Origin: an uncultured Roseobacter sp.
GTDB taxonomy: Bacteria > Pseudomonadota > Alphaproteobacteria > Rhodobacterales > Rhodobacteraceae
Direction: 5' to 3'
Assembly: GCA_947488305.1 (NCBI GenBank)
Contig: CANKZM010000002.1
Location: 558,001 to 622,000, forward strand
DNA: 64,000 nt
Of this stretch, positions 1 to 64,000 are shown piece by piece (positions within the stretch are counted from its first letter, which is position 1; each line of letters starts with the position of its first letter). The translations under genes were made by a program, and so were the position numbers. Under the pieces are notes generated by a model. The model worked only from the letters and a program-made list of their open reading frames with translations, made no database searches and was not told where the DNA came from.

Positions 1-51
1 CACGCGAGGAATCGCGCAATCCGAAAGATGTTGGCATACAGGGGAAGAAGA

Positions 52-1299
52 ATGGAACGCGGCCAGAATTTGCGTATCGATCCGGATCGTCTTTGGGACA
101 GCCTGATGGAGATGGCCAAGATCGGTCCAGGCGTTGCTGGCGGAAACAATCGCCAAACCCTCACGGATGAAGATGCAGAAGGCCGCGCGCTTTTCAAAAG
201 ATGGTGCAATGATGCAGGGCTTGAGATGGGCGTGGACACCATGGGCAACATGTTCGCAACACGGGCAGGTGAAGACCCGGACGCGCTGCCTGTTTATATG
301 GGCTCACACCTAGACACGCAGCCCACCGGTGGGAAGTATGACGGTGTGCTGGGCGTTCTTGGAGCGTTGGAAGTAGTGCGCACGCTAAATGATCTGGATG
401 TGACGACCAAACACCCGATTGTCATCACCAATTGGACAAACGAAGAAGGGACCCGCTACGCGCCGGCCATGTTGTCGTCCGGTGTCTTTGCGGGAAAGCA
501 CGCGCAGGACTGGGCGTACGACCGAGAGGATGCAGAGGGCAAGAAATTCGGCGATGAGCTAAAGCGCATTGGCTGGGTCGGTGACGAAGAGGTCGGTGCG
601 CGCAAGATGCACGCCATGTTCGAATTGCATATTGAACAGGGTCCGATCCTCGAAGCCGAAGGCAAGGATATCGGTGTCGTAACGCACGGGCAGGGGCTGC
701 GTTGGATCGAATGCACCGTGACAGGCAAGGAGAGCCACACGGGATCGACACCCATGAACATGCGTAAGAACGCTGGCCGTGGTCTGGCATTGGTCACCGA
801 GCTGGTGCATGAAATTGCGATGCGAAACCAGCCGAACGCGGTGGGCGCCATCGGTCATATCGATGTCTACCCGAACAGTCGCAACATTATTCCGGGCAAG
901 GTTGTCTTTACAGTCGATATGCGGACCCACCTTCTGGATAAGCTGAACGGAATGGTCGATGAATTCATGCAGCGCGCGCCTAAAATCTGCGAGGACATTG
1001 GTGTCAGTTTCGACTGCCATATCGTCGGGCAGTTCGATCCGCCTGCCTTTGACGAAACCTGCGTAGGGGCGGTTCGCGATGCAGCGCAGGAGCTGGGCTA
1101 TAGCCATATGGATATCGTATCCGGCGCGGGCCACGATGCGTGCTGGATAAACGACGTGGCGCCCACGGCGATGATCATGTGTCCTTGCGTTGATGGCCTG
1201 AGCCACAATGAAGCGGAAGAAATCACCAAGGAATGGGCCCAGGCGGGCACGGATGTTTTGTTACATGCTGTGCTGAACACCGCCGAGATCGTCGACTAG
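52..1299 (+). CDS. Zn-dependent N-carbamoyl-amino-acid amidohydrolase (M20 family; beta-ureidopropionase type)
   Basis: Removes the carbamoyl group from N-carbamoyl-beta-alanine or a related N-carbamoyl amino acid, the last step of reductive pyrimidine breakdown, in the cytoplasm. From the ATG at 52 the protein has 415 residues, normal for the family. Dinuclear metal-site residues are visible: H86 in GSHLDT, D97 in KYDG, E131-E132 in TNEEGTR, H193 in LHIEQG and H385 in LSHNE. An in-frame ATG at 28 exists, but the one at 52 follows a purine-rich ribosome site (ggggaagaag), so 52 is preferred. The next gene is dihydropyrimidinase, which supplies the substrate; that pairing is the main reason to favour beta-ureidopropionase over allantoate or L-carbamoylase activity. 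Exact substrate preference is not readable from sequence. Confidence 0.9.
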   Translation: MERGQNLRIDPDRLWDSLMEMAKIGPGVAGGNNRQTLTDEDAEGRALFKRWCNDAGLEMGVDTMGNMFATRAGEDPDALPVYMGSHLDTQPTGGKYDGVLGVLGALEVVRTLNDLDVTTKHPIVITNWTNEEGTRYAPAMLSSGVFAGKHAQDWAYDREDAEGKKFGDELKRIGWVGDEEVGARKMHAMFELHIEQGPILEAEGKDIGVVTHGQGLRWIECTVTGKESHTGSTPMNMRKNAGRGLALVTELVHEIAMRNQPNAVGAIGHIDVYPNSRNIIPGKVVFTVDMRTHLLDKLNGMVDEFMQRAPKICEDIGVSFDCHIVGQFDPPAFDETCVGAVRDAAQELGYSHMDIVSGAGHDACWINDVAPTAMIMCPCVDGLSHNEAEEITKEWAQAGTDVLLHAVLNTAEIVD

Positions 1300-1332
1300 C
1301 CCTGAGCCCTAACTCATCAAGGAATGCACATC

Positions 1333-2787
1333 ATGACCACAGTCATCAAAAACGGCACCATCGTCACCCACGATCTGACCTACAAGGCCGACGTGTTGAT
1401 CGATGGCGGTAGGATCATTGAAATTGGCGAAAACCTGACGGGTGACGAGGCGCTTGATGCAAGCGGTTGTTACGTGATGCCGGGCGGGATCGACCCGCAT
1501 GTGCATCTGGAGATGCCGTTCATGGGGACGTATTCTTCGGATGATTTCGAAAGTGGCACGCGAGCGGCGCTGGCGGGCGGCACCACGATGGTGGTGGATT
1601 TCTGCTTGCCCAATCAGGGCGAAAGCCTGCTTGACGCGATCAAACGCTGGGACAACAAGTCGACCCGTGCCAATTGCGACTATTCCTTTCACATGGCTGT
1701 AACGTGGTGGGGGGAGCAGGTCTTCAACGACATGAAAACGGTCATCGAAGAGCGCGGCATCAACACCTTCAAGCACTTCCTCGCCTACAAAGGGGCTTTG
1801 ATGGTGAACGATGACGAGCTTTACTCGTCGTTCAACCGGCTGGCGGAATTGGGTGGCATTGCGATGGTGCATGCCGAGAATGGCGACGTGGTGGCTGAGC
1901 TATCCGCAAAGCTTTTGGCAGAGGGCAACACGGGCCCCGAAGCGCATGCCTATTCCCGCCCGCCACAGGTCGAGGGGGAGGCAACCAACCGCGCCATCAT
2001 GATCGCGGACATGGCAGGTGTCCCGCTTTATGTCGTGCATACGTCTTGTGAAGAGGCGCATGAGGCCATCCGCCGTGCGCGCCAGCAAGGCAAGCGGGTT
2101 TGGGGAGAGCCGCTTATTCAGCACCTCACGCTTGATGATAGCGAATACGCCCATCCCGATTGGGACCACGCAGCACGGCGCGTCATGTCACCACCTTTCC
2201 GCAATAAACAGCATCAGGACAGTCTGTGGGCCGGGTTGCAGGCGGGATCGCTGTCCGTTGTTGCGACGGATCACTGCGCCTTCACGACCGATCAGAAGCG
2301 CTATGGCGTCGGTGATTTCACCAAAATCCCCAACGGCACGGGTGGTCTGGAAGACCGGATGCCAATGCTCTGGACCCACGGCGTTATGACCGGGCGATTG
2401 ACCATGAACGAATTCGTTGCGGTAACGTCCACCAATATTGCCAAGATACTCAACTGCTACCCTCGCAAAGGCGCTGTTGCGGTCGGTGCGGATGCAGATC
2501 TGGTGGTTTGGGATCCAAACAAGTCCAAGACCATCACCGCCGGGGCTCAACAATCTGCAATTGATTACAATGTGTTCGAGGGAAAAGACGTAAATGGATT
2601 GCCGCGTTTTACACTCACACGCGGCAAAGTCGCTATCCACGATGGCGAGGTCCGTACTGAGGAGGGTCACGGCAAATTCGTCTCCAGGCAGGGCAATGGC
2701 GTGACAAACAAAGCGCTGAGCACATGGAAAGAATTAACAGCACCGCGTCCGGTGGAACGCAGTGGCATTCCAGCAACCGGCGTCTGA
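1333..2787 (+). CDS. hydA: Dihydropyrimidinase (D-hydantoinase family)
   Basis: Opens the ring of 5,6-dihydrouracil or dihydrothymine to the N-carbamoyl-beta-amino acid. The 484-residue protein has the full amidohydrolase metal set: H56 and H58 (DPHVHLEMP), the carboxylatable lysine K153 (FLAYKG), H180 (MVHAENGD), H236 (VVHTSC) and D313 (ATDHCAF). An ATG at 1324 directly abuts the AAGGA at 1319-1323, whereas the ATG at 1333 sits 9 nt downstream of it, so 1333 is chosen. It lies 33 nt behind the amidohydrolase and ahead of an ABC importer, so these genes probably form one pyrimidine-salvage operon. No dihydropyrimidine dehydrogenase (PydAB) is in the window; it may lie to the left. Hydantoin use is the alternative reading. 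Confidence 0.93.
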   Translation: MTTVIKNGTIVTHDLTYKADVLIDGGRIIEIGENLTGDEALDASGCYVMPGGIDPHVHLEMPFMGTYSSDDFESGTRAALAGGTTMVVDFCLPNQGESLLDAIKRWDNKSTRANCDYSFHMAVTWWGEQVFNDMKTVIEERGINTFKHFLAYKGALMVNDDELYSSFNRLAELGGIAMVHAENGDVVAELSAKLLAEGNTGPEAHAYSRPPQVEGEATNRAIMIADMAGVPLYVVHTSCEEAHEAIRRARQQGKRVWGEPLIQHLTLDDSEYAHPDWDHAARRVMSPPFRNKQHQDSLWAGLQAGSLSVVATDHCAFTTDQKRYGVGDFTKIPNGTGGLEDRMPMLWTHGVMTGRLTMNEFVAVTSTNIAKILNCYPRKGAVAVGADADLVVWDPNKSKTITAGAQQSAIDYNVFEGKDVNGLPRFTLTRGKVAIHDGEVRTEEGHGKFVSRQGNGVTNKALSTWKELTAPRPVERSGIPATGV

Positions 2788-2877
2788 GAGCAGGACAGAA
2801 TAAATCTGGTCAAAATGCAGATTGACGCTGGACCCGATGTAAGGAACTAAAAGGCAATTTCGGACAGTATCGCGCAA

Positions 2878-3687
2878 ATGCAAAGCCAGCAATTCGTCTC
2901 TGAAGACGCGCCAGCAACAACGATAGAGGCCAATGGTCTCAATCTCGTTTTTCAGACGGGTGATGGACCCGTTCACGCACTGAGCGATGTTGATCTCACC
3001 ATCAACAAGGGCGATTTCGTTTCGTTCATTGGCCCATCGGGTTGTGGGAAAACGACGTTCTTGCGCTGTATCGCCGGGCTTGAATCGCCCACAGGAGGGG
3101 TGTTGTCGGTCAACGGCATGACACCAGATGAAGCGCGCCGCGCGCGGGCCTACGGGTATGTTTTTCAGCACGCAGGTCTCTACCCATGGCGTACGATTGG
3201 CGGGAACATCAGGCTGCCCCTGGAGATCATGGGCTACTCCGAGGCTGAGCGGGCGGAACGGGTGACGCGCGTGCTGGACATGGTGGACCTTAACGGGTTC
3301 GAAAAGAAACATCCTTGGCAGCTTTCTGGGGGAATGCAGCAACGCGCATCGATCGCCCGTGCTTTGGCCTTCGATGCAGATATTCTTTTGATGGATGAGC
3401 CCTTTGGCGCGTTGGACGAGATCGTGCGTGATCACCTTAACGAACAATTGCTGCAACTCTGGGCGCGCACGGAAAAGACAATTGCCTTTGTGACCCATTC
3501 CATTCCGGAGGCGGTATACTTGTCTACGAGGATTGTCGTGATGAGCCCGCGCCCTGGACGGATCACAGACGTGATCGAAAGCCCGTTGCCCAAAGAACGA
3601 CCTTTGGACTTGCGTGAGACCCCGGAGTTTCTCGAAGTAGCACACCGGGTGCGTGAGGGGCTGCGGGCGGGACATTCCTATGAATAG
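2878..3687 (+). CDS. ABC transporter ATP-binding protein, NitT/TauT (SsuB/TauB) type
   Basis: Cytoplasmic ATPase of the importer encoded with the pyrimidine enzymes. The 269 residues show Walker A GPSGCGKTT (52-60), a Q-loop around VFQHAG, the LSGGMQQR signature, Walker B LLMDEPFGALDE and an H-loop in VTHSIPEA. This order and spacing are those of nitrate/taurine/thiamine-precursor importers. It starts 90 nt after dihydropyrimidinase. The two permeases and the binding protein follow, although an unusual gap of about 230 nt separates this gene from the first permease. The substrate is inferred from context to be a pyrimidine, dihydropyrimidine or hydantoin; the ATPase itself does not reveal it. 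Confidence 0.92.
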   Translation: MQSQQFVSEDAPATTIEANGLNLVFQTGDGPVHALSDVDLTINKGDFVSFIGPSGCGKTTFLRCIAGLESPTGGVLSVNGMTPDEARRARAYGYVFQHAGLYPWRTIGGNIRLPLEIMGYSEAERAERVTRVLDMVDLNGFEKKHPWQLSGGMQQRASIARALAFDADILLMDEPFGALDEIVRDHLNEQLLQLWARTEKTIAFVTHSIPEAVYLSTRIVVMSPRPGRITDVIESPLPKERPLDLRETPEFLEVAHRVREGLRAGHSYE

Positions 3688-3915
3688 TCGCAAACGGATA
3701 TCGGTCCGGGGAGACGACGGAATCATCCCCCCGCAACCAATCCGCCGTTTGTGTGAGGGCGCGGTCCCCTCTTTCATCGTTCACGGTCATCGGCTCTCCA
3801 GCCTGTACCGCAGTGCTATCTCACGACAAATTTCTTTCATTGTTCTTAAAATACTCAAGGATCGACCGATTTTAGCTTTCGTCCGTTTTGAGTGCTTTTG
3901 GAACAATGAAGATCG
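3688..3915 (+). other. Intra-operon gap of 228 nt between ABC ATPase and first permease
   Basis: The other junctions of this transporter set overlap or are short, but here 228 nt carry no convincing gene. An open frame begins at an ATG at 3680, overlapping the ATPase stop, and runs to 3940. Its product of about 86 residues is basic, shows no hydrophobic or domain pattern and reads into the permease start, so it is not called. The stretch is AT-richer toward its right end and could hold an internal promoter or processing site; no specific element is recognised. Confidence 0.4.
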
Positions 3916-4860
3916 ATGGTGCACGCCATGCGGTCGGTAATTCCTGTCCTGACGGTTCTCGGTGTTCTTGTTGCCATCTGGTATCTTGCGGTTGCACCAA
4001 TGAATATTCGTGTGGCTTTGGATCAGGCAGAGCGCGGTGGCGCCACAATCGTTCCGGAAGGATCGGTTGAGCGGCGGGCGGTCTCGGTCTGGCACTTGAT
4101 GGCCAACAATGCGTCCCACGTCAAAGCGGGATACGACCTGGATCGTCCACGCCTGCCGACCCCCGCTCAAGTGGGGCAGGAGCTTTGGAAAACCACCGGT
4201 GCGATGGCTCTGAAAGGGCGTGCGTGGTCAAAAAGATCGCTGATATATCATGGGTGGATCACCCTGCAATCCACACTTTGGGGATTTGTGCTCGGCACGT
4301 CGCTGGGGATCATCGGTGCAGTTGCGATCGTCTATTCGCGTGTCGCTGATATGAGCCTGATGCCCTGGGCCATCATTAGTCAAACCATCCCGATTGTCGC
4401 ACTCGCCCCGATGATCATCGTAGTGTCCAGCCAGTTGGGCGTGGAAAACCGAGGATTACCCAAGGCGATCATTTCGGCGTATCTCTGCTATTTCCCAGTG
4501 CTCGTCGGGATGGTGAAAGGGTTGCGCGCGCCCGAAGTTTCACAGCTAGACCTTTTAAAGACATATGATGCCACGGGTTTGCAGAGTTTTCTGAAATTGC
4601 GACTGCCAGCTTCGGTGCCTTATTTGTTCACGTCGCTGAAAGTTGGTATCGCAGCGGCACTTGTTGGAACAATTGTAGGTGAATTGCCAACTGGCGCGAT
4701 TTCCGGTCTGGGCGCGCGCATCCTGATCGGGGATCAGTTCGGCACACCTCTCGCCATTTGGTCTGCTCTCTTTGCAGCCGCAATTTTAGCCGGTCTTCTT
4801 GTGACATTGCTGGACCTCACGCAGCGTCTGGCCGTTGGGCGCATGGGGATGCAGCCATGA
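3916..4860 (+). CDS. ABC transporter permease, NitT/TauT type (first of two)
   Basis: Inner-membrane channel subunit of the pyrimidine-linked importer. The 314-residue protein has an N-terminal membrane segment, a soluble loop (about 30-110) longer than in most relatives, then a standard five-helix binding-protein-dependent permease core with the coupling (EAA-type) loop around RLPASVPYLFTSLKVG. Two ATGs are possible, at 3916 and 3928; neither has a strong ribosome site, and 3916 is given with low certainty. The stop TGA overlaps the ATG of the second permease (4857), so the pair is probably translationally coupled and works as a heterodimer. Family assignment is firm; substrate is inferred from neighbours. 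Confidence 0.88.
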   Translation: MVHAMRSVIPVLTVLGVLVAIWYLAVAPMNIRVALDQAERGGATIVPEGSVERRAVSVWHLMANNASHVKAGYDLDRPRLPTPAQVGQELWKTTGAMALKGRAWSKRSLIYHGWITLQSTLWGFVLGTSLGIIGAVAIVYSRVADMSLMPWAIISQTIPIVALAPMIIVVSSQLGVENRGLPKAIISAYLCYFPVLVGMVKGLRAPEVSQLDLLKTYDATGLQSFLKLRLPASVPYLFTSLKVGIAAALVGTIVGELPTGAISGLGARILIGDQFGTPLAIWSALFAAAILAGLLVTLLDLTQRLAVGRMGMQP

Positions 4861-5699
4861 ACGCATTGGGTCTCGCAATAGTGATCTGGATTGCCGCCTG
4901 GGGTCTCAACATCTGGCTGGCAAACGGTCCTTGGCGGGAAAGCAAAGCCGTGCGAATTGCCGTGCCTGTACTTTTTGGTCTAACACTGCTGGTCCTTTGG
5001 GAAGGGATCGTTCGGGGGCTCAACGTAAGCCAGGTCATTTTGCCACCGCCGAGCTTGGTTGCTCAGACCTTTGCGGCATCTACCGATATTCTATGGGTCG
5101 ACTTTGTACAGACGGTTTTGAAAGGTGCGCTGCGGGGCTTTGCTATAGGTTTTGTTGCTGCGGTCATATGTGCGATCGCCATTGATCGCTCCGCCTTTCT
5201 GACGCGTGGTCTATTGCCGATTGGGAACTTCTTTGCCGCTCTGCCCATCGTCGGGGTGGCGCCGATCATGGTCAACTGGTTCGGATTTGACTGGCAGTCA
5301 AAGGCAGCTGTTGTGGTTGTCATGGTATTCTTCCCCATCCTGGTCAATACGGTCCAGGGATTGCGCGCGACGGATGCGATGCAACGCGACCTCATGCGCA
5401 CATATGCGGCAAATTATATGCAGACACTGATCAAATTACGCCTTCCGGCCGCGATGCCATTTGTGTTCAACGGCTTGAAGATTGCGACGACACTTGCATT
5501 GATTGGCGCGATAGTTGCTGAATATTTTGGCTCTCCAACGAGGGGCATGGGATTTCGGATATCGACTGGCGTTGGCAGCTTGTCCATTGATCTTGTATGG
5601 GCTGAAATTGCGGTGGCGGCGTTGGTTGGAACAGCGTTTTACGGCCTTGTAGCCGTGATCGAAAAACGGGTGACTTTCTGGCATCCATCACAACGATAA
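4857..5699 (+). CDS. ABC transporter permease, NitT/TauT type (second of two)
   Basis: Second membrane subunit of the same importer. Starting at the ATG at 4857, which overlaps the previous stop in an ATGA, it encodes 280 residues. It has about six hydrophobic segments and the coupling-loop motif around RLPAAMPFVFNGLKIA, matching the place and form of that motif in the first permease. An open frame extends upstream to 4758, but it would overlap the first permease by about 100 nt and lacks permease-like residues, so it is rejected as the start. The binding-protein gene follows after 35 nt with its own ribosome site. Confidence 0.9.
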   Translation: MNALGLAIVIWIAAWGLNIWLANGPWRESKAVRIAVPVLFGLTLLVLWEGIVRGLNVSQVILPPPSLVAQTFAASTDILWVDFVQTVLKGALRGFAIGFVAAVICAIAIDRSAFLTRGLLPIGNFFAALPIVGVAPIMVNWFGFDWQSKAAVVVVMVFFPILVNTVQGLRATDAMQRDLMRTYAANYMQTLIKLRLPAAMPFVFNGLKIATTLALIGAIVAEYFGSPTRGMGFRISTGVGSLSIDLVWAEIAVAALVGTAFYGLVAVIEKRVTFWHPSQR

Positions 5700-5734
5700 C
5701 GACAACGATGACTACAAAAAAAGGGAGAAAACTC

Positions 5735-6721
5735 ATGAAACAGCTAACAACGGCCGCGGCATTTGCATTCGGTCTGGCATCTGGAACCGCCTACGCGGCC
5801 GATGATGTCACATTGCAACTCAAATGGGTCACACAATCGCAGTTTGCGGGGTACTACGTGGCGCTGGAAAACGGGTTTTATGAAGAAGAAGACCTGAATG
5901 TCACCATCAAGCCTGGCGGACCTGACATTGCGCCTACACAAGTTCTTGCCGGTGGCGGTGCGGACGTAACCGTTGAGTGGATGCCTGCGGCCCTTGCGGC
6001 GCGCGAGAAGGGCCTGCCAATGGTCAATATTGCGCAGCCATTCAAGTCTTCTGGCATGATGTTGACGTGCCGCAAAGATGCGGGCATCGCGACAACAGGC
6101 GATTTTGCTGGAAAGACGCTGGGCGTTTGGTTCTTTGGCAATGAATTCCCGTTCCTGAGCTGGATGAGCCAGCTTGGCTTGCCCACGGACGGCTCCGATG
6201 CTGGCGTGGAAGTTCTGAAGCAGGGCTTCAACGTTGACCCCATATTGAACGGGCAGGCTGCCTGCGTGTCGACAATGACCTACAACGAATACTGGCAGGT
6301 GATTGACGCAGGCATTTCGCCCGAAGAGTTGGTGACATTCAAATACGAAGATCAAGGTGTTGCGACACTGGAAGATGGTCTTTACGTTCTGGAGGAAAAC
6401 CTCGCCGACGCCGCATTTGAAGACAAAATGGTGCGTTTTGTCCGGGCATCGATGAAGGGATGGAAGTGGGCCGAAGAAAACCCTGAAGATGCAGCGATGA
6501 TTGTGCTCGACTATGACGAAACGGGCGCGCAGACAGAGGCGCATCAGGTCAGAATGATGGGCGAAATTGCCAAGTTGACAGCTGGATCGAACGGTGCGTT
6601 GGATACCGCAGACTATGAGCGCACTGTTGAATCCCTGCTGGCCGGTGGCTCCGATCCGGTCATCACCAAAGCGCCAGAGGGCGCATGGACTCACGCCATT
6701 ACCGACAAGGCCTTACAGTAA
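5735..6721 (+). CDS. ABC transporter substrate-binding protein, NMT1/THI5-like
   Basis: Periplasmic receptor of the importer. The start at 5735 follows a strong AAGGGAG site and begins a clear signal peptide (MKQLTTAAAFAFG, ending near TAYAAD); the upstream ATG at 5708 would spoil it. The mature part has the NMT1/THI5 fold hallmarks: LKWVTQSQFAGYYVALENG at its start and the GGADVTVEW stretch. Family members bind thiamine-pyrimidine precursors, riboflavin, nitrate or other small heterocycles, which agrees with the pyrimidine enzymes encoded upstream. 328 residues. It is the last gene before a strong terminator. Confidence 0.9.
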   Translation: MKQLTTAAAFAFGLASGTAYAADDVTLQLKWVTQSQFAGYYVALENGFYEEEDLNVTIKPGGPDIAPTQVLAGGGADVTVEWMPAALAAREKGLPMVNIAQPFKSSGMMLTCRKDAGIATTGDFAGKTLGVWFFGNEFPFLSWMSQLGLPTDGSDAGVEVLKQGFNVDPILNGQAACVSTMTYNEYWQVIDAGISPEELVTFKYEDQGVATLEDGLYVLEENLADAAFEDKMVRFVRASMKGWKWAEENPEDAAMIVLDYDETGAQTEAHQVRMMGEIAKLTAGSNGALDTADYERTVESLLAGGSDPVITKAPEGAWTHAITDKALQ

Positions 6722-6728
6722 AGAAATT

Positions 6729-6754
6729 GCGGAGCGCGCAGGCGCTCCGCTTTT
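6729..6754 (+). terminator. Rho-independent terminator of the pyrimidine operon
   Basis: A perfect 9-bp GC-rich stem (gcggagcgc / gcgctccgc, 6729-6737 and 6742-6750) with a 4-nt loop is followed by TTTT. It begins 8 nt after the binding-protein stop and lies before the convergent cyclase gene, as expected for the end of the operon. Confidence 0.88.
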
Positions 6755-6807
6755 CGGTATTCCGGACCGCGTTTTGCGAGAGCTTTGGCCCCGATTGGGG
6801 TAGCTTG

Positions 6808-9800
6808 TCAGGCCTCTGACAGCAGCGCTTTTGCTTCCCTGTAGTCTGCTGTGTCCTGTCCCTCGCTCATGCTTTCGAGCATTGGCAAGAGTATATCTAC
6901 TGCTTCCTGGCGATGGCCCGCTTCCAGAAGCAACTGCGCGAGATCCCGTTTCAGCCGCAACTGCCATCCTTGCGCTTTCTGCGCCTGCGCAACTGAGAGG
7001 GCAGAGTCCAAAATAGCGCGCGTTTCGCTAAAAGGTGTGCCTTGTTTTACTCGGACGGCGGCTTCTATCCTGCGGCACTCTGGCAGATAGCACTGTTCTC
7101 CAAAGCTATCGATGCGCTCCAGAGCCTTTCGAACCATCAAATCTGCCTCGTCAATCTTTCCGGCACGCACGTGGTTTTCTGCCACCAAGGCGTAAAACTT
7201 GGGAAGGGACGAGCCTGTACCGCTGGCGACATAACGCTCCAGTGCGGATTCGAGCAGCTTACCCCCCTCAACCAGATCACCCTTTTCACTGAGCGCCCAG
7301 CCAATCCAGAAATTTCCATGATCGACCCAGACCTCTTTCCCTTTGGATCGCGCAAATTCGATGCCTGCACGGGCGCGCTCTAGCATAATGTCGGGTTCGC
7401 GGCGCAGAACGTAAACCGACGCACCCGATGTGAGTGCCTGCGCATAGCTGTAGGGGTGCGGATGGGCTGCGATATGGGCATGTAACTTGCGTTCCATTCG
7501 CGCTGCCGCGTCGGCCTGACCCAGTAACCATAACAGCCAACTGCCGTGCTGATAGCCAACAACAAGGCGGTCCACGGCGTATTTATGGGCCAACTCCGGG
7601 TCTTGCTCATTGTCGTAGCGTTTTTCCATGGTGCGCAAGTGCGCGAGCGCTTCCTCGAAGCGGCCAGCATAGTAGAGTGCAAGACACCGCGAGGTGTGCG
7701 CGACCACGATGTGCTCGTGGTTTCCGTCCTCTGCCGCGAAGTCGACAAGACGTTTAGATGCGCGCACATTCGCATCCACGTTTCCGCGGATCATATGGTA
7801 GGCGTTCAGCCCCCAAACCACCGGGAAGAGATCAGTACTGGATTTTACTTCCTCGGTGAGTTTGGCGGCTTTGTTGAGCGCCTCGAGAACACCGGCAGAT
7901 CCATGTCCTTCGACCGAGATCAAAGTACGACCCTTTGTCGAATAGAGTTTAAGTTCCAGAGCTTTACGCGTCTGGTCTTTGTCGCACTTGCCGATTTCGC
8001 TGATGCCTTTGCCGATATGCACAAGCGCTTCTGAATGGGCAGAATTGCGCAGAGCGTTCTGGCCCGCATTATACCAGGCTTCCGCAGCCTTGGCGTACTC
8101 AAGAGCGTTGCTGTGGTGATAGGCGAGACGCTCCGGCTCTCGTTGAATTAGGTCCGGTTGGGCCTTTGCATAAAGCGCAATGACGTTTTTATGCAGATCA
8201 ATCCGTTGACGTTTCAATACACATTCATAGGCAGCTTCATGTACCAGAGCATGGGTAAAGCGCCACGCAGGTCCGCTCGGGTGCACAATTGGTTCGAGAA
8301 TTTTCTCTGAAACGAGGTAGTCCAGTGCGGCGTCGAGGTTGTCCTTCGATAGGCCTGTCAACTCGGGCAGAAGATCGAATTCGAACTCGCGCCCCAGCAC
8401 GGAGAGCACAAGCGCCAACTCGCGATGTTCTTTCAGTGGATCAAAGCGCGCTGTTAAGGCACCGCGAATGGTCGCCGGTATGGCTGCAGTGCCATGCCCG
8501 CCCCGTTGTTGCTCGGACACGACAAGCCGCGTAATTTCGACGATATAAAGCGGAACGCCTTCGCTTCGACGCACGATCGCGGCGACAGCAGCGTCTTCAA
8601 GAGGTACGTCGCCGGCTGTTTCCCGCACAAGAGTGGCCGCTGCGGTGTCGTTCAGACGATCCAGCGGCAAGGGCGTGCCGATGGTCTCCCGGATTTGATC
8701 CGCATTGCCGCGTGAGGCGCTGACGATCATGACCGGACAATTCTCCAGGTCCGTGTTCAGCCGCGATATCAGTTCCTGCGTTGTCGAGTCGATCCAGTGC
8801 AGGTCTTCCACGACGATCAACACCGGTGACCGTTGCGACCGAATTCGGATGTGGGACACGCACATGGACAGCAGGGTTTTCCGCCGGTCAAGTCCGTCGA
8901 TTTCGGTCTCGGACAGGTATTCAGCGTCCCCGATCAGGTGGCCTAACACGTTCCGTTTGATGTGGGGTTGAAACGCGTCTCCGGTTCGAAACTGTGAGAG
9001 TTTCTCAGGGGCGGCAAGGGTTCCATGGTGCAGTCCAAGCTCTTCTCGGACCCAGTTGGCGACGGAATACAAAGCCGTGTTGGCAAAAATCTCATTGCCG
9101 GACCAGACGATGGTCTGTTCAGGTTCTACGTCGATTGCGTTGCGAAAGGCGTTTAGCAACCGGGTTTTCCCGGCACCCGCCTGTCCACATAGCACGAACG
9201 CGCTCTGGCGTCCTCGTTTGGTGGCTTGCCACTCCGCTTTCAAACGGTCCAGCAAATCAGTCGATCCGACAAGCGACATTCCCGTCAGCGCATGCAGGCT
9301 TTTCCCTTGAAAGACGCTTTTGACGTGCCAGGCTTGGACGGCATCGGCAAATCCGCGCGCTTCAATTGCTTCTGCTGGTTCCAGATCGAATTCAGGTGCG
9401 GCAATCGATTTGGTCACAGGACAGATGATCACCCCGTTCACTCGCGCGTGAGACTGGATACGGGACGCAAGATTTATTGCTTCACCGACAATGCCGTCTT
9501 CTTCCGCAGTGCCTTCCGAGACGATGTCGCCTACCACGCAGGTGCCCGAAGCGATGCCTATCCGCAGGCCAAGAGTTTCATTTGTACCCGGCAGGGTAAT
9601 GTCCGAAACGCGTGCAACGATATTGAGTGCCGCGCGCACAGCGCGTTGTGCATCATCGTCGTGCGAACGCGGGTAGCCAAAGACCGCAACAACCCCATCG
9701 CCAGCAAAATGGATGATCTTGCCGCCATGCTGCTTAAGCTCGCGATTGAGCAGGCTGCGGTATTTGCTGAGGAGTTCCCGATAGTCTTCGGGATCCAGAC

Positions 9801-10116
9801 TGCGAAGTAGTTCAGTTGACCCGACCATATCGGAGAACAGGGCGGTCAGTTGCCGTCGTTGTGCATCGATACTGATCCGCCCTTCAGGAACCGTTTCGGT
9901 CTGAGACAGGTTGGCGAGGGCTTCACTCAGGCGATGGCGATCACCGATAGGGAGGTTGAGCTCCTTGAGGTTTTCGTCCGTAAGTTTCGCCGCGACACCC
10001 AGGTCGATACGTTCATCCAGGAAGACCTGAATATGGTGGGCGAGACCAGCACGGGTCAAAAGGTCGACGATGCCGGGATCATACCAGCTTTGCGTGCTCT
10101 TAATTTCACGCACCAT
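6808..10116 (-). CDS. SAM domain / class III nucleotide cyclase / STAND-like ATPase / TPR protein
   Basis: A 1102-residue cytoplasmic signalling protein. In order: a SAM-like domain (about 12-70); a class III adenylate/guanylate cyclase domain (about 88-265); an AAA/predicted-ATPase module with Walker A GQAGAGKT (311-318) and a Walker B-like VVEDLHWID; and a long C-terminal helical, TPR-like region. The cyclase looks active: metal-binding D96 (FSDMVGS) and D140 (FAGDG), the substrate-side lysine K133, and the transition-state pair N215 and R219 (GEAINLASR). The ATG at 10116 follows a GGAAGA site; a longer frame to 10182 would overlap the LodB-like gene. It begins 20 nt after that gene ends, so the two are probably co-transcribed. 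The sensed signal and effector are unknown. Confidence 0.88.
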   Translation of the reverse strand: MVREIKSTQSWYDPGIVDLLTRAGLAHHIQVFLDERIDLGVAAKLTDENLKELNLPIGDRHRLSEALANLSQTETVPEGRISIDAQRRQLTALFSDMVGSTELLRSLDPEDYRELLSKYRSLLNRELKQHGGKIIHFAGDGVVAVFGYPRSHDDDAQRAVRAALNIVARVSDITLPGTNETLGLRIGIASGTCVVGDIVSEGTAEEDGIVGEAINLASRIQSHARVNGVIICPVTKSIAAPEFDLEPAEAIEARGFADAVQAWHVKSVFQGKSLHALTGMSLVGSTDLLDRLKAEWQATKRGRQSAFVLCGQAGAGKTRLLNAFRNAIDVEPEQTIVWSGNEIFANTALYSVANWVREELGLHHGTLAAPEKLSQFRTGDAFQPHIKRNVLGHLIGDAEYLSETEIDGLDRRKTLLSMCVSHIRIRSQRSPVLIVVEDLHWIDSTTQELISRLNTDLENCPVMIVSASRGNADQIRETIGTPLPLDRLNDTAAATLVRETAGDVPLEDAAVAAIVRRSEGVPLYIVEITRLVVSEQQRGGHGTAAIPATIRGALTARFDPLKEHRELALVLSVLGREFEFDLLPELTGLSKDNLDAALDYLVSEKILEPIVHPSGPAWRFTHALVHEAAYECVLKRQRIDLHKNVIALYAKAQPDLIQREPERLAYHHSNALEYAKAAEAWYNAGQNALRNSAHSEALVHIGKGISEIGKCDKDQTRKALELKLYSTKGRTLISVEGHGSAGVLEALNKAAKLTEEVKSSTDLFPVVWGLNAYHMIRGNVDANVRASKRLVDFAAEDGNHEHIVVAHTSRCLALYYAGRFEEALAHLRTMEKRYDNEQDPELAHKYAVDRLVVGYQHGSWLLWLLGQADAAARMERKLHAHIAAHPHPYSYAQALTSGASVYVLRREPDIMLERARAGIEFARSKGKEVWVDHGNFWIGWALSEKGDLVEGGKLLESALERYVASGTGSSLPKFYALVAENHVRAGKIDEADLMVRKALERIDSFGEQCYLPECRRIEAAVRVKQGTPFSETRAILDSALSVAQAQKAQGWQLRLKRDLAQLLLEAGHRQEAVDILLPMLESMSEGQDTADYREAKALLSEA

Positions 10117-10136
10117 CGCTAGTCTTCCGATCGAGT

Positions 10137-11198
10137 TCAGCCTCTGCCGCTGCGTCGCGCCCAGAAAGGGCTCCACGGCCAACGATGCTCAGCCCCGTAC
10201 ATTTCTTTTCGTTCAACTTCATGGCTATCCCATACCGCCTTTAGGTATTCATCAAAACCTGTGGGGGATGCAACAGCTGCTTTGTGACAATCTTCGATGA
10301 CGGCGGCGGCTTTTTGTCCATCGCGTAAAGCTTGTGCGATGCCGCCACCTGAAAGCGGATCGCGCCCGATCGCAGCATCCCCTATGGCCAACCAACCCGG
10401 GCCGCTGAAACGGTGCAGCCGTCGGCTTGTCGCGGCCCATGCCCGAGGTCGTCCTGTTTTGGCAAGCGTGAGAAACTGCGAGACAAGTCGCGTCTCGCGT
10501 AACAGATCATTGAAACTTTCGGTTTTTGCAGCGCGATGAGCAGCGGGCAGATCGCTGTCTGTCAGAAATGCGAAAACGCGCCGTTCGCCGCAGAGCGGGG
10601 TGGTATACCACCAACCACTTTCGACGGCTTCGATGAAAAGAGGTTGGGCTGTGTCATGACCGTTGTGATCGACAATGGCATGGAAGGCGATAAGCCGATC
10701 CTTCACATCGTTGCCGACGTCGAGTTGATTGGCGATAACGGCACGCCGGCCACTGGCATCCACGAGAAAGCTTGCGACATCTTCGGTACCATCGTCGAAG
10801 TGTAGCTGCCAACCAGCTGCGGTCCGAACCGCTTCGCGGACCGCTGTACCAACGCTGACCTGCGCGCCGACATCGCGGCACAGATCGAGCAGCGCATTTT
10901 CAAAGAGCTGTCGGTCGACGTGCCAGCCGTGTGCCAGTCGGCTGGTGTAGTCCACGCGCGCGATGTCATCAGACCCCCAGACGCGGTCGACGCCACTGCA
11001 GGGCAGGTGGTCGCGGTCGAGTGTGCTCTGAGAGAGGCCAAGTTCTTCGAGATCAGCAAGCGACGAAGGCGGGATAACTTCACCCGCCTTGGGAGCCGCG
11101 TGTTTGGCTTCCATCAACCGTACCGAGAAACCAGCTTTTGCAAGTGCAATCGCACAGGCGCACCCGGCTGGCCCACCGCCAACCACCAAGACGTGCAT
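10137..11198 (-). CDS. lodB: LodB-like FAD-dependent oxidoreductase (CTQ cofactor maturation)
   Basis: Flavoprotein monooxygenase of the tryptophan-halogenase/geranylgeranyl-reductase fold. LodB is known to be needed for cysteine tryptophylquinone (CTQ) formation in LodA, probably by hydroxylating the tryptophan. The 353-residue protein starts with the dinucleotide motif VVGGGPAGCACA and carries the second FAD motif IGDAAIGRDPLSGGG near residue 270. The ATG at 11198 places the Rossmann motif at the very N-terminus; the open frame continues to 11255 without domain content. It diverges from a LodA-like gene across 124 nt, the pairing expected for this system, which is why LodB is preferred over a generic halogenase. 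Symbol is by homology and context. Confidence 0.78.
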   Translation of the reverse strand: MHVLVVGGGPAGCACAIALAKAGFSVRLMEAKHAAPKAGEVIPPSSLADLEELGLSQSTLDRDHLPCSGVDRVWGSDDIARVDYTSRLAHGWHVDRQLFENALLDLCRDVGAQVSVGTAVREAVRTAAGWQLHFDDGTEDVASFLVDASGRRAVIANQLDVGNDVKDRLIAFHAIVDHNGHDTAQPLFIEAVESGWWYTTPLCGERRVFAFLTDSDLPAAHRAAKTESFNDLLRETRLVSQFLTLAKTGRPRAWAATSRRLHRFSGPGWLAIGDAAIGRDPLSGGGIAQALRDGQKAAAVIEDCHKAAVASPTGFDEYLKAVWDSHEVERKEMYGAEHRWPWSPFWARRSGRG

Positions 11199-11322
11199 TA
11201 GGACAATCCACTTCTTTTTGAAATTGAATCTTGCTTTGGCGCCGGATTCGAACAAGGCTATCTTTTACTGTTTGTTTTTTTATCGCCCATTGTTTCAAAC
11301 TGTCCATGCCATTGAGGAAAAA
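11199..11322. promoter_or_regulatory. Divergent promoter region between lodB-like and lodA-like genes
   Basis: 124 nt separate the two divergent starts. The right half is AT-rich with T-runs (11264-11300) and must hold promoters for both directions. The lodA-side ribosome site is a GAGG at 11314-11317, 5 nt before the ATG at 11323. No clear palindrome was found. Confidence 0.5.
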
Positions 11323-14300
11323 ATGGAATTTTCAGCCATCAAGCGGTGCGTCATCGCGCCTTCGATAGCCATTGCCCGCGTCGGCAACTCCCCCACACAG
11401 TTCTTTATCGGCCCGGAATGCCCCGGTCAGAAAGTACGACCGGAAGGCGGTTTCAAGGACCAGTCCGGACGAATCAAGCGCCAGGCGGCGCGCTTTCGCA
11501 TTTACGCGCTCGACAAGGACGACAAGGTTCTGGGCGAGATTACGTCCGATTTTGCTGACATCACGTGGCACGCGCATCTTGCAAATCGAAAGGCCGCGTT
11601 TCTCAAGTTCGAAGATCGCTTCAACATGCCTGATCATTTCGTATCGGAAGCGCCTCCAATCACACCTGAAAACAAAAAACACATTCGTAATGCCGACTAT
11701 TCGGGACCGCGCAAAGACCTGATGATTGATCCTGGCGCGCGCGAGATTACCGGTTGTGACGCAGGACCTGTGCGCTTTGACGGTGGAAAATTCATGGACC
11801 GGGAAGTTCCGCTTGGCGAGTTGCGGACGGACGCAGATGGGCGCTTGCTGGTTTTGGGCGGCTTCGGAAATTCCGCCTCGATCAAGCCCAACAACCCGAC
11901 GCTGACTTATGCCAACAACGACTGGTGGTATGACGACACATCTGACGGTCCCGTATCGGCCGAGGTGCAATTGCACAGCGGTCAAACGCTTGAGGTGCGT
12001 CCGGCGCATGTCATTGTTGCACCCCCAAACTATGCACCAGATATCGAGAATATCCGGACCCTCTACGACGTTTGCCGTGATGTTGCGCACGAGATTGGTC
12101 TCAAGAAAGAAGCGCGACCTGTCTCATTCAAAAAGGATGTTTACCCGCTGCTGGCTCGGATGGCACGGACACAGTGGGTCAATGATACGGCTCGGCGGGG
12201 GCATGGGCCGGGGGCCGGGGGCGATTTCCTTGATCCCGCGACGCTCGACATGCTGAGCCTCAATCCCAAGAGAGGCAAGGGAAGGGCAGACACGAAAGCC
12301 CAGGTCGACAAGGCCAAGGCCGCCCGCAAAGATATCTTCAACCGCCTGAGAAATCCGCGGCTCGACTACGATTCACCGGAAGCTGTTGACCAGGCGAACT
12401 ATCGGTTCATGCCGATCTTGGCCGGGGATGACGGGGACTGCAAAGAGGGTGAGCCCAAGTGCTGGATGCGATTGCTGGAATCGCAATATGCCGTCATGGA
12501 ATCCTGGGCCAAAAACGATTTTGAAGACGATTGGGACGGGACGCCTCCCGTTTGGTCGAAGTTTGAAGAGATAGATCTTCAGGACAGGCCTCATGCCTTG
12601 GTGCAGGGCGCGCTTCAACCTTGCGTCGGCGGGCCATTCTATCCCGGCATTGAGATTACCTTCATTAGCCAATTCAAGGATTTATACGCGGAACCCTTCG
12701 TCATCGATCCGAACATTGGTGCAGGACAACTGACCCAGTATATGGCGCTGCCCTGGCAGTCTGACTTCTTCCAATGCCACACCCATTGGTGGCCTGCGCA
12801 GCGACCCGATGATGTCGTCTCGGAAGCAGCCTACAAGGCGGTCATTCGCGATGTGCAGGGCGAGACTTCGCCCGATGGTACCGAGTTCAGGGCCGAACAG
12901 CTTCCCGGTCTCTTACCAGCAGGCAGCGATGCCGAACGCGTGACCTGGGCCCGTGAACGTTTTGCGCACCGCGATCCCTGGGCCAGAGGGGTAGAGACGA
13001 GTTTTGACGGCCACCTGCCCAAAAAGTGGGATTTCTCCGACACGCGGGGATCGAACGCCCTCGTCGACCTCTGGGACGAGATGGGGTTTGTTGTGGGGCG
13101 CCCGTCTCCGGTTCCGAAAGCGCTGAGCCAGCTGCGCCAGAATGGCGCGGGAGATACGGATAAGAACGCATCGGCCCGCTGGACACATGAAGACCGGATC
13201 GTTCAGGTGGAAACCGAACGAGCGCCTTTCGCCGGGATCAATTTGCGTGAATTCTACTACTATCTGTCCAACATCGACAGCTACCCTGAATTTCTTCCCA
13301 AGGCACGCTGGCTGGTCGAGTACTTCCTGAAACGATCATGGGACAGGCAATATGAACAAGGCTATCCCGAAAGCTGGCGTTTCTTTGAGTATTCCGATGA
13401 GCTTTACGACACACGGATGCAGCGGATCTATGATGAACTGGTGCATTCGGGGCTGAACTACGATCCCGCTGATCCTAACGACAACCCGACCTTCCGAACC
13501 CGCGAAGAATTCCTCGTGCGGATCATTAACTTCGCCCCTTTCAATCAGAATGATGGCGCATGGTTGCATAAAGCGACCCCGGCGGGACCCCTCGACGAAG
13601 TGCAGTCGCTGTTGTTCTCGATCTGGATGGATGAGGCAGGAGATGGGGAAGTCCATCAAAGCCATTGCAACATCTATACAGACCTTCTGAAAAGCCTGGG
13701 CATCTATCTTCCAGACCCGCGCAGCCGGGCCTACGCTTTTGACGATCGCTTCCTAGACAGTGCCTTTGCCGTGCCTGTTCTGGAGCTGGCGATTGCTCAG
13801 TTTTCGCAGGAATATATCCCCGAGCTTCTGGGCTTTACGCTGGAGCTGGAATGGACCGTGCCCGGGCTCTATCCTGTTGAAAAGATGTGCGAATACTTCG
13901 GCGTTGATCCGCATTTCTACCGGCTCCACATTGGCATCGACAATGCGGCCGATGGCCATGGTGCCAAGGCAAAAGAAGCGGTCAAACTTTATCTCGATCA
14001 GGTACGTGCAAAGGGTGGCGAACAGGCCATGCGCGAACATTGGCGCCGCATCTGGAATGGCTTTCTCGCCTTTGGCGACACAGGCACCATGGGGCAGGAT
14101 CTGGTCAACAAGATCAATCAGATGCGCACGGAAACGCCAGAGGCGGAAATCCTTCGGATAATTCAGGAGAAGGCGCAATACGGCGCGCTGAACCATCGCG
14201 ACAAATCCATCGGCCCCAACCCGATCAATGACTGGTTCCTTGATCCCAAGGGTTTTGCGGATGCGCTTGTCGAAGCGGGCTACATTGTACCGGGCCGGCC

Positions 14301-14916
14301 TGACCAGTCGCGCTTTTTTGAGCTGACAAGCTTTAACGGCCCGATGTTCAAGGTCTTCAACGATGCTGAACTGGCTGCCTGGCAACGCTGGACGCTTTGG
14401 CTGGCGAACAAGGACAAACCGGTCAACGGCGCGGCACCGATCAAGCACCCAGGCGTGGCAATGGCCGAACTGGTGGAAACTCTGCAGGTGCAGGCAGACG
14501 GTGAGCCCGCGCATAAGGCGATGCTTCTCAAGGGCAAGCATCCCGAAACCGGCGAAGCCGTGGAGAAAAGTGTGTCATGGTGGCTGACGCAGGTGCGACA
14601 AGGGGAGCATGAGGCCACCTTTGCCTTCATGCGCGCTTTGGCTGACCCGAAGAACGGCATGATCGCTCCCGGAGACATCGAAAAAAGCGTGATCCTGAAC
14701 GACTACCTTGGCGTCGACAGCCGCATGGGACAGGCCTTTCAACGTGTTGACCATGCCGGTCAGTCTTTCCGCGATGTCATGATCGGTTGGATCGGCGCTG
14801 GTTGCCCTATTCCATCGGCGGGCAAGTCGCAATCCGAACCCTATTCTCTGCAGAATATGCCGCCACATGACGTCCACCCCAGACCTCGGGTCCGTGGCAT
14901 GGGTGGCATTCACTAG
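11323..14916 (+). CDS. LodA/GoxA-like CTQ oxidase fused to a haem-oxygenase-like diiron oxidase domain
   Basis: 1197 residues, far longer than LodA or GoxA (roughly 650-820). Residues 1 to about 560 are LodA-like: VIAPSIAIARVGNSPTQFFIGPE near the N-terminus in shortened form (RVGNSPTQFFIGPE), C434 in PCVGGPFYPGIE and W490 in HWWPAQRP, the expected Cys-Trp pair for cysteine tryptophylquinone. Residues about 640-895 match the haem-oxygenase-like diiron oxidase (HDO) pattern: E771 and H781 (ten apart), E843 (seventh from LLG), then H869, D873 and H879. The last 300 residues are helical and unassigned. No signal peptide is seen, as in LodA. Start at 11323 follows a GAGG site. Function is inferred: amine or peptide oxidation by the quinone domain, plus O2-dependent chemistry by the second. 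The fusion is the notable point. Confidence 0.82.
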   Translation: MEFSAIKRCVIAPSIAIARVGNSPTQFFIGPECPGQKVRPEGGFKDQSGRIKRQAARFRIYALDKDDKVLGEITSDFADITWHAHLANRKAAFLKFEDRFNMPDHFVSEAPPITPENKKHIRNADYSGPRKDLMIDPGAREITGCDAGPVRFDGGKFMDREVPLGELRTDADGRLLVLGGFGNSASIKPNNPTLTYANNDWWYDDTSDGPVSAEVQLHSGQTLEVRPAHVIVAPPNYAPDIENIRTLYDVCRDVAHEIGLKKEARPVSFKKDVYPLLARMARTQWVNDTARRGHGPGAGGDFLDPATLDMLSLNPKRGKGRADTKAQVDKAKAARKDIFNRLRNPRLDYDSPEAVDQANYRFMPILAGDDGDCKEGEPKCWMRLLESQYAVMESWAKNDFEDDWDGTPPVWSKFEEIDLQDRPHALVQGALQPCVGGPFYPGIEITFISQFKDLYAEPFVIDPNIGAGQLTQYMALPWQSDFFQCHTHWWPAQRPDDVVSEAAYKAVIRDVQGETSPDGTEFRAEQLPGLLPAGSDAERVTWARERFAHRDPWARGVETSFDGHLPKKWDFSDTRGSNALVDLWDEMGFVVGRPSPVPKALSQLRQNGAGDTDKNASARWTHEDRIVQVETERAPFAGINLREFYYYLSNIDSYPEFLPKARWLVEYFLKRSWDRQYEQGYPESWRFFEYSDELYDTRMQRIYDELVHSGLNYDPADPNDNPTFRTREEFLVRIINFAPFNQNDGAWLHKATPAGPLDEVQSLLFSIWMDEAGDGEVHQSHCNIYTDLLKSLGIYLPDPRSRAYAFDDRFLDSAFAVPVLELAIAQFSQEYIPELLGFTLELEWTVPGLYPVEKMCEYFGVDPHFYRLHIGIDNAADGHGAKAKEAVKLYLDQVRAKGGEQAMREHWRRIWNGFLAFGDTGTMGQDLVNKINQMRTETPEAEILRIIQEKAQYGALNHRDKSIGPNPINDWFLDPKGFADALVEAGYIVPGRPDQSRFFELTSFNGPMFKVFNDAELAAWQRWTLWLANKDKPVNGAAPIKHPGVAMAELVETLQVQADGEPAHKAMLLKGKHPETGEAVEKSVSWWLTQVRQGEHEATFAFMRALADPKNGMIAPGDIEKSVILNDYLGVDSRMGQAFQRVDHAGQSFRDVMIGWIGAGCPIPSAGKSQSEPYSLQNMPPHDVHPRPRVRGMGGIH

Positions 14917-14928
14917 GGAAGAGCTCAG

Positions 14929-16551
14929 ATGGATCTGAAATACGCGGTCATTGGCGGTGGCGTCGCTGGGGCATATGTGGCCTGGCGGCTTGTGACGAGC
15001 GGGGCAGGGGCGGGTCAGACCCGGCTATTTGAATACAGTGACCGGATTGGCGGGCGTCTCTATTCAAAGAAGCTGCCCGGCCTGCCGAACGTCCCCGCGG
15101 AACTGGGAGGGATGCGGTATCTGCCCGCCGATCACCTCATGGTGAAGTCGATCGTTGACCATCTGGGGTTGCCGACACAGCCCTTCCCCATGGGAAATCC
15201 GAAACATACTGACCCGAATGATCCCAAGAGCCCGGTTATCGGCCAGTCCCGTAACCTGCTGTTTCTTCGGGGCGAACGGCTCACCAACGCTGACTTGAGG
15301 GACGCGGCGAAAGTACCTTACAAACTTGCCCCGGATGAACTGGGGCTCTCGCCGACCGACCTGCAAATCAAGGTGATGAAGCAGTTGGCCGGACCCGATG
15401 CAGAGAAGCTGAGTACGGCAGACTGGTTCAAAGTCATGGCCTTCGGTGAACCGATGTACAAGATCGGCTATTGGAACCTGCTGGCCCGGTGTCTGTCACC
15501 AGAAGCCTATCATTTCATGAAAGACGGCGGTGGGTATGATGCCAATACCGCCAACACGAACTCGGTCTACCAGCTTCCGGCAACCGAATACGGCGATGTG
15601 CCCGTCGAATATCGCGGTCTTTGCGATGGATACCAATCGTTGCCGCTCACGCTGGAAAAGCAGCTCGGTGACAATCGGGGTCTGCCAACACAAAAGCAGG
15701 CGGCGCTTTCCCATATTGAGCGGATCAAAGGCGGCTATCGGCTGACATTCAAGCGCACACGTGACATCGACGGCTACTACCAGATCCCGCCAGACCCCGA
15801 GACTTTCCATGTCACGGCAGAGCATGTGGTATTGGCCATGCCGCGGCGTTCGCTGGAACTGATCGATTGGCGGGGTTTTGAAACCAACAGTTGGTTGCGC
15901 AAAAACCTCAAAAGCGTCGCGATCCAGACCGCGTTCAAGTTGTTGTTAGGCTTTGAAAAACCATGGTGGCGAGACCTGGGTCTTTTTGCCGGGCGGTCGA
16001 CCACAGATTTGCCGTTGCGCCAGACCTACTACTTCCCTTCAGAAGAGGATTTTGCGCCCAAGGACGGCAACAAAAGTGCCCTGTTGCTGGCGACGTATAA
16101 CGATATGGCGACTGTACCGTTCTGGCGCGGATTGGAACATGCCGCGCCTTTCACCGGGCACAAGACGGCCCATACCGGAGACGCTGATCCGGTCCCGCCC
16201 TCGGAAACGCCGGTCACGCGCCAGATGGTTGAGGCGGCAGTCAAGCAACTTGGCGAGCTTCACGGCGTGGCCGATTTGCCCGCACCCTATACGGCGCTCT
16301 ACCATGACTGGAGTGCGGACCCCTACGGCGGCGGATGGCATGAATGGCAAGCCGGATATCGCTTCATCGACGTGATTCCGAAAATGCTACAGCCGATTTC
16401 GGACGAACGCATCTACGTGTGCGGAGAAGCCTATTCGACGGATCAGGGGTGGGTCGAAGGATCCCTCGCGACGGCAGAGACGATGCTACAAACACATCTG
16501 GACCTTAAGAGACCGGAGTGGATCGATAAGAAATGGACCTTGGGAGGATAA
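14929..16551 (+). CDS. FAD-dependent amine / L-amino-acid oxidase family protein
   Basis: 540 residues with the N-terminal FAD-binding motif VIGGGVAGAYVAWRL, followed by the GGRLYS arginine motif (DRIGGRL) and the ELGGMRY segment seen in monoamine and L-amino-acid oxidases. The C-terminus has GEAYSTDQGWVEGSLATAE, the usual FAD-contacting end of this family. Expected reaction: oxidative deamination of an amino acid or amine to the 2-oxo acid or aldehyde with release of ammonia and peroxide. It starts 12 nt after the LodA/HDO fusion with ribosome site AGGGAAGAG and precedes a 2-oxoacid decarboxylase, so amino acid to 2-oxo acid to aldehyde is a plausible route. Relatives also modify protein-bound residues or amino-acid dimers. 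Confidence 0.83.
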   Translation: MDLKYAVIGGGVAGAYVAWRLVTSGAGAGQTRLFEYSDRIGGRLYSKKLPGLPNVPAELGGMRYLPADHLMVKSIVDHLGLPTQPFPMGNPKHTDPNDPKSPVIGQSRNLLFLRGERLTNADLRDAAKVPYKLAPDELGLSPTDLQIKVMKQLAGPDAEKLSTADWFKVMAFGEPMYKIGYWNLLARCLSPEAYHFMKDGGGYDANTANTNSVYQLPATEYGDVPVEYRGLCDGYQSLPLTLEKQLGDNRGLPTQKQAALSHIERIKGGYRLTFKRTRDIDGYYQIPPDPETFHVTAEHVVLAMPRRSLELIDWRGFETNSWLRKNLKSVAIQTAFKLLLGFEKPWWRDLGLFAGRSTTDLPLRQTYYFPSEEDFAPKDGNKSALLLATYNDMATVPFWRGLEHAAPFTGHKTAHTGDADPVPPSETPVTRQMVEAAVKQLGELHGVADLPAPYTALYHDWSADPYGGGWHEWQAGYRFIDVIPKMLQPISDERIYVCGEAYSTDQGWVEGSLATAETMLQTHLDLKRPEWIDKKWTLGG

Positions 16552-16581
16552 TCTCACCAGTCCGAAAAGGGAGTATGGGAT

Positions 16582-18324
16582 ATGGCGACGGACCAGATTA
16601 CGGTTTCCGAGTATTTGATCAGGAGGCTGCGCGAAAACGGTGTGCGGCACATTTTTGCAGTTCCTGGGGACTACATTGGTGATTTTCTCGACGTGGTGGA
16701 CGCCACCAAGGACGTGGAGCGGATTGGCACGGTAAACGAACTTGAAGCGGGCTTCGCCGCAGATGGCTACGCACGATCCTGCGGTCTTTCCTGTGTGGCG
16801 TTGCAATACGGGGTTGGTACTTACAGCGCGCTGAATGCCATTGCCGGGTCAATGCGCGAACGGGTGCCCGTCGTTTTGGTCACAGGTGCGCCGGGTGCGG
16901 CCGTGCGTAAAAAATGGGAACCCTACGGCATCGTCTTTCACCACTCAACCTCGCCCGACATGGACGTGGACAGCAAGATTTTCTCCAATGTCACCGTTGC
17001 GACAGAGGTGATCAAATCTGCGGAGGAAGCGAGTGCCGCGATCGACCATGCCTTGTCAGCAGCGCTTTTGCAGAACGCGCCGGTCTACATTCAGATATGG
17101 AAGGATGTGCAGAAGGCGATGATCGATCCCCCGGTTGGCGAGCTCCCTTTGACGGCCTTGCCGAAATCCTGGCCGGATGCGCTTTCTGCGGCGCTCGATG
17201 CCACCGTTGAACGGCTTAAAGCTGCGGAAAATCCGGTATTCTGGGGTGGGTTGGAGTTGCAGCGTCTGAACATGAATGAAGAGCTCAGCACGCTTATCCA
17301 TGCATCGAATATTCCATTCACGACCACGATTCAGGCGAAGGGTGTGGTGACAAACTCAGACCCATTGCATATCGGCACCTTTGCGGGAGCTGCGTCTGAC
17401 GAACTGGTCATCAATGTGATGAAAAAAGCGGATTTGGTCATCGAACTCGGGGCCATTCCGATCGACTATTACCACAATTACGTCATCGAGAAATTTGACC
17501 AGACCGTCTCGGTCCAACGTGACGCCGTTCGGGTTGGTTCCGCTAAATATGCAGGCGTCTACTTCGAAGAATTTCTCGATGGTCTGATCAAACGTTTTCA
17601 GGATGACCCAAGCCTTAAACGCCCCCGGATTCAAATGCCGACAAAACTGACTGGTCAGGGCAAAAAGGATGAAAAACTCACTTTTCAGTATATCTTTGAC
17701 GAGATTAACGACCGGCTGGAAGATGAGACCGCAGTTTTCTGTGATCTTGGGATAAGCATGTTCATGGGCGCGCGGCTGGATGTGAAGCGCCGTAACGGAT
17801 TTACATGTCAGACTGACTGGATGTCGTTGGGCTACGCGGTACCGGCTGCGCTTGGTTTTGCACTGCACGATGGCCGACCACTATACGCGATTGCGGGCGA
17901 CGGGAGCTTTCAGATGACAGCTCAGACGCTATCGACCTATGCCAAATTGTCTGAGCGCTGGAAGGACGATCCGTCCTTCCACATCACGATCATCATTATT
18001 GATAACCAAATCTACGGGCTTGAACAGTGCTTCACGGGTGTCGGTGCCTTTCTTCCGAAAAAGGATGGAAAGGGATATCAGGAAAAATTCAATGACTACA
18101 ATGTATTGACCAGTTGGGATTATGCAGCTTTAGCTAATTCGCTTGGGTTGGTCGGGGTGTCTGTGGATTCTTATGGAAAGCTGAAAACCGCGCTCGATGA
18201 TGCCCATCATAGTAATGTCCCGACGGTGATACAGGCTTCCGTCGACAAGCACGATTTGCCGCCCGAGTTGCTGGCTTTGGTGGAGAGCTTCGCGCCAAAA
18301 CAACCACCGGGCGGCGGGACGTGA
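16582..18324 (+). CDS. Thiamine-diphosphate 2-oxoacid decarboxylase (pyruvate/indolepyruvate decarboxylase family)
   Basis: 580 residues with three ThDP-enzyme domains. The catalytic glutamate lies in NELEAGFAADGYAR, the adjacent-histidine pair typical of PDC/IPDC/phenylpyruvate decarboxylases is present (FHHSTSP), and the ThDP-Mg motif runs from GDGSFQ to DNQIYGLEQ. These features indicate non-oxidative decarboxylation of a 2-oxo acid to an aldehyde rather than acetolactate synthesis. It follows the flavin oxidase by 30 nt with a AAAAGGGAG site; the ATG at 16582 is taken as start (another ATG at 16575 is out of frame). Substrate could be an aromatic or branched 2-oxo acid. Its stop abuts the stop of the opposite-strand gene. 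Confidence 0.87.
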   Translation: MATDQITVSEYLIRRLRENGVRHIFAVPGDYIGDFLDVVDATKDVERIGTVNELEAGFAADGYARSCGLSCVALQYGVGTYSALNAIAGSMRERVPVVLVTGAPGAAVRKKWEPYGIVFHHSTSPDMDVDSKIFSNVTVATEVIKSAEEASAAIDHALSAALLQNAPVYIQIWKDVQKAMIDPPVGELPLTALPKSWPDALSAALDATVERLKAAENPVFWGGLELQRLNMNEELSTLIHASNIPFTTTIQAKGVVTNSDPLHIGTFAGAASDELVINVMKKADLVIELGAIPIDYYHNYVIEKFDQTVSVQRDAVRVGSAKYAGVYFEEFLDGLIKRFQDDPSLKRPRIQMPTKLTGQGKKDEKLTFQYIFDEINDRLEDETAVFCDLGISMFMGARLDVKRRNGFTCQTDWMSLGYAVPAALGFALHDGRPLYAIAGDGSFQMTAQTLSTYAKLSERWKDDPSFHITIIIIDNQIYGLEQCFTGVGAFLPKKDGKGYQEKFNDYNVLTSWDYAALANSLGLVGVSVDSYGKLKTALDDAHHSNVPTVIQASVDKHDLPPELLALVESFAPKQPPGGGT

Positions 18325-18777
18325 TTACTCGGGGAGTTCGTACCACCCATCGAAGTCGGAAAACCCGATGATCCCTTCTTCGTTCCTCTTGGGATCGGGC
18401 ATTACCTGATAGACCATGTTCCAGTTGAATTCGCCCTGAACGCCTTTGAACTTGCCTGTGCTGTCGCCGGTGAACCATGATTTGCCGCCCAGCTGTCCCG
18501 GTTCCTTGGCCGGATTTGCTTCCCAGCGCAGGTAGCAATAATCGCCGCTGCCATCTGTGATGATGCAGTACCCTTTGGCTTCAACAGTCTTTCCGTCGAC
18601 CATTTCGTTCATGCCGGGGCAACGCCAGGCGGTACCATCAAGAAATGAACCCTTGCCCGCAAGATTGACGAACGGGCCGGTGAACTCACCCAGCCAGAGC
18701 ATATGGTTGGGGCCGTCAATTTCGTATGTGGTCCCGCTTGTCAGAAAACAATGATGACCTTTGATTGGATTTCGCAT
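18325..18777 (-). CDS. Conserved-looking small protein of unknown function
   Basis: 150 residues, no family recognised. It is rich in Gly, Trp, Cys and aromatic residues with alternating beta-like stretches (GPNHMLWLGEFTGPFVNLAG, GDYCYLRWEAN), suggesting a small beta-barrel or lipocalin-like fold; no signal peptide is evident. The ATG at 18777 sits behind an excellent AAGGGGGAA site, and the frame upstream (a TTG at 18795) is less likely. It converges with the decarboxylase with no bases between the two stops. It may belong to the LodA/HDO locus, but that is only positional. Confidence 0.72.
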   Translation of the reverse strand: MRNPIKGHHCFLTSGTTYEIDGPNHMLWLGEFTGPFVNLAGKGSFLDGTAWRCPGMNEMVDGKTVEAKGYCIITDGSGDYCYLRWEANPAKEPGQLGGKSWFTGDSTGKFKGVQGEFNWNMVYQVMPDPKRNEEGIIGFSDFDGWYELPE

Positions 18778-19194
18778 TTGGATTTCCCCCTTCAATGATT
18801 TTTTATAGCTCCCAATTCAGAGAGACGGATTTTGCCTTTCCAAGTCAAACAGTTTTTAGGGGAATTTTCTTTAGATGCACGACTGTAAGGCGAGTTTTGC
18901 ACGCCGCGACGTCCTTTCCTGCAGCGCCTGAAAGCCCATCGCGGTGGGGCTGCGCGCATCTTCGTCAGGCGTAACGACCGTGACAGGGAAAGGCTGACCT
19001 TCTGTTCCAGTTTGATAATGGAAATTTCTGAGAAATAGTCGGTGCGCGAGGTCTCCCAACACTTTCAGTTCAGCCGACATATGCTAGACAGTCCAAACCG
19101 CTAATACCCAAGAGGGAGCTGCATTCCATGTGCTTACGCGCAGGCATGTCCACCCCGGCTTGCAACGCTGAATTCAGCCGGGAGGGGAGATAGA
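18778..19194. other. Intergenic region between divergent genes; promoters expected, no gene called
   Basis: 417 nt. It must contain promoters for the small gene on the minus strand and the E1 gene on the plus strand. A minus-strand frame at 18871-19080 (69 residues) lacks a ribosome site and domain features. The right end holds a strong GGGAGGGGAG site for the E1 gene. No clear operator or terminator was found. Confidence 0.5.
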
Positions 19195-21378
19195 ATGGAT
19201 CGTGCCGATGTTGTACACGAGGCCTTCGTAAAACGCGTCTCTTCCGGAGAGTTTCCCGCTGGCGCATCTGCCGCTGGTCCCTTGACCGGACCAGAGGCTG
19301 TCGCAATCTTTCGGGCGCAATGCCTAAGCCGCAATCTGGATCGGCGGTCGCGCAAAATGCAGGCGGCGGGGCAGGGGTTCTACACGATTGGATCCTCGGG
19401 GCACGAGGGCATGGCGGCGGTGGCATCAGCGTTAAACACGGATGACATGGCTTTTCTGCATTACCGGGATGGGGCCTTTCAAACCCGCCGGTCTGCCATG
19501 GTACCCGGCACGACAGCAACTTGGGACATGCTGAGCAGCTTTTCGACCGCAAAGTCCGATCCGATATCAGGCGGGCGGCACAAAGTTCTCGGGTCCAAGG
19601 CGCTCAATATACCGCCTCAAACTTCCACCATTGCAAGCCATCTGCCCAAAGCTGTCGGTGCGGCCTATTCCATCGGGCTGGCACGGCGCCATCCGCCAGA
19701 GCACAAGGAGCTTGCCGACAACAGCATCGTCATGTGTTCTTTTGGTGATGCCTCGGCAAACCACTCGACCGCGCAGGGGGCGATCAATTCGGCCTGTTGG
19801 ACATCGTTCCAATCGGTGCCTTTGCCGTTGCTTTTTGTCTGCGAAGATAACGGTATCGGTATTTCGACACGCACTCCTTCGGGTTGGATCGCCGCAAACT
19901 TCAGCGCAAAACCGGGCCTGAAATACTTCCGTGCCAACGGGCTGGATATCTTTGATACCTATCGCGCTGCTGCGGAGGCGGCAGCCTATGTTCGCAGCCA
20001 GCGCAAGCCCGCGTTCCTGCATCTCACGCTCGTGCGCTTGTATGGCCATGCGGGGGCTGATTTGCAGCAGTCCTATCTGGATAAAACCCTTTTTGAAGAA
20101 TGGGAGCATAACGATCCGCTGTTGCACTCCGCACGGCTGCTGCAGGAGCGTGGCATTTTGTCGGCCGACGAAATCCTGGGCATCTATCTGGAGACGGAGG
20201 CGCAATGCACCCGGGTTGCCGAAGAAGTCGTGAAGTTACCGCGGCTTGAGACGGCAGAGGATGTCATGGCATCGCTTGTTCCGCCGAAACGCACGTGCAG
20301 GTCGACCAACGGGCCAGCGGAGGACGCCCGTGCAGCTGCTTTCCAAAGTGACCTGAAGCAGATGGACAAGCCGCAACCGATGTCGCGGCTGATAAATTGG
20401 GCGCTGACAGATCTGATGCTGGAGCATTCCGAAATCGTCATGATGGGAGAAGACGTCGGCCGCAAGGGCGGGGTCTATGGCGTCACGCAAAAGCTTTGCG
20501 ATCGGTTTGGCCATGACCGGATTGTCGATACCCTACTGGACGAACAGTCCATTCTGGGGTTGGCGATTGGCCTTGCTCATAACGGCTTCATCCCGATACC
20601 CGAGATTCAGTTCCTTGCGTATCTCCACAATGCGGAAGATCAGCTTCGCGGTGAGGCGGCCACTTTACCCTTCTTTTCCAACGGGCAGTTCAGCAACCCC
20701 ATGGTATTGCGTATCGCGGGATTAGGGTATCAGAAGGGCTTTGGCGGCCATTTTCACAATGATAATTCGCTTGCGGTTTTGCGGGACATTCCTGGTCTCA
20801 TCATCGCCTGCCCCTCTCATGGGGATGACGCCGCACGGATGCTGAGAGAATGCGTGCGCCTGGCGCGCGAAGAGCAGCGCGTTGTCGTGTTTCTGGAGCC
20901 TATTGCGCTTTATCCAATGCGTGATTTGCACGAGGATGGCGATGCAGGTTGGATGCGGTGCTATCCATCTCCCGACAAATGTATTCCGTTGGGCGAGGTT
21001 GGCGTTACGGGTGACGGGCCGCTGGCGATCCTGAGCTATGGCAACGGGCACTACCTGTCCCAGCAAGCGGCAAAAGACCTTCAGGCGAAAGGGATCGAGA
21101 CACGTATCATCGACATGCGTTGGATCGCTCCGATGCCCAGAGATGCCATTCTCGGTGCGATTGACGGGGCGCAAAAGGTTTTGATTGTCGACGAATGCCG
21201 AGGGACCGGTGGTCAATCCGAGGCGTTGCTGTCCATGCTCGTGGAAAACAGTTCCCTGCCGGCAGCCCGCCTGGCCGCAGAAGACAGTTTTATCGCGACA
21301 GGGCCAGCCTATGCCGCGACCATGCCAAGCCGCGATAGTATTATGGCGGCGGCAATCAGACTTTGGAACGCGCAATGA
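19195..21378 (+). CDS. 2-oxoacid dehydrogenase E1, alpha and beta subunits fused
   Basis: 727 residues. The first half is E1-alpha: QGQGFYTIGSSGHEG-type start of the active site and the ThDP-Mg motif from GDASANHSTAQGAIN. The second half (from about 395) is E1-beta, with MMGEDVG, DTLLDEQSILGLAIGLA and FGGHFHNDNS. This arrangement is typical of branched-chain 2-oxoacid dehydrogenase-like fused E1 proteins. It would oxidatively decarboxylate a 2-oxo acid and pass the acyl group to a lipoyl domain, but no E2 or E3 is encoded nearby. The start at 19195 has a very strong ribosome site. The next gene overlaps its stop, so the acyltransferase may use the product. Confidence 0.87.
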   Translation: MDRADVVHEAFVKRVSSGEFPAGASAAGPLTGPEAVAIFRAQCLSRNLDRRSRKMQAAGQGFYTIGSSGHEGMAAVASALNTDDMAFLHYRDGAFQTRRSAMVPGTTATWDMLSSFSTAKSDPISGGRHKVLGSKALNIPPQTSTIASHLPKAVGAAYSIGLARRHPPEHKELADNSIVMCSFGDASANHSTAQGAINSACWTSFQSVPLPLLFVCEDNGIGISTRTPSGWIAANFSAKPGLKYFRANGLDIFDTYRAAAEAAAYVRSQRKPAFLHLTLVRLYGHAGADLQQSYLDKTLFEEWEHNDPLLHSARLLQERGILSADEILGIYLETEAQCTRVAEEVVKLPRLETAEDVMASLVPPKRTCRSTNGPAEDARAAAFQSDLKQMDKPQPMSRLINWALTDLMLEHSEIVMMGEDVGRKGGVYGVTQKLCDRFGHDRIVDTLLDEQSILGLAIGLAHNGFIPIPEIQFLAYLHNAEDQLRGEAATLPFFSNGQFSNPMVLRIAGLGYQKGFGGHFHNDNSLAVLRDIPGLIIACPSHGDDAARMLRECVRLAREEQRVVVFLEPIALYPMRDLHEDGDAGWMRCYPSPDKCIPLGEVGVTGDGPLAILSYGNGHYLSQQAAKDLQAKGIETRIIDMRWIAPMPRDAILGAIDGAQKVLIVDECRGTGGQSEALLSMLVENSSLPAARLAAEDSFIATGPAYAATMPSRDSIMAAAIRLWNAQ

Positions 21379-22406
21379 AACAAACCGCCGTTGTCATCGC
21401 GCCGGGACGGGGCACCTATAACAAGGCCGAGCTGGGTTATTTGGCGCGCCACCACCCAGCGGCACCGCACCTCGCTGACTTTGACGCCTATCGCCAGGGG
21501 CAGGGACAAGAGAGCGTGAGTGCGCTCGATCAGGCCCTTAGATTTTCCGGCGCGAAACACACCCGAGGGGATAACGCGTCACCGTTGATTTACTCCTGCG
21601 CTTACGCAGACTATCAGGCGATCGACCGGGACCGGTTTGATATTGTCGGCGTGACTGGCAATTCCATGGGGTGGTACATCGTCCTGGCCTGCGCCGGTGC
21701 ACTGGACCCTTTGGGTGGTCTGCAGGTCGTCAACACCATGGGGACTCTGATGCAGGAACGCCTTATTGGCGGGCAATTGATCTATCCATTTGTCGATGAA
21801 GACTGGGTACCAATCCCGGGACGTCTGTCTGAGATCAATACGAAGATGGCGGATATCGATGGACGGGCGGATCACGTTCTTGCCCTTTCGATAGATCTGG
21901 GTGGCATGCTGGTACTGGCAGGGAATGACGCTGGTTTGAAGGCATTCGAAAAGGAGATGCCGGCTGTGCAAGAGCGTTTTCCGATGCGCCTGCAAAACCA
22001 CGCGGCTTTCCACACTGCATTGCAGGCACCGGTAGCCGAAGAGGGGCGTCGTCGCTTGCCGCAATCCCTGTTCAAACAGCCCGATCTGCCCTTGATCGAC
22101 GGACGCGGCGCATTCTGGTGGCCGAAATCCTGTGATCTGGAAGCGCTTTGGACCTACACTTTGAACCATCAGGTTGTAGAGCCCTATGACTTTACCTCGG
22201 CCATTCGTTCCGCCGCGCGCGAGTTGATGCCGGACGTTTTCATTATTCTCGGACCGGGGACCACATTGGGTGGTGCGGTGGCGCAGTCTTTGGTGCGGTG
22301 CAACTGGCGCGGCTGGCAAAGTAAGTCAGACTTTCAAAGCACCACCAAAAATGCACCGAGGCTTCTTTCCATGGGTATAGACGACCAACGCATTTTGGTT
22401 GTTTGA
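21375..22406 (+). CDS. FabD-like acyltransferase (malonyl-CoA:ACP transacylase superfamily)
   Basis: 343 residues from the ATG at 21375, which overlaps the E1 stop in an ATGA. The nucleophile is S97 in VTGNSMGWY (the usual GHSxG reads GNSMG), and the partner histidine is probably H213 in AAFHTAL, matching the FHSxLM position of FabD. The N-terminal APGRG replaces the usual FPGQG. The N for H change and the longer insertions suggest a divergent acyltransferase rather than the housekeeping FabD; no acyl carrier protein gene is adjacent. Coupling to the fused E1 suggests transfer of an acyl group generated by that enzyme, an inference from position only. Confidence 0.75.
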   Translation: MKQTAVVIAPGRGTYNKAELGYLARHHPAAPHLADFDAYRQGQGQESVSALDQALRFSGAKHTRGDNASPLIYSCAYADYQAIDRDRFDIVGVTGNSMGWYIVLACAGALDPLGGLQVVNTMGTLMQERLIGGQLIYPFVDEDWVPIPGRLSEINTKMADIDGRADHVLALSIDLGGMLVLAGNDAGLKAFEKEMPAVQERFPMRLQNHAAFHTALQAPVAEEGRRRLPQSLFKQPDLPLIDGRGAFWWPKSCDLEALWTYTLNHQVVEPYDFTSAIRSAARELMPDVFIILGPGTTLGGAVAQSLVRCNWRGWQSKSDFQSTTKNAPRLLSMGIDDQRILVV

Positions 22407-22479
22407 GAACCTTCCTTAAAGCAAACCTGATCTGGCCTGTGTCCAATGTGTTGCGCGATAAATTCGGAAAGGAGCATTT

Positions 22480-23151
22480 ATGCCCTACAGCCGCTTTGCG
22501 ATCTACTATGTTCCGCCTGCCGGCGCACTGGCTGATTTTGGCGCTGCATGGTTGGGTTGGGATATCGTTCAGGGATGTGAGGCAGAGCAGTTCGAATTGC
22601 CCGGTTTGAAAGGCGTCACGAGCACGCCACGGAAATACGGGTTTCACGGTACAATAAAGCCGCCGTTTTGTCTGGCAGATGGTCGCTCGCCAGAGGACCT
22701 TGTGTGTGCCGCCTCTGAACTGGCGGCCAAGCTTACACCGGCAAAATGCGCTGGATTGGAACTCACGGCGCTGGGCCGCTTTCTGGCTCTGGTACCGTTT
22801 GGAGACTTCAGCAGCATAAAGCAGACGGCGGCAGCCTGTGTGCGGGATCTGGATGGCTTCCGTGCCGCTCCGAGCGCGGAAGAAATTACCCGCCGCCGCA
22901 AACCGCATCTGACGCCACAGCAAGAGGCGATGCTGATGCAATGGGGCTATCCCCATGTGATGGAAGAGTTTCGGTTTCATATGACCCTCACGGGCCGGAT
23001 GCCCAAGAGCGAAATTCCAACGTGGTCGGGGCTGATCCAACGACATTTGCCTGACCTTCCAAGCCCTTTCGTGATGGATCAGATTGCACTTTGTGGGGAG
23101 CGGGAGGACGGGCGGTTCGAGCTGATTCAACGCTATACATTGCGTGGGTAG
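22480..23151 (+). CDS. DUF1045 family 2H phosphoesterase-like protein
   Basis: 223 residues with the two HxT motifs of the 2H phosphoesterase superfamily: H56-G-T58 (FHGTIKPPF) and H167-M-T169 (FHMTLTG). This is the DUF1045 pattern usually annotated as a phosphonate-metabolism protein next to phnM/phnN. Here no phn genes are present. It starts behind a very good AAAGGAG site, 73 nt after the acyltransferase, and may be read from the same transcript. Likely acts on a cyclic phosphate or 2',3'-type phosphodiester; the substrate is unknown. Confidence 0.8.
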   Translation: MPYSRFAIYYVPPAGALADFGAAWLGWDIVQGCEAEQFELPGLKGVTSTPRKYGFHGTIKPPFCLADGRSPEDLVCAASELAAKLTPAKCAGLELTALGRFLALVPFGDFSSIKQTAAACVRDLDGFRAAPSAEEITRRRKPHLTPQQEAMLMQWGYPHVMEEFRFHMTLTGRMPKSEIPTWSGLIQRHLPDLPSPFVMDQIALCGEREDGRFELIQRYTLRG

Positions 23152-23253
23152 AATGCCGACGCAACGTGACAGGGTTCTGCGCTGACCTGTCCGAGAAGAC
23201 ACAATTCTCATCAATCGTTCGGTTGCTCGACGGCGGTGCCTTTTGACCGCAAA

Positions 23254-24045
23254 CTAAGACAACTTCTCGTGGACGTCGGGCACAAAAGTCTGATCGCCCA
23301 TGGGGGGACGCACATACCCGCGCTGCGGAGGGCGATCTTCGAGAACCACGGGGTCACGGGCAATGTCTTCATAAGGGATCAGTGACAGCAGGTGACTGAT
23401 GCAATTGAGCCTCGCATGCTTCTTTACGTCAGAGTTTACCACGTACCATGGCGCTTGTTTGATATCGGTATGTGAGAACATATCATCCTTGGCCTTGGAG
23501 TAATCCACCCAGCGTTTTCGGCTTTCGAGGTCCATCGGGCTGAGTTTCCACTGTTTCGTCGGATCCGTAAGGCGCTTTTGGAACCGACGCTCCTGTTCTT
23601 CATCGCTGACGGAGAACCAGTACTTGATAAGTTGAATGCCCGAACGCACCAGCATCCTTTCGAACTCCGGGCAACTACGCATGAATTCCTTGTATTCTCG
23701 GTCGGTGCAAAATCCCATCACGCGTTCAACGCCCGCGCGGTTGTACCAGGAACGGTCGAATATGATGATCTCGCCTGCCGCTGGAAGGTGTGAAACATAT
23801 CTTTGGAAATACCATTGTGACTTCTCCCGCTCCGTCGGGGCGGGGAGTGCTACAACCTGGCAGATCCGCGGGTTCATTGCTTCGGTTATGCGCTTGATCG
23901 TGCCGCCTTTGCCCGCGGCATCCCGGCCTTCAAAAACGATTGCGACTTTGTGGCCGGTTTCCTTGACCCATTCCTGCAGTTTTACCAGCTCAATCTGGAG
24001 CCTCGCGAGCTCAGTTTCGTAGGTTGTATTTGTTATCTTCGCCAT
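23254..24045 (-). CDS. ppk2: Polyphosphate kinase 2 (PPK2, class I-like)
   Basis: Transfers phosphate between polyphosphate and nucleoside diphosphates in the cytoplasm. The 263-residue single-domain protein shows Walker A FEGRDAAGKGG, the lid region around ALPAPTEREKSQWYFQRY and Walker B/active-site segment FDRSWYNRAGVERVMGF, all typical of one-domain PPK2. The ATG at 24045 has a GGAGGG site 7 nt upstream; a longer frame to 24087 adds a cysteine/arginine-rich stretch not seen in the family. It converges with the DUF1045 gene and is not obviously part of an operon. Confidence 0.93.
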   Translation of the reverse strand: MAKITNTTYETELARLQIELVKLQEWVKETGHKVAIVFEGRDAAGKGGTIKRITEAMNPRICQVVALPAPTEREKSQWYFQRYVSHLPAAGEIIIFDRSWYNRAGVERVMGFCTDREYKEFMRSCPEFERMLVRSGIQLIKYWFSVSDEEQERRFQKRLTDPTKQWKLSPMDLESRKRWVDYSKAKDDMFSHTDIKQAPWYVVNSDVKKHARLNCISHLLSLIPYEDIARDPVVLEDRPPQRGYVRPPMGDQTFVPDVHEKLS

Positions 24046-24161
24046 TGGCCGCCCTCCGCACCTTTGGTGCGTTCGAACAAAGCACAAATCCGCCTAAAAG
24101 ACTAATTTTCACGATGTGCGAAAGCTTGCCTGGCGAGGTTCACTCGGTCGTTCAGCGCCTG

Positions 24162-26099
24162 TCATTGCAGGTCCAGCCTTTGCAATTGTGCCCGCGTGCG
24201 GCAAAGCAACATCCAATCCAAAGGCATCAGCAGGGTAGTTGCCAATTCGATTGCGGCGTCGATACATTGGTCCGTTTCTGACCTGCTCTGTTCTCGCTTT
24301 TCCTTGACGTCACGGGGGGCGGTCACTTTCAATTCGGCCGTAACCGACATCGCATATTCGGACAGTACCGCCATATGGGACGCTTGTTCGGCGCTGCTGG
24401 TTCGATCAGATTTCCGACTTTCGCTGCTGAGGAGCGCCTTGTGCGCGCGAACCCGGCAGGCCCGCAACTTTGATGGATCAGCCGCTTGCCGCTCTTCCAA
24501 TTCGCGTTCTGCACCGAAGAAATGCGTGCGATAGCGGTAACTGACCGCGCGCGGCAAACCCTCCACACGACTTGCGCGACGATGTAGTGCCGCAGCTTCA
24601 GCAAGCGCCTGAACAGCGAATTCCTTGGTCGAGAAATGGGCTTCGAGCCTCAAGCCGAAAGCCTGCGCGTCCAGTGCTTCAGCGGCGGCAAAAGGAACGT
24701 CGCTGCGCCCTCCCAGATTTGCAGCCGCAAGATCGAGTGCAAAGCGCCCATTGGTGATGGCTTCTGCTTTCTTTTCACCTGTCGACGACTCGTCTGCTGC
24801 CCATAGGAGATGCGCGATACCCCGACGCATGACGGCATAGAACTGGCCAGGTTCATCTTCAACGGGTCCGACATCCTCCAGAAGACCAAAAAGGTCTTCT
24901 GCCTCGGCGTAGCAGTCGAGTGCGTGATCAATGTGTGCGAAGTCGGGATCGGTTGCCGAGATGAGCGTGCGCAGGGTCGCATCGCCATCCGCCAGCCAGA
25001 CTTGCGCGCGTGTTAGTGCTTCGGCCTCCGCTACATCCAATGCCTCGGATGTGTCATCTTGAGCAGGAGCTACGTCTGCCTCTCTATGCAGCGCATCCAG
25101 TGCTGCAAGGCAAAGCTGCCCATTCACCCAGTCGATGTAATGCCCATTCTCCGCGGATGCCCGCATGGCCGTAGCTAGCAAGTCGCGCATTTCCTCCCGC
25201 GCCTTTGTGCCGAGCGTCCGACGGGTGATTTGAGCCAAACCAAGCCGACACATGCAATTTTCGATTTTGGCTGCTGCAGCAATGTCGGCAGGTACAGGAC
25301 CTGTCACTTGTGACCAGATGCGTTCAAGCTGAAGAATGTGGTCGCGCAGCAGTGAGATGGTTTCTTTCTCGTGGGGCCCGGAAAGCATCATTTGCTCACG
25401 TGAAGCCCCTAGGAGGCGAACCTTAGTAAGCGCGGATTGTCGAAATTTGGCCGCCGCGTTGAACAATCCGACGGCGTCATCTAGCGCTTCGATCGCTGTA
25501 TCGTCTTCGCGCATTTGGGACCTGAAGCGTTGCAACATACCGTGCGCGTCCAAGCAACTGGCGACGGCTTCGTGGTCGTCCAATCTCTCAAACAACATCC
25601 GAGCGGCGCGCAACTGGCTTGCTGCAGCGTCAAGGTCTTCCTCTTGTGTTTCAGGGGGCGCGTGATGACGCAACACCAAAGCGTCGGCAAGCATGCGTCG
25701 CACGTGTGCTTCACCTGCGATGTCCTGAACAGCTTCAAAAGCTTCCACCGCTGCGGTGAGAACCTCAACCGCGAAATCAAGTTTCATGCCTGCGCGCGCC
25801 CAATCCCCGACGGCGCGGTTCATGGCTTCCTTTCCGCGGCTCAGATAAGATTGCGCTTGGGCCAACGGATCATCGTCATGCTCTATATCGCTGGTTGTGT
25901 CGGCCAGTGTCGGCACAGATAGGAGGGTCGCGGCTGAAATATCCAGACCGTTCAGATCTTGGTCCGACAAATCAGCCTGCCGAAAGTTCGCGTCACGCCA
26001 GAAGATCGCCGGATCATGCCCAACCATACGCGCGAGTTCGCGAAGGTCAGACGTCTCTGCCAGCATCACCATGACAACCTTGTCCTGCCAATTTGGCAT
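24162..26099 (-). CDS. Large helical (TPR-like) protein of unknown function with N-terminal pentapeptide-like stretch
   Basis: 645 residues, no confident family. After a short N-terminal helix there is a pentapeptide-like run (FRQADLSDQDLNGLDIS, about 39-55). The rest is alanine- and leucine-rich helical sequence with acidic linkers and a periodicity suggesting TPR-type repeats (for example AVEVLTAAVEAFEAVQDIAGEAHVR, in part). No catalytic motif, signal peptide or membrane span is visible. The start shares one base (TAATG) with the stop of the upstream gene, so the two proteins are translationally coupled and probably act together as a scaffold and partner. Confidence 0.72.
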   Translation of the reverse strand: MPNWQDKVVMVMLAETSDLRELARMVGHDPAIFWRDANFRQADLSDQDLNGLDISAATLLSVPTLADTTSDIEHDDDPLAQAQSYLSRGKEAMNRAVGDWARAGMKLDFAVEVLTAAVEAFEAVQDIAGEAHVRRMLADALVLRHHAPPETQEEDLDAAASQLRAARMLFERLDDHEAVASCLDAHGMLQRFRSQMREDDTAIEALDDAVGLFNAAAKFRQSALTKVRLLGASREQMMLSGPHEKETISLLRDHILQLERIWSQVTGPVPADIAAAAKIENCMCRLGLAQITRRTLGTKAREEMRDLLATAMRASAENGHYIDWVNGQLCLAALDALHREADVAPAQDDTSEALDVAEAEALTRAQVWLADGDATLRTLISATDPDFAHIDHALDCYAEAEDLFGLLEDVGPVEDEPGQFYAVMRRGIAHLLWAADESSTGEKKAEAITNGRFALDLAAANLGGRSDVPFAAAEALDAQAFGLRLEAHFSTKEFAVQALAEAAALHRRASRVEGLPRAVSYRYRTHFFGAERELEERQAADPSKLRACRVRAHKALLSSESRKSDRTSSAEQASHMAVLSEYAMSVTAELKVTAPRDVKEKREQSRSETDQCIDAAIELATTLLMPLDWMLLCRTRAQLQRLDLQ

Positions 26100-26908
26100 T
26101 ACCAGTCCTCGGACACGATAACGTCAGCGATGACGAGGTTCGCATGCTTTTCACTCAGATCGGCGACCTGCAAGAACCCTGCCGACAGAAGCTCTTCCTT
26201 GATGACTTGCTCCGCGGCAGCCAGATTTACATCACGGTTTAAACGCTTGTTGAACCATCCTTGTTTCTCCGGGTCCTTGAGCTCAAGTTCGGTGATTTCG
26301 ATATCTTCCCGCCGGCAGCGCATCTCAAACCGCATCGTTGGTTTATCACCATCCGCGTTCCGTTCTGACAGCCGTTTGACCCGCAGCCGTGGTTTGTTGG
26401 CGGCATCCCAAGGCGATCCGTCAAGGCGCTCGCACCCGATGGCACGTACTTCCCATGCCGGATGCCCCTCCAGGGTGGTAAAATGCTGCTCAACATGTCC
26501 GGCGACGGTTTCTGTCAGCTCTTGCCGTGTGGTCAGCGATCGGTGGGCCTCTGCCCCCATTGAGAGTTCGGCGCCAGGTGTCAGCGCTTTGGAAAGTGAC
26601 AAATTCGCCTTGCCGTGCGCTTCAGCCGACATCTGATGGGTAACCTGCCTCGTCTGTCCCTCGCGGGCCGGGCTGCGTTCGACAGAGGCTCGGATCACCC
26701 GCAAGGGTTCCGCTTCGGGGGCGATCAGGACAATCTCTGCGCGCCTGAGCGACAGGCGGAAACGTACCTTGTCGTCATCTTCTGCTCCAAATCTACCTTC
26801 GCGGAACACAACATCAGCGTGCACGGTTGCGGTATCTTCGGTGTCAAACGCAGCAATCCAGCCATCCAGAGAGACGACTTGTCTCAGCGCTCTGCTTGAA
26901 TTCGACAT
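26099..26908 (-). CDS. Protein of unknown function, first gene of a two-gene operon
   Basis: 269 residues from the ATG at 26908, which follows a TTGGAA stretch; the open frame to 27211 upstream is low-quality and excluded. The protein alternates charged beta-like segments (VRFRLSLRRAEIVLI, LRVIRASVER) with a serine/alanine-rich central part (about 95-130) and ends in ANLVIADVIVSEDW. It is hydrophilic with no signal peptide. No known family is recognised. The stop overlaps the start of the TPR-like gene by one base. Confidence 0.68.
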   Translation of the reverse strand: MSNSSRALRQVVSLDGWIAAFDTEDTATVHADVVFREGRFGAEDDDKVRFRLSLRRAEIVLIAPEAEPLRVIRASVERSPAREGQTRQVTHQMSAEAHGKANLSLSKALTPGAELSMGAEAHRSLTTRQELTETVAGHVEQHFTTLEGHPAWEVRAIGCERLDGSPWDAANKPRLRVKRLSERNADGDKPTMRFEMRCRREDIEITELELKDPEKQGWFNKRLNRDVNLAAAEQVIKEELLSAGFLQVADLSEKHANLVIADVIVSEDW

Positions 26909-27362
26909 ATTCAATTTCCAAGAAAAGACTTCTTCAAATCCCACTAAGCTTGCCTCAAAATCAGCTTCATTGCCAGCGACACGAGAACTCGGGGCAAAAC
27001 TCTGCGCTGAACAGCGACTGATGAGCTTTGCAATCAAGTAACGTTCGTTACAGCCTGCGCCGCTCCTTCCGCGCCAACGGCAGTCGGGGAATCCGTTGGA
27101 GTGACGCATTTTACGCTGTCGCTGGGTGGCAGGAAAACAAAAGTGCCCACAGTTTGCGACGGCACTTCGCGAACGGTTCAGGATTTGTCCCCTAAACCTC
27201 TGACCCCGCAAGATAGGTTTCCCGCTCGACGCTGGCGGTCATGCCAGAAGCGGTATTTAAAATTCGGGCGCACTGGAGCTATAAGTGCAAACGTAGCAAC
27301 GTGTTGAAGAGGCAGAGTTCAAATGAGGGCAACTGGTTTGTGAGCAGCTATGATTTATGGCG
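26909..27362. other. Intergenic stretch, no gene supported
   Basis: 454 nt upstream of the unknown two-gene operon. Open frames on both strands (for example 27101-27307 plus) lack ribosome sites and protein-like composition. The part nearest 26908 should hold the operon promoter; no clear motif was found. Confidence 0.45.
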
Positions 27363-27605
27363 CTATTCTCCTTTGGAGCGGTTCTTGAAGCTCCCCCAAA
27401 CCGCGCCTGCAACAAAAAAAAGCAAAATGACAACGGGCACCCTCCATTTGTATTGTACGGACACCAGTTTTCCTTCTGGGATTAAAAAGACAAAAAAACC
27501 GCCGAGAGCGATCGCGTACAAGAGCAAGGTGAAACCAATGGAACGGTCACGACCCTCGTCGGGACAAAAGATCAGATAGGCCCCGCAAAAAACGGGAATG
27601 CCCAA
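27363..27605 (-). CDS. Small predicted membrane protein, possibly 5'-truncated
   Basis: 80 residues from a TTG at 27605, with about three hydrophobic segments (GIPVFCGAYLIFC, GFTLLLYAIALGGFFVFLI, VPVVILLFFVAGAVWGSF) and a basic C-terminus. The same frame stays open for about 45 codons upstream of the TTG to a TGA near 27750 and reads like protein (basic, then a hydrophobic run continuing the first helix), but contains no ATG, GTG or earlier TTG. Either translation starts at the TTG, or the gene has lost its start. Family unknown. Adjacent sequence 27606-27922 otherwise shows only this extension and the promoter side of the Na/Pi gene. Confidence 0.4.
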   Translation of the reverse strand: MGIPVFCGAYLIFCPDEGRDRSIGFTLLLYAIALGGFFVFLIPEGKLVSVQYKWRVPVVILLFFVAGAVWGSFKNRSKGE

Positions 27606-27922
27606 GAAGGCAACTGATAGAACATAGGAAGAAATGTCTGATTTCCTTTCGACTGTTCGGGTACGCCTTTTGGCAGGGTAGGTGACGAACGCGCGTTTTG
27701 CATCACAAAATCTGCGAACATCCGTCTGTTTGGCGTCAGGGCGTCGGGCTCAAGGTGTAATTCGCTGCGCGTCTGGCCAACTGGCTTGCGCCCAATGCAA
27801 CGCTCGTTCCTGACCTTCCCCGTATAGACGCCGGCCCGAGCATTCCTCAGCAGCGGATGTTCCAGCATGACAGTGACACCGCTCTGGTCTAATTTTCAGA
27901 ATTGAAACCAGATAGGGGTCAC

Positions 27923-28852
27923 ATGGCTGAGTTTTCGGTGTTCGAAGTGTTTGTCTCTGTGGCAGCAGCCGTCGTGCTTTTTGTTTATGCCCTCAAAGGT
28001 TTCAGCAAGGACGTGCAGGAAGCTGGCGGAGAGGCCTTGCGCAGGGTCCTGTCCCGGATCACCGCGCGTCCTCTGACAGGCTTTTTCGCAGGTGCGGCGC
28101 TGACGGCGCTTGTCCAGTCGTCGAGTGCTGTGTCCGGCATTGCAGTAGCGCTCGTCGAAGCAGGAACAATCAGCTTTCGTGGTAGCCTTCCGGTGTTTTT
28201 GGGCGCGAATGTCGGGACAACGTCAACAGCCTGGTTGGTGGCACTCGACGCGACAATGCTTGGGCCGCTTCTCATTCTTTTGAGCGTGGTCGTGACATTG
28301 TTGCCCGGCAAAGCGTCTCTTTTCGGTCGCTCGATCCTTTATCTGGGTGTTATTCTGTTAGCTTTGCAAATGATCAGTGACGCGGTCCAGCCTTTGAAGG
28401 ACAGCACGGAGATCGCGGAATGGATGGCCTATGCCGAAAACCCTTTCGTAGCACTGGCCATAGGTATCTTTGCGACGGCGTTATTGCAGTCGAGCAGCGT
28501 GGTTGTAGGAATTGCCATCATCGCGGTGCAACAGCAGCTTATTGGGTTCCATGATGTGCTGTATGTGATTGTTGGTGCCAACATCGGGACGACGTCGACG
28601 GCCCTGATCAGCTCGCTCAGTATGAGCGCTGTCGCAAGGCGATCGGCATTTGCAAATCTCGTCTTTAATGTGCTTGGTGTTGTGGCGTTCATTCCCGTTC
28701 TGCCTTGGATTTCAGGATGGGTGGAAACCAGTATCGCATCCCACGATATCGCCGTTGCGGTGATTCACCTGGTATTCAATCTTTGCGTGGCGATGGTCGG
28801 CTTTGTGGTTCTCAAACCATTGGCAAGGCGCATGGACAGCGTATTTGGCTAG
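27923..28852 (+). CDS. Na+/phosphate cotransporter family protein (short form without PhoU domain)
   Basis: 309-residue inner-membrane protein. The two inverted repeats of the NptA/SLC34-like fold are clear: LVQSSSAVSG with GANVGTTSTA in the first half and LLQSSSVVVG with GANIGTTSTA in the second. About eight to nine hydrophobic segments. Many bacterial relatives carry a C-terminal PhoU-like domain of about 200 residues; here the protein ends after the last helix. The ATG at 27923 follows AGGGG; an alternative start at 27902 is poorer. Sodium-driven phosphate uptake or efflux is expected. It stands alone. Confidence 0.87.
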   Translation: MAEFSVFEVFVSVAAAVVLFVYALKGFSKDVQEAGGEALRRVLSRITARPLTGFFAGAALTALVQSSSAVSGIAVALVEAGTISFRGSLPVFLGANVGTTSTAWLVALDATMLGPLLILLSVVVTLLPGKASLFGRSILYLGVILLALQMISDAVQPLKDSTEIAEWMAYAENPFVALAIGIFATALLQSSSVVVGIAIIAVQQQLIGFHDVLYVIVGANIGTTSTALISSLSMSAVARRSAFANLVFNVLGVVAFIPVLPWISGWVETSIASHDIAVAVIHLVFNLCVAMVGFVVLKPLARRMDSVFG

Positions 28853-29047
28853 CCGCGCTCTCGTGCAGCAAGCTGTCGTATGCTGCTGTTTTGAGATTGG
28901 TGGATAAACACACCCTCGCTGCGCGGCAAAGTAGGCGTTTCGCCGCCATTTGCTGACGCGGACGGATCAAGCGCCGGAATGTGCTTCGAAAAAGACTGAA
29001 ATCGCGGTACCGTTCGACCAAGAAATCGGATCAGGGAGTGCCTTTGA

Positions 29048-30856
29048 ATGAAGTCTTTTTCCAAACTGATACTACCGCTTCTTATATCCAACTGTCTGGC
29101 CGGAATGGCGATGGCACAAGAAGTCGCCGACACGATCTATTCAGGCGGACCCATTCTGACCATCGACGACCTCCAGCAATCCGCCGAAGCTGTCGCAGCT
29201 AAGGACGGCAGGATCATCGCTGTTGGCAGGCTTGCAGACATTTTGGTGCATCAAGGAGATGACACGAAGCTGTTTGATCTGGACGGCAGAACGATGCTCC
29301 CCGGTTTTGTGGACAGCCACGGACATACCGTTTTGGGCGGACTACAGGCAATGTCCGCCAACCTGTTGCCGCCGCCTGATGGACCGAACGGTGATATCGC
29401 GTCGATCCAGATATCGTTACGAGAGTGGATGGATGACAACGCGGAGATTGTTGAACAGGTAAATCTGATTATCGGGTTTGGGTATGACGAAAGCCAGCTC
29501 GCTGAGCGCCGTCCGCCGAACCGGTATGAATTGGATGAGGTGTCAGCCGATACACCAATCATCCTTGTGCACCAATCGGGGCATTTCGGCGTTGCCAACT
29601 CCAAAGCACTTGAACTGGCAGGCATCGGCAAGGGGTCTGAAGCGCCCCCCGGCGGAATTATCCGCTTCGACGCATCCGGAGAGCCGACAGGTGTGCTTGA
29701 GGAAAACGCGTTCTTCGTCGTTCTGGCTCCTCTGATCGGAAATCTTGGCAACGAAGGGCTGAAGGCTTTTGCCCGTGCTGGCAGCGAGCTTTGGGCAAGC
29801 TTCGGATATACAACCGGGCAGGAAGGGCGCAGCACACCGGAGGTGGTTGAAGCCCTCAGGACAGTCGCGGCCGAGGGTGACATCCCCATCGATGTCGTGG
29901 CTTATCCGGATGTTTTGGTGAACCGGGATTTCATCGCCACCAATGTGTCCATGGAGTATGAGAACCGCGTACGTGTTGGTGGGGCGAAGCTGACCATTGA
30001 CGGCTCTCCCCAAGGGTTCACGGCGTTGCGGGACAGGCCCTATTATGATCCGGTAGGCGACTATCCACCCGGATATGCAGGGTATGCCTCGGCCACGACG
30101 GAGCAAACGCAGGACGCTGTGCGTTGGGCCTATGAAAACGACATTCAGATTATTACCCATGCCAACGGCGAAGGCGCCTCTGACATGCTGATTGCTGCAA
30201 TAGACGCGGCACAAGCCGAATTCGGCCAGAAAGAGGTCCGCCCGGTGCTGATCCACGGCCAATTCCAGCGTGAGGACCAGGTGGACAGCTACCAGCGGCT
30301 GGGGGTGTTTCCATCCGTGTTTCCGATGCACACTTTTTACTGGGGCGATTGGCATCGCGACCATACTGTCGGCCCAATCAATGCCGAGAACATTTCGCCC
30401 ACCGGTTGGCTGAAACAGCGCGGTATGATGTTCGGCTCGCACCATGATGCGCCGGTGGCCTTCCCCGACAGCATGCGCATTCTGTCAGCGACGGTGACCC
30501 GCCGCACACGTTCAGGCGACATTTTAGGGCCGCACCAACGGGTAGATGTGATGACCGCGCTGAAAGCCATGACACTCTGGCCCGCCTGGCAGCATTTCGA
30601 AGAAAACGACAAGGGCTCCATTGAGGTTGGCAAGATCGCGGATTTCGTTCTGTTGTCTGATAATCCTATGACAACAGACCCTGACGCATTGGCAGAAATA
30701 GATGTGTTGGTCACGATCAAGGATGACCAAGTGATCTATGAGGCCGAGGAAGGGGTTCAGAAGGGCAGCTTTGAAAACAACCCTTTCCGCAACCAGTCTC
30801 CGCATGTCGGCCATCATATCGTCGACGCGATGTATCGAGCGTTTGGGAATCTTTAG
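29048..30856 (+). CDS. Exported amidohydrolase, YtcJ-like (composite-domain amidohydrolase)
   Basis: 602 residues with a Sec signal peptide ending near MAMAQE, so it works in the periplasm. The metallo-hydrolase domain shows the HxH pair in VDSHGHT, VHQSGHFGVANS typical of YtcJ-type enzymes, ITHANGEGA and a late GSHHDAPV; the C-terminal composite domain has GSIEVGKIADFVLLSDNP. Family members hydrolyse amide or ester bonds of diverse compounds; the substrate cannot be named. The ATG at 29048 has a CAGGGAG site. It lies next to three other exported proteins encoded on the opposite strand. Confidence 0.87.
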   Translation: MKSFSKLILPLLISNCLAGMAMAQEVADTIYSGGPILTIDDLQQSAEAVAAKDGRIIAVGRLADILVHQGDDTKLFDLDGRTMLPGFVDSHGHTVLGGLQAMSANLLPPPDGPNGDIASIQISLREWMDDNAEIVEQVNLIIGFGYDESQLAERRPPNRYELDEVSADTPIILVHQSGHFGVANSKALELAGIGKGSEAPPGGIIRFDASGEPTGVLEENAFFVVLAPLIGNLGNEGLKAFARAGSELWASFGYTTGQEGRSTPEVVEALRTVAAEGDIPIDVVAYPDVLVNRDFIATNVSMEYENRVRVGGAKLTIDGSPQGFTALRDRPYYDPVGDYPPGYAGYASATTEQTQDAVRWAYENDIQIITHANGEGASDMLIAAIDAAQAEFGQKEVRPVLIHGQFQREDQVDSYQRLGVFPSVFPMHTFYWGDWHRDHTVGPINAENISPTGWLKQRGMMFGSHHDAPVAFPDSMRILSATVTRRTRSGDILGPHQRVDVMTALKAMTLWPAWQHFEENDKGSIEVGKIADFVLLSDNPMTTDPDALAEIDVLVTIKDDQVIYEAEEGVQKGSFENNPFRNQSPHVGHHIVDAMYRAFGNL

Positions 30857-30913
30857 GCTGGGATTGGGCGACCGGCCATCCCGTAGAGACAGCCGCTCAA
30901 ACCATAATGACGC

Positions 30914-31774
30914 CTACTTTGGGAAAAGAAGGGTGATGTTGAAGCGAAAGGCCGTCCCGTCAGGTCCGGTGGCCGGAGCATCAACAAACTCGCGTATACC
31001 CAAAGAGAAACTTACCGGTTGCTGGCCCACCGTCACAACTTTTGAAACCACCAAGCCCACCGGCACAGTCCATTGTTCTGCATTCCAATCATAGATTGAT
31101 TCCGTTTGCGCAACGAAACTCCATGCATTGGGCGTTGTGTAACTGATAAACGGTTGAAGGAACGTGGAATTGATGGCCTTTTTCCCGTCGTTGGGATCAA
31201 TTCCCCAGATATGATTGGCCAGCCCACCGTAAGTCCAGCCGCCTTGCTGGCGCAGGGCGACCCCGGTTGGGCCGAGTCCAAACTGGTCCTGTGAAAAATC
31301 GCTTGAACCGGTAGGAAGATACACAACCGGCCCTGCACCCCAGATCCAACCATCTTTTGTTGGAGCTTTAGGTGAGAAAAAGAAACTCTGAACGATATCG
31401 CCGAAACCGGATTGCTTTTCACCAGGGCCAGTCACATCCTCTTGGTCGATATAAGGGATGATTGTTCGCGAAATCAGATTCCATTCTTCATTCAAAGAAA
31501 ACGGTATTACAGGTTGAATGTTGAGTATGCTGCGGGACCCATTCTGGCCTGCGCCAATATCGTCTTCATAATTGAACTGGAATGGAACGCTGATCAGCGC
31601 GGCTACCGGGTTCTGCAACTCCAGCGCCAGACCATCTTCATCGTAGTCTTGCGCCGAAGCGACAGATGCCGACAGTGCAAGCGTTGCGCATGAGACGCGC
31701 GCCAGATGCAGGGGTTTCGTCAGCTCTCCCAACATAAAGTCACTGCTTTCGGTGTGTTCACACTCTTGTTTCAT
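30914..31774 (-). CDS. Outer-membrane beta-barrel transporter-like protein
   Basis: 286 residues with a signal peptide (hydrophobic run ending near ASVASAQ at about 42) and a mature part made of amphipathic beta strands with many Gly, Trp and Phe residues, ending in FRFNITLLFPK, a C-terminal aromatic strand as in outer-membrane barrels. The overall look (GFGDIVQSFFFSPKAP, VVYLPTGSSDFSQDQFGLGP in shortened form LPTGSSDFSQDQFGLGP) is that of the MetA-pathway phenol-degradation/transporter family. The ATG at 31774 has a GGAGAG site, although it gives a long N-region; an inner ATG at 31735 would give a more usual signal peptide. Probably admits substrates for the neighbouring hydrolases. Confidence 0.78.
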   Translation of the reverse strand: MKQECEHTESSDFMLGELTKPLHLARVSCATLALSASVASAQDYDEDGLALELQNPVAALISVPFQFNYEDDIGAGQNGSRSILNIQPVIPFSLNEEWNLISRTIIPYIDQEDVTGPGEKQSGFGDIVQSFFFSPKAPTKDGWIWGAGPVVYLPTGSSDFSQDQFGLGPTGVALRQQGGWTYGGLANHIWGIDPNDGKKAINSTFLQPFISYTTPNAWSFVAQTESIYDWNAEQWTVPVGLVVSKVVTVGQQPVSFSLGIREFVDAPATGPDGTAFRFNITLLFPK

Positions 31775-31866
31775 CGGATTTCTCTCCGTCCCGCCAATTC
31801 GATTTACGTATTTCTGCAGTTACGGTGTCTGTTGATCCGAAACTGCAGATCGGTACAGTGTTCACC

Positions 31867-32859
31867 TTAATTTCTAAGGTGGGCATTCAAGAACGCGATG
31901 ACCCGATCCCCTAATGACAAGCGCGTTCCATCATCAGCCAATGACGGCGCATTGTGCGGATAAAAGTGCATGAATCCCGGAATCCATCCGAGTGTGAATT
32001 CCGTATCGGCTGAGCGCAGCATTGCCGACAATGCTGATGCCTGTCTCAGGACCGGTTCATCATCATATTGCGAAAAGTGCATCAAGACAGCTGGCAAGTC
32101 ATCCCGTCCGACAATGAAATCCTTGTCAAAGAAGGTGTCGGGGGGCGAAAGGGGGAAAATCGCCTTGAGTGACGCGTCGCGGCCCAAGCCAACGCTCGCC
32201 GAAATGCCCGCGCCGGCAGAATGCCCGCCCATTCCGATATTGTCCGCATCAACGTTCAGATCTTGCGCATTCTGAACGATATACTGAACGGCCAGTTCGG
32301 CGTCCTCGACCCCGGACATATAGGCATTCCAAATGAGATCCAGATCCGCGTCTTCATATCCCAGTGGGTCCAGGCCGATATCCGCACGACCGCGCGAAAA
32401 CCCTGCCATCATGTCTTCGCTGATGATGGAGCGGAGATCGGTGAGTGTGTTGTCATCGCCCTGCACAAATGTCGTGACTGGGTTCTGCGGTGCCAGACGG
32501 TATTCGATCACAAACGTCTTGAAGCCATTTGCGGCGAGCAATCGCGCCCAATCCTCGGGCGATGAATGCACCGCGCTACCCAACTTATAGGGGGGATTCC
32601 GGCGTCCGCCACGGTGAAACGCGCCACCGTGGACGTAAACAACAGCAGGCCAAGGTCCCGCGCCTGCGTCGGTTGGCGTGTAAATATCCATCCGGAGATC
32701 CCGAAGGGCTTCCTCCCCGTCCGACGCAATTCTGCCCTGCCCATAGACGACATCAGTTTCGACCTGATACCCGAACAACGGGTCGGCATTCGTCGGTGAT
32801 GCATGCAGTGTCGTTGCAAGGGCTACAACGGACAAAGCACTTATGAACATGTCTCTCAT
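31867..32859 (-). CDS. Exported alpha/beta-hydrolase (esterase/lipase, HSL/BD-FAE-like)
   Basis: 330 residues from the ATG at 32859, with a Sec signal peptide (to about residue 25, THLHASPTNA-like region). The oxyanion motif is HGGAF (77-81), the nucleophile S214 lies in GGHSAGAG, an acidic residue in QYDDEP and the histidine in PGFMHFYPHN. Carboxylester hydrolysis in the periplasm is expected. A longer frame to 32889 exists, but the chosen start keeps the signal peptide at the N-terminus. It lies between the barrel gene and a Tat-exported amidase, all transcribed leftward. Confidence 0.85.
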   Translation of the reverse strand: MRDMFISALSVVALATTLHASPTNADPLFGYQVETDVVYGQGRIASDGEEALRDLRMDIYTPTDAGAGPWPAVVYVHGGAFHRGGRRNPPYKLGSAVHSSPEDWARLLAANGFKTFVIEYRLAPQNPVTTFVQGDDNTLTDLRSIISEDMMAGFSRGRADIGLDPLGYEDADLDLIWNAYMSGVEDAELAVQYIVQNAQDLNVDADNIGMGGHSAGAGISASVGLGRDASLKAIFPLSPPDTFFDKDFIVGRDDLPAVLMHFSQYDDEPVLRQASALSAMLRSADTEFTLGWIPGFMHFYPHNAPSLADDGTRLSLGDRVIAFLNAHLRN

Positions 32860-32922
32860 CTTTGCGGGCCTTCCCTTCAATTGTGCCATTGTTGATTTGC
32901 GAATACTGACAATCTCACCCTG

Positions 32923-34419
32923 TCATAAACTGGCAATTGAAACCGGTGCCCACATATCGCGCCACGGTTTTGCCTCTTCCAGCTCATAGGCCAGCTCCAG
33001 AAGAAGGTCCTCCCGACCAGCTCGGCAGACAAAATGGCTGCCAATCGGCAAGCTGTCCTGGCTCAACCCGGCGGGGACAGAGATGCCGGGCAAGCCGATC
33101 GCATTCTGAACTGGGGTGAAAGAGGTATAGCGCGTGATCCGGTCGAACATTTCGTCAAACGGCACGGCTGGGTCGAAAAACTCCCCGAGTTCGGGGGCGG
33201 GTCGCATCGTGACAGGCGACAGAAAAACATCCATACCGGATAGCCACTCGTCATACTGCGCACCGAGGGAGAGCATATATGCGTTTGCCTGCTCTACATC
33301 CTCGGGCGTGAACCTGCGCGCAAATTCAGCCCATTGCAGAACGAAGGTGTCCAAGAGACCGGTGTCGGCAGGCGGGCGACCCGCTTTGGCTGACGCGATA
33401 TCGGCAAGACCCACCATGCGGAAGCCGAAAATCTGGTTGAACCGCAGTTCGAATTCCGCATCTACCGGGCTTTGAGTTTCAAAAACCGTGTGCCCTAGTT
33501 GCTCGCATAGAGCAGCCATATCTTGCACGGCTTGCTGCACATCCGGATCGGGTAAGTCTCCATAGTAATTCCGTAAATCAAACCCGATCCGCAGGCGCCG
33601 ATCAGAGGGGCCGGAAACAAAAGGAATTGGTTTGAACGGCGCGGTGGGTGATCTATCCTGGCCGACGGCAAACAGCATAGCGCTGTCGCGGACCGTGCGG
33701 CTAACGCAATTATCGGCGGCATAAGTTGTCTGATCGCTGGACCCCCAAAGCATTCTGCGCCTTGATGGTTTCAGCCCGACAAGGCCACAGCATGCAGCCG
33801 GAATCCGGATTGAACCGCCACCATCGCTTGCGTGAGCCAGAGGCACCAAGCCGGCCGCCACCGCGGCCGCCGATCCGCCACTCGACCCGCCGTTGGAACG
33901 CGACAAATCCCACGGGTTGTGGCAGGAGCCCAACAATTGCCCTTCGGTCACGGGTAGGGCACCGACCTCGGGCATATTGGTTTTGCCGATAATATTGAGC
34001 CCCGCCGCTTCCTGCACCAGAGCGAGGGGCGCGGAGCGATGCTGGTAGCTGTCGGCATAGACGCGGGATCCATGGGTTGTGTATTGCCCGGCCACGTCAA
34101 GATTGTCCTTCACCACAAACGGCACACCGGCAAAGGGCCCTTGGGGTCGCATGTCCGCCGATTTTGACAATGCTTCAGCGTACATCGGCGTGGTTATGGC
34201 GTTTAGCCTGCCATCAAGGGCCAAAGCGTTTTCAACCGCCGCCTCGGCCAACTCCAAAGGTGTGACGTCACCCGCTTTGACCAATTCAGCCAGACCCAGC
34301 CCGTCGGTGTCCATGAGGAGTTTTTGGATATCGGATCCCTGCGCTTGGGTTCGCACTGCCACAGCCGACGCCGCGAGCGCTGCTGCGCTGGAGTCGAGAA
34401 AACGTCTTCGTGAAATCAT
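32923..34419 (-). CDS. Tat-exported amidase (amidase-signature family)
   Basis: 498 residues from an ATG at 34419 behind GGGGG. The N-terminus is a twin-arginine signal ([18 protein letters not shown]), so the folded enzyme is exported. The Ser-cisSer-Lys triad is visible: K104 (VVKDNLDV), S179 in SNGGSSGGS and nucleophile S203 in GGGSIRIPA. Length is normal for GatA-like amidases, but export excludes the tRNA amidotransferase role. It hydrolyses an unknown amide outside the cytoplasm. It starts the leftward group amidase, esterase, barrel. Confidence 0.9.
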
Positions 34420-34707
34420 GGAAACCCCCAAAAGATCAGAAGTGAAACTGCCTGCGCGTTGCCGTTTCAGATTACGGTTATTCACGTCACTTCACCACCG
34501 CGATCTCTTACGGCGATGCTGTCAACAGTGGTTTTCCTCGGTCTTGCCTTTGTTTTGTTCAGGCGCCCCGTTAGCGTTCCAGATTCGAGATCGGCAAATT
34601 TTTCGCTGCTCAACGTGGTAAGCGGTTCAGATCGGCGGTTTTAGAAAGGACAACCGTTTTTGCTTTAACGAATTGGTGCGGATTTCAATGAAACTGGGGC
34701 AGTTCAA

Positions 34708-35754
34708 TCATTCTATAACTTCATCGGCGAGCAATTGCGCAATGAAACGTGTGCTGGGAAAACCCGCTAAGATGATTGCCATAACCGACGTCATCGGAAC
34801 TGCGAGTATCGCGCCCGGAATGCCCCAAAGCGCCGTCCAGAAAGACAACGCCACCAAGACGACCATGGGGCTGAGGTTCACCTGTCGCCCGATGGCCCGC
34901 GGCTCTATAACGGTTCCAACGATGAATTGGGCAATGGTCAGAAAGAACCCTAATGACAGCGTGAGTGGCAGTGAAACAAACTGAGCAAGCGACAAGACCA
35001 CCGGAAACAGTACGCCAAGGTATGATCCGACATAGGGAATGTAGTTGAAGAGCGCGATCACCACCGCCCAAAACAGCGCGAAGTCCACGCCATGAAGGCG
35101 CAGAATGAGGTAGCAAACGATACCAAGCAGCAGATTGATAAGCGTTTTCGCAACAAGATAATTGCTCACCCTGCTGTTTATCTCACGGATCAAATTGAGC
35201 GCCATTGGGCCGTCCTGGCCGGATGGAAAAGCAGCAAGCACCTTTGAGCGAAAAGCTTTCCTTTCGCCAATCAAAAAAGCAGCATAGATCACGATCAGTA
35301 CAATCGTGGCGCTGACGTTTGTGAAGCCACCCAGCAGGCCGATAATGATCGCCCTGAGATCAAATGCCTCGATCGTAACGGCCCGCAATTCCCGCCAGAT
35401 CTCTTCTCGATCCAGACCAAATCGTGCTGCCGCGCCATCCATGAACATGTCCAGGTTGGCCTCATACTGCGGCGCTACATCCGCTATCTCGCGCACTGTG
35501 GCGGCCGTCAAAATAGCGAGGCTGACAATAGTCGCGCTGAATATCACCAAGACCACCAATCGCAAGAACATGTCGGGCACATGCCGAAAGAGCGGAAGCC
35601 GTTTCAAACCGTCGGCAGCCGAAAGGATGATGTAAACGGAAATGACGGCGGCGACCAACGGCAGAATGATTGCTCTTCCCGCAAACAGGAGCCAGCCTAT
35701 CGACAGGGCAATAAAAATCGCCAGTGCAAAATTGAGAAGAGGTGCGTCTTTCAC
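34708..35754 (-). CDS. AI-2E family transporter (PerM/YdiK-like)
   Basis: 348-residue inner-membrane protein with about seven to eight hydrophobic segments and a hydrophilic loop at about 90-135. The C-terminal half has the family hallmark region FNYIPYVGSYLGVLFPV and GTVIEPRAIGRQVNLSPMVV. Members are proposed exporters of signals or ions, and the AI-2 role of the founding member is not general. It is a single gene whose start lies about 290 nt from the LysR gene on the other strand. Confidence 0.9.
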   Translation of the reverse strand: MKDAPLLNFALAIFIALSIGWLLFAGRAIILPLVAAVISVYIILSAADGLKRLPLFRHVPDMFLRLVVLVIFSATIVSLAILTAATVREIADVAPQYEANLDMFMDGAAARFGLDREEIWRELRAVTIEAFDLRAIIIGLLGGFTNVSATIVLIVIYAAFLIGERKAFRSKVLAAFPSGQDGPMALNLIREINSRVSNYLVAKTLINLLLGIVCYLILRLHGVDFALFWAVVIALFNYIPYVGSYLGVLFPVVLSLAQFVSLPLTLSLGFFLTIAQFIVGTVIEPRAIGRQVNLSPMVVLVALSFWTALWGIPGAILAVPMTSVMAIILAGFPSTRFIAQLLADEVIE

Positions 35755-36043
35755 GGAAACTTATGACCTCTGTTGCGAGCGGGGTGACGTTCTTGAGCGC
35801 AAAAAACGACCTATACTTGGTCTTCTATTGTCCGTCTGGCGTCAAATAAAAAAGCCGAGGACCTTTGTCGAAATTGGCCGAAGCGAATTGGAGCGCAAGG
35901 CGGCAACGGAGAGACACCTTCCAAGCCTCAGATCGGTGGGTAACATCCATCCGCCTTGAGGCGATGGCATATTCGGGCCTGTCTTACACGCATCACCGCG
36001 ATCAATTTCAATGATTGATTTCGGTCAAAACTTATAAAACTGT

Positions 36044-36928
36044 GTGAGGATGACTTTTGAACAGATCCGAACATTTCTCTGGGTCGCCCGGTTAGGTGGC
36101 TTCCGCAAAGCGGCCGAACGACTTTTTTTGTCGCAACCGGCGGTATCAACACGAATTGCCAATTTGGAACAGGAATTGCGCGTACCGCTTTTTGAACGCG
36201 GCCCCGGCGATCTGGTTTTGACAAAACATGGGATGCTTTTGCTCTCCTATGCCGAGCAGATGTTGTTCGTGGAAGAAGAGATCAAACAACGGGTCGCGAA
36301 TCCGTCCGAGGCGGAGGGGCTCTTTCGTGTCGGGGCCTCCGAGACCATCGCCCAAGCCTGGTTGCCCGACTTCCTGAAAGCGTTTAGCGAAACTTATCCG
36401 CGGGTGAATGTCGACTTGACGGTGGACATCTCATTGAACCTGCGGGCCGATCTGCTGGATCGACGACTTGACCTTGCTGTGCTGATGGGGCCGGTATCGG
36501 ATTTTACGGTCGAGAATGTCGACCTGCCGCATTTCGATCTGCACTGGTATCGCTCAAGCGCCAATGAGGAAACGGATCTGAGTAAGATCCCGGTCATCTC
36601 CTATTCCAGCCAAACGCGTCCATACCGTGAACTGATTTCTGAGTTGTCGCGGCGCGTCGGTCCAAAATTGCGTATGTATGCATCGGCGTCTCTCTCAGCC
36701 AGCTTGAAGATGATTGCTGCAGGCATCGCCGTTGGACCATATCCCAGAGCATTGGCGGAGGATTTTCTTGCAACGGGTCAGATTGTCGAGTTTGACCCAG
36801 GCTTCCTTCCAAAACCGTTGTCTTTCACAGCCTCCTATTTGTCTGAGCCGCGCAGTTTCCTTGTTGAGCGCAGCGCTGACATTGCGCGAGAGGTGGCCCT
36901 GCGCTGGGACTCAACACATCCCAGGTGA
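36044..36928 (+). CDS. LysR-family transcriptional regulator
   Basis: 294 residues with an N-terminal winged helix-turn-helix (FEQIRTFLWVARLGGFRKAAERL then LSQPAVSTRIANLEQEL in parts) and a C-terminal effector-binding domain. It begins at a GTG (36044) or at the ATG two codons later (36050); neither has a separate ribosome site, and the second gives the usual LysR N-terminus. It lies 94 nt upstream of, and in the same direction as, the YcsI/TRAP operon and probably controls it. Confidence 0.88.
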   Translation: MRMTFEQIRTFLWVARLGGFRKAAERLFLSQPAVSTRIANLEQELRVPLFERGPGDLVLTKHGMLLLSYAEQMLFVEEEIKQRVANPSEAEGLFRVGASETIAQAWLPDFLKAFSETYPRVNVDLTVDISLNLRADLLDRRLDLAVLMGPVSDFTVENVDLPHFDLHWYRSSANEETDLSKIPVISYSSQTRPYRELISELSRRVGPKLRMYASASLSASLKMIAAGIAVGPYPRALAEDFLATGQIVEFDPGFLPKPLSFTASYLSEPRSFLVERSADIAREVALRWDSTHPR

Positions 36929-36939
36929 ATTCAAAAATT

Positions 36940-36965
36940 TTATCACCTTTGATCTAAAATGATAA
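36940..36965. promoter_or_regulatory. Candidate operator upstream of the hydro-lyase/TRAP operon
   Basis: An AT-rich inverted repeat TTATCA (36940-36945), 14 nt, TGATAA (36960-36965) lies between the LysR gene and its presumed target, 58 nt before the hydro-lyase ATG. Size and place fit a LysR-type or similar dimeric regulator; the assignment is an inference. Confidence 0.35.
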
Positions 36966-37022
36966 TTTGCGTGAAAGCGTAGCCCCGTGTGAAGCTTTGC
37001 CCACAATGGGGAGCCTGACTTT

Positions 37023-37874
37023 ATGACGCTCACACGCGTTTCACATTCGGATCTTGTCGAGAAATCCGCAACTGATGTGCGGTCGGCCATTCGGCATGGC
37101 GCATATGACGGCCATACCGCCGGGCTTGCGGCAGGAAAGCTGCAATGTAACCTCGCCATTCTCCCGGAGCGGTTTGCATTGGATTTTCTGCGGTTCTGTC
37201 AGCGCAATCCCAAACCCTGCCCACTGGTCGGGGTAAGTGACAGCGGAAACCCCATGCTTCCGACACTGGGACATGACATTGATATCCGCACGGATGTTTC
37301 GAAATACCGGGTTTTTCGGGATGGGCAGTTTTGCGACGAGGTAACAGATATCTCCGCGCTTTGGGCAGATGACTTTGTGACCGTGGCGCTTGGGTGCTCC
37401 TTCACGTTTGAGAACGCGCTGCTTCGGGACGGTATTCCGGTGCGCCACATCGAATCCGGCAGGAACGTCCCGATGTATCGATCCAACATAGCGCTTGAGC
37501 CTGCGGGTCCTTTCAGCGGCCAGATGGTGGTCACGATGCGCCCGATTCCTGAAGCTCAGGTAGAGCAAGCCAAAGAGATTAGCGGCCGTTTCCCGCAGGC
37601 GCATGGGGCTCCGATAGCCGTTGGGACCCCGGACCAGATCGGGATCAGGGACCTGGCCGCACCGGAATGGGGGGATGCGGTGGAGATAAAAACCGGCGAG
37701 GTTCCAGTCTACTGGGCCTGCGGGGTCACGCCCCAGAACGTTCTTTTGGAAGCGGCACTTCCCATCTGCATCACCCATGCACCCGGCCACATGCTGATCG
37801 CTGATGTGGCGGAAGACGCCGAAACACCAATCCTCAAAAAAATAACTGAATCCAACAAGGAGACTGACACATGA
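37023..37874 (+). CDS. YcsI/DUF1445 family putative hydro-lyase
   Basis: 283 residues. The family is recognised from SAIRHGAYDGHTAGLA near the N-terminus, GCSFTFENALLRDGIPVRHI in the middle (quoted in part: GCSFTFENAL) and CGVTPQNVLLEA with THAPGHMLI at the end, typical of DUF1445 (PF07286). In Bacillus subtilis, the relative YcsI is encoded with the 5-oxoprolinase genes, and some annotations call the family D-glutamate cyclase-like. The stop overlaps the ATG of the TRAP binding protein (ATGA), so the substrate is probably what the transporter imports: 5-oxoproline or a related cyclic or acidic compound, by inference. Confidence 0.85.
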   Translation: MTLTRVSHSDLVEKSATDVRSAIRHGAYDGHTAGLAAGKLQCNLAILPERFALDFLRFCQRNPKPCPLVGVSDSGNPMLPTLGHDIDIRTDVSKYRVFRDGQFCDEVTDISALWADDFVTVALGCSFTFENALLRDGIPVRHIESGRNVPMYRSNIALEPAGPFSGQMVVTMRPIPEAQVEQAKEISGRFPQAHGAPIAVGTPDQIGIRDLAAPEWGDAVEIKTGEVPVYWACGVTPQNVLLEAALPICITHAPGHMLIADVAEDAETPILKKITESNKETDT

Positions 37875-38902
37875 AGAAGACGCTTTCTGTTTTGATCGCA
37901 AGCACCGCTTTGGCCGCTCCCGCATTGGCGGAAAATCTGGCCGTCGTCGGGAGTTGGTCCAGTTTGCCGCTGCACAAGCAATATGAGGCCCCGTTTTGGG
38001 GGGAGACGCTGCCTGCGGCGTCTGGCGGCGATATCACGGTGGAGCTGACAACCCACAACCAAATGAGCCTTGGTCTGGGCGACATCTATCCGCTGCTTGG
38101 TCAGGGTGTCTACGATGTGGCCATGACGGTGGCGGACTACGCCGTGGCTGATGCGCCGGAACTGGAAGGGCTTGATGTGCCTCTTTTGGCTCTCACGGCT
38201 GATGAGGCGCGCGCCATGGTCGACGCAGCACGCCCTATGGTCTCGGACATTTATCGCGACCGTTTCAATTCCCACGTGCTCGCCATTGCGCCCTATCCGC
38301 CGCAGGTCGTGTTCTGCAATGCCGAGATTTCCAACCTTGGCGACCTCGAAGGCCTGAAAGTCCGGGCCTCAGGCCGGATGACCGCCAAACTGCTCGAAGC
38401 CCTTGGGGCGGAAGGCGTGAACGTGTCTTTTTCCGAAGTGCCGGGCGCGTTGCAGAACGGCGTTGTCGATTGCGCTGTCACGGGTGCGGGCTCCGGCTAC
38501 AGCGCCGGGTGGTGGGAAGTCTCCACACATCTTCTGCCGATCCCGTTGGGCGGATGGGATTCCGTCGTTACGGCGATCAACATGGACAAGTGGAACAGCC
38601 TAAATGCTGATACGCAGGCCCTGATCACCGAACAGGTCGCCAGCGGGTTTGAGGACCCGGCATGGGAAAGCGCCCAAGACGCGCTGGTCAATGACATCGC
38701 CTGCCTGACAGGCAATGGTGAGTGCCCTGCAGGAGAGGCCCGTTCAATGACGTTGGTTGATGTGAGCGACGCTGATTTCGACCGTGCCCGTGACATCCTG
38801 ACCAGCGAGGTACTTCCCGACTGGGCGGACCGCGCCGGCGAAGGTTGGGCCGCACGTTGGAATGAAAGCGTTGGAGCCGTTGTTGGTGTTACCATCAACT
38901 AA
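37871..38902 (+). CDS. dctP: TRAP transporter substrate-binding protein (DctP family)
   Basis: 343-residue periplasmic receptor with a signal peptide MKKTLSVLIASTALAAPALA. The mature protein has the DctP layout, including the LEGLKVRASGRMTAKLLEALGA region, whose arginine normally grips a carboxylate of the ligand, and the VVDCAVTGAGSG loop. It overlaps the hydro-lyase stop by 4 nt and is followed by the DctQ and DctM genes, so uptake and metabolism are made together. Ligand is probably an organic acid. Confidence 0.9.
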   Translation: MKKTLSVLIASTALAAPALAENLAVVGSWSSLPLHKQYEAPFWGETLPAASGGDITVELTTHNQMSLGLGDIYPLLGQGVYDVAMTVADYAVADAPELEGLDVPLLALTADEARAMVDAARPMVSDIYRDRFNSHVLAIAPYPPQVVFCNAEISNLGDLEGLKVRASGRMTAKLLEALGAEGVNVSFSEVPGALQNGVVDCAVTGAGSGYSAGWWEVSTHLLPIPLGGWDSVVTAINMDKWNSLNADTQALITEQVASGFEDPAWESAQDALVNDIACLTGNGECPAGEARSMTLVDVSDADFDRARDILTSEVLPDWADRAGEGWAARWNESVGAVVGVTIN

Positions 38903-38923
38903 CAGACCAAGGACGGACCGATT

Positions 38924-39472
38924 ATGGAACTGATGATGATTACGCGCCTGCGGGCGATAAACAAGGGGGTGGTCCTGGCCGTTGGCTTTGGCTTGCTCCT
39001 TTGCGCGGGTTTCGTGCTGACCGATATCATCATGCGCCAGATCGGAACGTCGCTTGGCGGAACCGAAGAGATTGCGGGCTACGCCATGGCGCTCGCGACC
39101 TCTTGGGGAATGTCTTACACGCTTTTGGAGCTTGGCCATGTCCGCATTGATCTGCTGCGCAGCCGCGCCAACAGTTTTGGCCGAGCATTATTTGATGTCT
39201 TTGCGATGATCGTCATGTCGGGCGTCATTATCACCATCGCGATTAAGGCATGGCCGGTGGTGGAGCGGTCTTTGGTCAATGGCTCAACGGCAAACACACC
39301 GCTGGAGACGCCTCTGATCTGGGTGCAGATGCCTTGGTTTGCCGGTTGGGTCTGGTTTGCAATGATCTCTACCCTGACAACACTGGCGGCACTCAGCCTG
39401 CTGCTCAAACGCCGGCACGCCGAAACCGAAAGCTTCGTCGGGGCCTTTGCCGAGCAGGATACGTTGCAATGA
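38924..39472 (+). CDS. dctQ: TRAP transporter small permease (DctQ family)
   Basis: 182 residues with four hydrophobic segments, the normal DctQ topology: a first helix near VVLAVGFGLLLCAGFVL, the GTEEIAGYAMALATSWGM second helix, a third around IVMSGVIITIAIKAW and a fourth at WVWFAMISTLTTLAAL. It links the binding protein to the DctM channel. Its stop overlaps the start of the DctM gene (ATG at 39469), so the two membrane proteins are coupled. Confidence 0.88.
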   Translation: MELMMITRLRAINKGVVLAVGFGLLLCAGFVLTDIIMRQIGTSLGGTEEIAGYAMALATSWGMSYTLLELGHVRIDLLRSRANSFGRALFDVFAMIVMSGVIITIAIKAWPVVERSLVNGSTANTPLETPLIWVQMPWFAGWVWFAMISTLTTLAALSLLLKRRHAETESFVGAFAEQDTLQ

Positions 39473-40752
39473 TCGGATTTGTTTCAGTTGGGCTCCTCGG
39501 GCTGCTCGCACTTTCGATCCCGGTCGGGATTGTCCTGTTCTTGCTGGGCTTTGGCGTTGATACGTTCTTTTCCAGCTTCCCGCTGACCCGAGGCTTGGGG
39601 AATATGGTCTGGTCGTCCTCCAATTCGGCCACGTTGATCGCCATCCCGTTCTTCGTGCTTTTGGGTGAAATCCTGGTGCGGAGCGGGGTGGCCACACGGA
39701 CCTACGCCGCGCTCGATCGGTGGGTGTCATGGCTGCCCGGCGGATTGGTCCATGCCAATGTCGCCACGGCCACGATGTTCTCGGCCACCTCCGGATCTTC
39801 AGTCGCGACAGCTGCAACGGTGGCAACCGTCGCCATGCCTCAGGCAGAGAAGTTGGGGTATGATCCCAAGCTTTTCTCCGGTGCGATTGCGGCGGGCGGC
39901 ACCTTGGGCATTATGATCCCGCCCTCGATCAATCTCATCGTCTACGGCTTTCTTACGCAGTCCTCGATACCGCAGCTGTTTCTGGCGGGCCTCGTCCCGG
40001 GCCTGCTACTTGCGCTTGCCTTCATGGCGGTGACAGCAATCATTTGCGTGCTGCGCCCTGATCTCGGAGGCACCCGGCGCACTTTTCCTTTCCCTCAAAT
40101 GCTGCGGGCCCTGGTCGATCTGGTTCCAATCCTGATCCTGTTCGGGCTTATCGTAGGTTCCATTTATCGCGGCTGGGCCACCCCGACTGAGGCTGCGGCT
40201 GTCGGCGTTGCGGGCGCTTTGCTCATCGCCCTCGCGTTCGGCGGAGCCTCCTGGTCGATGCTGACCCAAAGCCTGACCGGGACCGTAAAGATTACCTCCA
40301 TGATCATGCTGATTGTGATCGGGGCGTCCTTTTTGAATTTTACGCTGGCCTCGGCTGGATTGGGTCGAGAATTGACAGAGTTCATGACCGGACTTGGATT
40401 GACACCACTCAAGACGATCCTCGTTGTGGTCGTGCTCTATATCGTGCTTGGGTTCTTCATCGAAACCTTGTCGCTCATGGTCGTGACCATCCCGATCATC
40501 GTGCCGCTGGTCATCGCACAGGGCTATGACGTCATCTGGTTCGGCATCCTGATGATCGTTCTGATCGAGATGGCGTTGATCACGCCGCCGGTCGGACTGA
40601 ACCTTTATGTCGTCCAAGGGGCGCGGAAATCCGGCAGTTTGAACGAGGTTATGCTGGGGGCCTTGCCATACTGCCTAACGATGTTGGCAATGGCCTTTCT
40701 GTTGATCGCATTCCCGAGCATCGCACTCTTCTTGCCAAACGCATTGCAATGA
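39469..40752 (+). CDS. dctM: TRAP transporter large permease (DctM family)
   Basis: 427 residues, about 12 hydrophobic segments, the Na+-driven channel subunit. Hallmarks include SATSGSSVATAATVATVAMPQ and GGTLGIMIPPSINLIVYG, the two hairpin regions of DctM. The true start is the ATG at 39469 overlapping the DctQ stop; the open frame reaching back to 39250 is only the dctQ gene read in another frame. Last gene of the operon; no clear terminator follows, but a G-tract lies 28 nt downstream. Confidence 0.92.
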   Translation: MIGFVSVGLLGLLALSIPVGIVLFLLGFGVDTFFSSFPLTRGLGNMVWSSSNSATLIAIPFFVLLGEILVRSGVATRTYAALDRWVSWLPGGLVHANVATATMFSATSGSSVATAATVATVAMPQAEKLGYDPKLFSGAIAAGGTLGIMIPPSINLIVYGFLTQSSIPQLFLAGLVPGLLLALAFMAVTAIICVLRPDLGGTRRTFPFPQMLRALVDLVPILILFGLIVGSIYRGWATPTEAAAVGVAGALLIALAFGGASWSMLTQSLTGTVKITSMIMLIVIGASFLNFTLASAGLGRELTEFMTGLGLTPLKTILVVVVLYIVLGFFIETLSLMVVTIPIIVPLVIAQGYDVIWFGILMIVLIEMALITPPVGLNLYVVQGARKSGSLNEVMLGALPYCLTMLAMAFLLIAFPSIALFLPNALQ

Positions 40753-40779
40753 CCGGATTGATCTAATGCCAAACTTGGC

Positions 40780-40789
40780 GGGGGGGGGG
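40780..40789. repeat. Homopolymeric G10 tract
   Basis: Ten consecutive G lie 28-37 nt after the dctM stop, inside a short plus-strand open frame (40766-40957, 63 codons). Runs of this length are prone to slippage. The frame has no ribosome site and no recognisable product, so the gap 40753-41013 is otherwise regarded as empty. Confidence 0.85.
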
Positions 40790-41013
40790 TTGGACATAGT
40801 CGATGGACGACGATGCGGTGCGCTGTTCATGGTGTTCGTCGCCAATACGCCAGAGGAAAGCTCAAGGGAAAGATCCAAACCGGAATTTGGCTCTGATGAA
40901 CAGATCTGCATCGTCATGGGTGCACAAACCAGCACTTTCCCAGAGATGCGCCTGTGAAAATGTGTCTAAGCAATCCTGAGTAAAAATTGCCAAGAACAGG
41001 GTAGGTCGGCGGC

Positions 41014-42000
41014 TTAGGCCTTGTAGTGTGAAAAGCTCTTCTTGTTGCGGCTAGAGATATGCTGCCCGACGGTTACGGGATCATACTTACATTTCGACCT
41101 TGAAACCCCCAGGGCTGTGGGATCGACGATTGTGTCCGGGTGGGGATCAAAGAATACCGGGATGGAATACCGTGCGTTTGCACTGCGGTTGATCACTCTG
41201 TGCACCGTTGAGGCAAAGCGATTGTTGCTCCATCTGGCAAGAAGATCGCCAATGTTGCAAACTAATGTGCCGGGTATCGGTGGTGCTTCGATCCATTCGC
41301 CGGACGTGCTTTGCACCTGCAGGCCACCGCTATTGTCCTGCAGTAACAACGTCAGAACCCCAAAGTCAGTGTGAGGCGCTACACCAAATCTGTGCTCGGC
41401 TTCGTCTGCCTTAGTGGAAGGTGGGTAGTAGACAAGTTGCCCGCGCGCCAATGGCTTTTCATAATATGCGTCAAAAAATTCTGGTGGTTGATCCAGACTT
41501 ACAGCAATCGCGGCCATGACCCGACGGGCAACGTCGCAAACCGTATGGTAATATGGAAGCAGTTCTTCTTTCAATCTGGGGAATGCATCCGAGGGCCATT
41601 GGTTCACGGCAACCAATGGCTTTCCAGCCAGCACATCTGGATCGTTGGCGTCAGTTTCTGCCCCCCAAAAGAAAACCTCTTTCAGATCATGTGTTGCAGC
41701 CCCCGCGAGGCGTGACATGCCTTGTGCCATCCATCCGCGTTGTTGGGTGTCAACAGCAACGGATCGTTTGTGGTCCGAATGAAGTTCGAAGAAATCCCGA
41801 GATACAGCAAAGGCTTGATCAAGGAGTTCCTGCGGTATTCCATGATTGGATATGTAGAAAAAGCCGTAGCTTGTTGCTGCTTGATGAATTGCATTTGCGA
41901 CACTTTCGATGTCGTCGCTGTTTAGCGCACTGGAGATGTCAATCACTGGGATGACAGAAGTATCTGAAGATTTAGCACTCGCAAAATCTGAGAGAGTCAT
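41014..42000 (-). CDS. 2-oxoglutarate/Fe(II)-dependent oxygenase, isopenicillin-N-synthase family
   Basis: 328 residues. The iron facial triad is H210 and D212 (APHTDFG) with H267 (TVHRVIN), and the 2-oxoglutarate-binding R277-x-S279 follows (ARYSI). The N-terminal DIOX_N domain shows IPVIDIS and YGFFYISNHGIP. Members hydroxylate, desaturate or cyclise small molecules; bacterial relatives act on amino acids, gibberellin-like or ethylene-forming substrates, and nothing here fixes which. Start ATG at 42000 with a GCAAGG site close upstream. It is a lone gene. Confidence 0.88.
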   Translation of the reverse strand: MTLSDFASAKSSDTSVIPVIDISSALNSDDIESVANAIHQAATSYGFFYISNHGIPQELLDQAFAVSRDFFELHSDHKRSVAVDTQQRGWMAQGMSRLAGAATHDLKEVFFWGAETDANDPDVLAGKPLVAVNQWPSDAFPRLKEELLPYYHTVCDVARRVMAAIAVSLDQPPEFFDAYYEKPLARGQLVYYPPSTKADEAEHRFGVAPHTDFGVLTLLLQDNSGGLQVQSTSGEWIEAPPIPGTLVCNIGDLLARWSNNRFASTVHRVINRSANARYSIPVFFDPHPDTIVDPTALGVSRSKCKYDPVTVGQHISSRNKKSFSHYKA

Positions 42001-42224
42001 CCTTGCATCCTTCGCCCATGCTCACGAAGAGTAGAGCCTAGAGGTATGATCTACTCAAGTACATTTGCACTGCGGGTAATACCGGACCTTCGGCATCCTG
42101 CAGCTTGACGCAGGCATGGGTTCAAAACCGACGAGCCGACTAAACAGATAAAGCCCGAACAGCAAAACATTGACGAGAACACATTCAGCAACAGGTCTTA
42201 TAGTTAGCAAAAAACGAGGTCACA

Positions 42225-42992
42225 ATGCGGATTGGATTTTCTTTCGTTGTCATGTTGGCTGCGGCGCTGCCCGCATCGGCGTTAGATTTGATCGAAACCG
42301 GACGGTACGATCTCAACAACCCAGCCAGCCTCGACTATGATCCAACGTTCTGTGGCCTTTGGATTGCCAATGAAGGGCCTGATGCAATTCTAGTCACGCT
42401 TCAGGGTGAAGAGCTGCGGCGCGTGACCAGTGATTTATTCCGGATTAAGGCAATTTCGCTGGATGGTGATCATTTGATCGTCGGCGACGGGTTCGGCAAA
42501 CTTCAAAGATTGACAAAGGAAGGTGAACCACTGGCACCGCCATTTTCCTTGGAAGGCGGATTTGCTGATACTGAAGGCATAGCGATCGCAGCGAATGGAG
42601 ACATAGTGACGGTTGAAGACGACCCTGAGCGCCTGACGTGGTTCAGTGCATCGGGCGAAATGAAGCGTCAGATTAACACGCTGGAGTTTCCACAACCTCT
42701 CACCGAAGCGCAGGGAATTGCCATTGACCCTCGCACCGGGCATCTTTTGATCGTGGACGATTGGGAGGGGTCAAATAGCCTTTATGAGTTTTCTCAGGAG
42801 GGAGACCTGCTAGCGCAGGCGAGCTTGTTGGAATACGGGCGGGATCCCGAAGGCATCGCTATTCGACCAGGATCAGACCAACTGTTCATCGCCTTTGATC
42901 AAGGTGCAAAAATTGTGACGTTCGACTACACACCCACGTTGCGCCCTGGCGCCGCACCGCTTCCTCCCGGAGCTGACTGCATGATGTTCTGA
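42225..42992 (+). CDS. Exported beta-propeller-like protein (SdiA-regulated/NHL-like)
   Basis: 255 residues with a signal peptide (ending at ALPASALD). The mature part has repeated units of the kind GIAIxxNGDIVTVEDDPERL, GIAIDPRTGHLLIVDDWEG and GIAIRPGSDQLFIAFDQG, each with the acidic residues typical of SdiA-regulated or NHL propellers, arranged about 45 residues apart. It ends with a cysteine that could pair with C43-region FCGLW. Role unknown; may bind or hydrolyse a small molecule in the periplasm. ATG at 42225 behind GAGG. Confidence 0.75.
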   Translation: MRIGFSFVVMLAAALPASALDLIETGRYDLNNPASLDYDPTFCGLWIANEGPDAILVTLQGEELRRVTSDLFRIKAISLDGDHLIVGDGFGKLQRLTKEGEPLAPPFSLEGGFADTEGIAIAANGDIVTVEDDPERLTWFSASGEMKRQINTLEFPQPLTEAQGIAIDPRTGHLLIVDDWEGSNSLYEFSQEGDLLAQASLLEYGRDPEGIAIRPGSDQLFIAFDQGAKIVTFDYTPTLRPGAAPLPPGADCMMF

Positions 42993-43745
42993 CCGCACCT
43001 GTTTGGCGGCGCCGGACATAGCAAGTCTCGTTTCCTAGTCGACCTGTTGCTACTGTCGATACTTCCGAGCCTGCTGCCGGCTAAATGCAGTCCCAGGCGC
43101 ACGCAAAGTATCTTGTCGATGGATGCGACCCGCGTGGATGAAGGTGACCCAGACTGGATGTTACGGACGTGGAATACATGGTTGCTGAATTGTAAGTACG
43201 CTCAGCCAGAATTCGAGTTCTTCGAAAAGATGCCCGGAGAGGTGGCCCGCCAGATGGAAATCCTTGAAGAGGTCGAGGGTCCTAAACAATTCCATGATCC
43301 GCAGAAGAGAAGGGCATTTGGCTGCACATGAACAAGACCCGCACTCCGGAAATAATGCATATGGAAGTGGTCTCAGAAGGAAAAATGGAGACCTTGGCGA
43401 ACGTCACGAACGTCTTGCGGATGCGCCAAGCCACGCTCGTCGAGGCCGGTCGGTTGATGCAGCGGGAAGGTGAATATGACATCCCGCCGATGCCTACCTT
43501 GGCCGAGGCGCGACGACCCTGGAGATGAGGGTGAAGATCAAGATACAGACATTCTGACAACGTCGTTTGCGGCTCCAATCCGCTGCCGCCTGTACCCAAA
43601 CAGAAACCGAACCTACATTACGATTCAGCCTCAGCATTCCGAAAACCTCTGCGACGGACAGTCGAAACAGTATCTAAAACAGGTGGACCATTCCAGCGAA
43701 TGGTCAGTTTTTCAGTGCAGATATTTTATTGCCCATCAACGGCTG
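42993..43745. other. 753-nt stretch with only two weak, coupled small open frames
   Basis: No known gene. Two short plus-strand frames, 43047-43331 (94 residues) and 43328-43528 (66 residues), overlap in an ATGA as real operon genes do. The first contains an acidic helical stretch (EVARQMEILEEVEG), the second a helical stretch (LRMRQATLVEAGRLMQREG). Neither has a strong ribosome site or a recognisable domain. The remaining 217 nt up to the LysR stop look empty. A decayed gene is as likely as two small proteins. Confidence 0.35.
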
Positions 43746-44657
43746 TCAGCGCTCACCATGGCTTCGTCGGACCAGTTCTTGGAAATCCTGAAGTCGCGCA
43801 TTCAATTCAGAGCCCGTTCTGGTAACAAAACCGATGGAGCGTGAAACAGTCGGAGATACAAGCGATACCGCAGACACCGTTGCACCATCCAGGTTAGCCA
43901 GCGCTGAGCTTGGAACAGGCGCAAAAGCCACGCCGTAGCGCACAAGCTCAAGCGCAGTCGACGTTCGGCTTACCTCCAAAGTCCATACCCGCGGAACTCC
44001 TGCGCGGGCCAGAGCCTCGTCGATAAGCATGCGGTTACCGGTACCCTGCGCAGGCAGTACCATTGGCTCAATTGATACTTCACGCCAAGTCAGCTTTTCG
44101 ACTTTCGAAAGTGGATGTCCCGCCGGCATCGCAACCATCATTTCGTCAACAAAAAGCTGCTCAAACTGCGTCGTGGGATCATAGGCCGGTGCGGAAGAGA
44201 TGCCCAAGTCTGCTTCGCCTTGTGCAATGGCTTCCGCTACCTCGTTCGCGGAGACATCGAGAATGCGAAACCGGGTATCCGGATGCGTTTTGCGAAATGC
44301 GGCGACGGCAGGCGCTACAATGCTAGGAATCAAGGTCGGAAGGGCTGCAATTCTTATGGTACTTGCCCGCTGGTATGAAAATGTAGTGCTCTCATCCAGC
44401 AAGGCCTGCGCTGTTTCGATGGTTTCGTTCAAAATGATTTCGGCCCGCCCCCGAAGCCTTTTTCCTGCAAGGGTTGGTCTCACCTCGCGTGTCGTCCGCA
44501 CAAAAAGTTGCACGTCGAGCGCCTGCTCAAGTTTTTGTATCCGACGCGTGACAGAAGATTGTGACAATCCAAGCTTTTCCGAAGCGAGGTGAAACGTGCC
44601 GGTATCTATCACAGCCAGAAAGACTTCGAGATCTTGGAAATCAAAATTGATGCGCAT
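43746..44657 (-). CDS. LysR-family regulator, divergent from tcuAB
   Basis: 303 residues: winged helix at the N-terminus (LEVFLAVIDTGTFHLASEKL, then LSQSSVTRRIQKLEQAL) and a periplasmic-binding-like effector domain. Divergent transcription from the tricarballylate genes is the usual arrangement of TcuR, so it probably activates tcuAB in response to the substrate. A near-perfect inverted repeat starts 2 nt upstream of its own start codon, suggesting autoregulation as well. Confidence 0.88.
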   Translation of the reverse strand: MRINFDFQDLEVFLAVIDTGTFHLASEKLGLSQSSVTRRIQKLEQALDVQLFVRTTREVRPTLAGKRLRGRAEIILNETIETAQALLDESTTFSYQRASTIRIAALPTLIPSIVAPAVAAFRKTHPDTRFRILDVSANEVAEAIAQGEADLGISSAPAYDPTTQFEQLFVDEMMVAMPAGHPLSKVEKLTWREVSIEPMVLPAQGTGNRMLIDEALARAGVPRVWTLEVSRTSTALELVRYGVAFAPVPSSALANLDGATVSAVSLVSPTVSRSIGFVTRTGSELNARLQDFQELVRRSHGER

Positions 44658-44658
44658 T

Positions 44659-44685
44659 ATGCAATAAAATAATAAATTACTGCAT
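44659..44685. promoter_or_regulatory. Inverted repeat operator between lysR and tcuA
   Basis: Half-sites ATGCAATAA (44659-44667) and TTACTGCAT (44677-44685) are inverted with one mismatch out of nine and a 9-nt AT spacer. The centre is about 65 nt upstream of the tcuA start and immediately adjacent to the LysR start, as expected for a LysR binding site that controls both genes. Confidence 0.6.
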
Positions 44686-44737
44686 TAGTCAAAATAATTA
44701 CCGCGTGTTACGTCAGTTATCAATCAAGAGGAATGGC

Positions 44738-46123
44738 ATGGCAGACAATCCAGACATCGTTGTGATTGGTGGTGGCAATGCGTCCCTATGTGCTGCCATA
44801 ACCGCTGCTGAGCAAGGCGCGCGCGTTCTCATTTTGGAAGCGGCGCCCAAGGCCTATCGCGGCGGAAACTCGCGACACACTCGAAACTTCCGTTGTATGC
44901 ATGCCGGCCCTTTGGGTCCGCTCGTCGATAGCTATAGCGAAGAGGAATACTTTGACGATCTGCTCAAGGTTACCGGTGGCAAGACCGACGAGCACCTCGC
45001 GCGATTGGCCATTCGCACCTCGGAGGAGTGCCTCCCGTGGATGGAAGCGCATGGGGTGCGGTTTCAACCCTCGCTCTCCGGTACATTGTCTCTGGCACGC
45101 ACGAACGCCTTTTTTCTGGGCGGCGGCAAGGGGCTGGTGAATGCCTACTATCGCACAGCCGATTCCCTTGGCGTGGTTGTCGAATATGAAGCAGAAGTCA
45201 CACATCTGGAGCTCGAACAGGACGAGATCGTCTGGGTGGATTATCTGAAAAATGGCGTAAGTTATCGCATTTCTCCCAAGTCGGTGGTCGTCGCCTCTGG
45301 CGGATTCCAGGCTGATGTAGATTGGCTTGCACGTGCATGGGGACCAGCGGCAGAGAACTTCCTGATCCGAGGAACACCTTACAATCGCGGCGTGGTGCTC
45401 GCTGATCTCCTTGATCAAGACGTCGAACAGGTGGGCGATCAGACGCAATGCCACGCGGTAGCTATTGATGGGCGGGCCCCAAAATTCGACGGCGGGATCG
45501 TGACACGGCTCGACTGCGTGCCGTTTTCCATCGTCTTGAACAAAAACGGCGAGCGGTTTTATGACGAAGGTGAGGATGTCTGGCCAAAGCGTTACGCCAT
45601 CTGGGGCAGGCTTGTTGCAGATCAGCCGGATCAAGTGGCCTACGCCATAATCGATGCGAAATCGCTGAACCTGTTCATGCCGTCGGTTTTCCCTCCGATC
45701 AAGGCCGATACAATCGAAGACCTCGCGACCGAAATGGATTTGCCAGTCAGCGCTGTCCGCGCAACAGTTGACGGCTTCAACGCCGCTTGCGGAGACACAA
45801 GCGGGTTCCAACCTACAGAACTTGACGGGGTTGCAACCGGGGGAATAGTGCCGGCCAAAACGAACTGGGCGCGTCCTATCACCGAGCCACCATTTTACGG
45901 CTATTCACTCAGAACGGGTGTAACATTCACCTATCTCGGTTTGAGGGTCGATGAGAACGCGCAATGTGCCATTGGCAACCGCCCGATTGGAAACCTTTGG
46001 GCGGCAGGAGAAACCATGGCCGGTTCAATTCTCGGGCAAGGCTATCTTGCTGGTTTCGGGGTGACCATCGGAACTGTTTTTGGACGTATCGCAGGGCGGG
46101 AGGCCGCAAAACATGCCAACTGA
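44738..46123 (+). CDS. tcuA: Tricarballylate dehydrogenase TcuA-like flavoprotein
   Basis: 461 residues, FAD-dependent, fumarate-reductase/succinate-dehydrogenase flavoprotein superfamily. Known TcuA oxidises tricarballylate to cis-aconitate. Seen: the FAD motif VIGGGNASLCAAITAAE, RGGNSRHTRNFR with the active-site arginine region, and the C-terminal GETMAGSILGQGYLAGFG. The ATG at 44738 follows AGAGGA; a frame start at 44705 has none. It overlaps tcuB by 11 nt. TcuA-TcuB pairing and the divergent LysR make this name likely, although the same pair may act on another tricarboxylate. Confidence 0.87.
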   Translation: MADNPDIVVIGGGNASLCAAITAAEQGARVLILEAAPKAYRGGNSRHTRNFRCMHAGPLGPLVDSYSEEEYFDDLLKVTGGKTDEHLARLAIRTSEECLPWMEAHGVRFQPSLSGTLSLARTNAFFLGGGKGLVNAYYRTADSLGVVVEYEAEVTHLELEQDEIVWVDYLKNGVSYRISPKSVVVASGGFQADVDWLARAWGPAAENFLIRGTPYNRGVVLADLLDQDVEQVGDQTQCHAVAIDGRAPKFDGGIVTRLDCVPFSIVLNKNGERFYDEGEDVWPKRYAIWGRLVADQPDQVAYAIIDAKSLNLFMPSVFPPIKADTIEDLATEMDLPVSAVRATVDGFNAACGDTSGFQPTELDGVATGGIVPAKTNWARPITEPPFYGYSLRTGVTFTYLGLRVDENAQCAIGNRPIGNLWAAGETMAGSILGQGYLAGFGVTIGTVFGRIAGREAAKHAN

Positions 46124-47183
46124 TCTGATCATGGAGGCGCGCCGTCAGGCCGAGATTTGCAATGCCTGCCGTTATTGTGAGGGGTACTGTTCTGTTTTTC
46201 CCGCTCTTCACCGGGAGCGGGCGTTTGCAGACGGCGACATCACGCATTTGGCAAACCTCTGCCATAACTGCCGGGGCTGCTACTACGCTTGCCAATACAC
46301 GGCACCCCATGAGTTTGACCTGAACCTCCCCAAAGCGCTGGCTGAAGTCCGCCAAGAGAGTTGGAAAACCCATGCTTGGCCTGCAGGTTTCGGCCAACTT
46401 TTTGAGCGCGCTGGTAGCGTCCTTGCACTGGTTCTGGTCGTAGCCACGGCTTGTCTCTTTGCCCTCGCTCAAAACATAAACCCCGCATCGGGCGAAGGTT
46501 TTTACGCATACATCTCGCACGGGCTAATGATCGTCATTTTCGCTCCGGCGTTCTTGTTGCCGCTCGCTGCGATTGGTGTGTCCATTAAATCATACTGGCG
46601 CAACACCGGTGGAGGAACAGTGCAACTTTCGGACGTTCTTGCCGCGGCGCGGTCTGCTGGTCGTATGAAAAATCTCGAGGGGGGCCATGGCGACGGCTGC
46701 AATTTCGAAGAAGAGGACCGTTTCAGCCATGCACGGCGCTATGCCCATCAGGCAACTCTTTACGGCTTCTTGTTGTGCTTTGCGTCCACATCATCGGGGA
46801 CCGTCTTGCACTACGGTTTTGGTCTGGAAGCACCCTATGCCTTGTTCAGCCTGCCAAAACTGCTGGGAATCCCGGGCGGTATTCTGTTGTGTCTTGGAAC
46901 AGGTGCGCTGGCCTATCTGAAAACCAAGGCGAACCCTATCTTGGGCGCACCGAAGGCCTGGGGTGGAGAGATGGCTTTTGTGCTATTGCTTTTTGCCGTG
47001 AGCGCCACGGGGCTGCTCCTTTATGCAGCGACAGGAACCGCAGCAGTCTCGGCGCTTTTGCCCCTACACCTCGGCACAGTTCTGACCTTTTTCCTTCTCG
47101 CGCCTTTTTCAAAAATGGCGCATGGGTTCTATCGCATGGCAGCGTTGACGAAAGAAGCAGCACATGAACGAGAAAATGCTTAG
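46113..47183 (+). CDS. tcuB: TcuB-like membrane iron-sulfur/cytochrome protein
   Basis: 356 residues. The N-terminus has two cysteine clusters, CNACRYCEGYC and CHNCRGCYYAC, for two 4Fe-4S centres; the C-terminal two-thirds contain about six hydrophobic segments with histidines placed for haem (AYISHGLM, RRYAHQAT, HLGTVLTF). TcuB is known to reoxidise the TcuA flavin and feed electrons to the quinone pool. The ATG at 46113 overlaps the end of tcuA; the frame further upstream is read-through of tcuA sequence. Followed with a 20-nt overlap by a solute-binding-like gene. Confidence 0.88.
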   Translation: MPTDLIMEARRQAEICNACRYCEGYCSVFPALHRERAFADGDITHLANLCHNCRGCYYACQYTAPHEFDLNLPKALAEVRQESWKTHAWPAGFGQLFERAGSVLALVLVVATACLFALAQNINPASGEGFYAYISHGLMIVIFAPAFLLPLAAIGVSIKSYWRNTGGGTVQLSDVLAAARSAGRMKNLEGGHGDGCNFEEEDRFSHARRYAHQATLYGFLLCFASTSSGTVLHYGFGLEAPYALFSLPKLLGIPGGILLCLGTGALAYLKTKANPILGAPKAWGGEMAFVLLLFAVSATGLLLYAATGTAAVSALLPLHLGTVLTFFLLAPFSKMAHGFYRMAALTKEAAHERENA

Positions 47184-47862
47184 CAAACCTACTTTGGCAC
47201 AGCTCGCCCCAAACGGTATTCTGCGGGCAGCGATCAACACTGGGAATCGCGCATTGGTGCAGCAAGACGGGGCGACCCTCACCGGCGTCAGCCCCGCCTT
47301 GGCACGCAGGTTGGCTACGTCGATAGGCGCTCGGCTTGAACCTGTCGTCTACACAGGCGCTGGTGCGGTCTTTGAAGATGCATCGCGAGACGTGTGGGAT
47401 GTAGCCTTTCTTGCGGTTGATCCAAAACGGGCGGAAAAGGTCTCCTTCACCCGCCCTTACGTGACCATTGAAGCAACTGTAGCTGTCCGAGCGGGAGCCC
47501 AGATCAATAACCTGTCGCAGATTGATCAGCCTGGCATTCGTCTCCTGACTTCCAAGGGTTCAGCATATGAATTGCATTTGACGAAGACACTAACGCACGC
47601 ACATCTTGATCGCCTCGGCACGCCGCCTATGAGTTTTGACGCGTTCCGCACAGGGGCTTGGGATGCGGTTGCTGGCGTGCGCGCATCACTGGAAGCGGCT
47701 TTCGGCGAAGACCCCGGTGTGCGTATTTTACCAGGATCGCTCACTGAGGTGAAACAGGCGATGGTTTTACCAGGAGCCGACAACGCTTTGACCGAAGCAC
47801 TAGATGACTTCGTTGCGTGTGCGATCTCTGATGGTTTTGTAGCAACGCACGAGGCTACGTGA
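47164..47862 (+). CDS. Solute-binding-protein-like (PBP type 2) protein without signal peptide
   Basis: 232 residues with the layout of amino-acid ABC receptors: GILRAAINTGNRALV at the start, GVSPALARRLATSIGA, then the hinge segment DVAFLAVDPKRAEKVSFTRPYVTIEAT. There is no signal peptide or lipobox: it begins MNEKMLSKPTLAQLAP, so it should stay in the cytoplasm. It overlaps tcuB by 20 nt and is thus part of the tcu operon. It could act as a cytoplasmic ligand sensor or enzyme; no transporter subunits accompany it. A later start does not create a signal peptide. Confidence 0.78.
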   Translation: MNEKMLSKPTLAQLAPNGILRAAINTGNRALVQQDGATLTGVSPALARRLATSIGARLEPVVYTGAGAVFEDASRDVWDVAFLAVDPKRAEKVSFTRPYVTIEATVAVRAGAQINNLSQIDQPGIRLLTSKGSAYELHLTKTLTHAHLDRLGTPPMSFDAFRTGAWDAVAGVRASLEAAFGEDPGVRILPGSLTEVKQAMVLPGADNALTEALDDFVACAISDGFVATHEAT

Positions 47863-47868
47863 CGCCGG

Positions 47869-48852
47869 TTACCCCTGCGTTGAACCTCTCCAGACTTCCG
47901 GATTGATCATGTGAATTGGGGTGCCCTCCGCATAGGCATTCACCTGGTCGAAGATGTCGGAAAACTGCAGATCAAATTCGTCTTCCGTCACATAGCCGAT
48001 GTGGGGTGTCGCCAGAACGTTTGGATGCTTTAGCAGAGGATGGGCCGTATCGGTTAGCGGCTCGGTATCGAAGACGTCGACGGCGGCGAAGATGCGGTTT
48101 TTCTCGATTTCAGCCTCAAGGGCGCCAGTCTCGACCAGCCCAGAACGGGATGTGTTCACGAAGAGCGCACGTGGAGCCATGCCAGCCAGGTCGGCAGCGG
48201 TGATGATCCCGCGCGTCTCGGGTTTGAGCCTTACGTGCACGCTGACAATGTCGGATGTCGTGAAAAACTCTTCGCGCGTTGCTGCGACCGTTTGGCCATC
48301 TGCCGCCGCGCGTGTGCGGCCCGCCTCTGAGGCCCACCATTGCACCTTGAGCCCAAGAGCCACGGCATAGCTTGCCACTGCTCCGGCAATACGACCATAG
48401 CCGTAAAGCCCCAGTGTCCGACCGCGCAGGCTGCGGCCTACGCCGCTTTGCCAATTGCCTGCCTTGAGCGAGAGGACCTGTTGCGGGATCTGGCGATAGC
48501 TGGCCAGGATAAGCGCGAGGGTCATCTCCGCTGCCGCATAGGAGAGCGTGCCCGAATGCATGTTGGAACACAGCAGCACATCGTTCGCCGTACAGGCCTC
48601 AACGTCGATGTGCGGGTAGACACTGCGCTGCGAAATCAGTTTCAGGTTGGGTAACAGGTTCAATAATTCGGCGGTGATCTTCGTCCTTTCACGAAACAGA
48701 ACCAAAGCCTCCGCGTCCTGCAAGCGTTCTGCGAGAAGATGCGGGGTAGGTTGGTGATCCGTCCAGACGGTGACGTCATGCGCCGCCAGCTTTCCAAAGC
48801 ACGGCAGGCCTTGCAAAGTGTCAAACCAATCGTCGAGTATGTGGACCTTCAC
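47869..48852 (-). CDS. D-2-hydroxyacid dehydrogenase family protein
   Basis: 327 residues, NAD(P)-dependent oxidoreductase of the phosphoglycerate-dehydrogenase superfamily. The Rossmann loop reads GLYGYGRIAGAVA, the catalytic arginine lies in SVHVRLKPETRG, the glutamate in DVFDTEPL and the histidine in TPHIGYV. Ser/Arg in NTSRSGLVET are as expected. It would interconvert a 2-hydroxy acid and 2-oxo acid in the tricarboxylate route. Its ATG overlaps the stop of the 79-residue gene upstream (ATGA), and its 3' end faces the PBP-like gene with 6 nt between. Confidence 0.88.
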   Translation of the reverse strand: MKVHILDDWFDTLQGLPCFGKLAAHDVTVWTDHQPTPHLLAERLQDAEALVLFRERTKITAELLNLLPNLKLISQRSVYPHIDVEACTANDVLLCSNMHSGTLSYAAAEMTLALILASYRQIPQQVLSLKAGNWQSGVGRSLRGRTLGLYGYGRIAGAVASYAVALGLKVQWWASEAGRTRAAADGQTVAATREEFFTTSDIVSVHVRLKPETRGIITAADLAGMAPRALFVNTSRSGLVETGALEAEIEKNRIFAAVDVFDTEPLTDTAHPLLKHPNVLATPHIGYVTEDEFDLQFSDIFDQVNAYAEGTPIHMINPEVWRGSTQG

Positions 48853-49088
48853 CGGCTTTCCACACCGGATTGTGCCGTGGGAGTGCGCGGTGTCGGCACA
48901 AAGACCGCAGCGTCCAGTGCGTGCAATGCTTCCAATACCTTTTGCCGATCTGCCAGCAAGTGATTGAACTGCGCATCACAGCCGGAAATGGGCGTGGGGT
49001 AGGCGGAGATTTCGGACTGCAGGCTGGTTTTGGCCGCTTCGAGAGCCCCCCGCGCGGCCGAAATGGATGACTGATATGCGGGTGTCAT
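48849..49088 (-). CDS. Small helical protein of unknown function
   Basis: 79 residues, no family recognised; two likely helices (about 5-28 and 45-66) with a single cysteine between and a proline-rich tail. It is supported as a gene by an excellent AAGGAGGA ribosome site, by the ATGA overlap with the dehydrogenase, and by a palindrome just upstream. It may be a partner subunit or small regulator of the dehydrogenase. Confidence 0.62.
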   Translation of the reverse strand: MTPAYQSSISAARGALEAAKTSLQSEISAYPTPISGCDAQFNHLLADRQKVLEALHALDAAVFVPTPRTPTAQSGVESR

Positions 49089-49107
49089 AAGATCACTCCT
49101 CCTTAAG

Positions 49108-49125
49108 TGTATACCTTGGTATACA
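49108..49125. promoter_or_regulatory. Palindromic operator, GntR/FCD-like
   Basis: A perfect 8-bp inverted repeat, TGTATACC-TT-GGTATACA, lies 20 nt before the start of the 79-residue gene and in the 51-nt gap behind prpF. TGGTATACCA-like cores are typical of GntR-family (FCD) operators. No gntR gene is in the window. Confidence 0.6.
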
Positions 49126-49139
49126 TTAAATCTGATAAG

Positions 49140-50231
49140 TCAATCTACAGAAAACGCGGAAGCCGGGACAAAAACCTCCCCGGCAGCGAGTTTGCGCGCA
49201 GTTCGAACAAGCCCGGCTGAATTCAGTGTAATACCCTCGGTCCCATTTTCGTAGTCTACGAGGACATCAATTGTGCCAGATGCATGCTCGAGAATAATGG
49301 TTGCCGGAGATTCATTGGGTAGCCCCGCCATACCCTCAGCCACAGTATCCGGCATCAGGACACAGGATGCCAGGCACTGAGCTCCCGTTACGGCCATTGT
49401 CGGGTGGCACTTCCACGGCATGAAATAGCGCGTGGCGATTGTGCCCCCCTCTCTTGCCGGGGCCAGCAGTCCGAACTTAGGGGTCACGGATGTGGATACG
49501 TCCCCCATTCCCATCAGCTGGCCTGCTTGCTTCCGGATCGGCTCCATACGCGCGTAGAATTCCGCGTTATCGTCCAATTCTGCGGCAGTCTCATAACCGG
49601 TCAGTCCAAAGCTATCGGCGCGCGCGATAACAATTGGCATGGCGACGTCCATGCATGTGACGTCTACCCCATCAATTGTATCGACAAGATTGCCTGTTGG
49701 AAGCAGCGCGCCCGTGACGCCTCCGACTGTGTCGCGGAACTGCAACCCGACAGGAGCAGCGGTGCCAGGAACGCCATCAATCCGGGTTGCGCCTTCATAG
49801 GCGACCGCGCCGCCGGGCGTCTGGACGGTTGCCGCAACGCGTGCGCCAGTATTTACGGCGAGGATTTTTACGGGCGTCTCTCCATCCAGCGGTTCGATCA
49901 ACCCCATCTCGATCGCCGCCGGGCCAACGCCAGCCAGAATATTCCCGCACGTGGGCTTAAAATCGACCAAACAATCTTCGACGCTGACTTGCGCAAAGAA
50001 GTAGTCGATATCTGCCCAGTCGTCTTTTGAAGGTGACAGCATCGCGACCTTTGTGGTGACCGCAGCACCACCGCCGATTCCGTCAATATTCAGGGGATGC
50101 CCCGAACCGACGAGGGAAACGAGCACCCGCGCAAGCGCATCAAGGTCTTCAGGCAAATCCGTGCGCTTCATGTAAGGGCCACGGGAGGTTCCACCGCGCA
50201 TAAAGAGAAATGGAATTGCAACTTGTGCCAT
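49140..50231 (-). CDS. PrpF-family isomerase (4-oxalomesaconate tautomerase / methylaconitate isomerase type)
   Basis: 363 residues of the diaminopimelate-epimerase fold. FLFMRGGTSRGPYM and GGGAAVTTKVAML mark the N-terminus, KPTCGNILAGVGPAA carries the first catalytic cysteine/lysine region, and HPTMAVTGAQCLASC near 300 supplies the second. Members move double bonds in aconitate-like tricarboxylates. The gene sits 47 nt behind the TctAB fusion, so the isomerase works on what this transporter brings in, in the same route as TcuAB. Which tricarboxylate is unknown. Confidence 0.86.
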   Translation of the reverse strand: MAQVAIPFLFMRGGTSRGPYMKRTDLPEDLDALARVLVSLVGSGHPLNIDGIGGGAAVTTKVAMLSPSKDDWADIDYFFAQVSVEDCLVDFKPTCGNILAGVGPAAIEMGLIEPLDGETPVKILAVNTGARVAATVQTPGGAVAYEGATRIDGVPGTAAPVGLQFRDTVGGVTGALLPTGNLVDTIDGVDVTCMDVAMPIVIARADSFGLTGYETAAELDDNAEFYARMEPIRKQAGQLMGMGDVSTSVTPKFGLLAPAREGGTIATRYFMPWKCHPTMAVTGAQCLASCVLMPDTVAEGMAGLPNESPATIILEHASGTIDVLVDYENGTEGITLNSAGLVRTARKLAAGEVFVPASAFSVD

Positions 50232-50278
50232 CTGTTTGTCCTAATGCATGCAATGTCGGTAATCAGGGCTCTGAGCAA

Positions 50279-52306
50279 TTATCCCAAGGGCCAGGGGAGA
50301 TCTGCGTATTCCTGCAAAAGACCGGGCGGAAAATCCCGGTTGAGCAGCCACGCCATGAAACACATGAAGGCAAGACCGGCACCAGCATAGGTGGCAGCAA
50401 GAGCAGCATTAAGCCCCGCACGGAATTTCATGAAGGTAAAGAGGAAGAGACCCAGCGCCAGAATGAAACCCAGAAGCGAGGTCAGCACCAAAAGCCCAGC
50501 AAACCAAGCAAGCGTCACCCACAGGCCATAGGTCGATTCCGCGTCATCGCCTTCACGTTCGCGATCAGCAAAGATCGTGTCTGTTTCGGGCTTGAGCATC
50601 ATGCGTACGATAAGGGCGACACAGCCCACAAGGCAAACGCCTGCAACAAACATCGGGAAGACACGGTCGCGGCTGAAGGACGGGATAGAGGCTGCGTCGT
50701 AAAACGCATAAGCGATGTAAGCCGTCACCGCCAAAAGGAAGATAAACGGCGCGCGCTTGCTTCCGGAACTCACGTCACCCTCTGCCATAATGTTTTTTGC
50801 CTGCCGCAACCCAAGCACCACGGAGATCACGGTAATGATCAAGAGAACGACTACGATTGGCGAAAAGATGTAGTCGAGACCTTCACCGAAACCCTTGCGG
50901 AAGCGCGATGAGGCGATCTGTACAGCCTGGTTGGCATAGTTCTCGGCTGGTGTGGACAGCACAAAGCCGATCAAGAAGGCTGGCCGTGACCAGTCGAAGC
51001 GGCGCATCAGAATGCCCAGCATGCCGATTGCAAAGAGCGCGACCAGATCCATCAGGTTCTGCCCGGACTGGAAGGCTGCAAAGCTGATTATCATGAAAAG
51101 AAAAGGAGCCAGTAGCACAAAGCGGATTGTGGTCAGCTTGGCGATGCCCCCAGACGCCGCGATACAGATCAGCGTACCCACGACATTGGCAAGCGCCAGA
51201 AGCCAGACGATGGAATAGGTGATGTCGAGGTTGTTCTTAAGCATCGCCGGACCGACCTCGATCTGACCGGAACCCAAGAGTGCTATCGCACCGATGAAAA
51301 TCGCCATTGAGCCCGAGCCCGGAATACCGAAGAGCAATGTGGGCACCAACCCGCCCCCTTCCTTAGCGTTATTCGAGCTTTCCGGCCCGATCACGCCACG
51401 GACTTCGCCATTGCCGAATTTCGATTTGTCTTTGGTAGTCTGTACCGCGTGGCCATAGGCAATCCAATCGACGACCGAACCACCTAAGCCGGGGATCACA
51501 CCGACGATCACCCCGATGATCGAACAACGTACAGAAAGCCAAATGTTTGCGAACCAGTCGCGCACGCCTTCTAACCAGCCCCCGCCCAGTTGCGGCTCAG
51601 AAGAGATCGCGCGGTCGCGCCGCAAAAGCGATATGATCTCCGGGATGGCAAAGATACCGAGGCCTACGATGACCAATTTCAAGCCATCGGTCAGATAGGG
51701 AAAGTCGTAGGATGACATGCGCAAATCACCCGAAGACGCGCCCTCACCAATGGTACCTACCAACATGCCCAGGCCAGCGGCCACAAGTCCCTTGATCGCC
51801 ACGCGTCCGGCAAGGATGCCCACCATGGAAAGTCCAAAGATAGTGATCATCAAGAGCTCAGGCGTGCGGAATTCCAGCACGATTGGCCGCGCGACCAATA
51901 TGAAACCTGTCAGGAAAGTCGCGCCGACGAGCCCGCCAAAGAGGGACGACGCAAAGGCTGCTGAAAGCGCGCGGGCGGCCTGTCCATTCTTGGCCATAGG
52001 GAAGCCGTCTAATACCGTTGCCTGACTGGCCGAAGAGCCAGGTATCCCCATCAGTACGGATGCAAATGTATCGGAAGTTGGCACCACGGCCACCATCCCC
52101 ACCATGAGCGCAAGTCCCAGGATCGGGTCCATCCCGAACATAAAGGGCAAAAGCAGCGAAAGGCCCGCAATGCCGCCCAGACCGGGAAAGACACCGATGC
52201 ACAGGCCCATGACGACCCCAAGCACCAGATATCCCAATACAATAGGCTGCAGAATTAGTGCCCACGCGTCTGACAACGCGGGCAGCGCCTCCATGATGAC
52301 TTCCAT
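50279..52306 (-). CDS. Tripartite tricarboxylate transporter: TctA large permease fused to TctB
   Basis: 675 residues from an ATG at 52306 behind AGGGAGGAG; the frame upstream to 52363 is not used. The first 500 residues are TctA, with the duplicated glycine-rich signatures GVFPGLGGIAGLSLLLPF and GVIPGLGGSVVDWIAYG and about a dozen membrane spans. The last 150-odd residues have four spans in the arrangement of TctB (ending FMCFMAWLLNRDFPPGLL), normally a separate small subunit. No other TctB is present. Together with TctC this forms the citrate-type importer. A hairpin precedes the gene. Confidence 0.88.
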   Translation of the reverse strand: MEVIMEALPALSDAWALILQPIVLGYLVLGVVMGLCIGVFPGLGGIAGLSLLLPFMFGMDPILGLALMVGMVAVVPTSDTFASVLMGIPGSSASQATVLDGFPMAKNGQAARALSAAFASSLFGGLVGATFLTGFILVARPIVLEFRTPELLMITIFGLSMVGILAGRVAIKGLVAAGLGMLVGTIGEGASSGDLRMSSYDFPYLTDGLKLVIVGLGIFAIPEIISLLRRDRAISSEPQLGGGWLEGVRDWFANIWLSVRCSIIGVIVGVIPGLGGSVVDWIAYGHAVQTTKDKSKFGNGEVRGVIGPESSNNAKEGGGLVPTLLFGIPGSGSMAIFIGAIALLGSGQIEVGPAMLKNNLDITYSIVWLLALANVVGTLICIAASGGIAKLTTIRFVLLAPFLFMIISFAAFQSGQNLMDLVALFAIGMLGILMRRFDWSRPAFLIGFVLSTPAENYANQAVQIASSRFRKGFGEGLDYIFSPIVVVLLIITVISVVLGLRQAKNIMAEGDVSSGSKRAPFIFLLAVTAYIAYAFYDAASIPSFSRDRVFPMFVAGVCLVGCVALIVRMMLKPETDTIFADREREGDDAESTYGLWVTLAWFAGLLVLTSLLGFILALGLFLFTFMKFRAGLNAALAATYAGAGLAFMCFMAWLLNRDFPPGLLQEYADLPWPLG

Positions 52307-52332
52307 GGCGCGTCTCCTCCCTTGCTTATGAA

Positions 52333-52360
52333 AACGCCCCGCACGTTTTGGCGGGGCGTT
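52333..52360 (-). terminator. Intercistronic hairpin between tctC and tctAB
   Basis: A 10-bp perfect stem (aacgccccgc / gcggggcgtt, 52333-52342 and 52351-52360) with an 8-nt loop lies 13 nt beyond the tctC stop; on the minus strand a short T-run follows. It probably acts as a partial terminator or mRNA stabiliser, giving more binding protein than permease. Confidence 0.7.
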
Positions 52361-52373
52361 CAAAAAGCAAGGC

Positions 52374-53480
52374 TTAGTTCAGCGATACTCCGTATTTCTC
52401 CTGCAGCCAGTTGACCACGAAGGTTTTGGCCGCAGGTGAAACGTTTGTAGCGCTCGCTTTCGCGGTTTCCGCCGCAGCACCGGTCATTTGCGGGTACTTG
52501 CCCAGCCGCGCCGCCGAGATTTCGGCAAAATCATCGCGTGCCTGCACCGCGTCGAAAGCTGCAGTGTAGGTTGCGATGGCGTCTGCTGACGCACCTTTCG
52601 GCAGGAACACCATCTTTTGCGCAGGGAAGCCCGCGATGAAGAAGGCTTTCCAAGCGTCCCATTTCTCGCCCGAGGTCTCGCAAGCCGGTGTCGCATCGCA
52701 CACCTCTTTGAACGTTGGGATGTCCGGGAACGTCGGATCGCGCACGATGTTGCCTTCTGCATCGAGTGCGCCCCATGTCATCATTGGTACGGCCGTGCCC
52801 GCTTCAACCAAGGGTGTGACGCCGGACAGGAATGACGATGATGTCTGATAATCAATGTTTGCTTCGCCGCGCTCGAACATCAATCGTCCGTCGCCGCGGC
52901 CCTTGATACCCATGACGCTCTCGACATTCAGGCCCAGCATTTCCCACGCAAGTGTCGGCACAAGATCAAGGCGCGTCGCCCCTTGGTTGCCATAAATGAA
53001 ATCCTCACCTTGCAGCGGGGTTGCGTCCATGCCGTCCATTTTTGCGGCCAGATCAGGCGGCAGATAGGCCACACCGCCGGTGCCTGAAGCCAGAACAACA
53101 TTCCAGTCTGCGTAGTCGTACTTTACGCGGGGGTCACCCAGCAGGAATGGAAACTGCGTGGAACCTGACGAGCCGAAGATCAACGTGCCGTCTTCATACT
53201 CCTGATCTTGAAAGAAGTTTGCGCCTTTTGTTGATCCTGCGCCTGGCATGAATTTCACAACAACGGTTGGCTGACCGGGTAGAGCCTCGGACAGTAGCGG
53301 CGCGTAGAAGTTGGCCCACTTGGCTGATCCACCTGTTTCCGAGAACGGAATAATCCACTCGACGGTTTTGCCCTCGAGATCGATTCCGTGTCCGCCCGCA
53401 TGCGCACTGAAAGCGAAAGAAGCGGTTGCTGCGGCCATAAGCCCTACGGTTACGCCACGCTTGGTTTTTTGAATGGACAT
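52374..53480 (-). CDS. tctC: Tripartite tricarboxylate transporter substrate-binding protein (TctC/Bug family)
   Basis: 368-residue periplasmic receptor with a signal peptide (MSIQKTKRGVTVGLMAAATASFAFSAHA in part; cleavage near AHAGG). The start at 53480 is behind GGGAGGA; the frame to 53516 adds a non-signal N-terminus. TctC hallmarks include IEWIIPFSETGGSAKW and FMPGAGSTKGANFF. Slightly longer than typical (about 320), with inserts in the C-terminal lobe. It is transcribed leftward into the TctAB fusion and diverges from tctDE, the usual arrangement for the citrate system. Confidence 0.88.
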   Translation of the reverse strand: MSIQKTKRGVTVGLMAAATASFAFSAHAGGHGIDLEGKTVEWIIPFSETGGSAKWANFYAPLLSEALPGQPTVVVKFMPGAGSTKGANFFQDQEYEDGTLIFGSSGSTQFPFLLGDPRVKYDYADWNVVLASGTGGVAYLPPDLAAKMDGMDATPLQGEDFIYGNQGATRLDLVPTLAWEMLGLNVESVMGIKGRGDGRLMFERGEANIDYQTSSSFLSGVTPLVEAGTAVPMMTWGALDAEGNIVRDPTFPDIPTFKEVCDATPACETSGEKWDAWKAFFIAGFPAQKMVFLPKGASADAIATYTAAFDAVQARDDFAEISAARLGKYPQMTGAAAETAKASATNVSPAAKTFVVNWLQEKYGVSLN

Positions 53481-53610
53481 ATGTTCCTCCCAATTCGGCG
53501 CATTGAAAATTTTCACGCCATTTACGAATCATTGCGGGGTGTCCGCCCCACTTGATGTCGTATGGGTAACCTGCCAACCTTGCGTGAAACTTGCAGCGCT
53601 GGAAGTCTGG
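53481..53610. promoter_or_regulatory. Divergent promoter region tctC / tctD
   Basis: 130 nt between the binding-protein start and the response-regulator start. It should hold both promoters and the TctD binding sites. An AT-rich run (gaaaattttc, 53506-53515, perfectly palindromic) may be one site. Assignment is by position. Confidence 0.45.
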
Positions 53611-54285
53611 ATGCGGATCACACTTGTCGAGGATAATGTCAGTCTTGCCAAGGGTATAGCTTATCGACTGGAGGATGCTGGCCACTCTGTCGATGTTCTG
53701 CATGACGGGAACGCCGCTTTTGACTTCCTCAAGAATGACGCTTCTGACCTTGTTATTCTGGACATTAACCTGCCGGGTCGTGACGGGCTTTCCATCCTCA
53801 AGGAGATGCGCGCCCAAGGGGACGGAAGGCCGATCATATTGTTGACAGCACGGGCGGAAACCGATGATCGCGTTGTCGGCTTGGACGCAGGCGCGGATGA
53901 CTATTTGATCAAGCCTTTCGAAATGGTTGAGCTAGAAGCTCGGGTGCGCGCATTGCTGCGCAGAAGAGAAGCTCCGCATCGACAGGTGCGACAGCTTGGT
54001 GCGGTGCAATTCGATATGTCCGCAAGACAGCTCTTTGCAGCGGAGCAAGAGATAGAAGTGCCACGACGCGAGATGTCTATACTTGAATTGCTTGTTCTCG
54101 CAGATGGTCGTTTGACGTCAAAAGCATCGTTGCTGGAGCACGCCTATGGCACAGGAGCGGACGTGGAAGAGTCGGTCGTGGAAGTCTACGTCTCGCGATT
54201 GCGCCGACGATTGAGACCCTTCGGTATCCATATCAAAGCGCAGCGCGGGCTCGGCTACCAATTGCTGGTTGAGCCCCGCAAATGA
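53611..54285 (+). CDS. tctD: OmpR-family response regulator (TctD-like)
   Basis: 224 residues. Receiver domain with the phosphorylation site D51 (LVILDINLPGRDG) and acidic pocket at E7-D8 (LVEDN), a conserved lysine in DDYLIKPFE, then an OmpR-type winged helix (VVEVYVSRLRRRLRPFG). The open frame begins at 53473, but the receiver starts at the ATG at 53611 after a GGAAG site. The stop overlaps the histidine-kinase ATG. Expected to activate tctC-tctAB. Confidence 0.9.
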   Translation: MRITLVEDNVSLAKGIAYRLEDAGHSVDVLHDGNAAFDFLKNDASDLVILDINLPGRDGLSILKEMRAQGDGRPIILLTARAETDDRVVGLDAGADDYLIKPFEMVELEARVRALLRRREAPHRQVRQLGAVQFDMSARQLFAAEQEIEVPRREMSILELLVLADGRLTSKASLLEHAYGTGADVEESVVEVYVSRLRRRLRPFGIHIKAQRGLGYQLLVEPRK

Positions 54286-55649
54286 AGTTCCCATCACTCA
54301 GATCGCGACTGCTTTTTTTCATCTTGTTGCCTCTGTCAATCGTCGCGCTGATTACCGTCTTTTGGCAGTTCTACAGCGAAACCGAACGGGCGGAAGACAC
54401 CTTTGACAGGCGTCTTTTGTCCGCGGCACTCGCGATTTCACGTGATGTTGCGATATCCGACGGCGATGCGCTGAGCCCCGCGACGCGGCAACTGCTTAAC
54501 AACACATCTGGTGGAGAACTCTTTTATCATGTCTATGCGCCAGACGGTGTTTTCGTAACAGGTTATGCCACACCGCCCGTTGCACCGGCTCAGACGTCAC
54601 CGGGTGAACCAAGTCCGGTGTATTTTGATGCACGCTATCAAAGCAGAGATGTTCGCGCTCTGCGCTTTCAATACGTAACAACAGTCGCAGATGTCTCAGG
54701 TGCTTATAACGTCACGGTCTGGCAAGACGCCGCCGTTCGGCGCAGTTTTGTTTATCAACTGGTTGCACGGTCGGTTGCCATGAGCGTTCTGGTTGTCGCC
54801 GCGGTGGGATTGATCGTCTGGTTCGGAGTCGGTTTCGGACTGCGACCTCTGATCGATCTGGAAGAAGCAATTGCGCGGCGTTCAGGCACAGACTTGAACC
54901 CCATCAAACGTGACGTGCCAAGGGAGGCAAAGGGAGTTGTCACAACACTCAACAGCTTACTCGATCGCATCTCGAGGCGCATCAGTTCGAAAGACGAATT
55001 CATATCGAATGCGGCCCATCAACTCAGAAATCCGATTGCTGCAGTTCTTGCGTTGGCCGAAGCGGTTCAAAGTGCGCCGCATCCAGAAGCGGCGAAAGTG
55101 CGCAGTGCGGAACTGCTGAAAGCAGCACGACAGACAAGCCGGCTTGCAAACCAATTGCTGTCTTTTGAGCGCGCAGCAGGGTCGGACCTTGAGCACACTG
55201 CGAAGGATCTGGACTTGGCAGTATTGGTGGGGGACACCGTTACAAGATTTCTGTCCCTGCACTCCGACTCCGACTTTGAGCTTCTGTACGTCCCACCGTC
55301 GGAACCTGTTTCGGTGCGAGGCGATCCGGTCATGTTGCGAGAAGCCATCCTTAACTTGCTCGACAATGCCGTCGCGCACGGAGGCGCTGGAATGACGCAT
55401 ATCAAGTTGCAATGTCGAAAACTGGAACGCACTGTTCACCTACTCGTGGAGGACAATGGTCAAGGCATACCGGAGAATAAACGCGAGCAGGTCATGATGC
55501 GGTTCGCACAAGCAAACGATGGGACAGGCAGCGGGCTCGGCCTTGCGATCGCATCTCGTGTTATGGCCTATCATTCGGGGGCCATAGAGATTCTGGATGC
55601 TGACCAGGGAGCGAGAATAAAGGTGGAGCTTCCGCTCGCGATCAATTGA
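54282..55649 (+). CDS. tctE: Sensor histidine kinase (TctE-like)
   Basis: 455 residues. Two membrane spans (about 9-29 and 160-183) enclose a periplasmic sensor of about 130 residues. A short linker leads to the dimerisation helix with phospho-acceptor H246 in SNAAHQLRNP and an ATPase domain with N-box (ILNLLDNAVAHGG), G1 (EDNGQGIP) and G2 (GTGSGLGLAI). TctE kinases respond to tricarboxylates. The start overlaps the tctD stop (ATGA), so the two are made in equal supply. Confidence 0.9.
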   Translation: MKFPSLRSRLLFFILLPLSIVALITVFWQFYSETERAEDTFDRRLLSAALAISRDVAISDGDALSPATRQLLNNTSGGELFYHVYAPDGVFVTGYATPPVAPAQTSPGEPSPVYFDARYQSRDVRALRFQYVTTVADVSGAYNVTVWQDAAVRRSFVYQLVARSVAMSVLVVAAVGLIVWFGVGFGLRPLIDLEEAIARRSGTDLNPIKRDVPREAKGVVTTLNSLLDRISRRISSKDEFISNAAHQLRNPIAAVLALAEAVQSAPHPEAAKVRSAELLKAARQTSRLANQLLSFERAAGSDLEHTAKDLDLAVLVGDTVTRFLSLHSDSDFELLYVPPSEPVSVRGDPVMLREAILNLLDNAVAHGGAGMTHIKLQCRKLERTVHLLVEDNGQGIPENKREQVMMRFAQANDGTGSGLGLAIASRVMAYHSGAIEILDADQGARIKVELPLAIN

Positions 55650-56072
55650 GTCCAAGAAGACCGAACGCCCAAAGCCCGAATGCCGGGGAGGGCCATAGGC
55701 AGTTGGCCAAGATCACAGGTCGAACGCAGTCAACTCGAAAGTGCAACCGCATTTGAAACCGCGTCTTACTATGAAAATGACTTGCAGCTGTCGCCCATAA
55801 CCTTTGATCACCGCCATTAATCCATCGGAGCCCGTTCCTGATCCGCAGCCGCACGCCAAGGCCCGAGCCGGCGCATAAGAACCAGCCAGATGGGGCCACC
55901 AAAACAGGCGGCATGATCATGGCTAAGGGAGCGGCCGGACTCCTCTGGATTTTCCTTCTGGTCGCTTCGTATTGAAAAGGATTAGTTGGCATAACTGATC
56001 AGTTTTTCCGAATAGTTTTTTTGAATTGATCTGAGATACTGGAAGAAAGTTGATTTCCTCGAGGAGTCGGAA
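55650..56072. other. Intergenic stretch of 423 nt, no gene supported
   Basis: Between the kinase and the dehalogenase-like operon. Minus-strand frames here (55642-55992, 55923-56204) have no domain features. The last 60 nt are AT-rich and should hold the promoter of the downstream operon. Possible decayed sequence, but no mobile-element end was found. Confidence 0.45.
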
Positions 56073-56978
56073 ATGTTTCAGGAATTCGTGGAAGAGCGTA
56101 TCGAAGGAGATGGTGCGACTTTGTTCGTCCGCCGCGCCGGATCTCAAGGTGCGCCGCCGCTTGTCCTTCTTCATGGTTATCCGCAGACATCTGCCATGTG
56201 GCACGGTGTGGCACCAGTTCTGGCGCGTTCATATCAAGTCATTTGCCCGGATTTACGTGGATATGGTCGGTCGGACAAACCAGCGTCCAACTCGTCTCAC
56301 GCGCCCTATTCGAAACGTTCGATGGCCAACGATATCGTCGCGGTCATGCGGCGTTTGGGGCATGAACGGTTTCTGGTTGGCGCCCATGATCGGGGCGCGC
56401 GGGTGGCGCATCGAATGGGTCTGGACCATCCTGATCGCGTTGCTGCCATGGTTCTGCTCGACATTGCACCGACCCGCGAAATGTATGCTGGTACAAGCGT
56501 CGAGTTTGCGCGCGCCTACTGGCACTGGTTCTTTCTGATTCAGCCCAACCCGCTGCCCGAACAAATGATCGGTGCTGACCCGCAAGGGTTTTGGAAGCTG
56601 AAATGCTTTAACCAGGCAGGCGGCGAAAAACCCTTCGCCCCTGAAGCTCTGGCTGAATACTTGAGCGCCTTCTCCGATCCGGAAGCCATTCATGCAAGCT
56701 GCGAAGACTACCGTGCAACCGCCACCACAGATATCGAACATGACGACGCGGACCAGGGCCGAAAGCTCGACATGCCTATTCTGACGCTTTGGGCAAAACG
56801 CGGTGTTATTGAGGCGTGCTTCGACGCCCTTGGCCTCTGGCGTCAGCGGGCTGAACGGGTTGAGGGTGAAGCACTCGACACCACCCATTACATGGCAGAA
56901 GAAATCCCGGATGATATTGCCGCACGCATGACTGACTTCTTTGCCCGCAACACAATCCACGCGGAGACCACCGAATGA
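56073..56978 (+). CDS. Alpha/beta-hydrolase with fluoroacetate (haloacetate) dehalogenase signature
   Basis: 301 residues, cytoplasmic. Known fluoroacetate dehalogenases use an Asp nucleophile, two arginines for the carboxylate and a His-Trp-Tyr halide pocket. All have counterparts here: nucleophile D106 with R107 and R110 (AHDRGAR), D130 (LLDIAPT), H151 and W152 (YWHWFF), Y213 (CEDYRA) and H272 (TTHYMAEE). The oxyanion segment is LHGYPQTS where HGFPQ is more usual. An epoxide hydrolase would lack the arginine pair and the HW pocket. The stop overlaps the LeuC-like start (ATGA), so it belongs with the hydratase; the true substrate may be another 2-substituted carboxylate. Confidence 0.82.
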   Translation: MFQEFVEERIEGDGATLFVRRAGSQGAPPLVLLHGYPQTSAMWHGVAPVLARSYQVICPDLRGYGRSDKPASNSSHAPYSKRSMANDIVAVMRRLGHERFLVGAHDRGARVAHRMGLDHPDRVAAMVLLDIAPTREMYAGTSVEFARAYWHWFFLIQPNPLPEQMIGADPQGFWKLKCFNQAGGEKPFAPEALAEYLSAFSDPEAIHASCEDYRATATTDIEHDDADQGRKLDMPILTLWAKRGVIEACFDALGLWRQRAERVEGEALDTTHYMAEEIPDDIAARMTDFFARNTIHAETTE

Positions 56979-58369
56979 GCCGCACGCTTTATGACAAACT
57001 GGTCGACGCCCATAAGGTGTGCGATCTCCCCGATGGTGACATGCTGATCTATGTCGATTTCCACATCATGAACGAATACACCAGCCCGCAGGCCTTCTCG
57101 GGGCTCGACACAAAGGGGTTGGACGTTTGGCGACCCGGGGCGCATCTGGCGGTTGTTGACCATGTAAACGCGACCCGGAGTAGCGAGCCGCATGATGCGG
57201 CCTCTAAGCTGCTGATCGACAACTTGCAGGCAAACTGCACCAAACACGGCATCGCCTTTTACGGCCTTGGCGACCCGCGGCAAGGTATCGAACACGTGGT
57301 GGTTCCGGAGCAGGGGCTGGTTGTGCCGGGCATGCTGATCGCTTGTGGCGACAGCCATACCACCACCTATGGGGCTTTTGGCGCGTTGGGCTTTGGGATC
57401 GGCACTTCGGAAGTGGAACATGTTCTGGCGACCCAGACGTTGCGCTACAAGCGTATGAAGACCATGCGCGTTACGATCAACGGAGACACTGCCCCCGGCG
57501 TGACCGCAAAGGACATCATCATGAAGGTCGTGCAGGTCGTTGGAGCAGGTGGGGCCAATGGATATGCGGTGGAGTTTGCTGGCTCTGCCATTCGCGGCCT
57601 CGATATGGCCGGGCGTATGACTGTTTGCAATATGGCGGTAGAGCTGGGCGCCCGCGCGGCTTTGATCGCAGCGGACAACATCACCGAAAAGGCGATCAGG
57701 GGCCACCCCCATAGCGGTCAGTTTGCGTTCAAAGGCGAAAGTTGGGTCAGCGACCCTGAGGCCGTATTTGATGAAGAGTTCACCATTTCAGGAGCCGATA
57801 TCGAACCTCTGATCACCTGGGGCACCAGCCCGGACCAATCAGTGCCCATCACAGCGAATGTGCCAATCGCGTCGGACTATGTCTCTCCCAAGGCCAAAGC
57901 AGCGCTGGAACGCTCATTGCAATACATGGGGTTGTCTGAGGGGCAATCGGCCCAGTCGATAAAAATCGACACCGCATTCATTGGCTCTTGTACCAACAGT
58001 CGTATTGAAGATCTTCGAGAGGCCGCAAAAATACTGGAAGGCCGGCAAGTGGCGGCAGGCGTCGAAGCAATCGTTGTGCCCGGATCTGCAATGACACGCA
58101 TCAAGGCCGAAGCCGAAGGCCTGCGTGCTATTTTCGAAGCCGCCGGGTTCGAATGGCGACCTGAAGCAGGCTGTTCGATGTGTCTGGCGATGAACGACGA
58201 CATCGCCATGGATGGGGAGCGCGTCGTCTCATCGACGAACCGAAATTTTGAAGGACGCCAGGGCCGCGGCGCACGCACGCACCTCATGTCGCCAGCAATG
58301 GTCGCCGCCGCTGCCGTCGCCGGGCATTTGGCGGACGTGCGTGATTTCAAACGAAAGACAATTAAATGA
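56975..58369 (+). CDS. LeuC-type hydratase large subunit (isopropylmalate/methylmalate dehydratase family)
   Basis: 464 residues, aconitase superfamily. 4Fe-4S cysteines are in GSCTNSRIEDL and in AGCSMCLAMN (two cysteines), with ACGDSHTTTYGAFGALGFG and the ATPGVTAKD-like region (APGVTAKDIIMKVV) as in LeuC. Length matches LeuC. It is coupled at both ends: ATGA overlap with the hydrolase before and with the small subunit after. The operon setting beside tricarboxylate transport and PrpF argues for a catabolic paralogue (for example citramalate- or dimethylmalate-type dehydratase) rather than the leucine enzyme, but the sequence alone cannot tell. Confidence 0.85.
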   Translation: MSRTLYDKLVDAHKVCDLPDGDMLIYVDFHIMNEYTSPQAFSGLDTKGLDVWRPGAHLAVVDHVNATRSSEPHDAASKLLIDNLQANCTKHGIAFYGLGDPRQGIEHVVVPEQGLVVPGMLIACGDSHTTTYGAFGALGFGIGTSEVEHVLATQTLRYKRMKTMRVTINGDTAPGVTAKDIIMKVVQVVGAGGANGYAVEFAGSAIRGLDMAGRMTVCNMAVELGARAALIAADNITEKAIRGHPHSGQFAFKGESWVSDPEAVFDEEFTISGADIEPLITWGTSPDQSVPITANVPIASDYVSPKAKAALERSLQYMGLSEGQSAQSIKIDTAFIGSCTNSRIEDLREAAKILEGRQVAAGVEAIVVPGSAMTRIKAEAEGLRAIFEAAGFEWRPEAGCSMCLAMNDDIAMDGERVVSSTNRNFEGRQGRGARTHLMSPAMVAAAAVAGHLADVRDFKRKTIK

Positions 58370-58971
58370 CAAAGATGATCAAAGGGATCGCCGCCCCATT
58401 GCCCCTGGCCAATGTCGACACTGATGTGGTCATGCCCAAGCGGTTTCTAATCACGATCACCCGCGAAGGGTTGGGTGACGGCACCTTTGCCGATCTGCGC
58501 TTTGACAGCACTGGTCAACAACGCCCGGACTTCATCTTGAACAATGCGCCTTGGGCGCAGGCCACGATTTTGGTCGTCGGCGACAATTTCGGATGTGGCT
58601 CAAGCCGGGAACATGCCGTCTGGGGCATGCGCCAGCTAGGGATTGAGGCCTGCATCGGGACAGGTTTTGCCGGGATATTCTACGACAATGCCCGCAAAAA
58701 CGGTCTTGCGCTGCCGATTGTCTCCCCGGAGATGCGGGACGCGCTCTTGCAGTTTGCCAGCAATGCCAACGGTGCCGAGATATCGATTGACCTTGATACT
58801 CGGAAGATAGGGGCAGGGGCAATGTCTGTACCTTTTGAGATGGACGATGCCACTCGAACGTCGCTGATCCGAGGTCGTGATGATACGCTCGACTCGCTGG
58901 AACATGCGGACGCTATCCGCGAATTCGAGGCCGGATTGGATGACAGTATGCGGGTAAGCGTCAGCAAATAA
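58366..58971 (+). CDS. LeuD-type hydratase small subunit
   Basis: 201 residues, swivelling domain of the heterodimeric hydratase. It carries ANVDTDVVMPKRFL near the N-terminus and the FGCGSSREHAVWGMRQLGI loop that positions substrate in LeuD and aconitase small domains. Starts in an ATGA overlap with the large subunit, so a 1:1 complex is expected. Normal length for LeuD. The LysR gene follows after 19 nt. Confidence 0.87.
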   Translation: MTKMIKGIAAPLPLANVDTDVVMPKRFLITITREGLGDGTFADLRFDSTGQQRPDFILNNAPWAQATILVVGDNFGCGSSREHAVWGMRQLGIEACIGTGFAGIFYDNARKNGLALPIVSPEMRDALLQFASNANGAEISIDLDTRKIGAGAMSVPFEMDDATRTSLIRGRDDTLDSLEHADAIREFEAGLDDSMRVSVSK

Positions 58972-58990
58972 TAGAAAAAAGGGTAAAGGC

Positions 58991-59875
58991 TTGGACATCA
59001 GACAACTGGAATGCTTCGTTGCGGTCGCGGAAGAACTTCACTTCCGACGCGCAGGCGAACGTTTGGGCCTGAGCCAATCCGCGCTGTCTGAACGGATTTC
59101 CGCGTTGGAACACGATGTCGGCGCCCGGCTGTTTTTCAGAACGACCCGGCAAGTCAGCCTGACCCAAGCCGGAGCGGAGTTTGTCCGGGATGCCAAAAGG
59201 ATCCTTGCCGATATCGAAAGGTCGGTCTCCAATGTGCGCCACACCGCCGAGTCCGATCTGCGCCATATCCGGGTCAGCGGTGTCGATGAGGCAATCTCGA
59301 TGCTATTGCCTCAGGCTCTCCTTGCATTTCGCCAGATTGATCCGAAGGTCCACGTGCAGGTACTGGAAATCTCCTCCTCTGAACAACATTCCCAGGAGTT
59401 GATCGGCCATCGAACCGATGTGGCCTTCGTCCGGACGCCTCAACAAGACGAATTCATCACTAGCGAGCTGCTTCATCGTCAGCCTGTTTTGGTGGTGCTT
59501 GCCGATGCCAACCCGCTTTCAGGTTCTGCGTCTCTTTCCGCGTCAGATATCGCCGATCAACCGATCGTGGGCTATCCCAAGCACGCGCGACCAATCCTGC
59601 ACGAGGCATTGTGGAGGGGGTTTCGGCAAATCGGCACCCAACCAAACATCGTGTGCGAGATCATCGATAAATCAACACTGTTGCAATTTGTGGCTCACGG
59701 GCTTGGGATAGCGCTGGTACCTGCATGGGTGAAGAACATCTCGCCTCCAGGTGTCACCTTCGTCCCGTTTGAGCCGTGCGAAAACCAAATTGAACTGTAT
59801 GTCGCGTTTCGAAAGTCGGGGAACTCTGAGACAGTGAAGAGATTCGTAGACACAGTAAGGACAATCTCCGTCTAA
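58991..59875 (+). CDS. LysR-family regulator (TTG start)
   Basis: 294 residues beginning DIRQLECFVAVAEELHF, the standard LysR N-terminus, read from a TTG at 58991 behind AAAGGGTAAAGG; no ATG or GTG is available that keeps the first helix. The HTH continues AGERLGLSQSALSERISALE. It sits 19 nt after the small hydratase subunit and is thus co-transcribed with the operon it probably regulates, rather than divergent as is more common. Confidence 0.87.
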   Translation: MDIRQLECFVAVAEELHFRRAGERLGLSQSALSERISALEHDVGARLFFRTTRQVSLTQAGAEFVRDAKRILADIERSVSNVRHTAESDLRHIRVSGVDEAISMLLPQALLAFRQIDPKVHVQVLEISSSEQHSQELIGHRTDVAFVRTPQQDEFITSELLHRQPVLVVLADANPLSGSASLSASDIADQPIVGYPKHARPILHEALWRGFRQIGTQPNIVCEIIDKSTLLQFVAHGLGIALVPAWVKNISPPGVTFVPFEPCENQIELYVAFRKSGNSETVKRFVDTVRTISV

Positions 59876-59885
59876 CAGTCGTGCT

Positions 59886-60011
59886 TTATGATGTGCTTTG
59901 ACGGTAACAGCGGCCCGGTTCGTTGATCATCAAATTCAGCAGCACACCGTATTTCGGATCAGAGATCAGCTGGTCAAGCGCCGTGTGTGTCGTCTCTGAC
60001 CAAAAGGCCAT
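59886..60011 (-). CDS. Possible small protein of 41 residues
   Basis: A minus-strand frame starts at an ATG at 60011, 10 nt behind a GGAGG site, and ends at a TAA at 59886. The product has mixed hydrophobic-polar helical sequence (FWSETTHTALDQLIS, YGVLLNLMI) and looks more protein-like than the frames opposite. It converges with the LysR gene, 10 nt apart. No family is recognised; it could also be the tail of a decayed gene. The rest of the 59876-60212 gap shows nothing. Confidence 0.35.
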   Translation of the reverse strand: MAFWSETTHTALDQLISDPKYGVLLNLMINEPGRCYRQSTS

Positions 60012-60212
60012 CGTTTCAAGGGCCTCCGCACGTAAGGAGGCGACTCAGCGAGAGAGTTGGGATTGGTTCCGCGACACGTCAGATATATCTGCGGGCCGAT
60101 TGGTCATGCCGCGATGCGACCCCAAGACGATGCTTGCTGCTGCAACACATCCTGCAAACCGCCCCGCCTTTCTGCCAACTGTTACGTCCGCTAAGTCACC
60201 CATTGAGCGCAT

Positions 60213-61184
60213 CTAAGCCGCGCCAGGGATTTTGACTCTACGGCCCCCTTCTTCGAAGTCCTTCATCGCCAGGCTCCAGATAGTGCCGGGCCATCGGACC
60301 TCCATCTGTTGCAATCTCGGGCGGTAAACAGCTGTGTACAGAGTGCCAAAACCAGCATCGAATGCTGTGGAATAGAGTGGCGGACGCAAAAACGCATTAA
60401 TGAACTTTTCTTCCGGATCGCGATGTAACGTGAGACGTTGCAGCAAAAACCTTTCGCGCTCAACTGTCGCTGTGAACCGCGCGTGGCTGACCCATTCGAC
60501 ATTTTCCTGATGATTGGTGGCGACGGCGGCATGGGTTATGACGGTGGGTCGGTCAGGGGCCATCATGGCCGTAAGATAGTGGCGCTTGGCGTCCAGCGCA
60601 GTAACGTTGTAACTCATGTGTGTCGGAATGCGGGCAAGTGCTTCACCTGCTTCTTCAGCAGTCGCGCAGGTTTGCAAAACATATCGAAGGATCAACGGGA
60701 CACCGAAACCTGATCCAACAACACGTCTGCCACCGAAAGTCAGCGAAATAGCAAGCCCCGCGTCGTTCATCCCATCAACCAGCCCCCAGAGGCCATCCGA
60801 AGTCCCCATGACGCGCCGTCCGTGCCAACCCGTATGTAACAGGAGGCTGTCGAAAGCGTTGGGGTTATAGTCGTAATTGCGCACCAGCACGGGTTCCTGC
60901 CCCGTCCAGATCGCCTGCGAGCATCCGGACAGATATGGTGGGGGACAATAAAAACTCAGAAAACGTGCCGCCTGATCGCCGCCGCCTGCAAGGTCACACA
61001 AGTCATCGTAAAGTGGCACGATTTCAGGCATATGTTCTTTGAGCGCGCGACGGCTTTCAAGGTAGCTGGGGCGTGCTTCGTCGCCTTCCTTCAGCCACCA
61101 CTTTTTATAGTCCGGCCAGTATTCTTGAAAAAGCCCGGCCCACTTGGGGCCAGGCTCCTCTTCGCTGAGCGCACGCCAGAGCAT
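60213..61184 (-). CDS. C45-family Ntn hydrolase / acyltransferase-like protein
   Basis: 323 residues, relative of acyl-CoA:6-aminopenicillanate acyltransferase. These proteins cleave themselves before a cysteine that becomes the N-terminal nucleophile; here it is C88 in YLSGCSQAIW, followed by VRNYDYNP and GMNDAGLAISLTFGG, both typical. No signal peptide. The ATG at 61184 follows AAGGAGA placed over the stop of the upstream ATP-grasp gene (9-nt gap), so the two are one operon. Members form or break amide bonds; the partner genes suggest an amide of a decarboxylated amino acid. Confidence 0.85.
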   Translation of the reverse strand: MLWRALSEEEPGPKWAGLFQEYWPDYKKWWLKEGDEARPSYLESRRALKEHMPEIVPLYDDLCDLAGGGDQAARFLSFYCPPPYLSGCSQAIWTGQEPVLVRNYDYNPNAFDSLLLHTGWHGRRVMGTSDGLWGLVDGMNDAGLAISLTFGGRRVVGSGFGVPLILRYVLQTCATAEEAGEALARIPTHMSYNVTALDAKRHYLTAMMAPDRPTVITHAAVATNHQENVEWVSHARFTATVERERFLLQRLTLHRDPEEKFINAFLRPPLYSTAFDAGFGTLYTAVYRPRLQQMEVRWPGTIWSLAMKDFEEGGRRVKIPGAA

Positions 61185-61193
61185 GAAGTCTCC

Positions 61194-62651
61194 TTACAGA
61201 ATCTTGAACGCCGGGTCTGCCAGAACCGGCCCAGCATTTGCAACCGGCAATGGTTTTCCGTCCACAGTTTGCTTAATGCCGTGAATCCACTTCTTGGCGC
61301 GTTCATTTAGTTGGAAGTTCTTTGTCATCGACCTTCCGCGTGTGACCAGAATGCCGATATCGGCGCCTTCATACCGATAGTCACCCGGTTGTAGTATACG
61401 CAGGAAGAACGCTTCGTTTTCGCTTTCAACTGCACGGCGGTGATAGTCGAACCGGTCGTAAACAACGCTGCCATCTGCAAGCATCTTATAGATGCCCGTT
61501 TCGGGTGATGATGTGCAGATATCCACCGTGTCTTCAGTATGTTTGATGACCATCTGCGACCAGCTGTCGATCATATTTGGATCAGCCCAGCGGTCATTCA
61601 GTTCCGTGGTGTCGAGGTCGAATTTCTTTTTGGAAAACTCAAGCAGGTGGAACAGAAAGAGGGGTGCATCCGCATGTGCAAAGGCCGCGTGATTGGTCAT
61701 TGACGATGCCCCGGTGATGCGTGGGTTGAGCTCACCCAGCCATAAATCGCCCGTCTTCTTATCAATCAGAAAATCCAGTTCGAAGTAACCACGATAGCCT
61801 TCCTTGCGCAGCTGTTCCCCGAATTTGAACGTCAGTTCGCGCGCGCGTTGGCGTACTTTGGGGGGGAAGGCTGTCGACAAGATTTCGTTGCCGCACCAGC
61901 CGCCGCGATAGGGTGTCAAATCCTTGAACCCGACCAGCTCGGTCATCAGCGGACCAACAATTGTCCCTTCCTTGGTGGCGCATGCCTCGATCGCCGATCC
62001 CCGGCAATCAATCCGCTTCATGATCTTGATCTCGCCCTCGCCAATGATCTCATGCTCATGGCGCCGGAAGTCAGCTTCGGACTTGATAAAGAATGTCGTG
62101 TGCCCACTGTCCCCAAATGCAGATTGCAATACCAGATCATGCCCGATCCCCGCCTTTTCGCAGGTCTTGCGCAAGTCTTCGTAGGATTTGACTTCGGCCA
62201 GCACATTGGGAACCGACGGCACACCCGCTTTGTTGCCGATCCGGACGGTTTCGATCTTGTTGTCCATGCTTGTCCGGAGTTTGGCTTTCGGAAACCAGAC
62301 GTCCGCGCCCAATTCCTTGGACAGCCTTTCCGTTTCTTCGTCAAACATCAGAAACACGAACTTCGGCTTGCCGCCTCGACGTTTGATGAAGTCGATGACT
62401 TCCTTATGTTGGAGCAGGTAGTTGTTGATGTCCTCAATGGACTGGAACTCAGCATGCGGCTGCTCCGACGGGCAGAACACATTCGGATGCTTGCCGCCGT
62501 AGCAATCAATGTAACAAATATATTTGAAGTTCTTTACCCATTCGTCGAGACCCAGAAGATTAAAATTGGTCGCCGAAATAAAGTAGATCGGGTCCTCGTT
62601 GCGATGAAAAAAGCGGCGAATTTCCGAGATATTTTTAAGCACTGTTGGCAT
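61194..62651 (-). CDS. ATP-grasp ligase (biotin-carboxylase-like)
   Basis: 485 residues, cytoplasmic. An ATP-grasp fold is indicated by a pre-ATP-grasp domain (about 1-125), the lysine/loop segment HDLVLQSAFGDSGHTTFFIKS and the metal-binding WLGELNPRITGASSM (glutamate and asparagine). Database naming as biotin carboxylase is common, but no biotin carrier is encoded. The family forms acyl-phosphate intermediates and amide or carboxylate products. The ATG at 62651 has an AAAAAGGAAAA site. It lies 16 nt behind the decarboxylase and 9 nt ahead of the Ntn hydrolase. Confidence 0.85.
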   Translation of the reverse strand: MPTVLKNISEIRRFFHRNEDPIYFISATNFNLLGLDEWVKNFKYICYIDCYGGKHPNVFCPSEQPHAEFQSIEDINNYLLQHKEVIDFIKRRGGKPKFVFLMFDEETERLSKELGADVWFPKAKLRTSMDNKIETVRIGNKAGVPSVPNVLAEVKSYEDLRKTCEKAGIGHDLVLQSAFGDSGHTTFFIKSEADFRRHEHEIIGEGEIKIMKRIDCRGSAIEACATKEGTIVGPLMTELVGFKDLTPYRGGWCGNEILSTAFPPKVRQRARELTFKFGEQLRKEGYRGYFELDFLIDKKTGDLWLGELNPRITGASSMTNHAAFAHADAPLFLFHLLEFSKKKFDLDTTELNDRWADPNMIDSWSQMVIKHTEDTVDICTSSPETGIYKMLADGSVVYDRFDYHRRAVESENEAFFLRILQPGDYRYEGADIGILVTRGRSMTKNFQLNERAKKWIHGIKQTVDGKPLPVANAGPVLADPAFKIL

Positions 62652-62667
62652 AGTGTTTTCCTTTTTC

Positions 62668-64000
62668 TTATTCGGCGGCGGTTTTTAGGTTTTTGGCATT
62701 TTGCAGATCTGCCAATGCGTCGGGTGTGAACACGCGCAAACCAAGATCGGCCCGGTAACCATGGATTTCGTTTACATCCAACGCGAGCATGAAAGCCAAA
62801 ATCTCCTGGCTGATGACCTGCCCGGGGACCAGAATGGGAAAGCCCGGCGGATAGGGTATGATAAAGCTGGCTGACACCACTTCTTCACCCGCATCCAGCG
62901 CGTCCTTCAGCGATCCGGTCAATTCCATATAGTCGCAATTGGCTTCGATATAGCTGAGGTAGTAAGCGGTGCGGATATCTCCCTCGGGGGTGACCTTGTC
63001 CGGTCGGAACGCGTCATGAAAGCGACTGAAATCCGGTAATGGCGGATAATTCTCGGTGAGGTTTTTGACGCGGCGATCAAAGGAAAGACGTTCCATTTTT
63101 GATGCGTCATCCAAGAGCTCGTCCAGTTCGTTGGCGATCTCAACCAGCACTTCAATCAAATACGCGACTGATGACCGCGTGGTCCCGATGTTGGTCATGA
63201 ACAGAACCGTGTTGCGCGACGTCTTGTTGATTTGGATGCCGTATTTATCCATCAGGACATCGTTCTTGAAGGTATCGCCATCCCAGCCTGTGCCGCCGAC
63301 GGCAAGGGTCACGCGGGTGGCATCCAGTACGAAATCGTCTTGTTCCCAGCAATCCCACATGTCAGTCCAGCCCTGATCATTGTCAAAATAGCTGGTGACG
63401 CCGCTTTGACGGTAGCACTCTGGGATCATGTCGCCGGCGGTCAGCACTGTGAAGTACTTCTGTAACTGCGGATGGCTGCTGACGGCCTTTCGCATCGCCA
63501 TCGCGGCTTCAATCTGGCGCTGTACAAACTCAAAGCCTTCAAGTTCGACTTGTCTGCGTCCTACGTCGAGAGACGCAATGATCTGGTAATTCGGCGACGT
63601 TGACGTATGAGTCATATAGGCTTCGTGGAAGGATTGTTCGACCTCACCTTTGAAGTCCTGATCATTCACATGGATCATCGATCCTTGCCGCAAAGAAGTC
63701 AGCGTCTTATGGGTCGACTGTGTCGCATAGACCCTGATCCGCGCTTCCGGCGGCGCAATAAGCCGGGTCTCCATCCAGTCCTCGTCTGAGGCATCTTTCA
63801 GTTCTTTTTGCTGCGCCTCATAAGCTTCACGGTGCGCATCTGTGCGCAACCTCTTGCGCAGGTTATTTGCCGTTCGCATGCCAGTGCGTTGGCGGTATGT
63901 CGGGCTGAATCGGGCAAAGGCAAACCACGCCTCATCCCACAAAAACACGAGGTCGGGTTTGATCGTGAGGCATTCTTCCATGACGCGCTCGACGTTATAG
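62668..64000 (-). CDS. PLP-dependent Orn/Lys/Arg decarboxylase, partial (5' end outside the window)
   Basis: The frame is open to the right edge; about 444 codons are visible and the N-terminal part is missing. The PLP-pyridine aspartate lies in LVFLWDEAWFAF and the Schiff-base lysine in TQSTHKTLTSLRQG (codon near 63,707), both typical of the fold-type I (aspartate-aminotransferase-fold) basic-amino-acid decarboxylases. The in-frame ATG at 63981 is internal. It would make agmatine, cadaverine or putrescine, or decarboxylate a related substrate. First gene of the operon with the ATP-grasp and C45 genes. The N-terminal wing domain cannot be judged. Confidence 0.87.
   Translation of the reverse strand, partial: YNVERVMEECLTIKPDLVFLWDEAWFAFARFSPTYRQRTGMRTANNLRKRLRTDAHREAYEAQQKELKDASDEDWMETRLIAPPEARIRVYATQSTHKTLTSLRQGSMIHVNDQDFKGEVEQSFHEAYMTHTSTSPNYQIIASLDVGRRQVELEGFEFVQRQIEAAMAMRKAVSSHPQLQKYFTVLTAGDMIPECYRQSGVTSYFDNDQGWTDMWDCWEQDDFVLDATRVTLAVGGTGWDGDTFKNDVLMDKYGIQINKTSRNTVLFMTNIGTTRSSVAYLIEVLVEIANELDELLDDASKMERLSFDRRVKNLTENYPPLPDFSRFHDAFRPDKVTPEGDIRTAYYLSYIEANCDYMELTGSLKDALDAGEEVVSASFIIPYPPGFPILVPGQVISQEILAFMLALDVNEIHGYRADLGLRVFTPDALADLQNAKNLKTAAE

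Follow-up and report, generated by a model that had tools for sequence, protein, structure and literature searches.

A predicted single-chain fusion of a LodA/GoxA-type quinoprotein with a haem-oxygenase-like diiron oxidase domain in an uncultured Roseobacter sp.

With regard to the combination of oxidase modules, a locus of an uncultured Roseobacter sp. raises the question whether an amine oxidase quinoprotein and a haem-oxygenase-like diiron oxidase (HDO) have been joined in one gene and what such a pairing might serve. The window analysed here is a stretch of 64,000 nucleotides (contig CANKZM010000002.1); its relevant features are listed in Table 1. The description of both modules within a single frame, put forward by the first-pass annotation, was confirmed: the frame contains zero internal stops, is preceded by GAGG directly 5' of its ATG and matches LodA_N (residues 13-232, 4.8e-72, 242.8 bits, Pfam cut-off 26.3), LodA_C (residues 374-497, 1.6e-26, 93.3 bits, cut-off 25) and Haem_oxygenas_2 (residues 735-910, 4.5e-19, 69.4 bits, cut-off 28.9). 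A frameshift or two separate genes can be ruled out, as the relative L002 likewise has one frame and the relative L025 one annotated CDS. We hold the domain identities of both halves with high confidence. Profile matches and alignments support a chain in which a CTQ-type quinoprotein half is followed by an HDO half with the full 3-His/3-carboxylate set, the latter half being a second oxidase module that is probably iron-dependent. Pairing of these two enzyme types in one chain is rare. An AlphaFold model built from a two-sequence alignment had a mean pLDDT of 36.4, too low for use, PADLOC assigned no family to the fusion protein, and a promoter and terminator scan found 2 and 8, respectively, compared with 4.0 and 9.1 in shuffles.

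Table 1. Features of the fusion gene and its surroundings (positions in the window; residues refer to the fusion protein)
Feature	Position	Strand	Basis
SAM, nucleotide cyclase and AAA protein, overlapping the end of the lodB-like gene	6808..10182	-	Pfam, NCBIfam
LodB/GoxB/QhpG-type flavoprotein, divergent from the fusion	10137..11255	-	NCBIfam, phmmer
LodA-HDO fusion gene, 1197 aa	11323..14916	+	Uninterrupted frame; full-length relatives L002 and L025
LodA/GoxA-type CTQ oxidase half, residues 1-600	11323..13122	+	Pfam LodA_N and LodA_C; phmmer to GoxA/LodA structures
D481, C485, W490, putative CTQ residues and adjoining Asp	12763..12792	+	LodA alignment; LodA C516/W581 (PMC4417212)
HDO half, residues 641-925	13243..14097	+	Pfam 735-910; phmmer; L002 conservation
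Metal ligands E771, H781, E843, H869, D873, H879 (codon span), with E834 in the same stretch	13633..13959	+	Alignment
Tail segment common to DtpC and two-HDO proteins, residues 926-1035	14098..14427	+	BLASTP; motif rows
Distal tail, residues 1036-1197	14428..14913	+	Aligned along its entire length with no proteins but the two further fusions
Flavin L-amino-acid-oxidase-like protein, 12 bp 3' of the fusion	14929..16551	+	Pfam Amino_oxidase
Thiamine-diphosphate 2-oxo-acid decarboxylase-like protein	16582..18324	+	Pfam TPP_enzyme N/M/C
156-aa protein, no family	18325..18795	-	Also adjoins the fusion in L002, 85% identical

Phmmer aligned the N-terminal half piecewise with GoxA and LodA structures, the last piece ending at residue 598. 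The half scored 382.3 bits against the GoxA equivalog of NCBIfam (cut-off 750) and 197.7 bits against that for LodA (cut-off 600), while the QHNDH gamma subunit family PF08992 reached 15.5 bits and stayed under its cut-off of 25. The annotation had assigned the quinone cofactor to C434 and W490. In a 48-row LodA alignment, for which frames of at least 590 aa were kept and in which some rows are overlapping copies of one gene (e.g., L014/L023), D481, C485 and W490 are invariant in each of the 47 rows without a gap at these positions, whereas position 434 is occupied by cysteine in 35 rows and by another residue in 12, with a gap in one. The tryptophan is therefore retained, and C434 is ruled out in favor of C485. 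Mapped via phmmer alignments, these residues agree with C516/W581, the CTQ residues of LodA (PMC4417212), and with D678, the Asp near the cofactor in PlGoxA (PMC7876137, in part); the numbering of chain 2ymw was shifted by 20 positions for this purpose, an offset inferred from the 3weu alignment ranges.

The second half begins about where it had been placed, i.e., at residue 640, since phmmer matches to proteins with two HDO units start at residue 641, but the proposed end did not stand: the HDO homology runs to about 925, and part of the tail that follows belongs to the same module. All six proposed metal ligands were recovered in the alignment, and the full set occurs in 49 of the 51 HDO domains recognised, a count that covers profile-recognised domains (74 profile matches with a span >110, reduced by a 150 aa length filter and a duplicate filter), with the ligand-poor N-terminal units of two-HDO proteins lying mostly outside and counted separately. 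E834 is kept in 51/51. The fusion thus contains, by alignment, the 3-His/3-carboxylate set that defines HDOs (PMC13108848, in part), and its E771, H781 and H869 correspond to E143, H153 and H232 of DtpC that have been tested by mutation (PMC13232832, in part). Across the three fusions described below, conservation is highest in the diiron half, with 93% identity and a dN/dS of 0.028 relative to L002 (Nei-Gojobori, own script, with saturation of dS in the LodA half) and 60% identity to L025 compared with 49% for the LodA half. This strongest constraint fits the expectation for an active centre.

The linker (residues 601-640) is poorly conserved, with 68% identity to L002 and just 20 aligned residues, half of them identical, in L025. 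The C-terminal tail had been taken as 300 unassigned residues, which is correct for its distal portion and incorrect for its first part: BLASTP matches extend to residue 1024 for DtpC and to residue 1031 for the two-HDO protein L119, and these matches together with shared motif rows rule out a wholly new domain. Four single-HDO matches reach residues 1063-1076. The distal tail is 69% identical to L002 and 33.5% to L025. Weak winged-helix matches to MarR/MecI chains (E 0.035 to 1.3) were also seen in the tail.

A search for the same fusion in other genomes, as the annotation had proposed, yielded two further full-length examples, one in Marivita sp. S6314 (L002, 81% identity) and one in Paraburkholderia caribensis (L025, 46.5% over 97%); in many genomes up to two candidates were scored, so that weak matches can escape. 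In midpoint-rooted FastTree phylogenies, which were printed without support values, the three fusions fall into a single clade for either half, and the fusion HDO clusters with the C-terminal unit of two-HDO proteins and outside the DtpC-like single-HDO clade. Domain order and tail are kept in an alpha- and a betaproteobacterium. Preservation of full length in two other genomes and the dN/dS of the HDO half between the closest pair indicate that the fusion is more than a product of chance. A scan of viral contigs with the HDO alignment gave 43 pattern stretches and no relative; two Acinetobacter phage records in the phage collection have an HDO-type match.

The divergent flavoprotein gene, for which ATG 11198 is the more likely start, scored 221.6 bits with GoxB, 195.8 with LodB and 167.8 with QhpG of NCBIfam, all under the equivalog cut-offs, and its best phmmer chain was the peptidyl tryptophan dihydroxylase 7ctq (1.4e-17). 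A LodB-type gene occurs near all three fusions and in 18 of 19 LodA loci. Downstream, the flavin oxidase matches PDB 8jt7 ('Amine oxidoreductase', 4.1e-152) and L-Lys oxidase 7eii (3.2e-85), while the thiamine-diphosphate protein matches indolepyruvate, phenylpyruvate and pyruvate decarboxylases and remains under the NCBIfam equivalog cut-offs. The 156-aa protein matched neither a Pfam nor an NCBIfam family at 0.1. The Marivita locus has the same neighbours, metabolic genes included, with the SAM/cyclase/AAA gene at 5492-8866. In P. caribensis the fusion is accompanied by opine-dehydrogenase-type genes, a PhyH dioxygenase, a methyltransferase and another weak HDO, leaving the lodB-type gene as the sole neighbour common to alpha- and betaproteobacterial contexts. 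The flavin oxidase and decarboxylase pair is also present in Pseudoalteromonas sp. NC201, where a LodA match lies about 160 kb away and the matches listed include no HDO. None of the 27 HDO loci retrieved with flanks, a subset of all matches, contains a LodA or LodB match, and none of the 19 LodA loci retrieved likewise contains an HDO match, so that within the loci examined there is no link between the two outside the fusion.

A joint two-cofactor oxidase is plausible on the basis of these sequence comparisons. The reading that we tentatively favor, at somewhat less than an even chance, is a bifunctional amine or amino-acid oxidase in which the fusion keeps the steps of two centres together. 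The divergent flavoprotein would make the quinone, the quinone half would oxidise a primary amine or amino acid with release of ammonia and H2O2, and the diiron half would then oxygenate that molecule or a related one from the pathway to which the downstream oxidase- and decarboxylase-like proteins may also belong. Domains and ligands, the constraint on the HDO half, the grouping with two-HDO proteins, the metabolic neighbours and a motif shared with RohS and HrmI speak for it; it is weakened by the occurrence of the oxidase/decarboxylase pair in NC201 with its distant LodA match, by the single neighbour in common between the fusion contexts and by the separation of free-standing HDO and LodA genes. 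Quite improbable, in our estimation, is a role of the quinone half as built-in redox partner, with CTQ turnover passing two electrons or H2O2 to an oxygenating diiron centre; if true, amine oxidation would drive a diiron oxygenase without a separate reductase. HDO chemistry is varied and a dedicated redox partner rarely known, MboAB possibly being the first characterised pair of this kind (2026, PMC13185094, in part). A chain combining HDO and quinone makes the choice between a quinone feeding the diiron centre and two steps of a pathway directly testable.

The H2O2 predicted from the quinone half opens another explanation, namely that the HDO half replaces a catalase domain and shields cell or enzyme. 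DtpC, homologous to the fusion over the HDO and the initial stretch of the tail, keeps H2O2 in check in dried cells, and its gene is transcribed together with katE, either of the two being sufficient (PMC13232832, in part); a catalase gene follows that for DtpC by 54 bp in L118. Catalase itself (pfam00199) is carried by 21 LodA proteins in a 2015 survey (PMC4417212), and no PF00199 catalase was found in the fusion genome at E 0.001. However, this genome has a 755-codon open frame that matches PF00141 in two stretches, as KatG does, the fusion HDO falls outside the DtpC-like clade in the tree printed without support values, and DtpC gave no protection from acute H2O2 (PMC13232832, in part). KatE-type matches are present in only 3 of 27 HDO loci, two of them from Acinetobacter, and in 0/19 LodA loci, while the extra N-terminal part of seven long LodA proteins (887-1049 aa) has no Pfam family at 0.01, so that catalase-type domains in LodA proteins found no confirmation in this set. 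Taken together, we consider peroxide handling unlikely.

Two independent enzymes, each with its own substrates and tethered for equal dosage without coupling, would agree with the poorly conserved linker that resembles a flexible tether, whereas the single clade of fusions in both halves and the order and tail kept between an alpha- and a betaproteobacterium speak against this explanation, which we likewise consider rather unlikely. Very improbable is in-cis maturation, in which the diiron half would help to hydroxylate W490 during quinone formation in the manner of self-modifying HDOs such as CADD (PMC13108848, in part). For LodA/GoxA, the initial hydroxylation of Trp is believed to be autocatalytic (PMC7876137, in part), but both the present locus and L025 contain a LodB-type gene, and LodA proteins devoid of HDO retain the same C, W and D.

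Among known systems, DtpC of Acinetobacter baumannii (L118, 5689-7098) shares the HDO ligands and the initial segment of the tail (29% over 302 columns) but, at 469 aa, is without LodA half and belongs to a separate clade. The fusion offers a new angle on DtpC, the activity of which is not known according to its paper (PMC13232832, in part). Nearest by HDO score and tree are two-HDO proteins of about 700-770 aa (L075, L080, L083, L084, L085, L119, L121, L122, L124; down to 1e-37) that differ in having a second HDO unit with lost ligands (9/9) where the fusion has LodA. Some of their genes reside among biosynthetic-looking genes, i.e., in S. meliloti (L121, with an NRPS gene nearby), S. lavendulae (L122) and A. 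vitis (L124). RohS and HrmI (9pfw, 9n1a) gave weak profile matches over the ligand helices (E 0.00022 and 0.045) and also have the E-x9-H motif; unlike the fusion, their chains of 306 and 362 residues lack a LodA part. The HrmI reaction acts on lysine. RohS has been called an N-oxygenase (PMC13232832, in part).

Established LodA/GoxA proteins (2ymw, 3weu, 6byw and others) resemble the fusion in LodA_N/LodA_C, the cofactor D/C/W and the LodB-type partner gene. The fusion scores far under the NCBIfam equivalog cut-offs for these proteins. They also differ from it by the absence of about 600 C-terminal residues and in the spacing of C and W, which is 5 in the fusion, 65 in LodA and 15 in PlGoxA (from the phmmer alignment). 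The statement of the first-pass annotation that LodA/GoxA proteins act alone is not supported, nor is its impression that the architecture was without a described example: besides the catalase-containing proteins, Table 3 of the 2015 survey features five LodA proteins of 985-1413 aa with pfam14518 and no function assigned (PMC4417212). Compared by description only, each of these unites both domain types in a single polypeptide. The combination of LodA and HDO is already known in kind, while the order LodA-then-HDO differs from the 2015 examples, in which pfam14518 is stated to be N-terminal (PMC4417212).

The first-pass annotation had read a LodA-type quinoprotein and a haem-oxygenase-like diiron oxidase (HDO) in a single frame, and this was borne out: the 1197-residue frame is open throughout, carries three Pfam domains above cut-off and was found in single copy and without internal stop in a search of the window's own assembly. 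The identity of the domains is clear at the level of sequence. An AlphaFold model of residues 574-1197, with the window and Marivita sequences as sole input, reached a mean pLDDT of 36.4 and a pTM of 0.27, too low for the model to be of use.

Coordinates of the fusion, its domains and associated features
Feature	Location	Strand	Remark
LodA-HDO fusion gene	window 11323-14916	+	one open frame, 1197 residues
LodA_N	fusion residues 13-232		Pfam, above cut-off
LodA_C	fusion residues 374-497		Pfam, above cut-off
Haem_oxygenas_2	fusion residues 735-910		Pfam, above cut-off
LodB/GoxB/QhpG-type flavoprotein gene	window 10137-11255		divergent from fusion; under every equivalog cut-off
SAM domain, nucleotide cyclase and AAA protein	window 6808-10182	-	next to fusion in Marivita too
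727-aa protein (E1_dh, Transket_pyr, Transketolase_C)	window 19195-21378	+	single chain combining the alpha and beta portions of a 2-oxo-acid dehydrogenase E1
Flavin oxidase and thiamine-diphosphate decarboxylase	L153 (Pseudoalteromonas sp. NC201) 8185-13577		same pair as in window
DtpC-like protein	L090 4123-5601		three of six ligands gone (E, H, H to N, Q, S)

Solved LodA and GoxA chains match the fusion in pieces between residues 11 and 598 (phmmer). The cysteine tryptophylquinone (CTQ) residues of LodA, C516 and W581 in PMC4417212, correspond to C485 and W490, and D678 of PlGoxA, named in PMC7876137, to D481; in a 48-row LodA alignment all three are invariant in the 47 rows having a residue there. 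Of the CTQ pair proposed initially, W490 therefore stands, while C434 does not: 35 rows have Cys at this position, 12 have a different residue and one is gapped. The C-W spacing in the fusion is five only, and similarly short loops occur in some LodA frames without HDO match (L014, L015, L017).

All six HDO ligands named at first reading (E771, H781, E843, H869, D873, H879) are present in 49 of the 51 recognised HDO domains; the two incomplete ones are L090 and, in L054, the N-terminal unit. PMC13108848 defines HDOs by three His and three carboxylates. E834, Glu in 51/51 domains, might on alignment grounds be a candidate further ligand; RohS and HrmI have no Glu aligned there. Against solved chains, the HDO profile matched RohS (E 0.00022), HrmI (0.045) and, weakly, SznF (2.4).

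Full-length fusions were found in two further genomes, Marivita sp. S6314 (81% identity), which is the closest relative with a name, and Paraburkholderia caribensis (plasmid 2; 46.5% over 97%). From window to Marivita, identity is 80% in the LodA half, 68% in the linker, 93% in the HDO and 81% then 69% in the tail; to P. caribensis it is 49%, 50% (20 residues), 60% and 45% then 33.5%. For the Marivita pair dN/dS is 0.028 in the HDO segment and 0.060 over the whole gene, the LodA half giving no ratio because dS is saturated. No further full-length fusion was found among genomes of the family (394), class (385), phylum (398), genus (19) and order (380), or among 399 from the family of genome G942; these samples overlap, and five of the six include the window's own genome. 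Within its genus the gene is present in 1 of 19 genomes, and in a plasmid collection at least 80% of the query lay in one place in 1 of 64 matching records. Since all three fusions group together as a single clade in both the HDO and the LodA tree, a single fusion event followed by transfer would be the simplest history.

Marivita keeps the window's block of cyclase-ATPase, lodB-like gene, fusion, flavin amino-acid-oxidase-like protein (close match to 8jt7, 4.1e-152), thiamine-diphosphate decarboxylase-like protein and a 156-aa protein. Around the P. caribensis fusion lie a lodB-like gene, a methyltransferase, two octopine-dehydrogenase-type genes, a PhyH dioxygenase, a tyrosinase and a weak second HDO (20.5 bits against a cut-off of 28.9); of these, the lodB-type gene alone is shared by the two contexts. 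HDO and LodA were not seen together outside the fusions: the 27 HDO loci held no LodA or LodB match, and the 19 LodA loci, 18 of which have LodB, held no HDO match. The cyclase protein resembles TIGR03903, a TOMM kinase/cyclase fusion model, over the model's C-terminal portion (343.7 bits, under its cut-off), and the protein's match to PADLOC Pycsar models is confined to the cyclase part. In the Pseudoalteromonas record a LodA match lies ~160 kb from the oxidase-decarboxylase pair, with no HDO among the matches listed.

The tail had been described as 300 unassigned residues, which no longer holds up to residue 1024. Acinetobacter baumannii DtpC, recognised in L118 by E, H and H at 143, 153 and 232 as in PMC13232832 (with codon ten of the frame as listed counted as the first) and by a catalase gene 54 bp later, matches residues 729-1024 (29% over 302 columns, E 1e-28), which takes in the ligand-bearing part of the HDO and the beginning of the tail. 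A tail-like stretch also lies behind the first HDO unit in nine two-HDO proteins (L075, L080, L083, L084, L085, L119, L121, L122, L124), whose N-terminal units lack metal ligands in 9/9 and whose second units in the HDO tree keep them. Over residues 1036-1197 full-length alignment was obtained solely with the other two fusions; four single-HDO matches extend to residues 1063-1076. By annotation, LysE, carbamoyltransferase and SGNH genes come after L124, and we read the frames behind L119 as resembling these. An HDO-type protein similar to DtpC is also present in two records bearing the label Acinetobacter phage MD-2021a (328 and 378 kb); these may be bacterial contigs.

Cofactors, substrates and coupling we infer. 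Our tentative preference is for a single chain that acts on amines or amino acids in two steps. That the HDO half handles peroxide, an idea based on DtpC and on the published LodA fusions with pfam00199, seems unlikely: this half falls outside the DtpC clade, Pfam did not confirm pfam00199 fusions in seven long LodA proteins, and the genome has a KatG-type frame, although PF00199 catalase was not found in it. A role for CTQ as an internal supplier of electrons or peroxide to the diiron centre is improbable. Besides the favoured two-step reaction, tethering of the halves without coupling is a somewhat doubtful option, and maturation in cis a very improbable one.

In the open-access papers searched, pfam14518 with LodA was found mentioned only in a 2015 survey (PMC4417212). 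For tryptophylquinone with HDO, the matches listed (8 of 10) included this survey and a QhpG paper that has 'hdo' a single time; for a LodA haem-oxygenase-like fusion, no further title of relevance stood among the 20 listed of 2,186. The survey leaves the relevance of LodA proteins with pfam14518 or pfam00199 to experiment. It reports 21 of the latter and, where the first reading knew of no described example of LodA joined to an HDO, five of the former, in which it places pfam14518 at the N-terminus.
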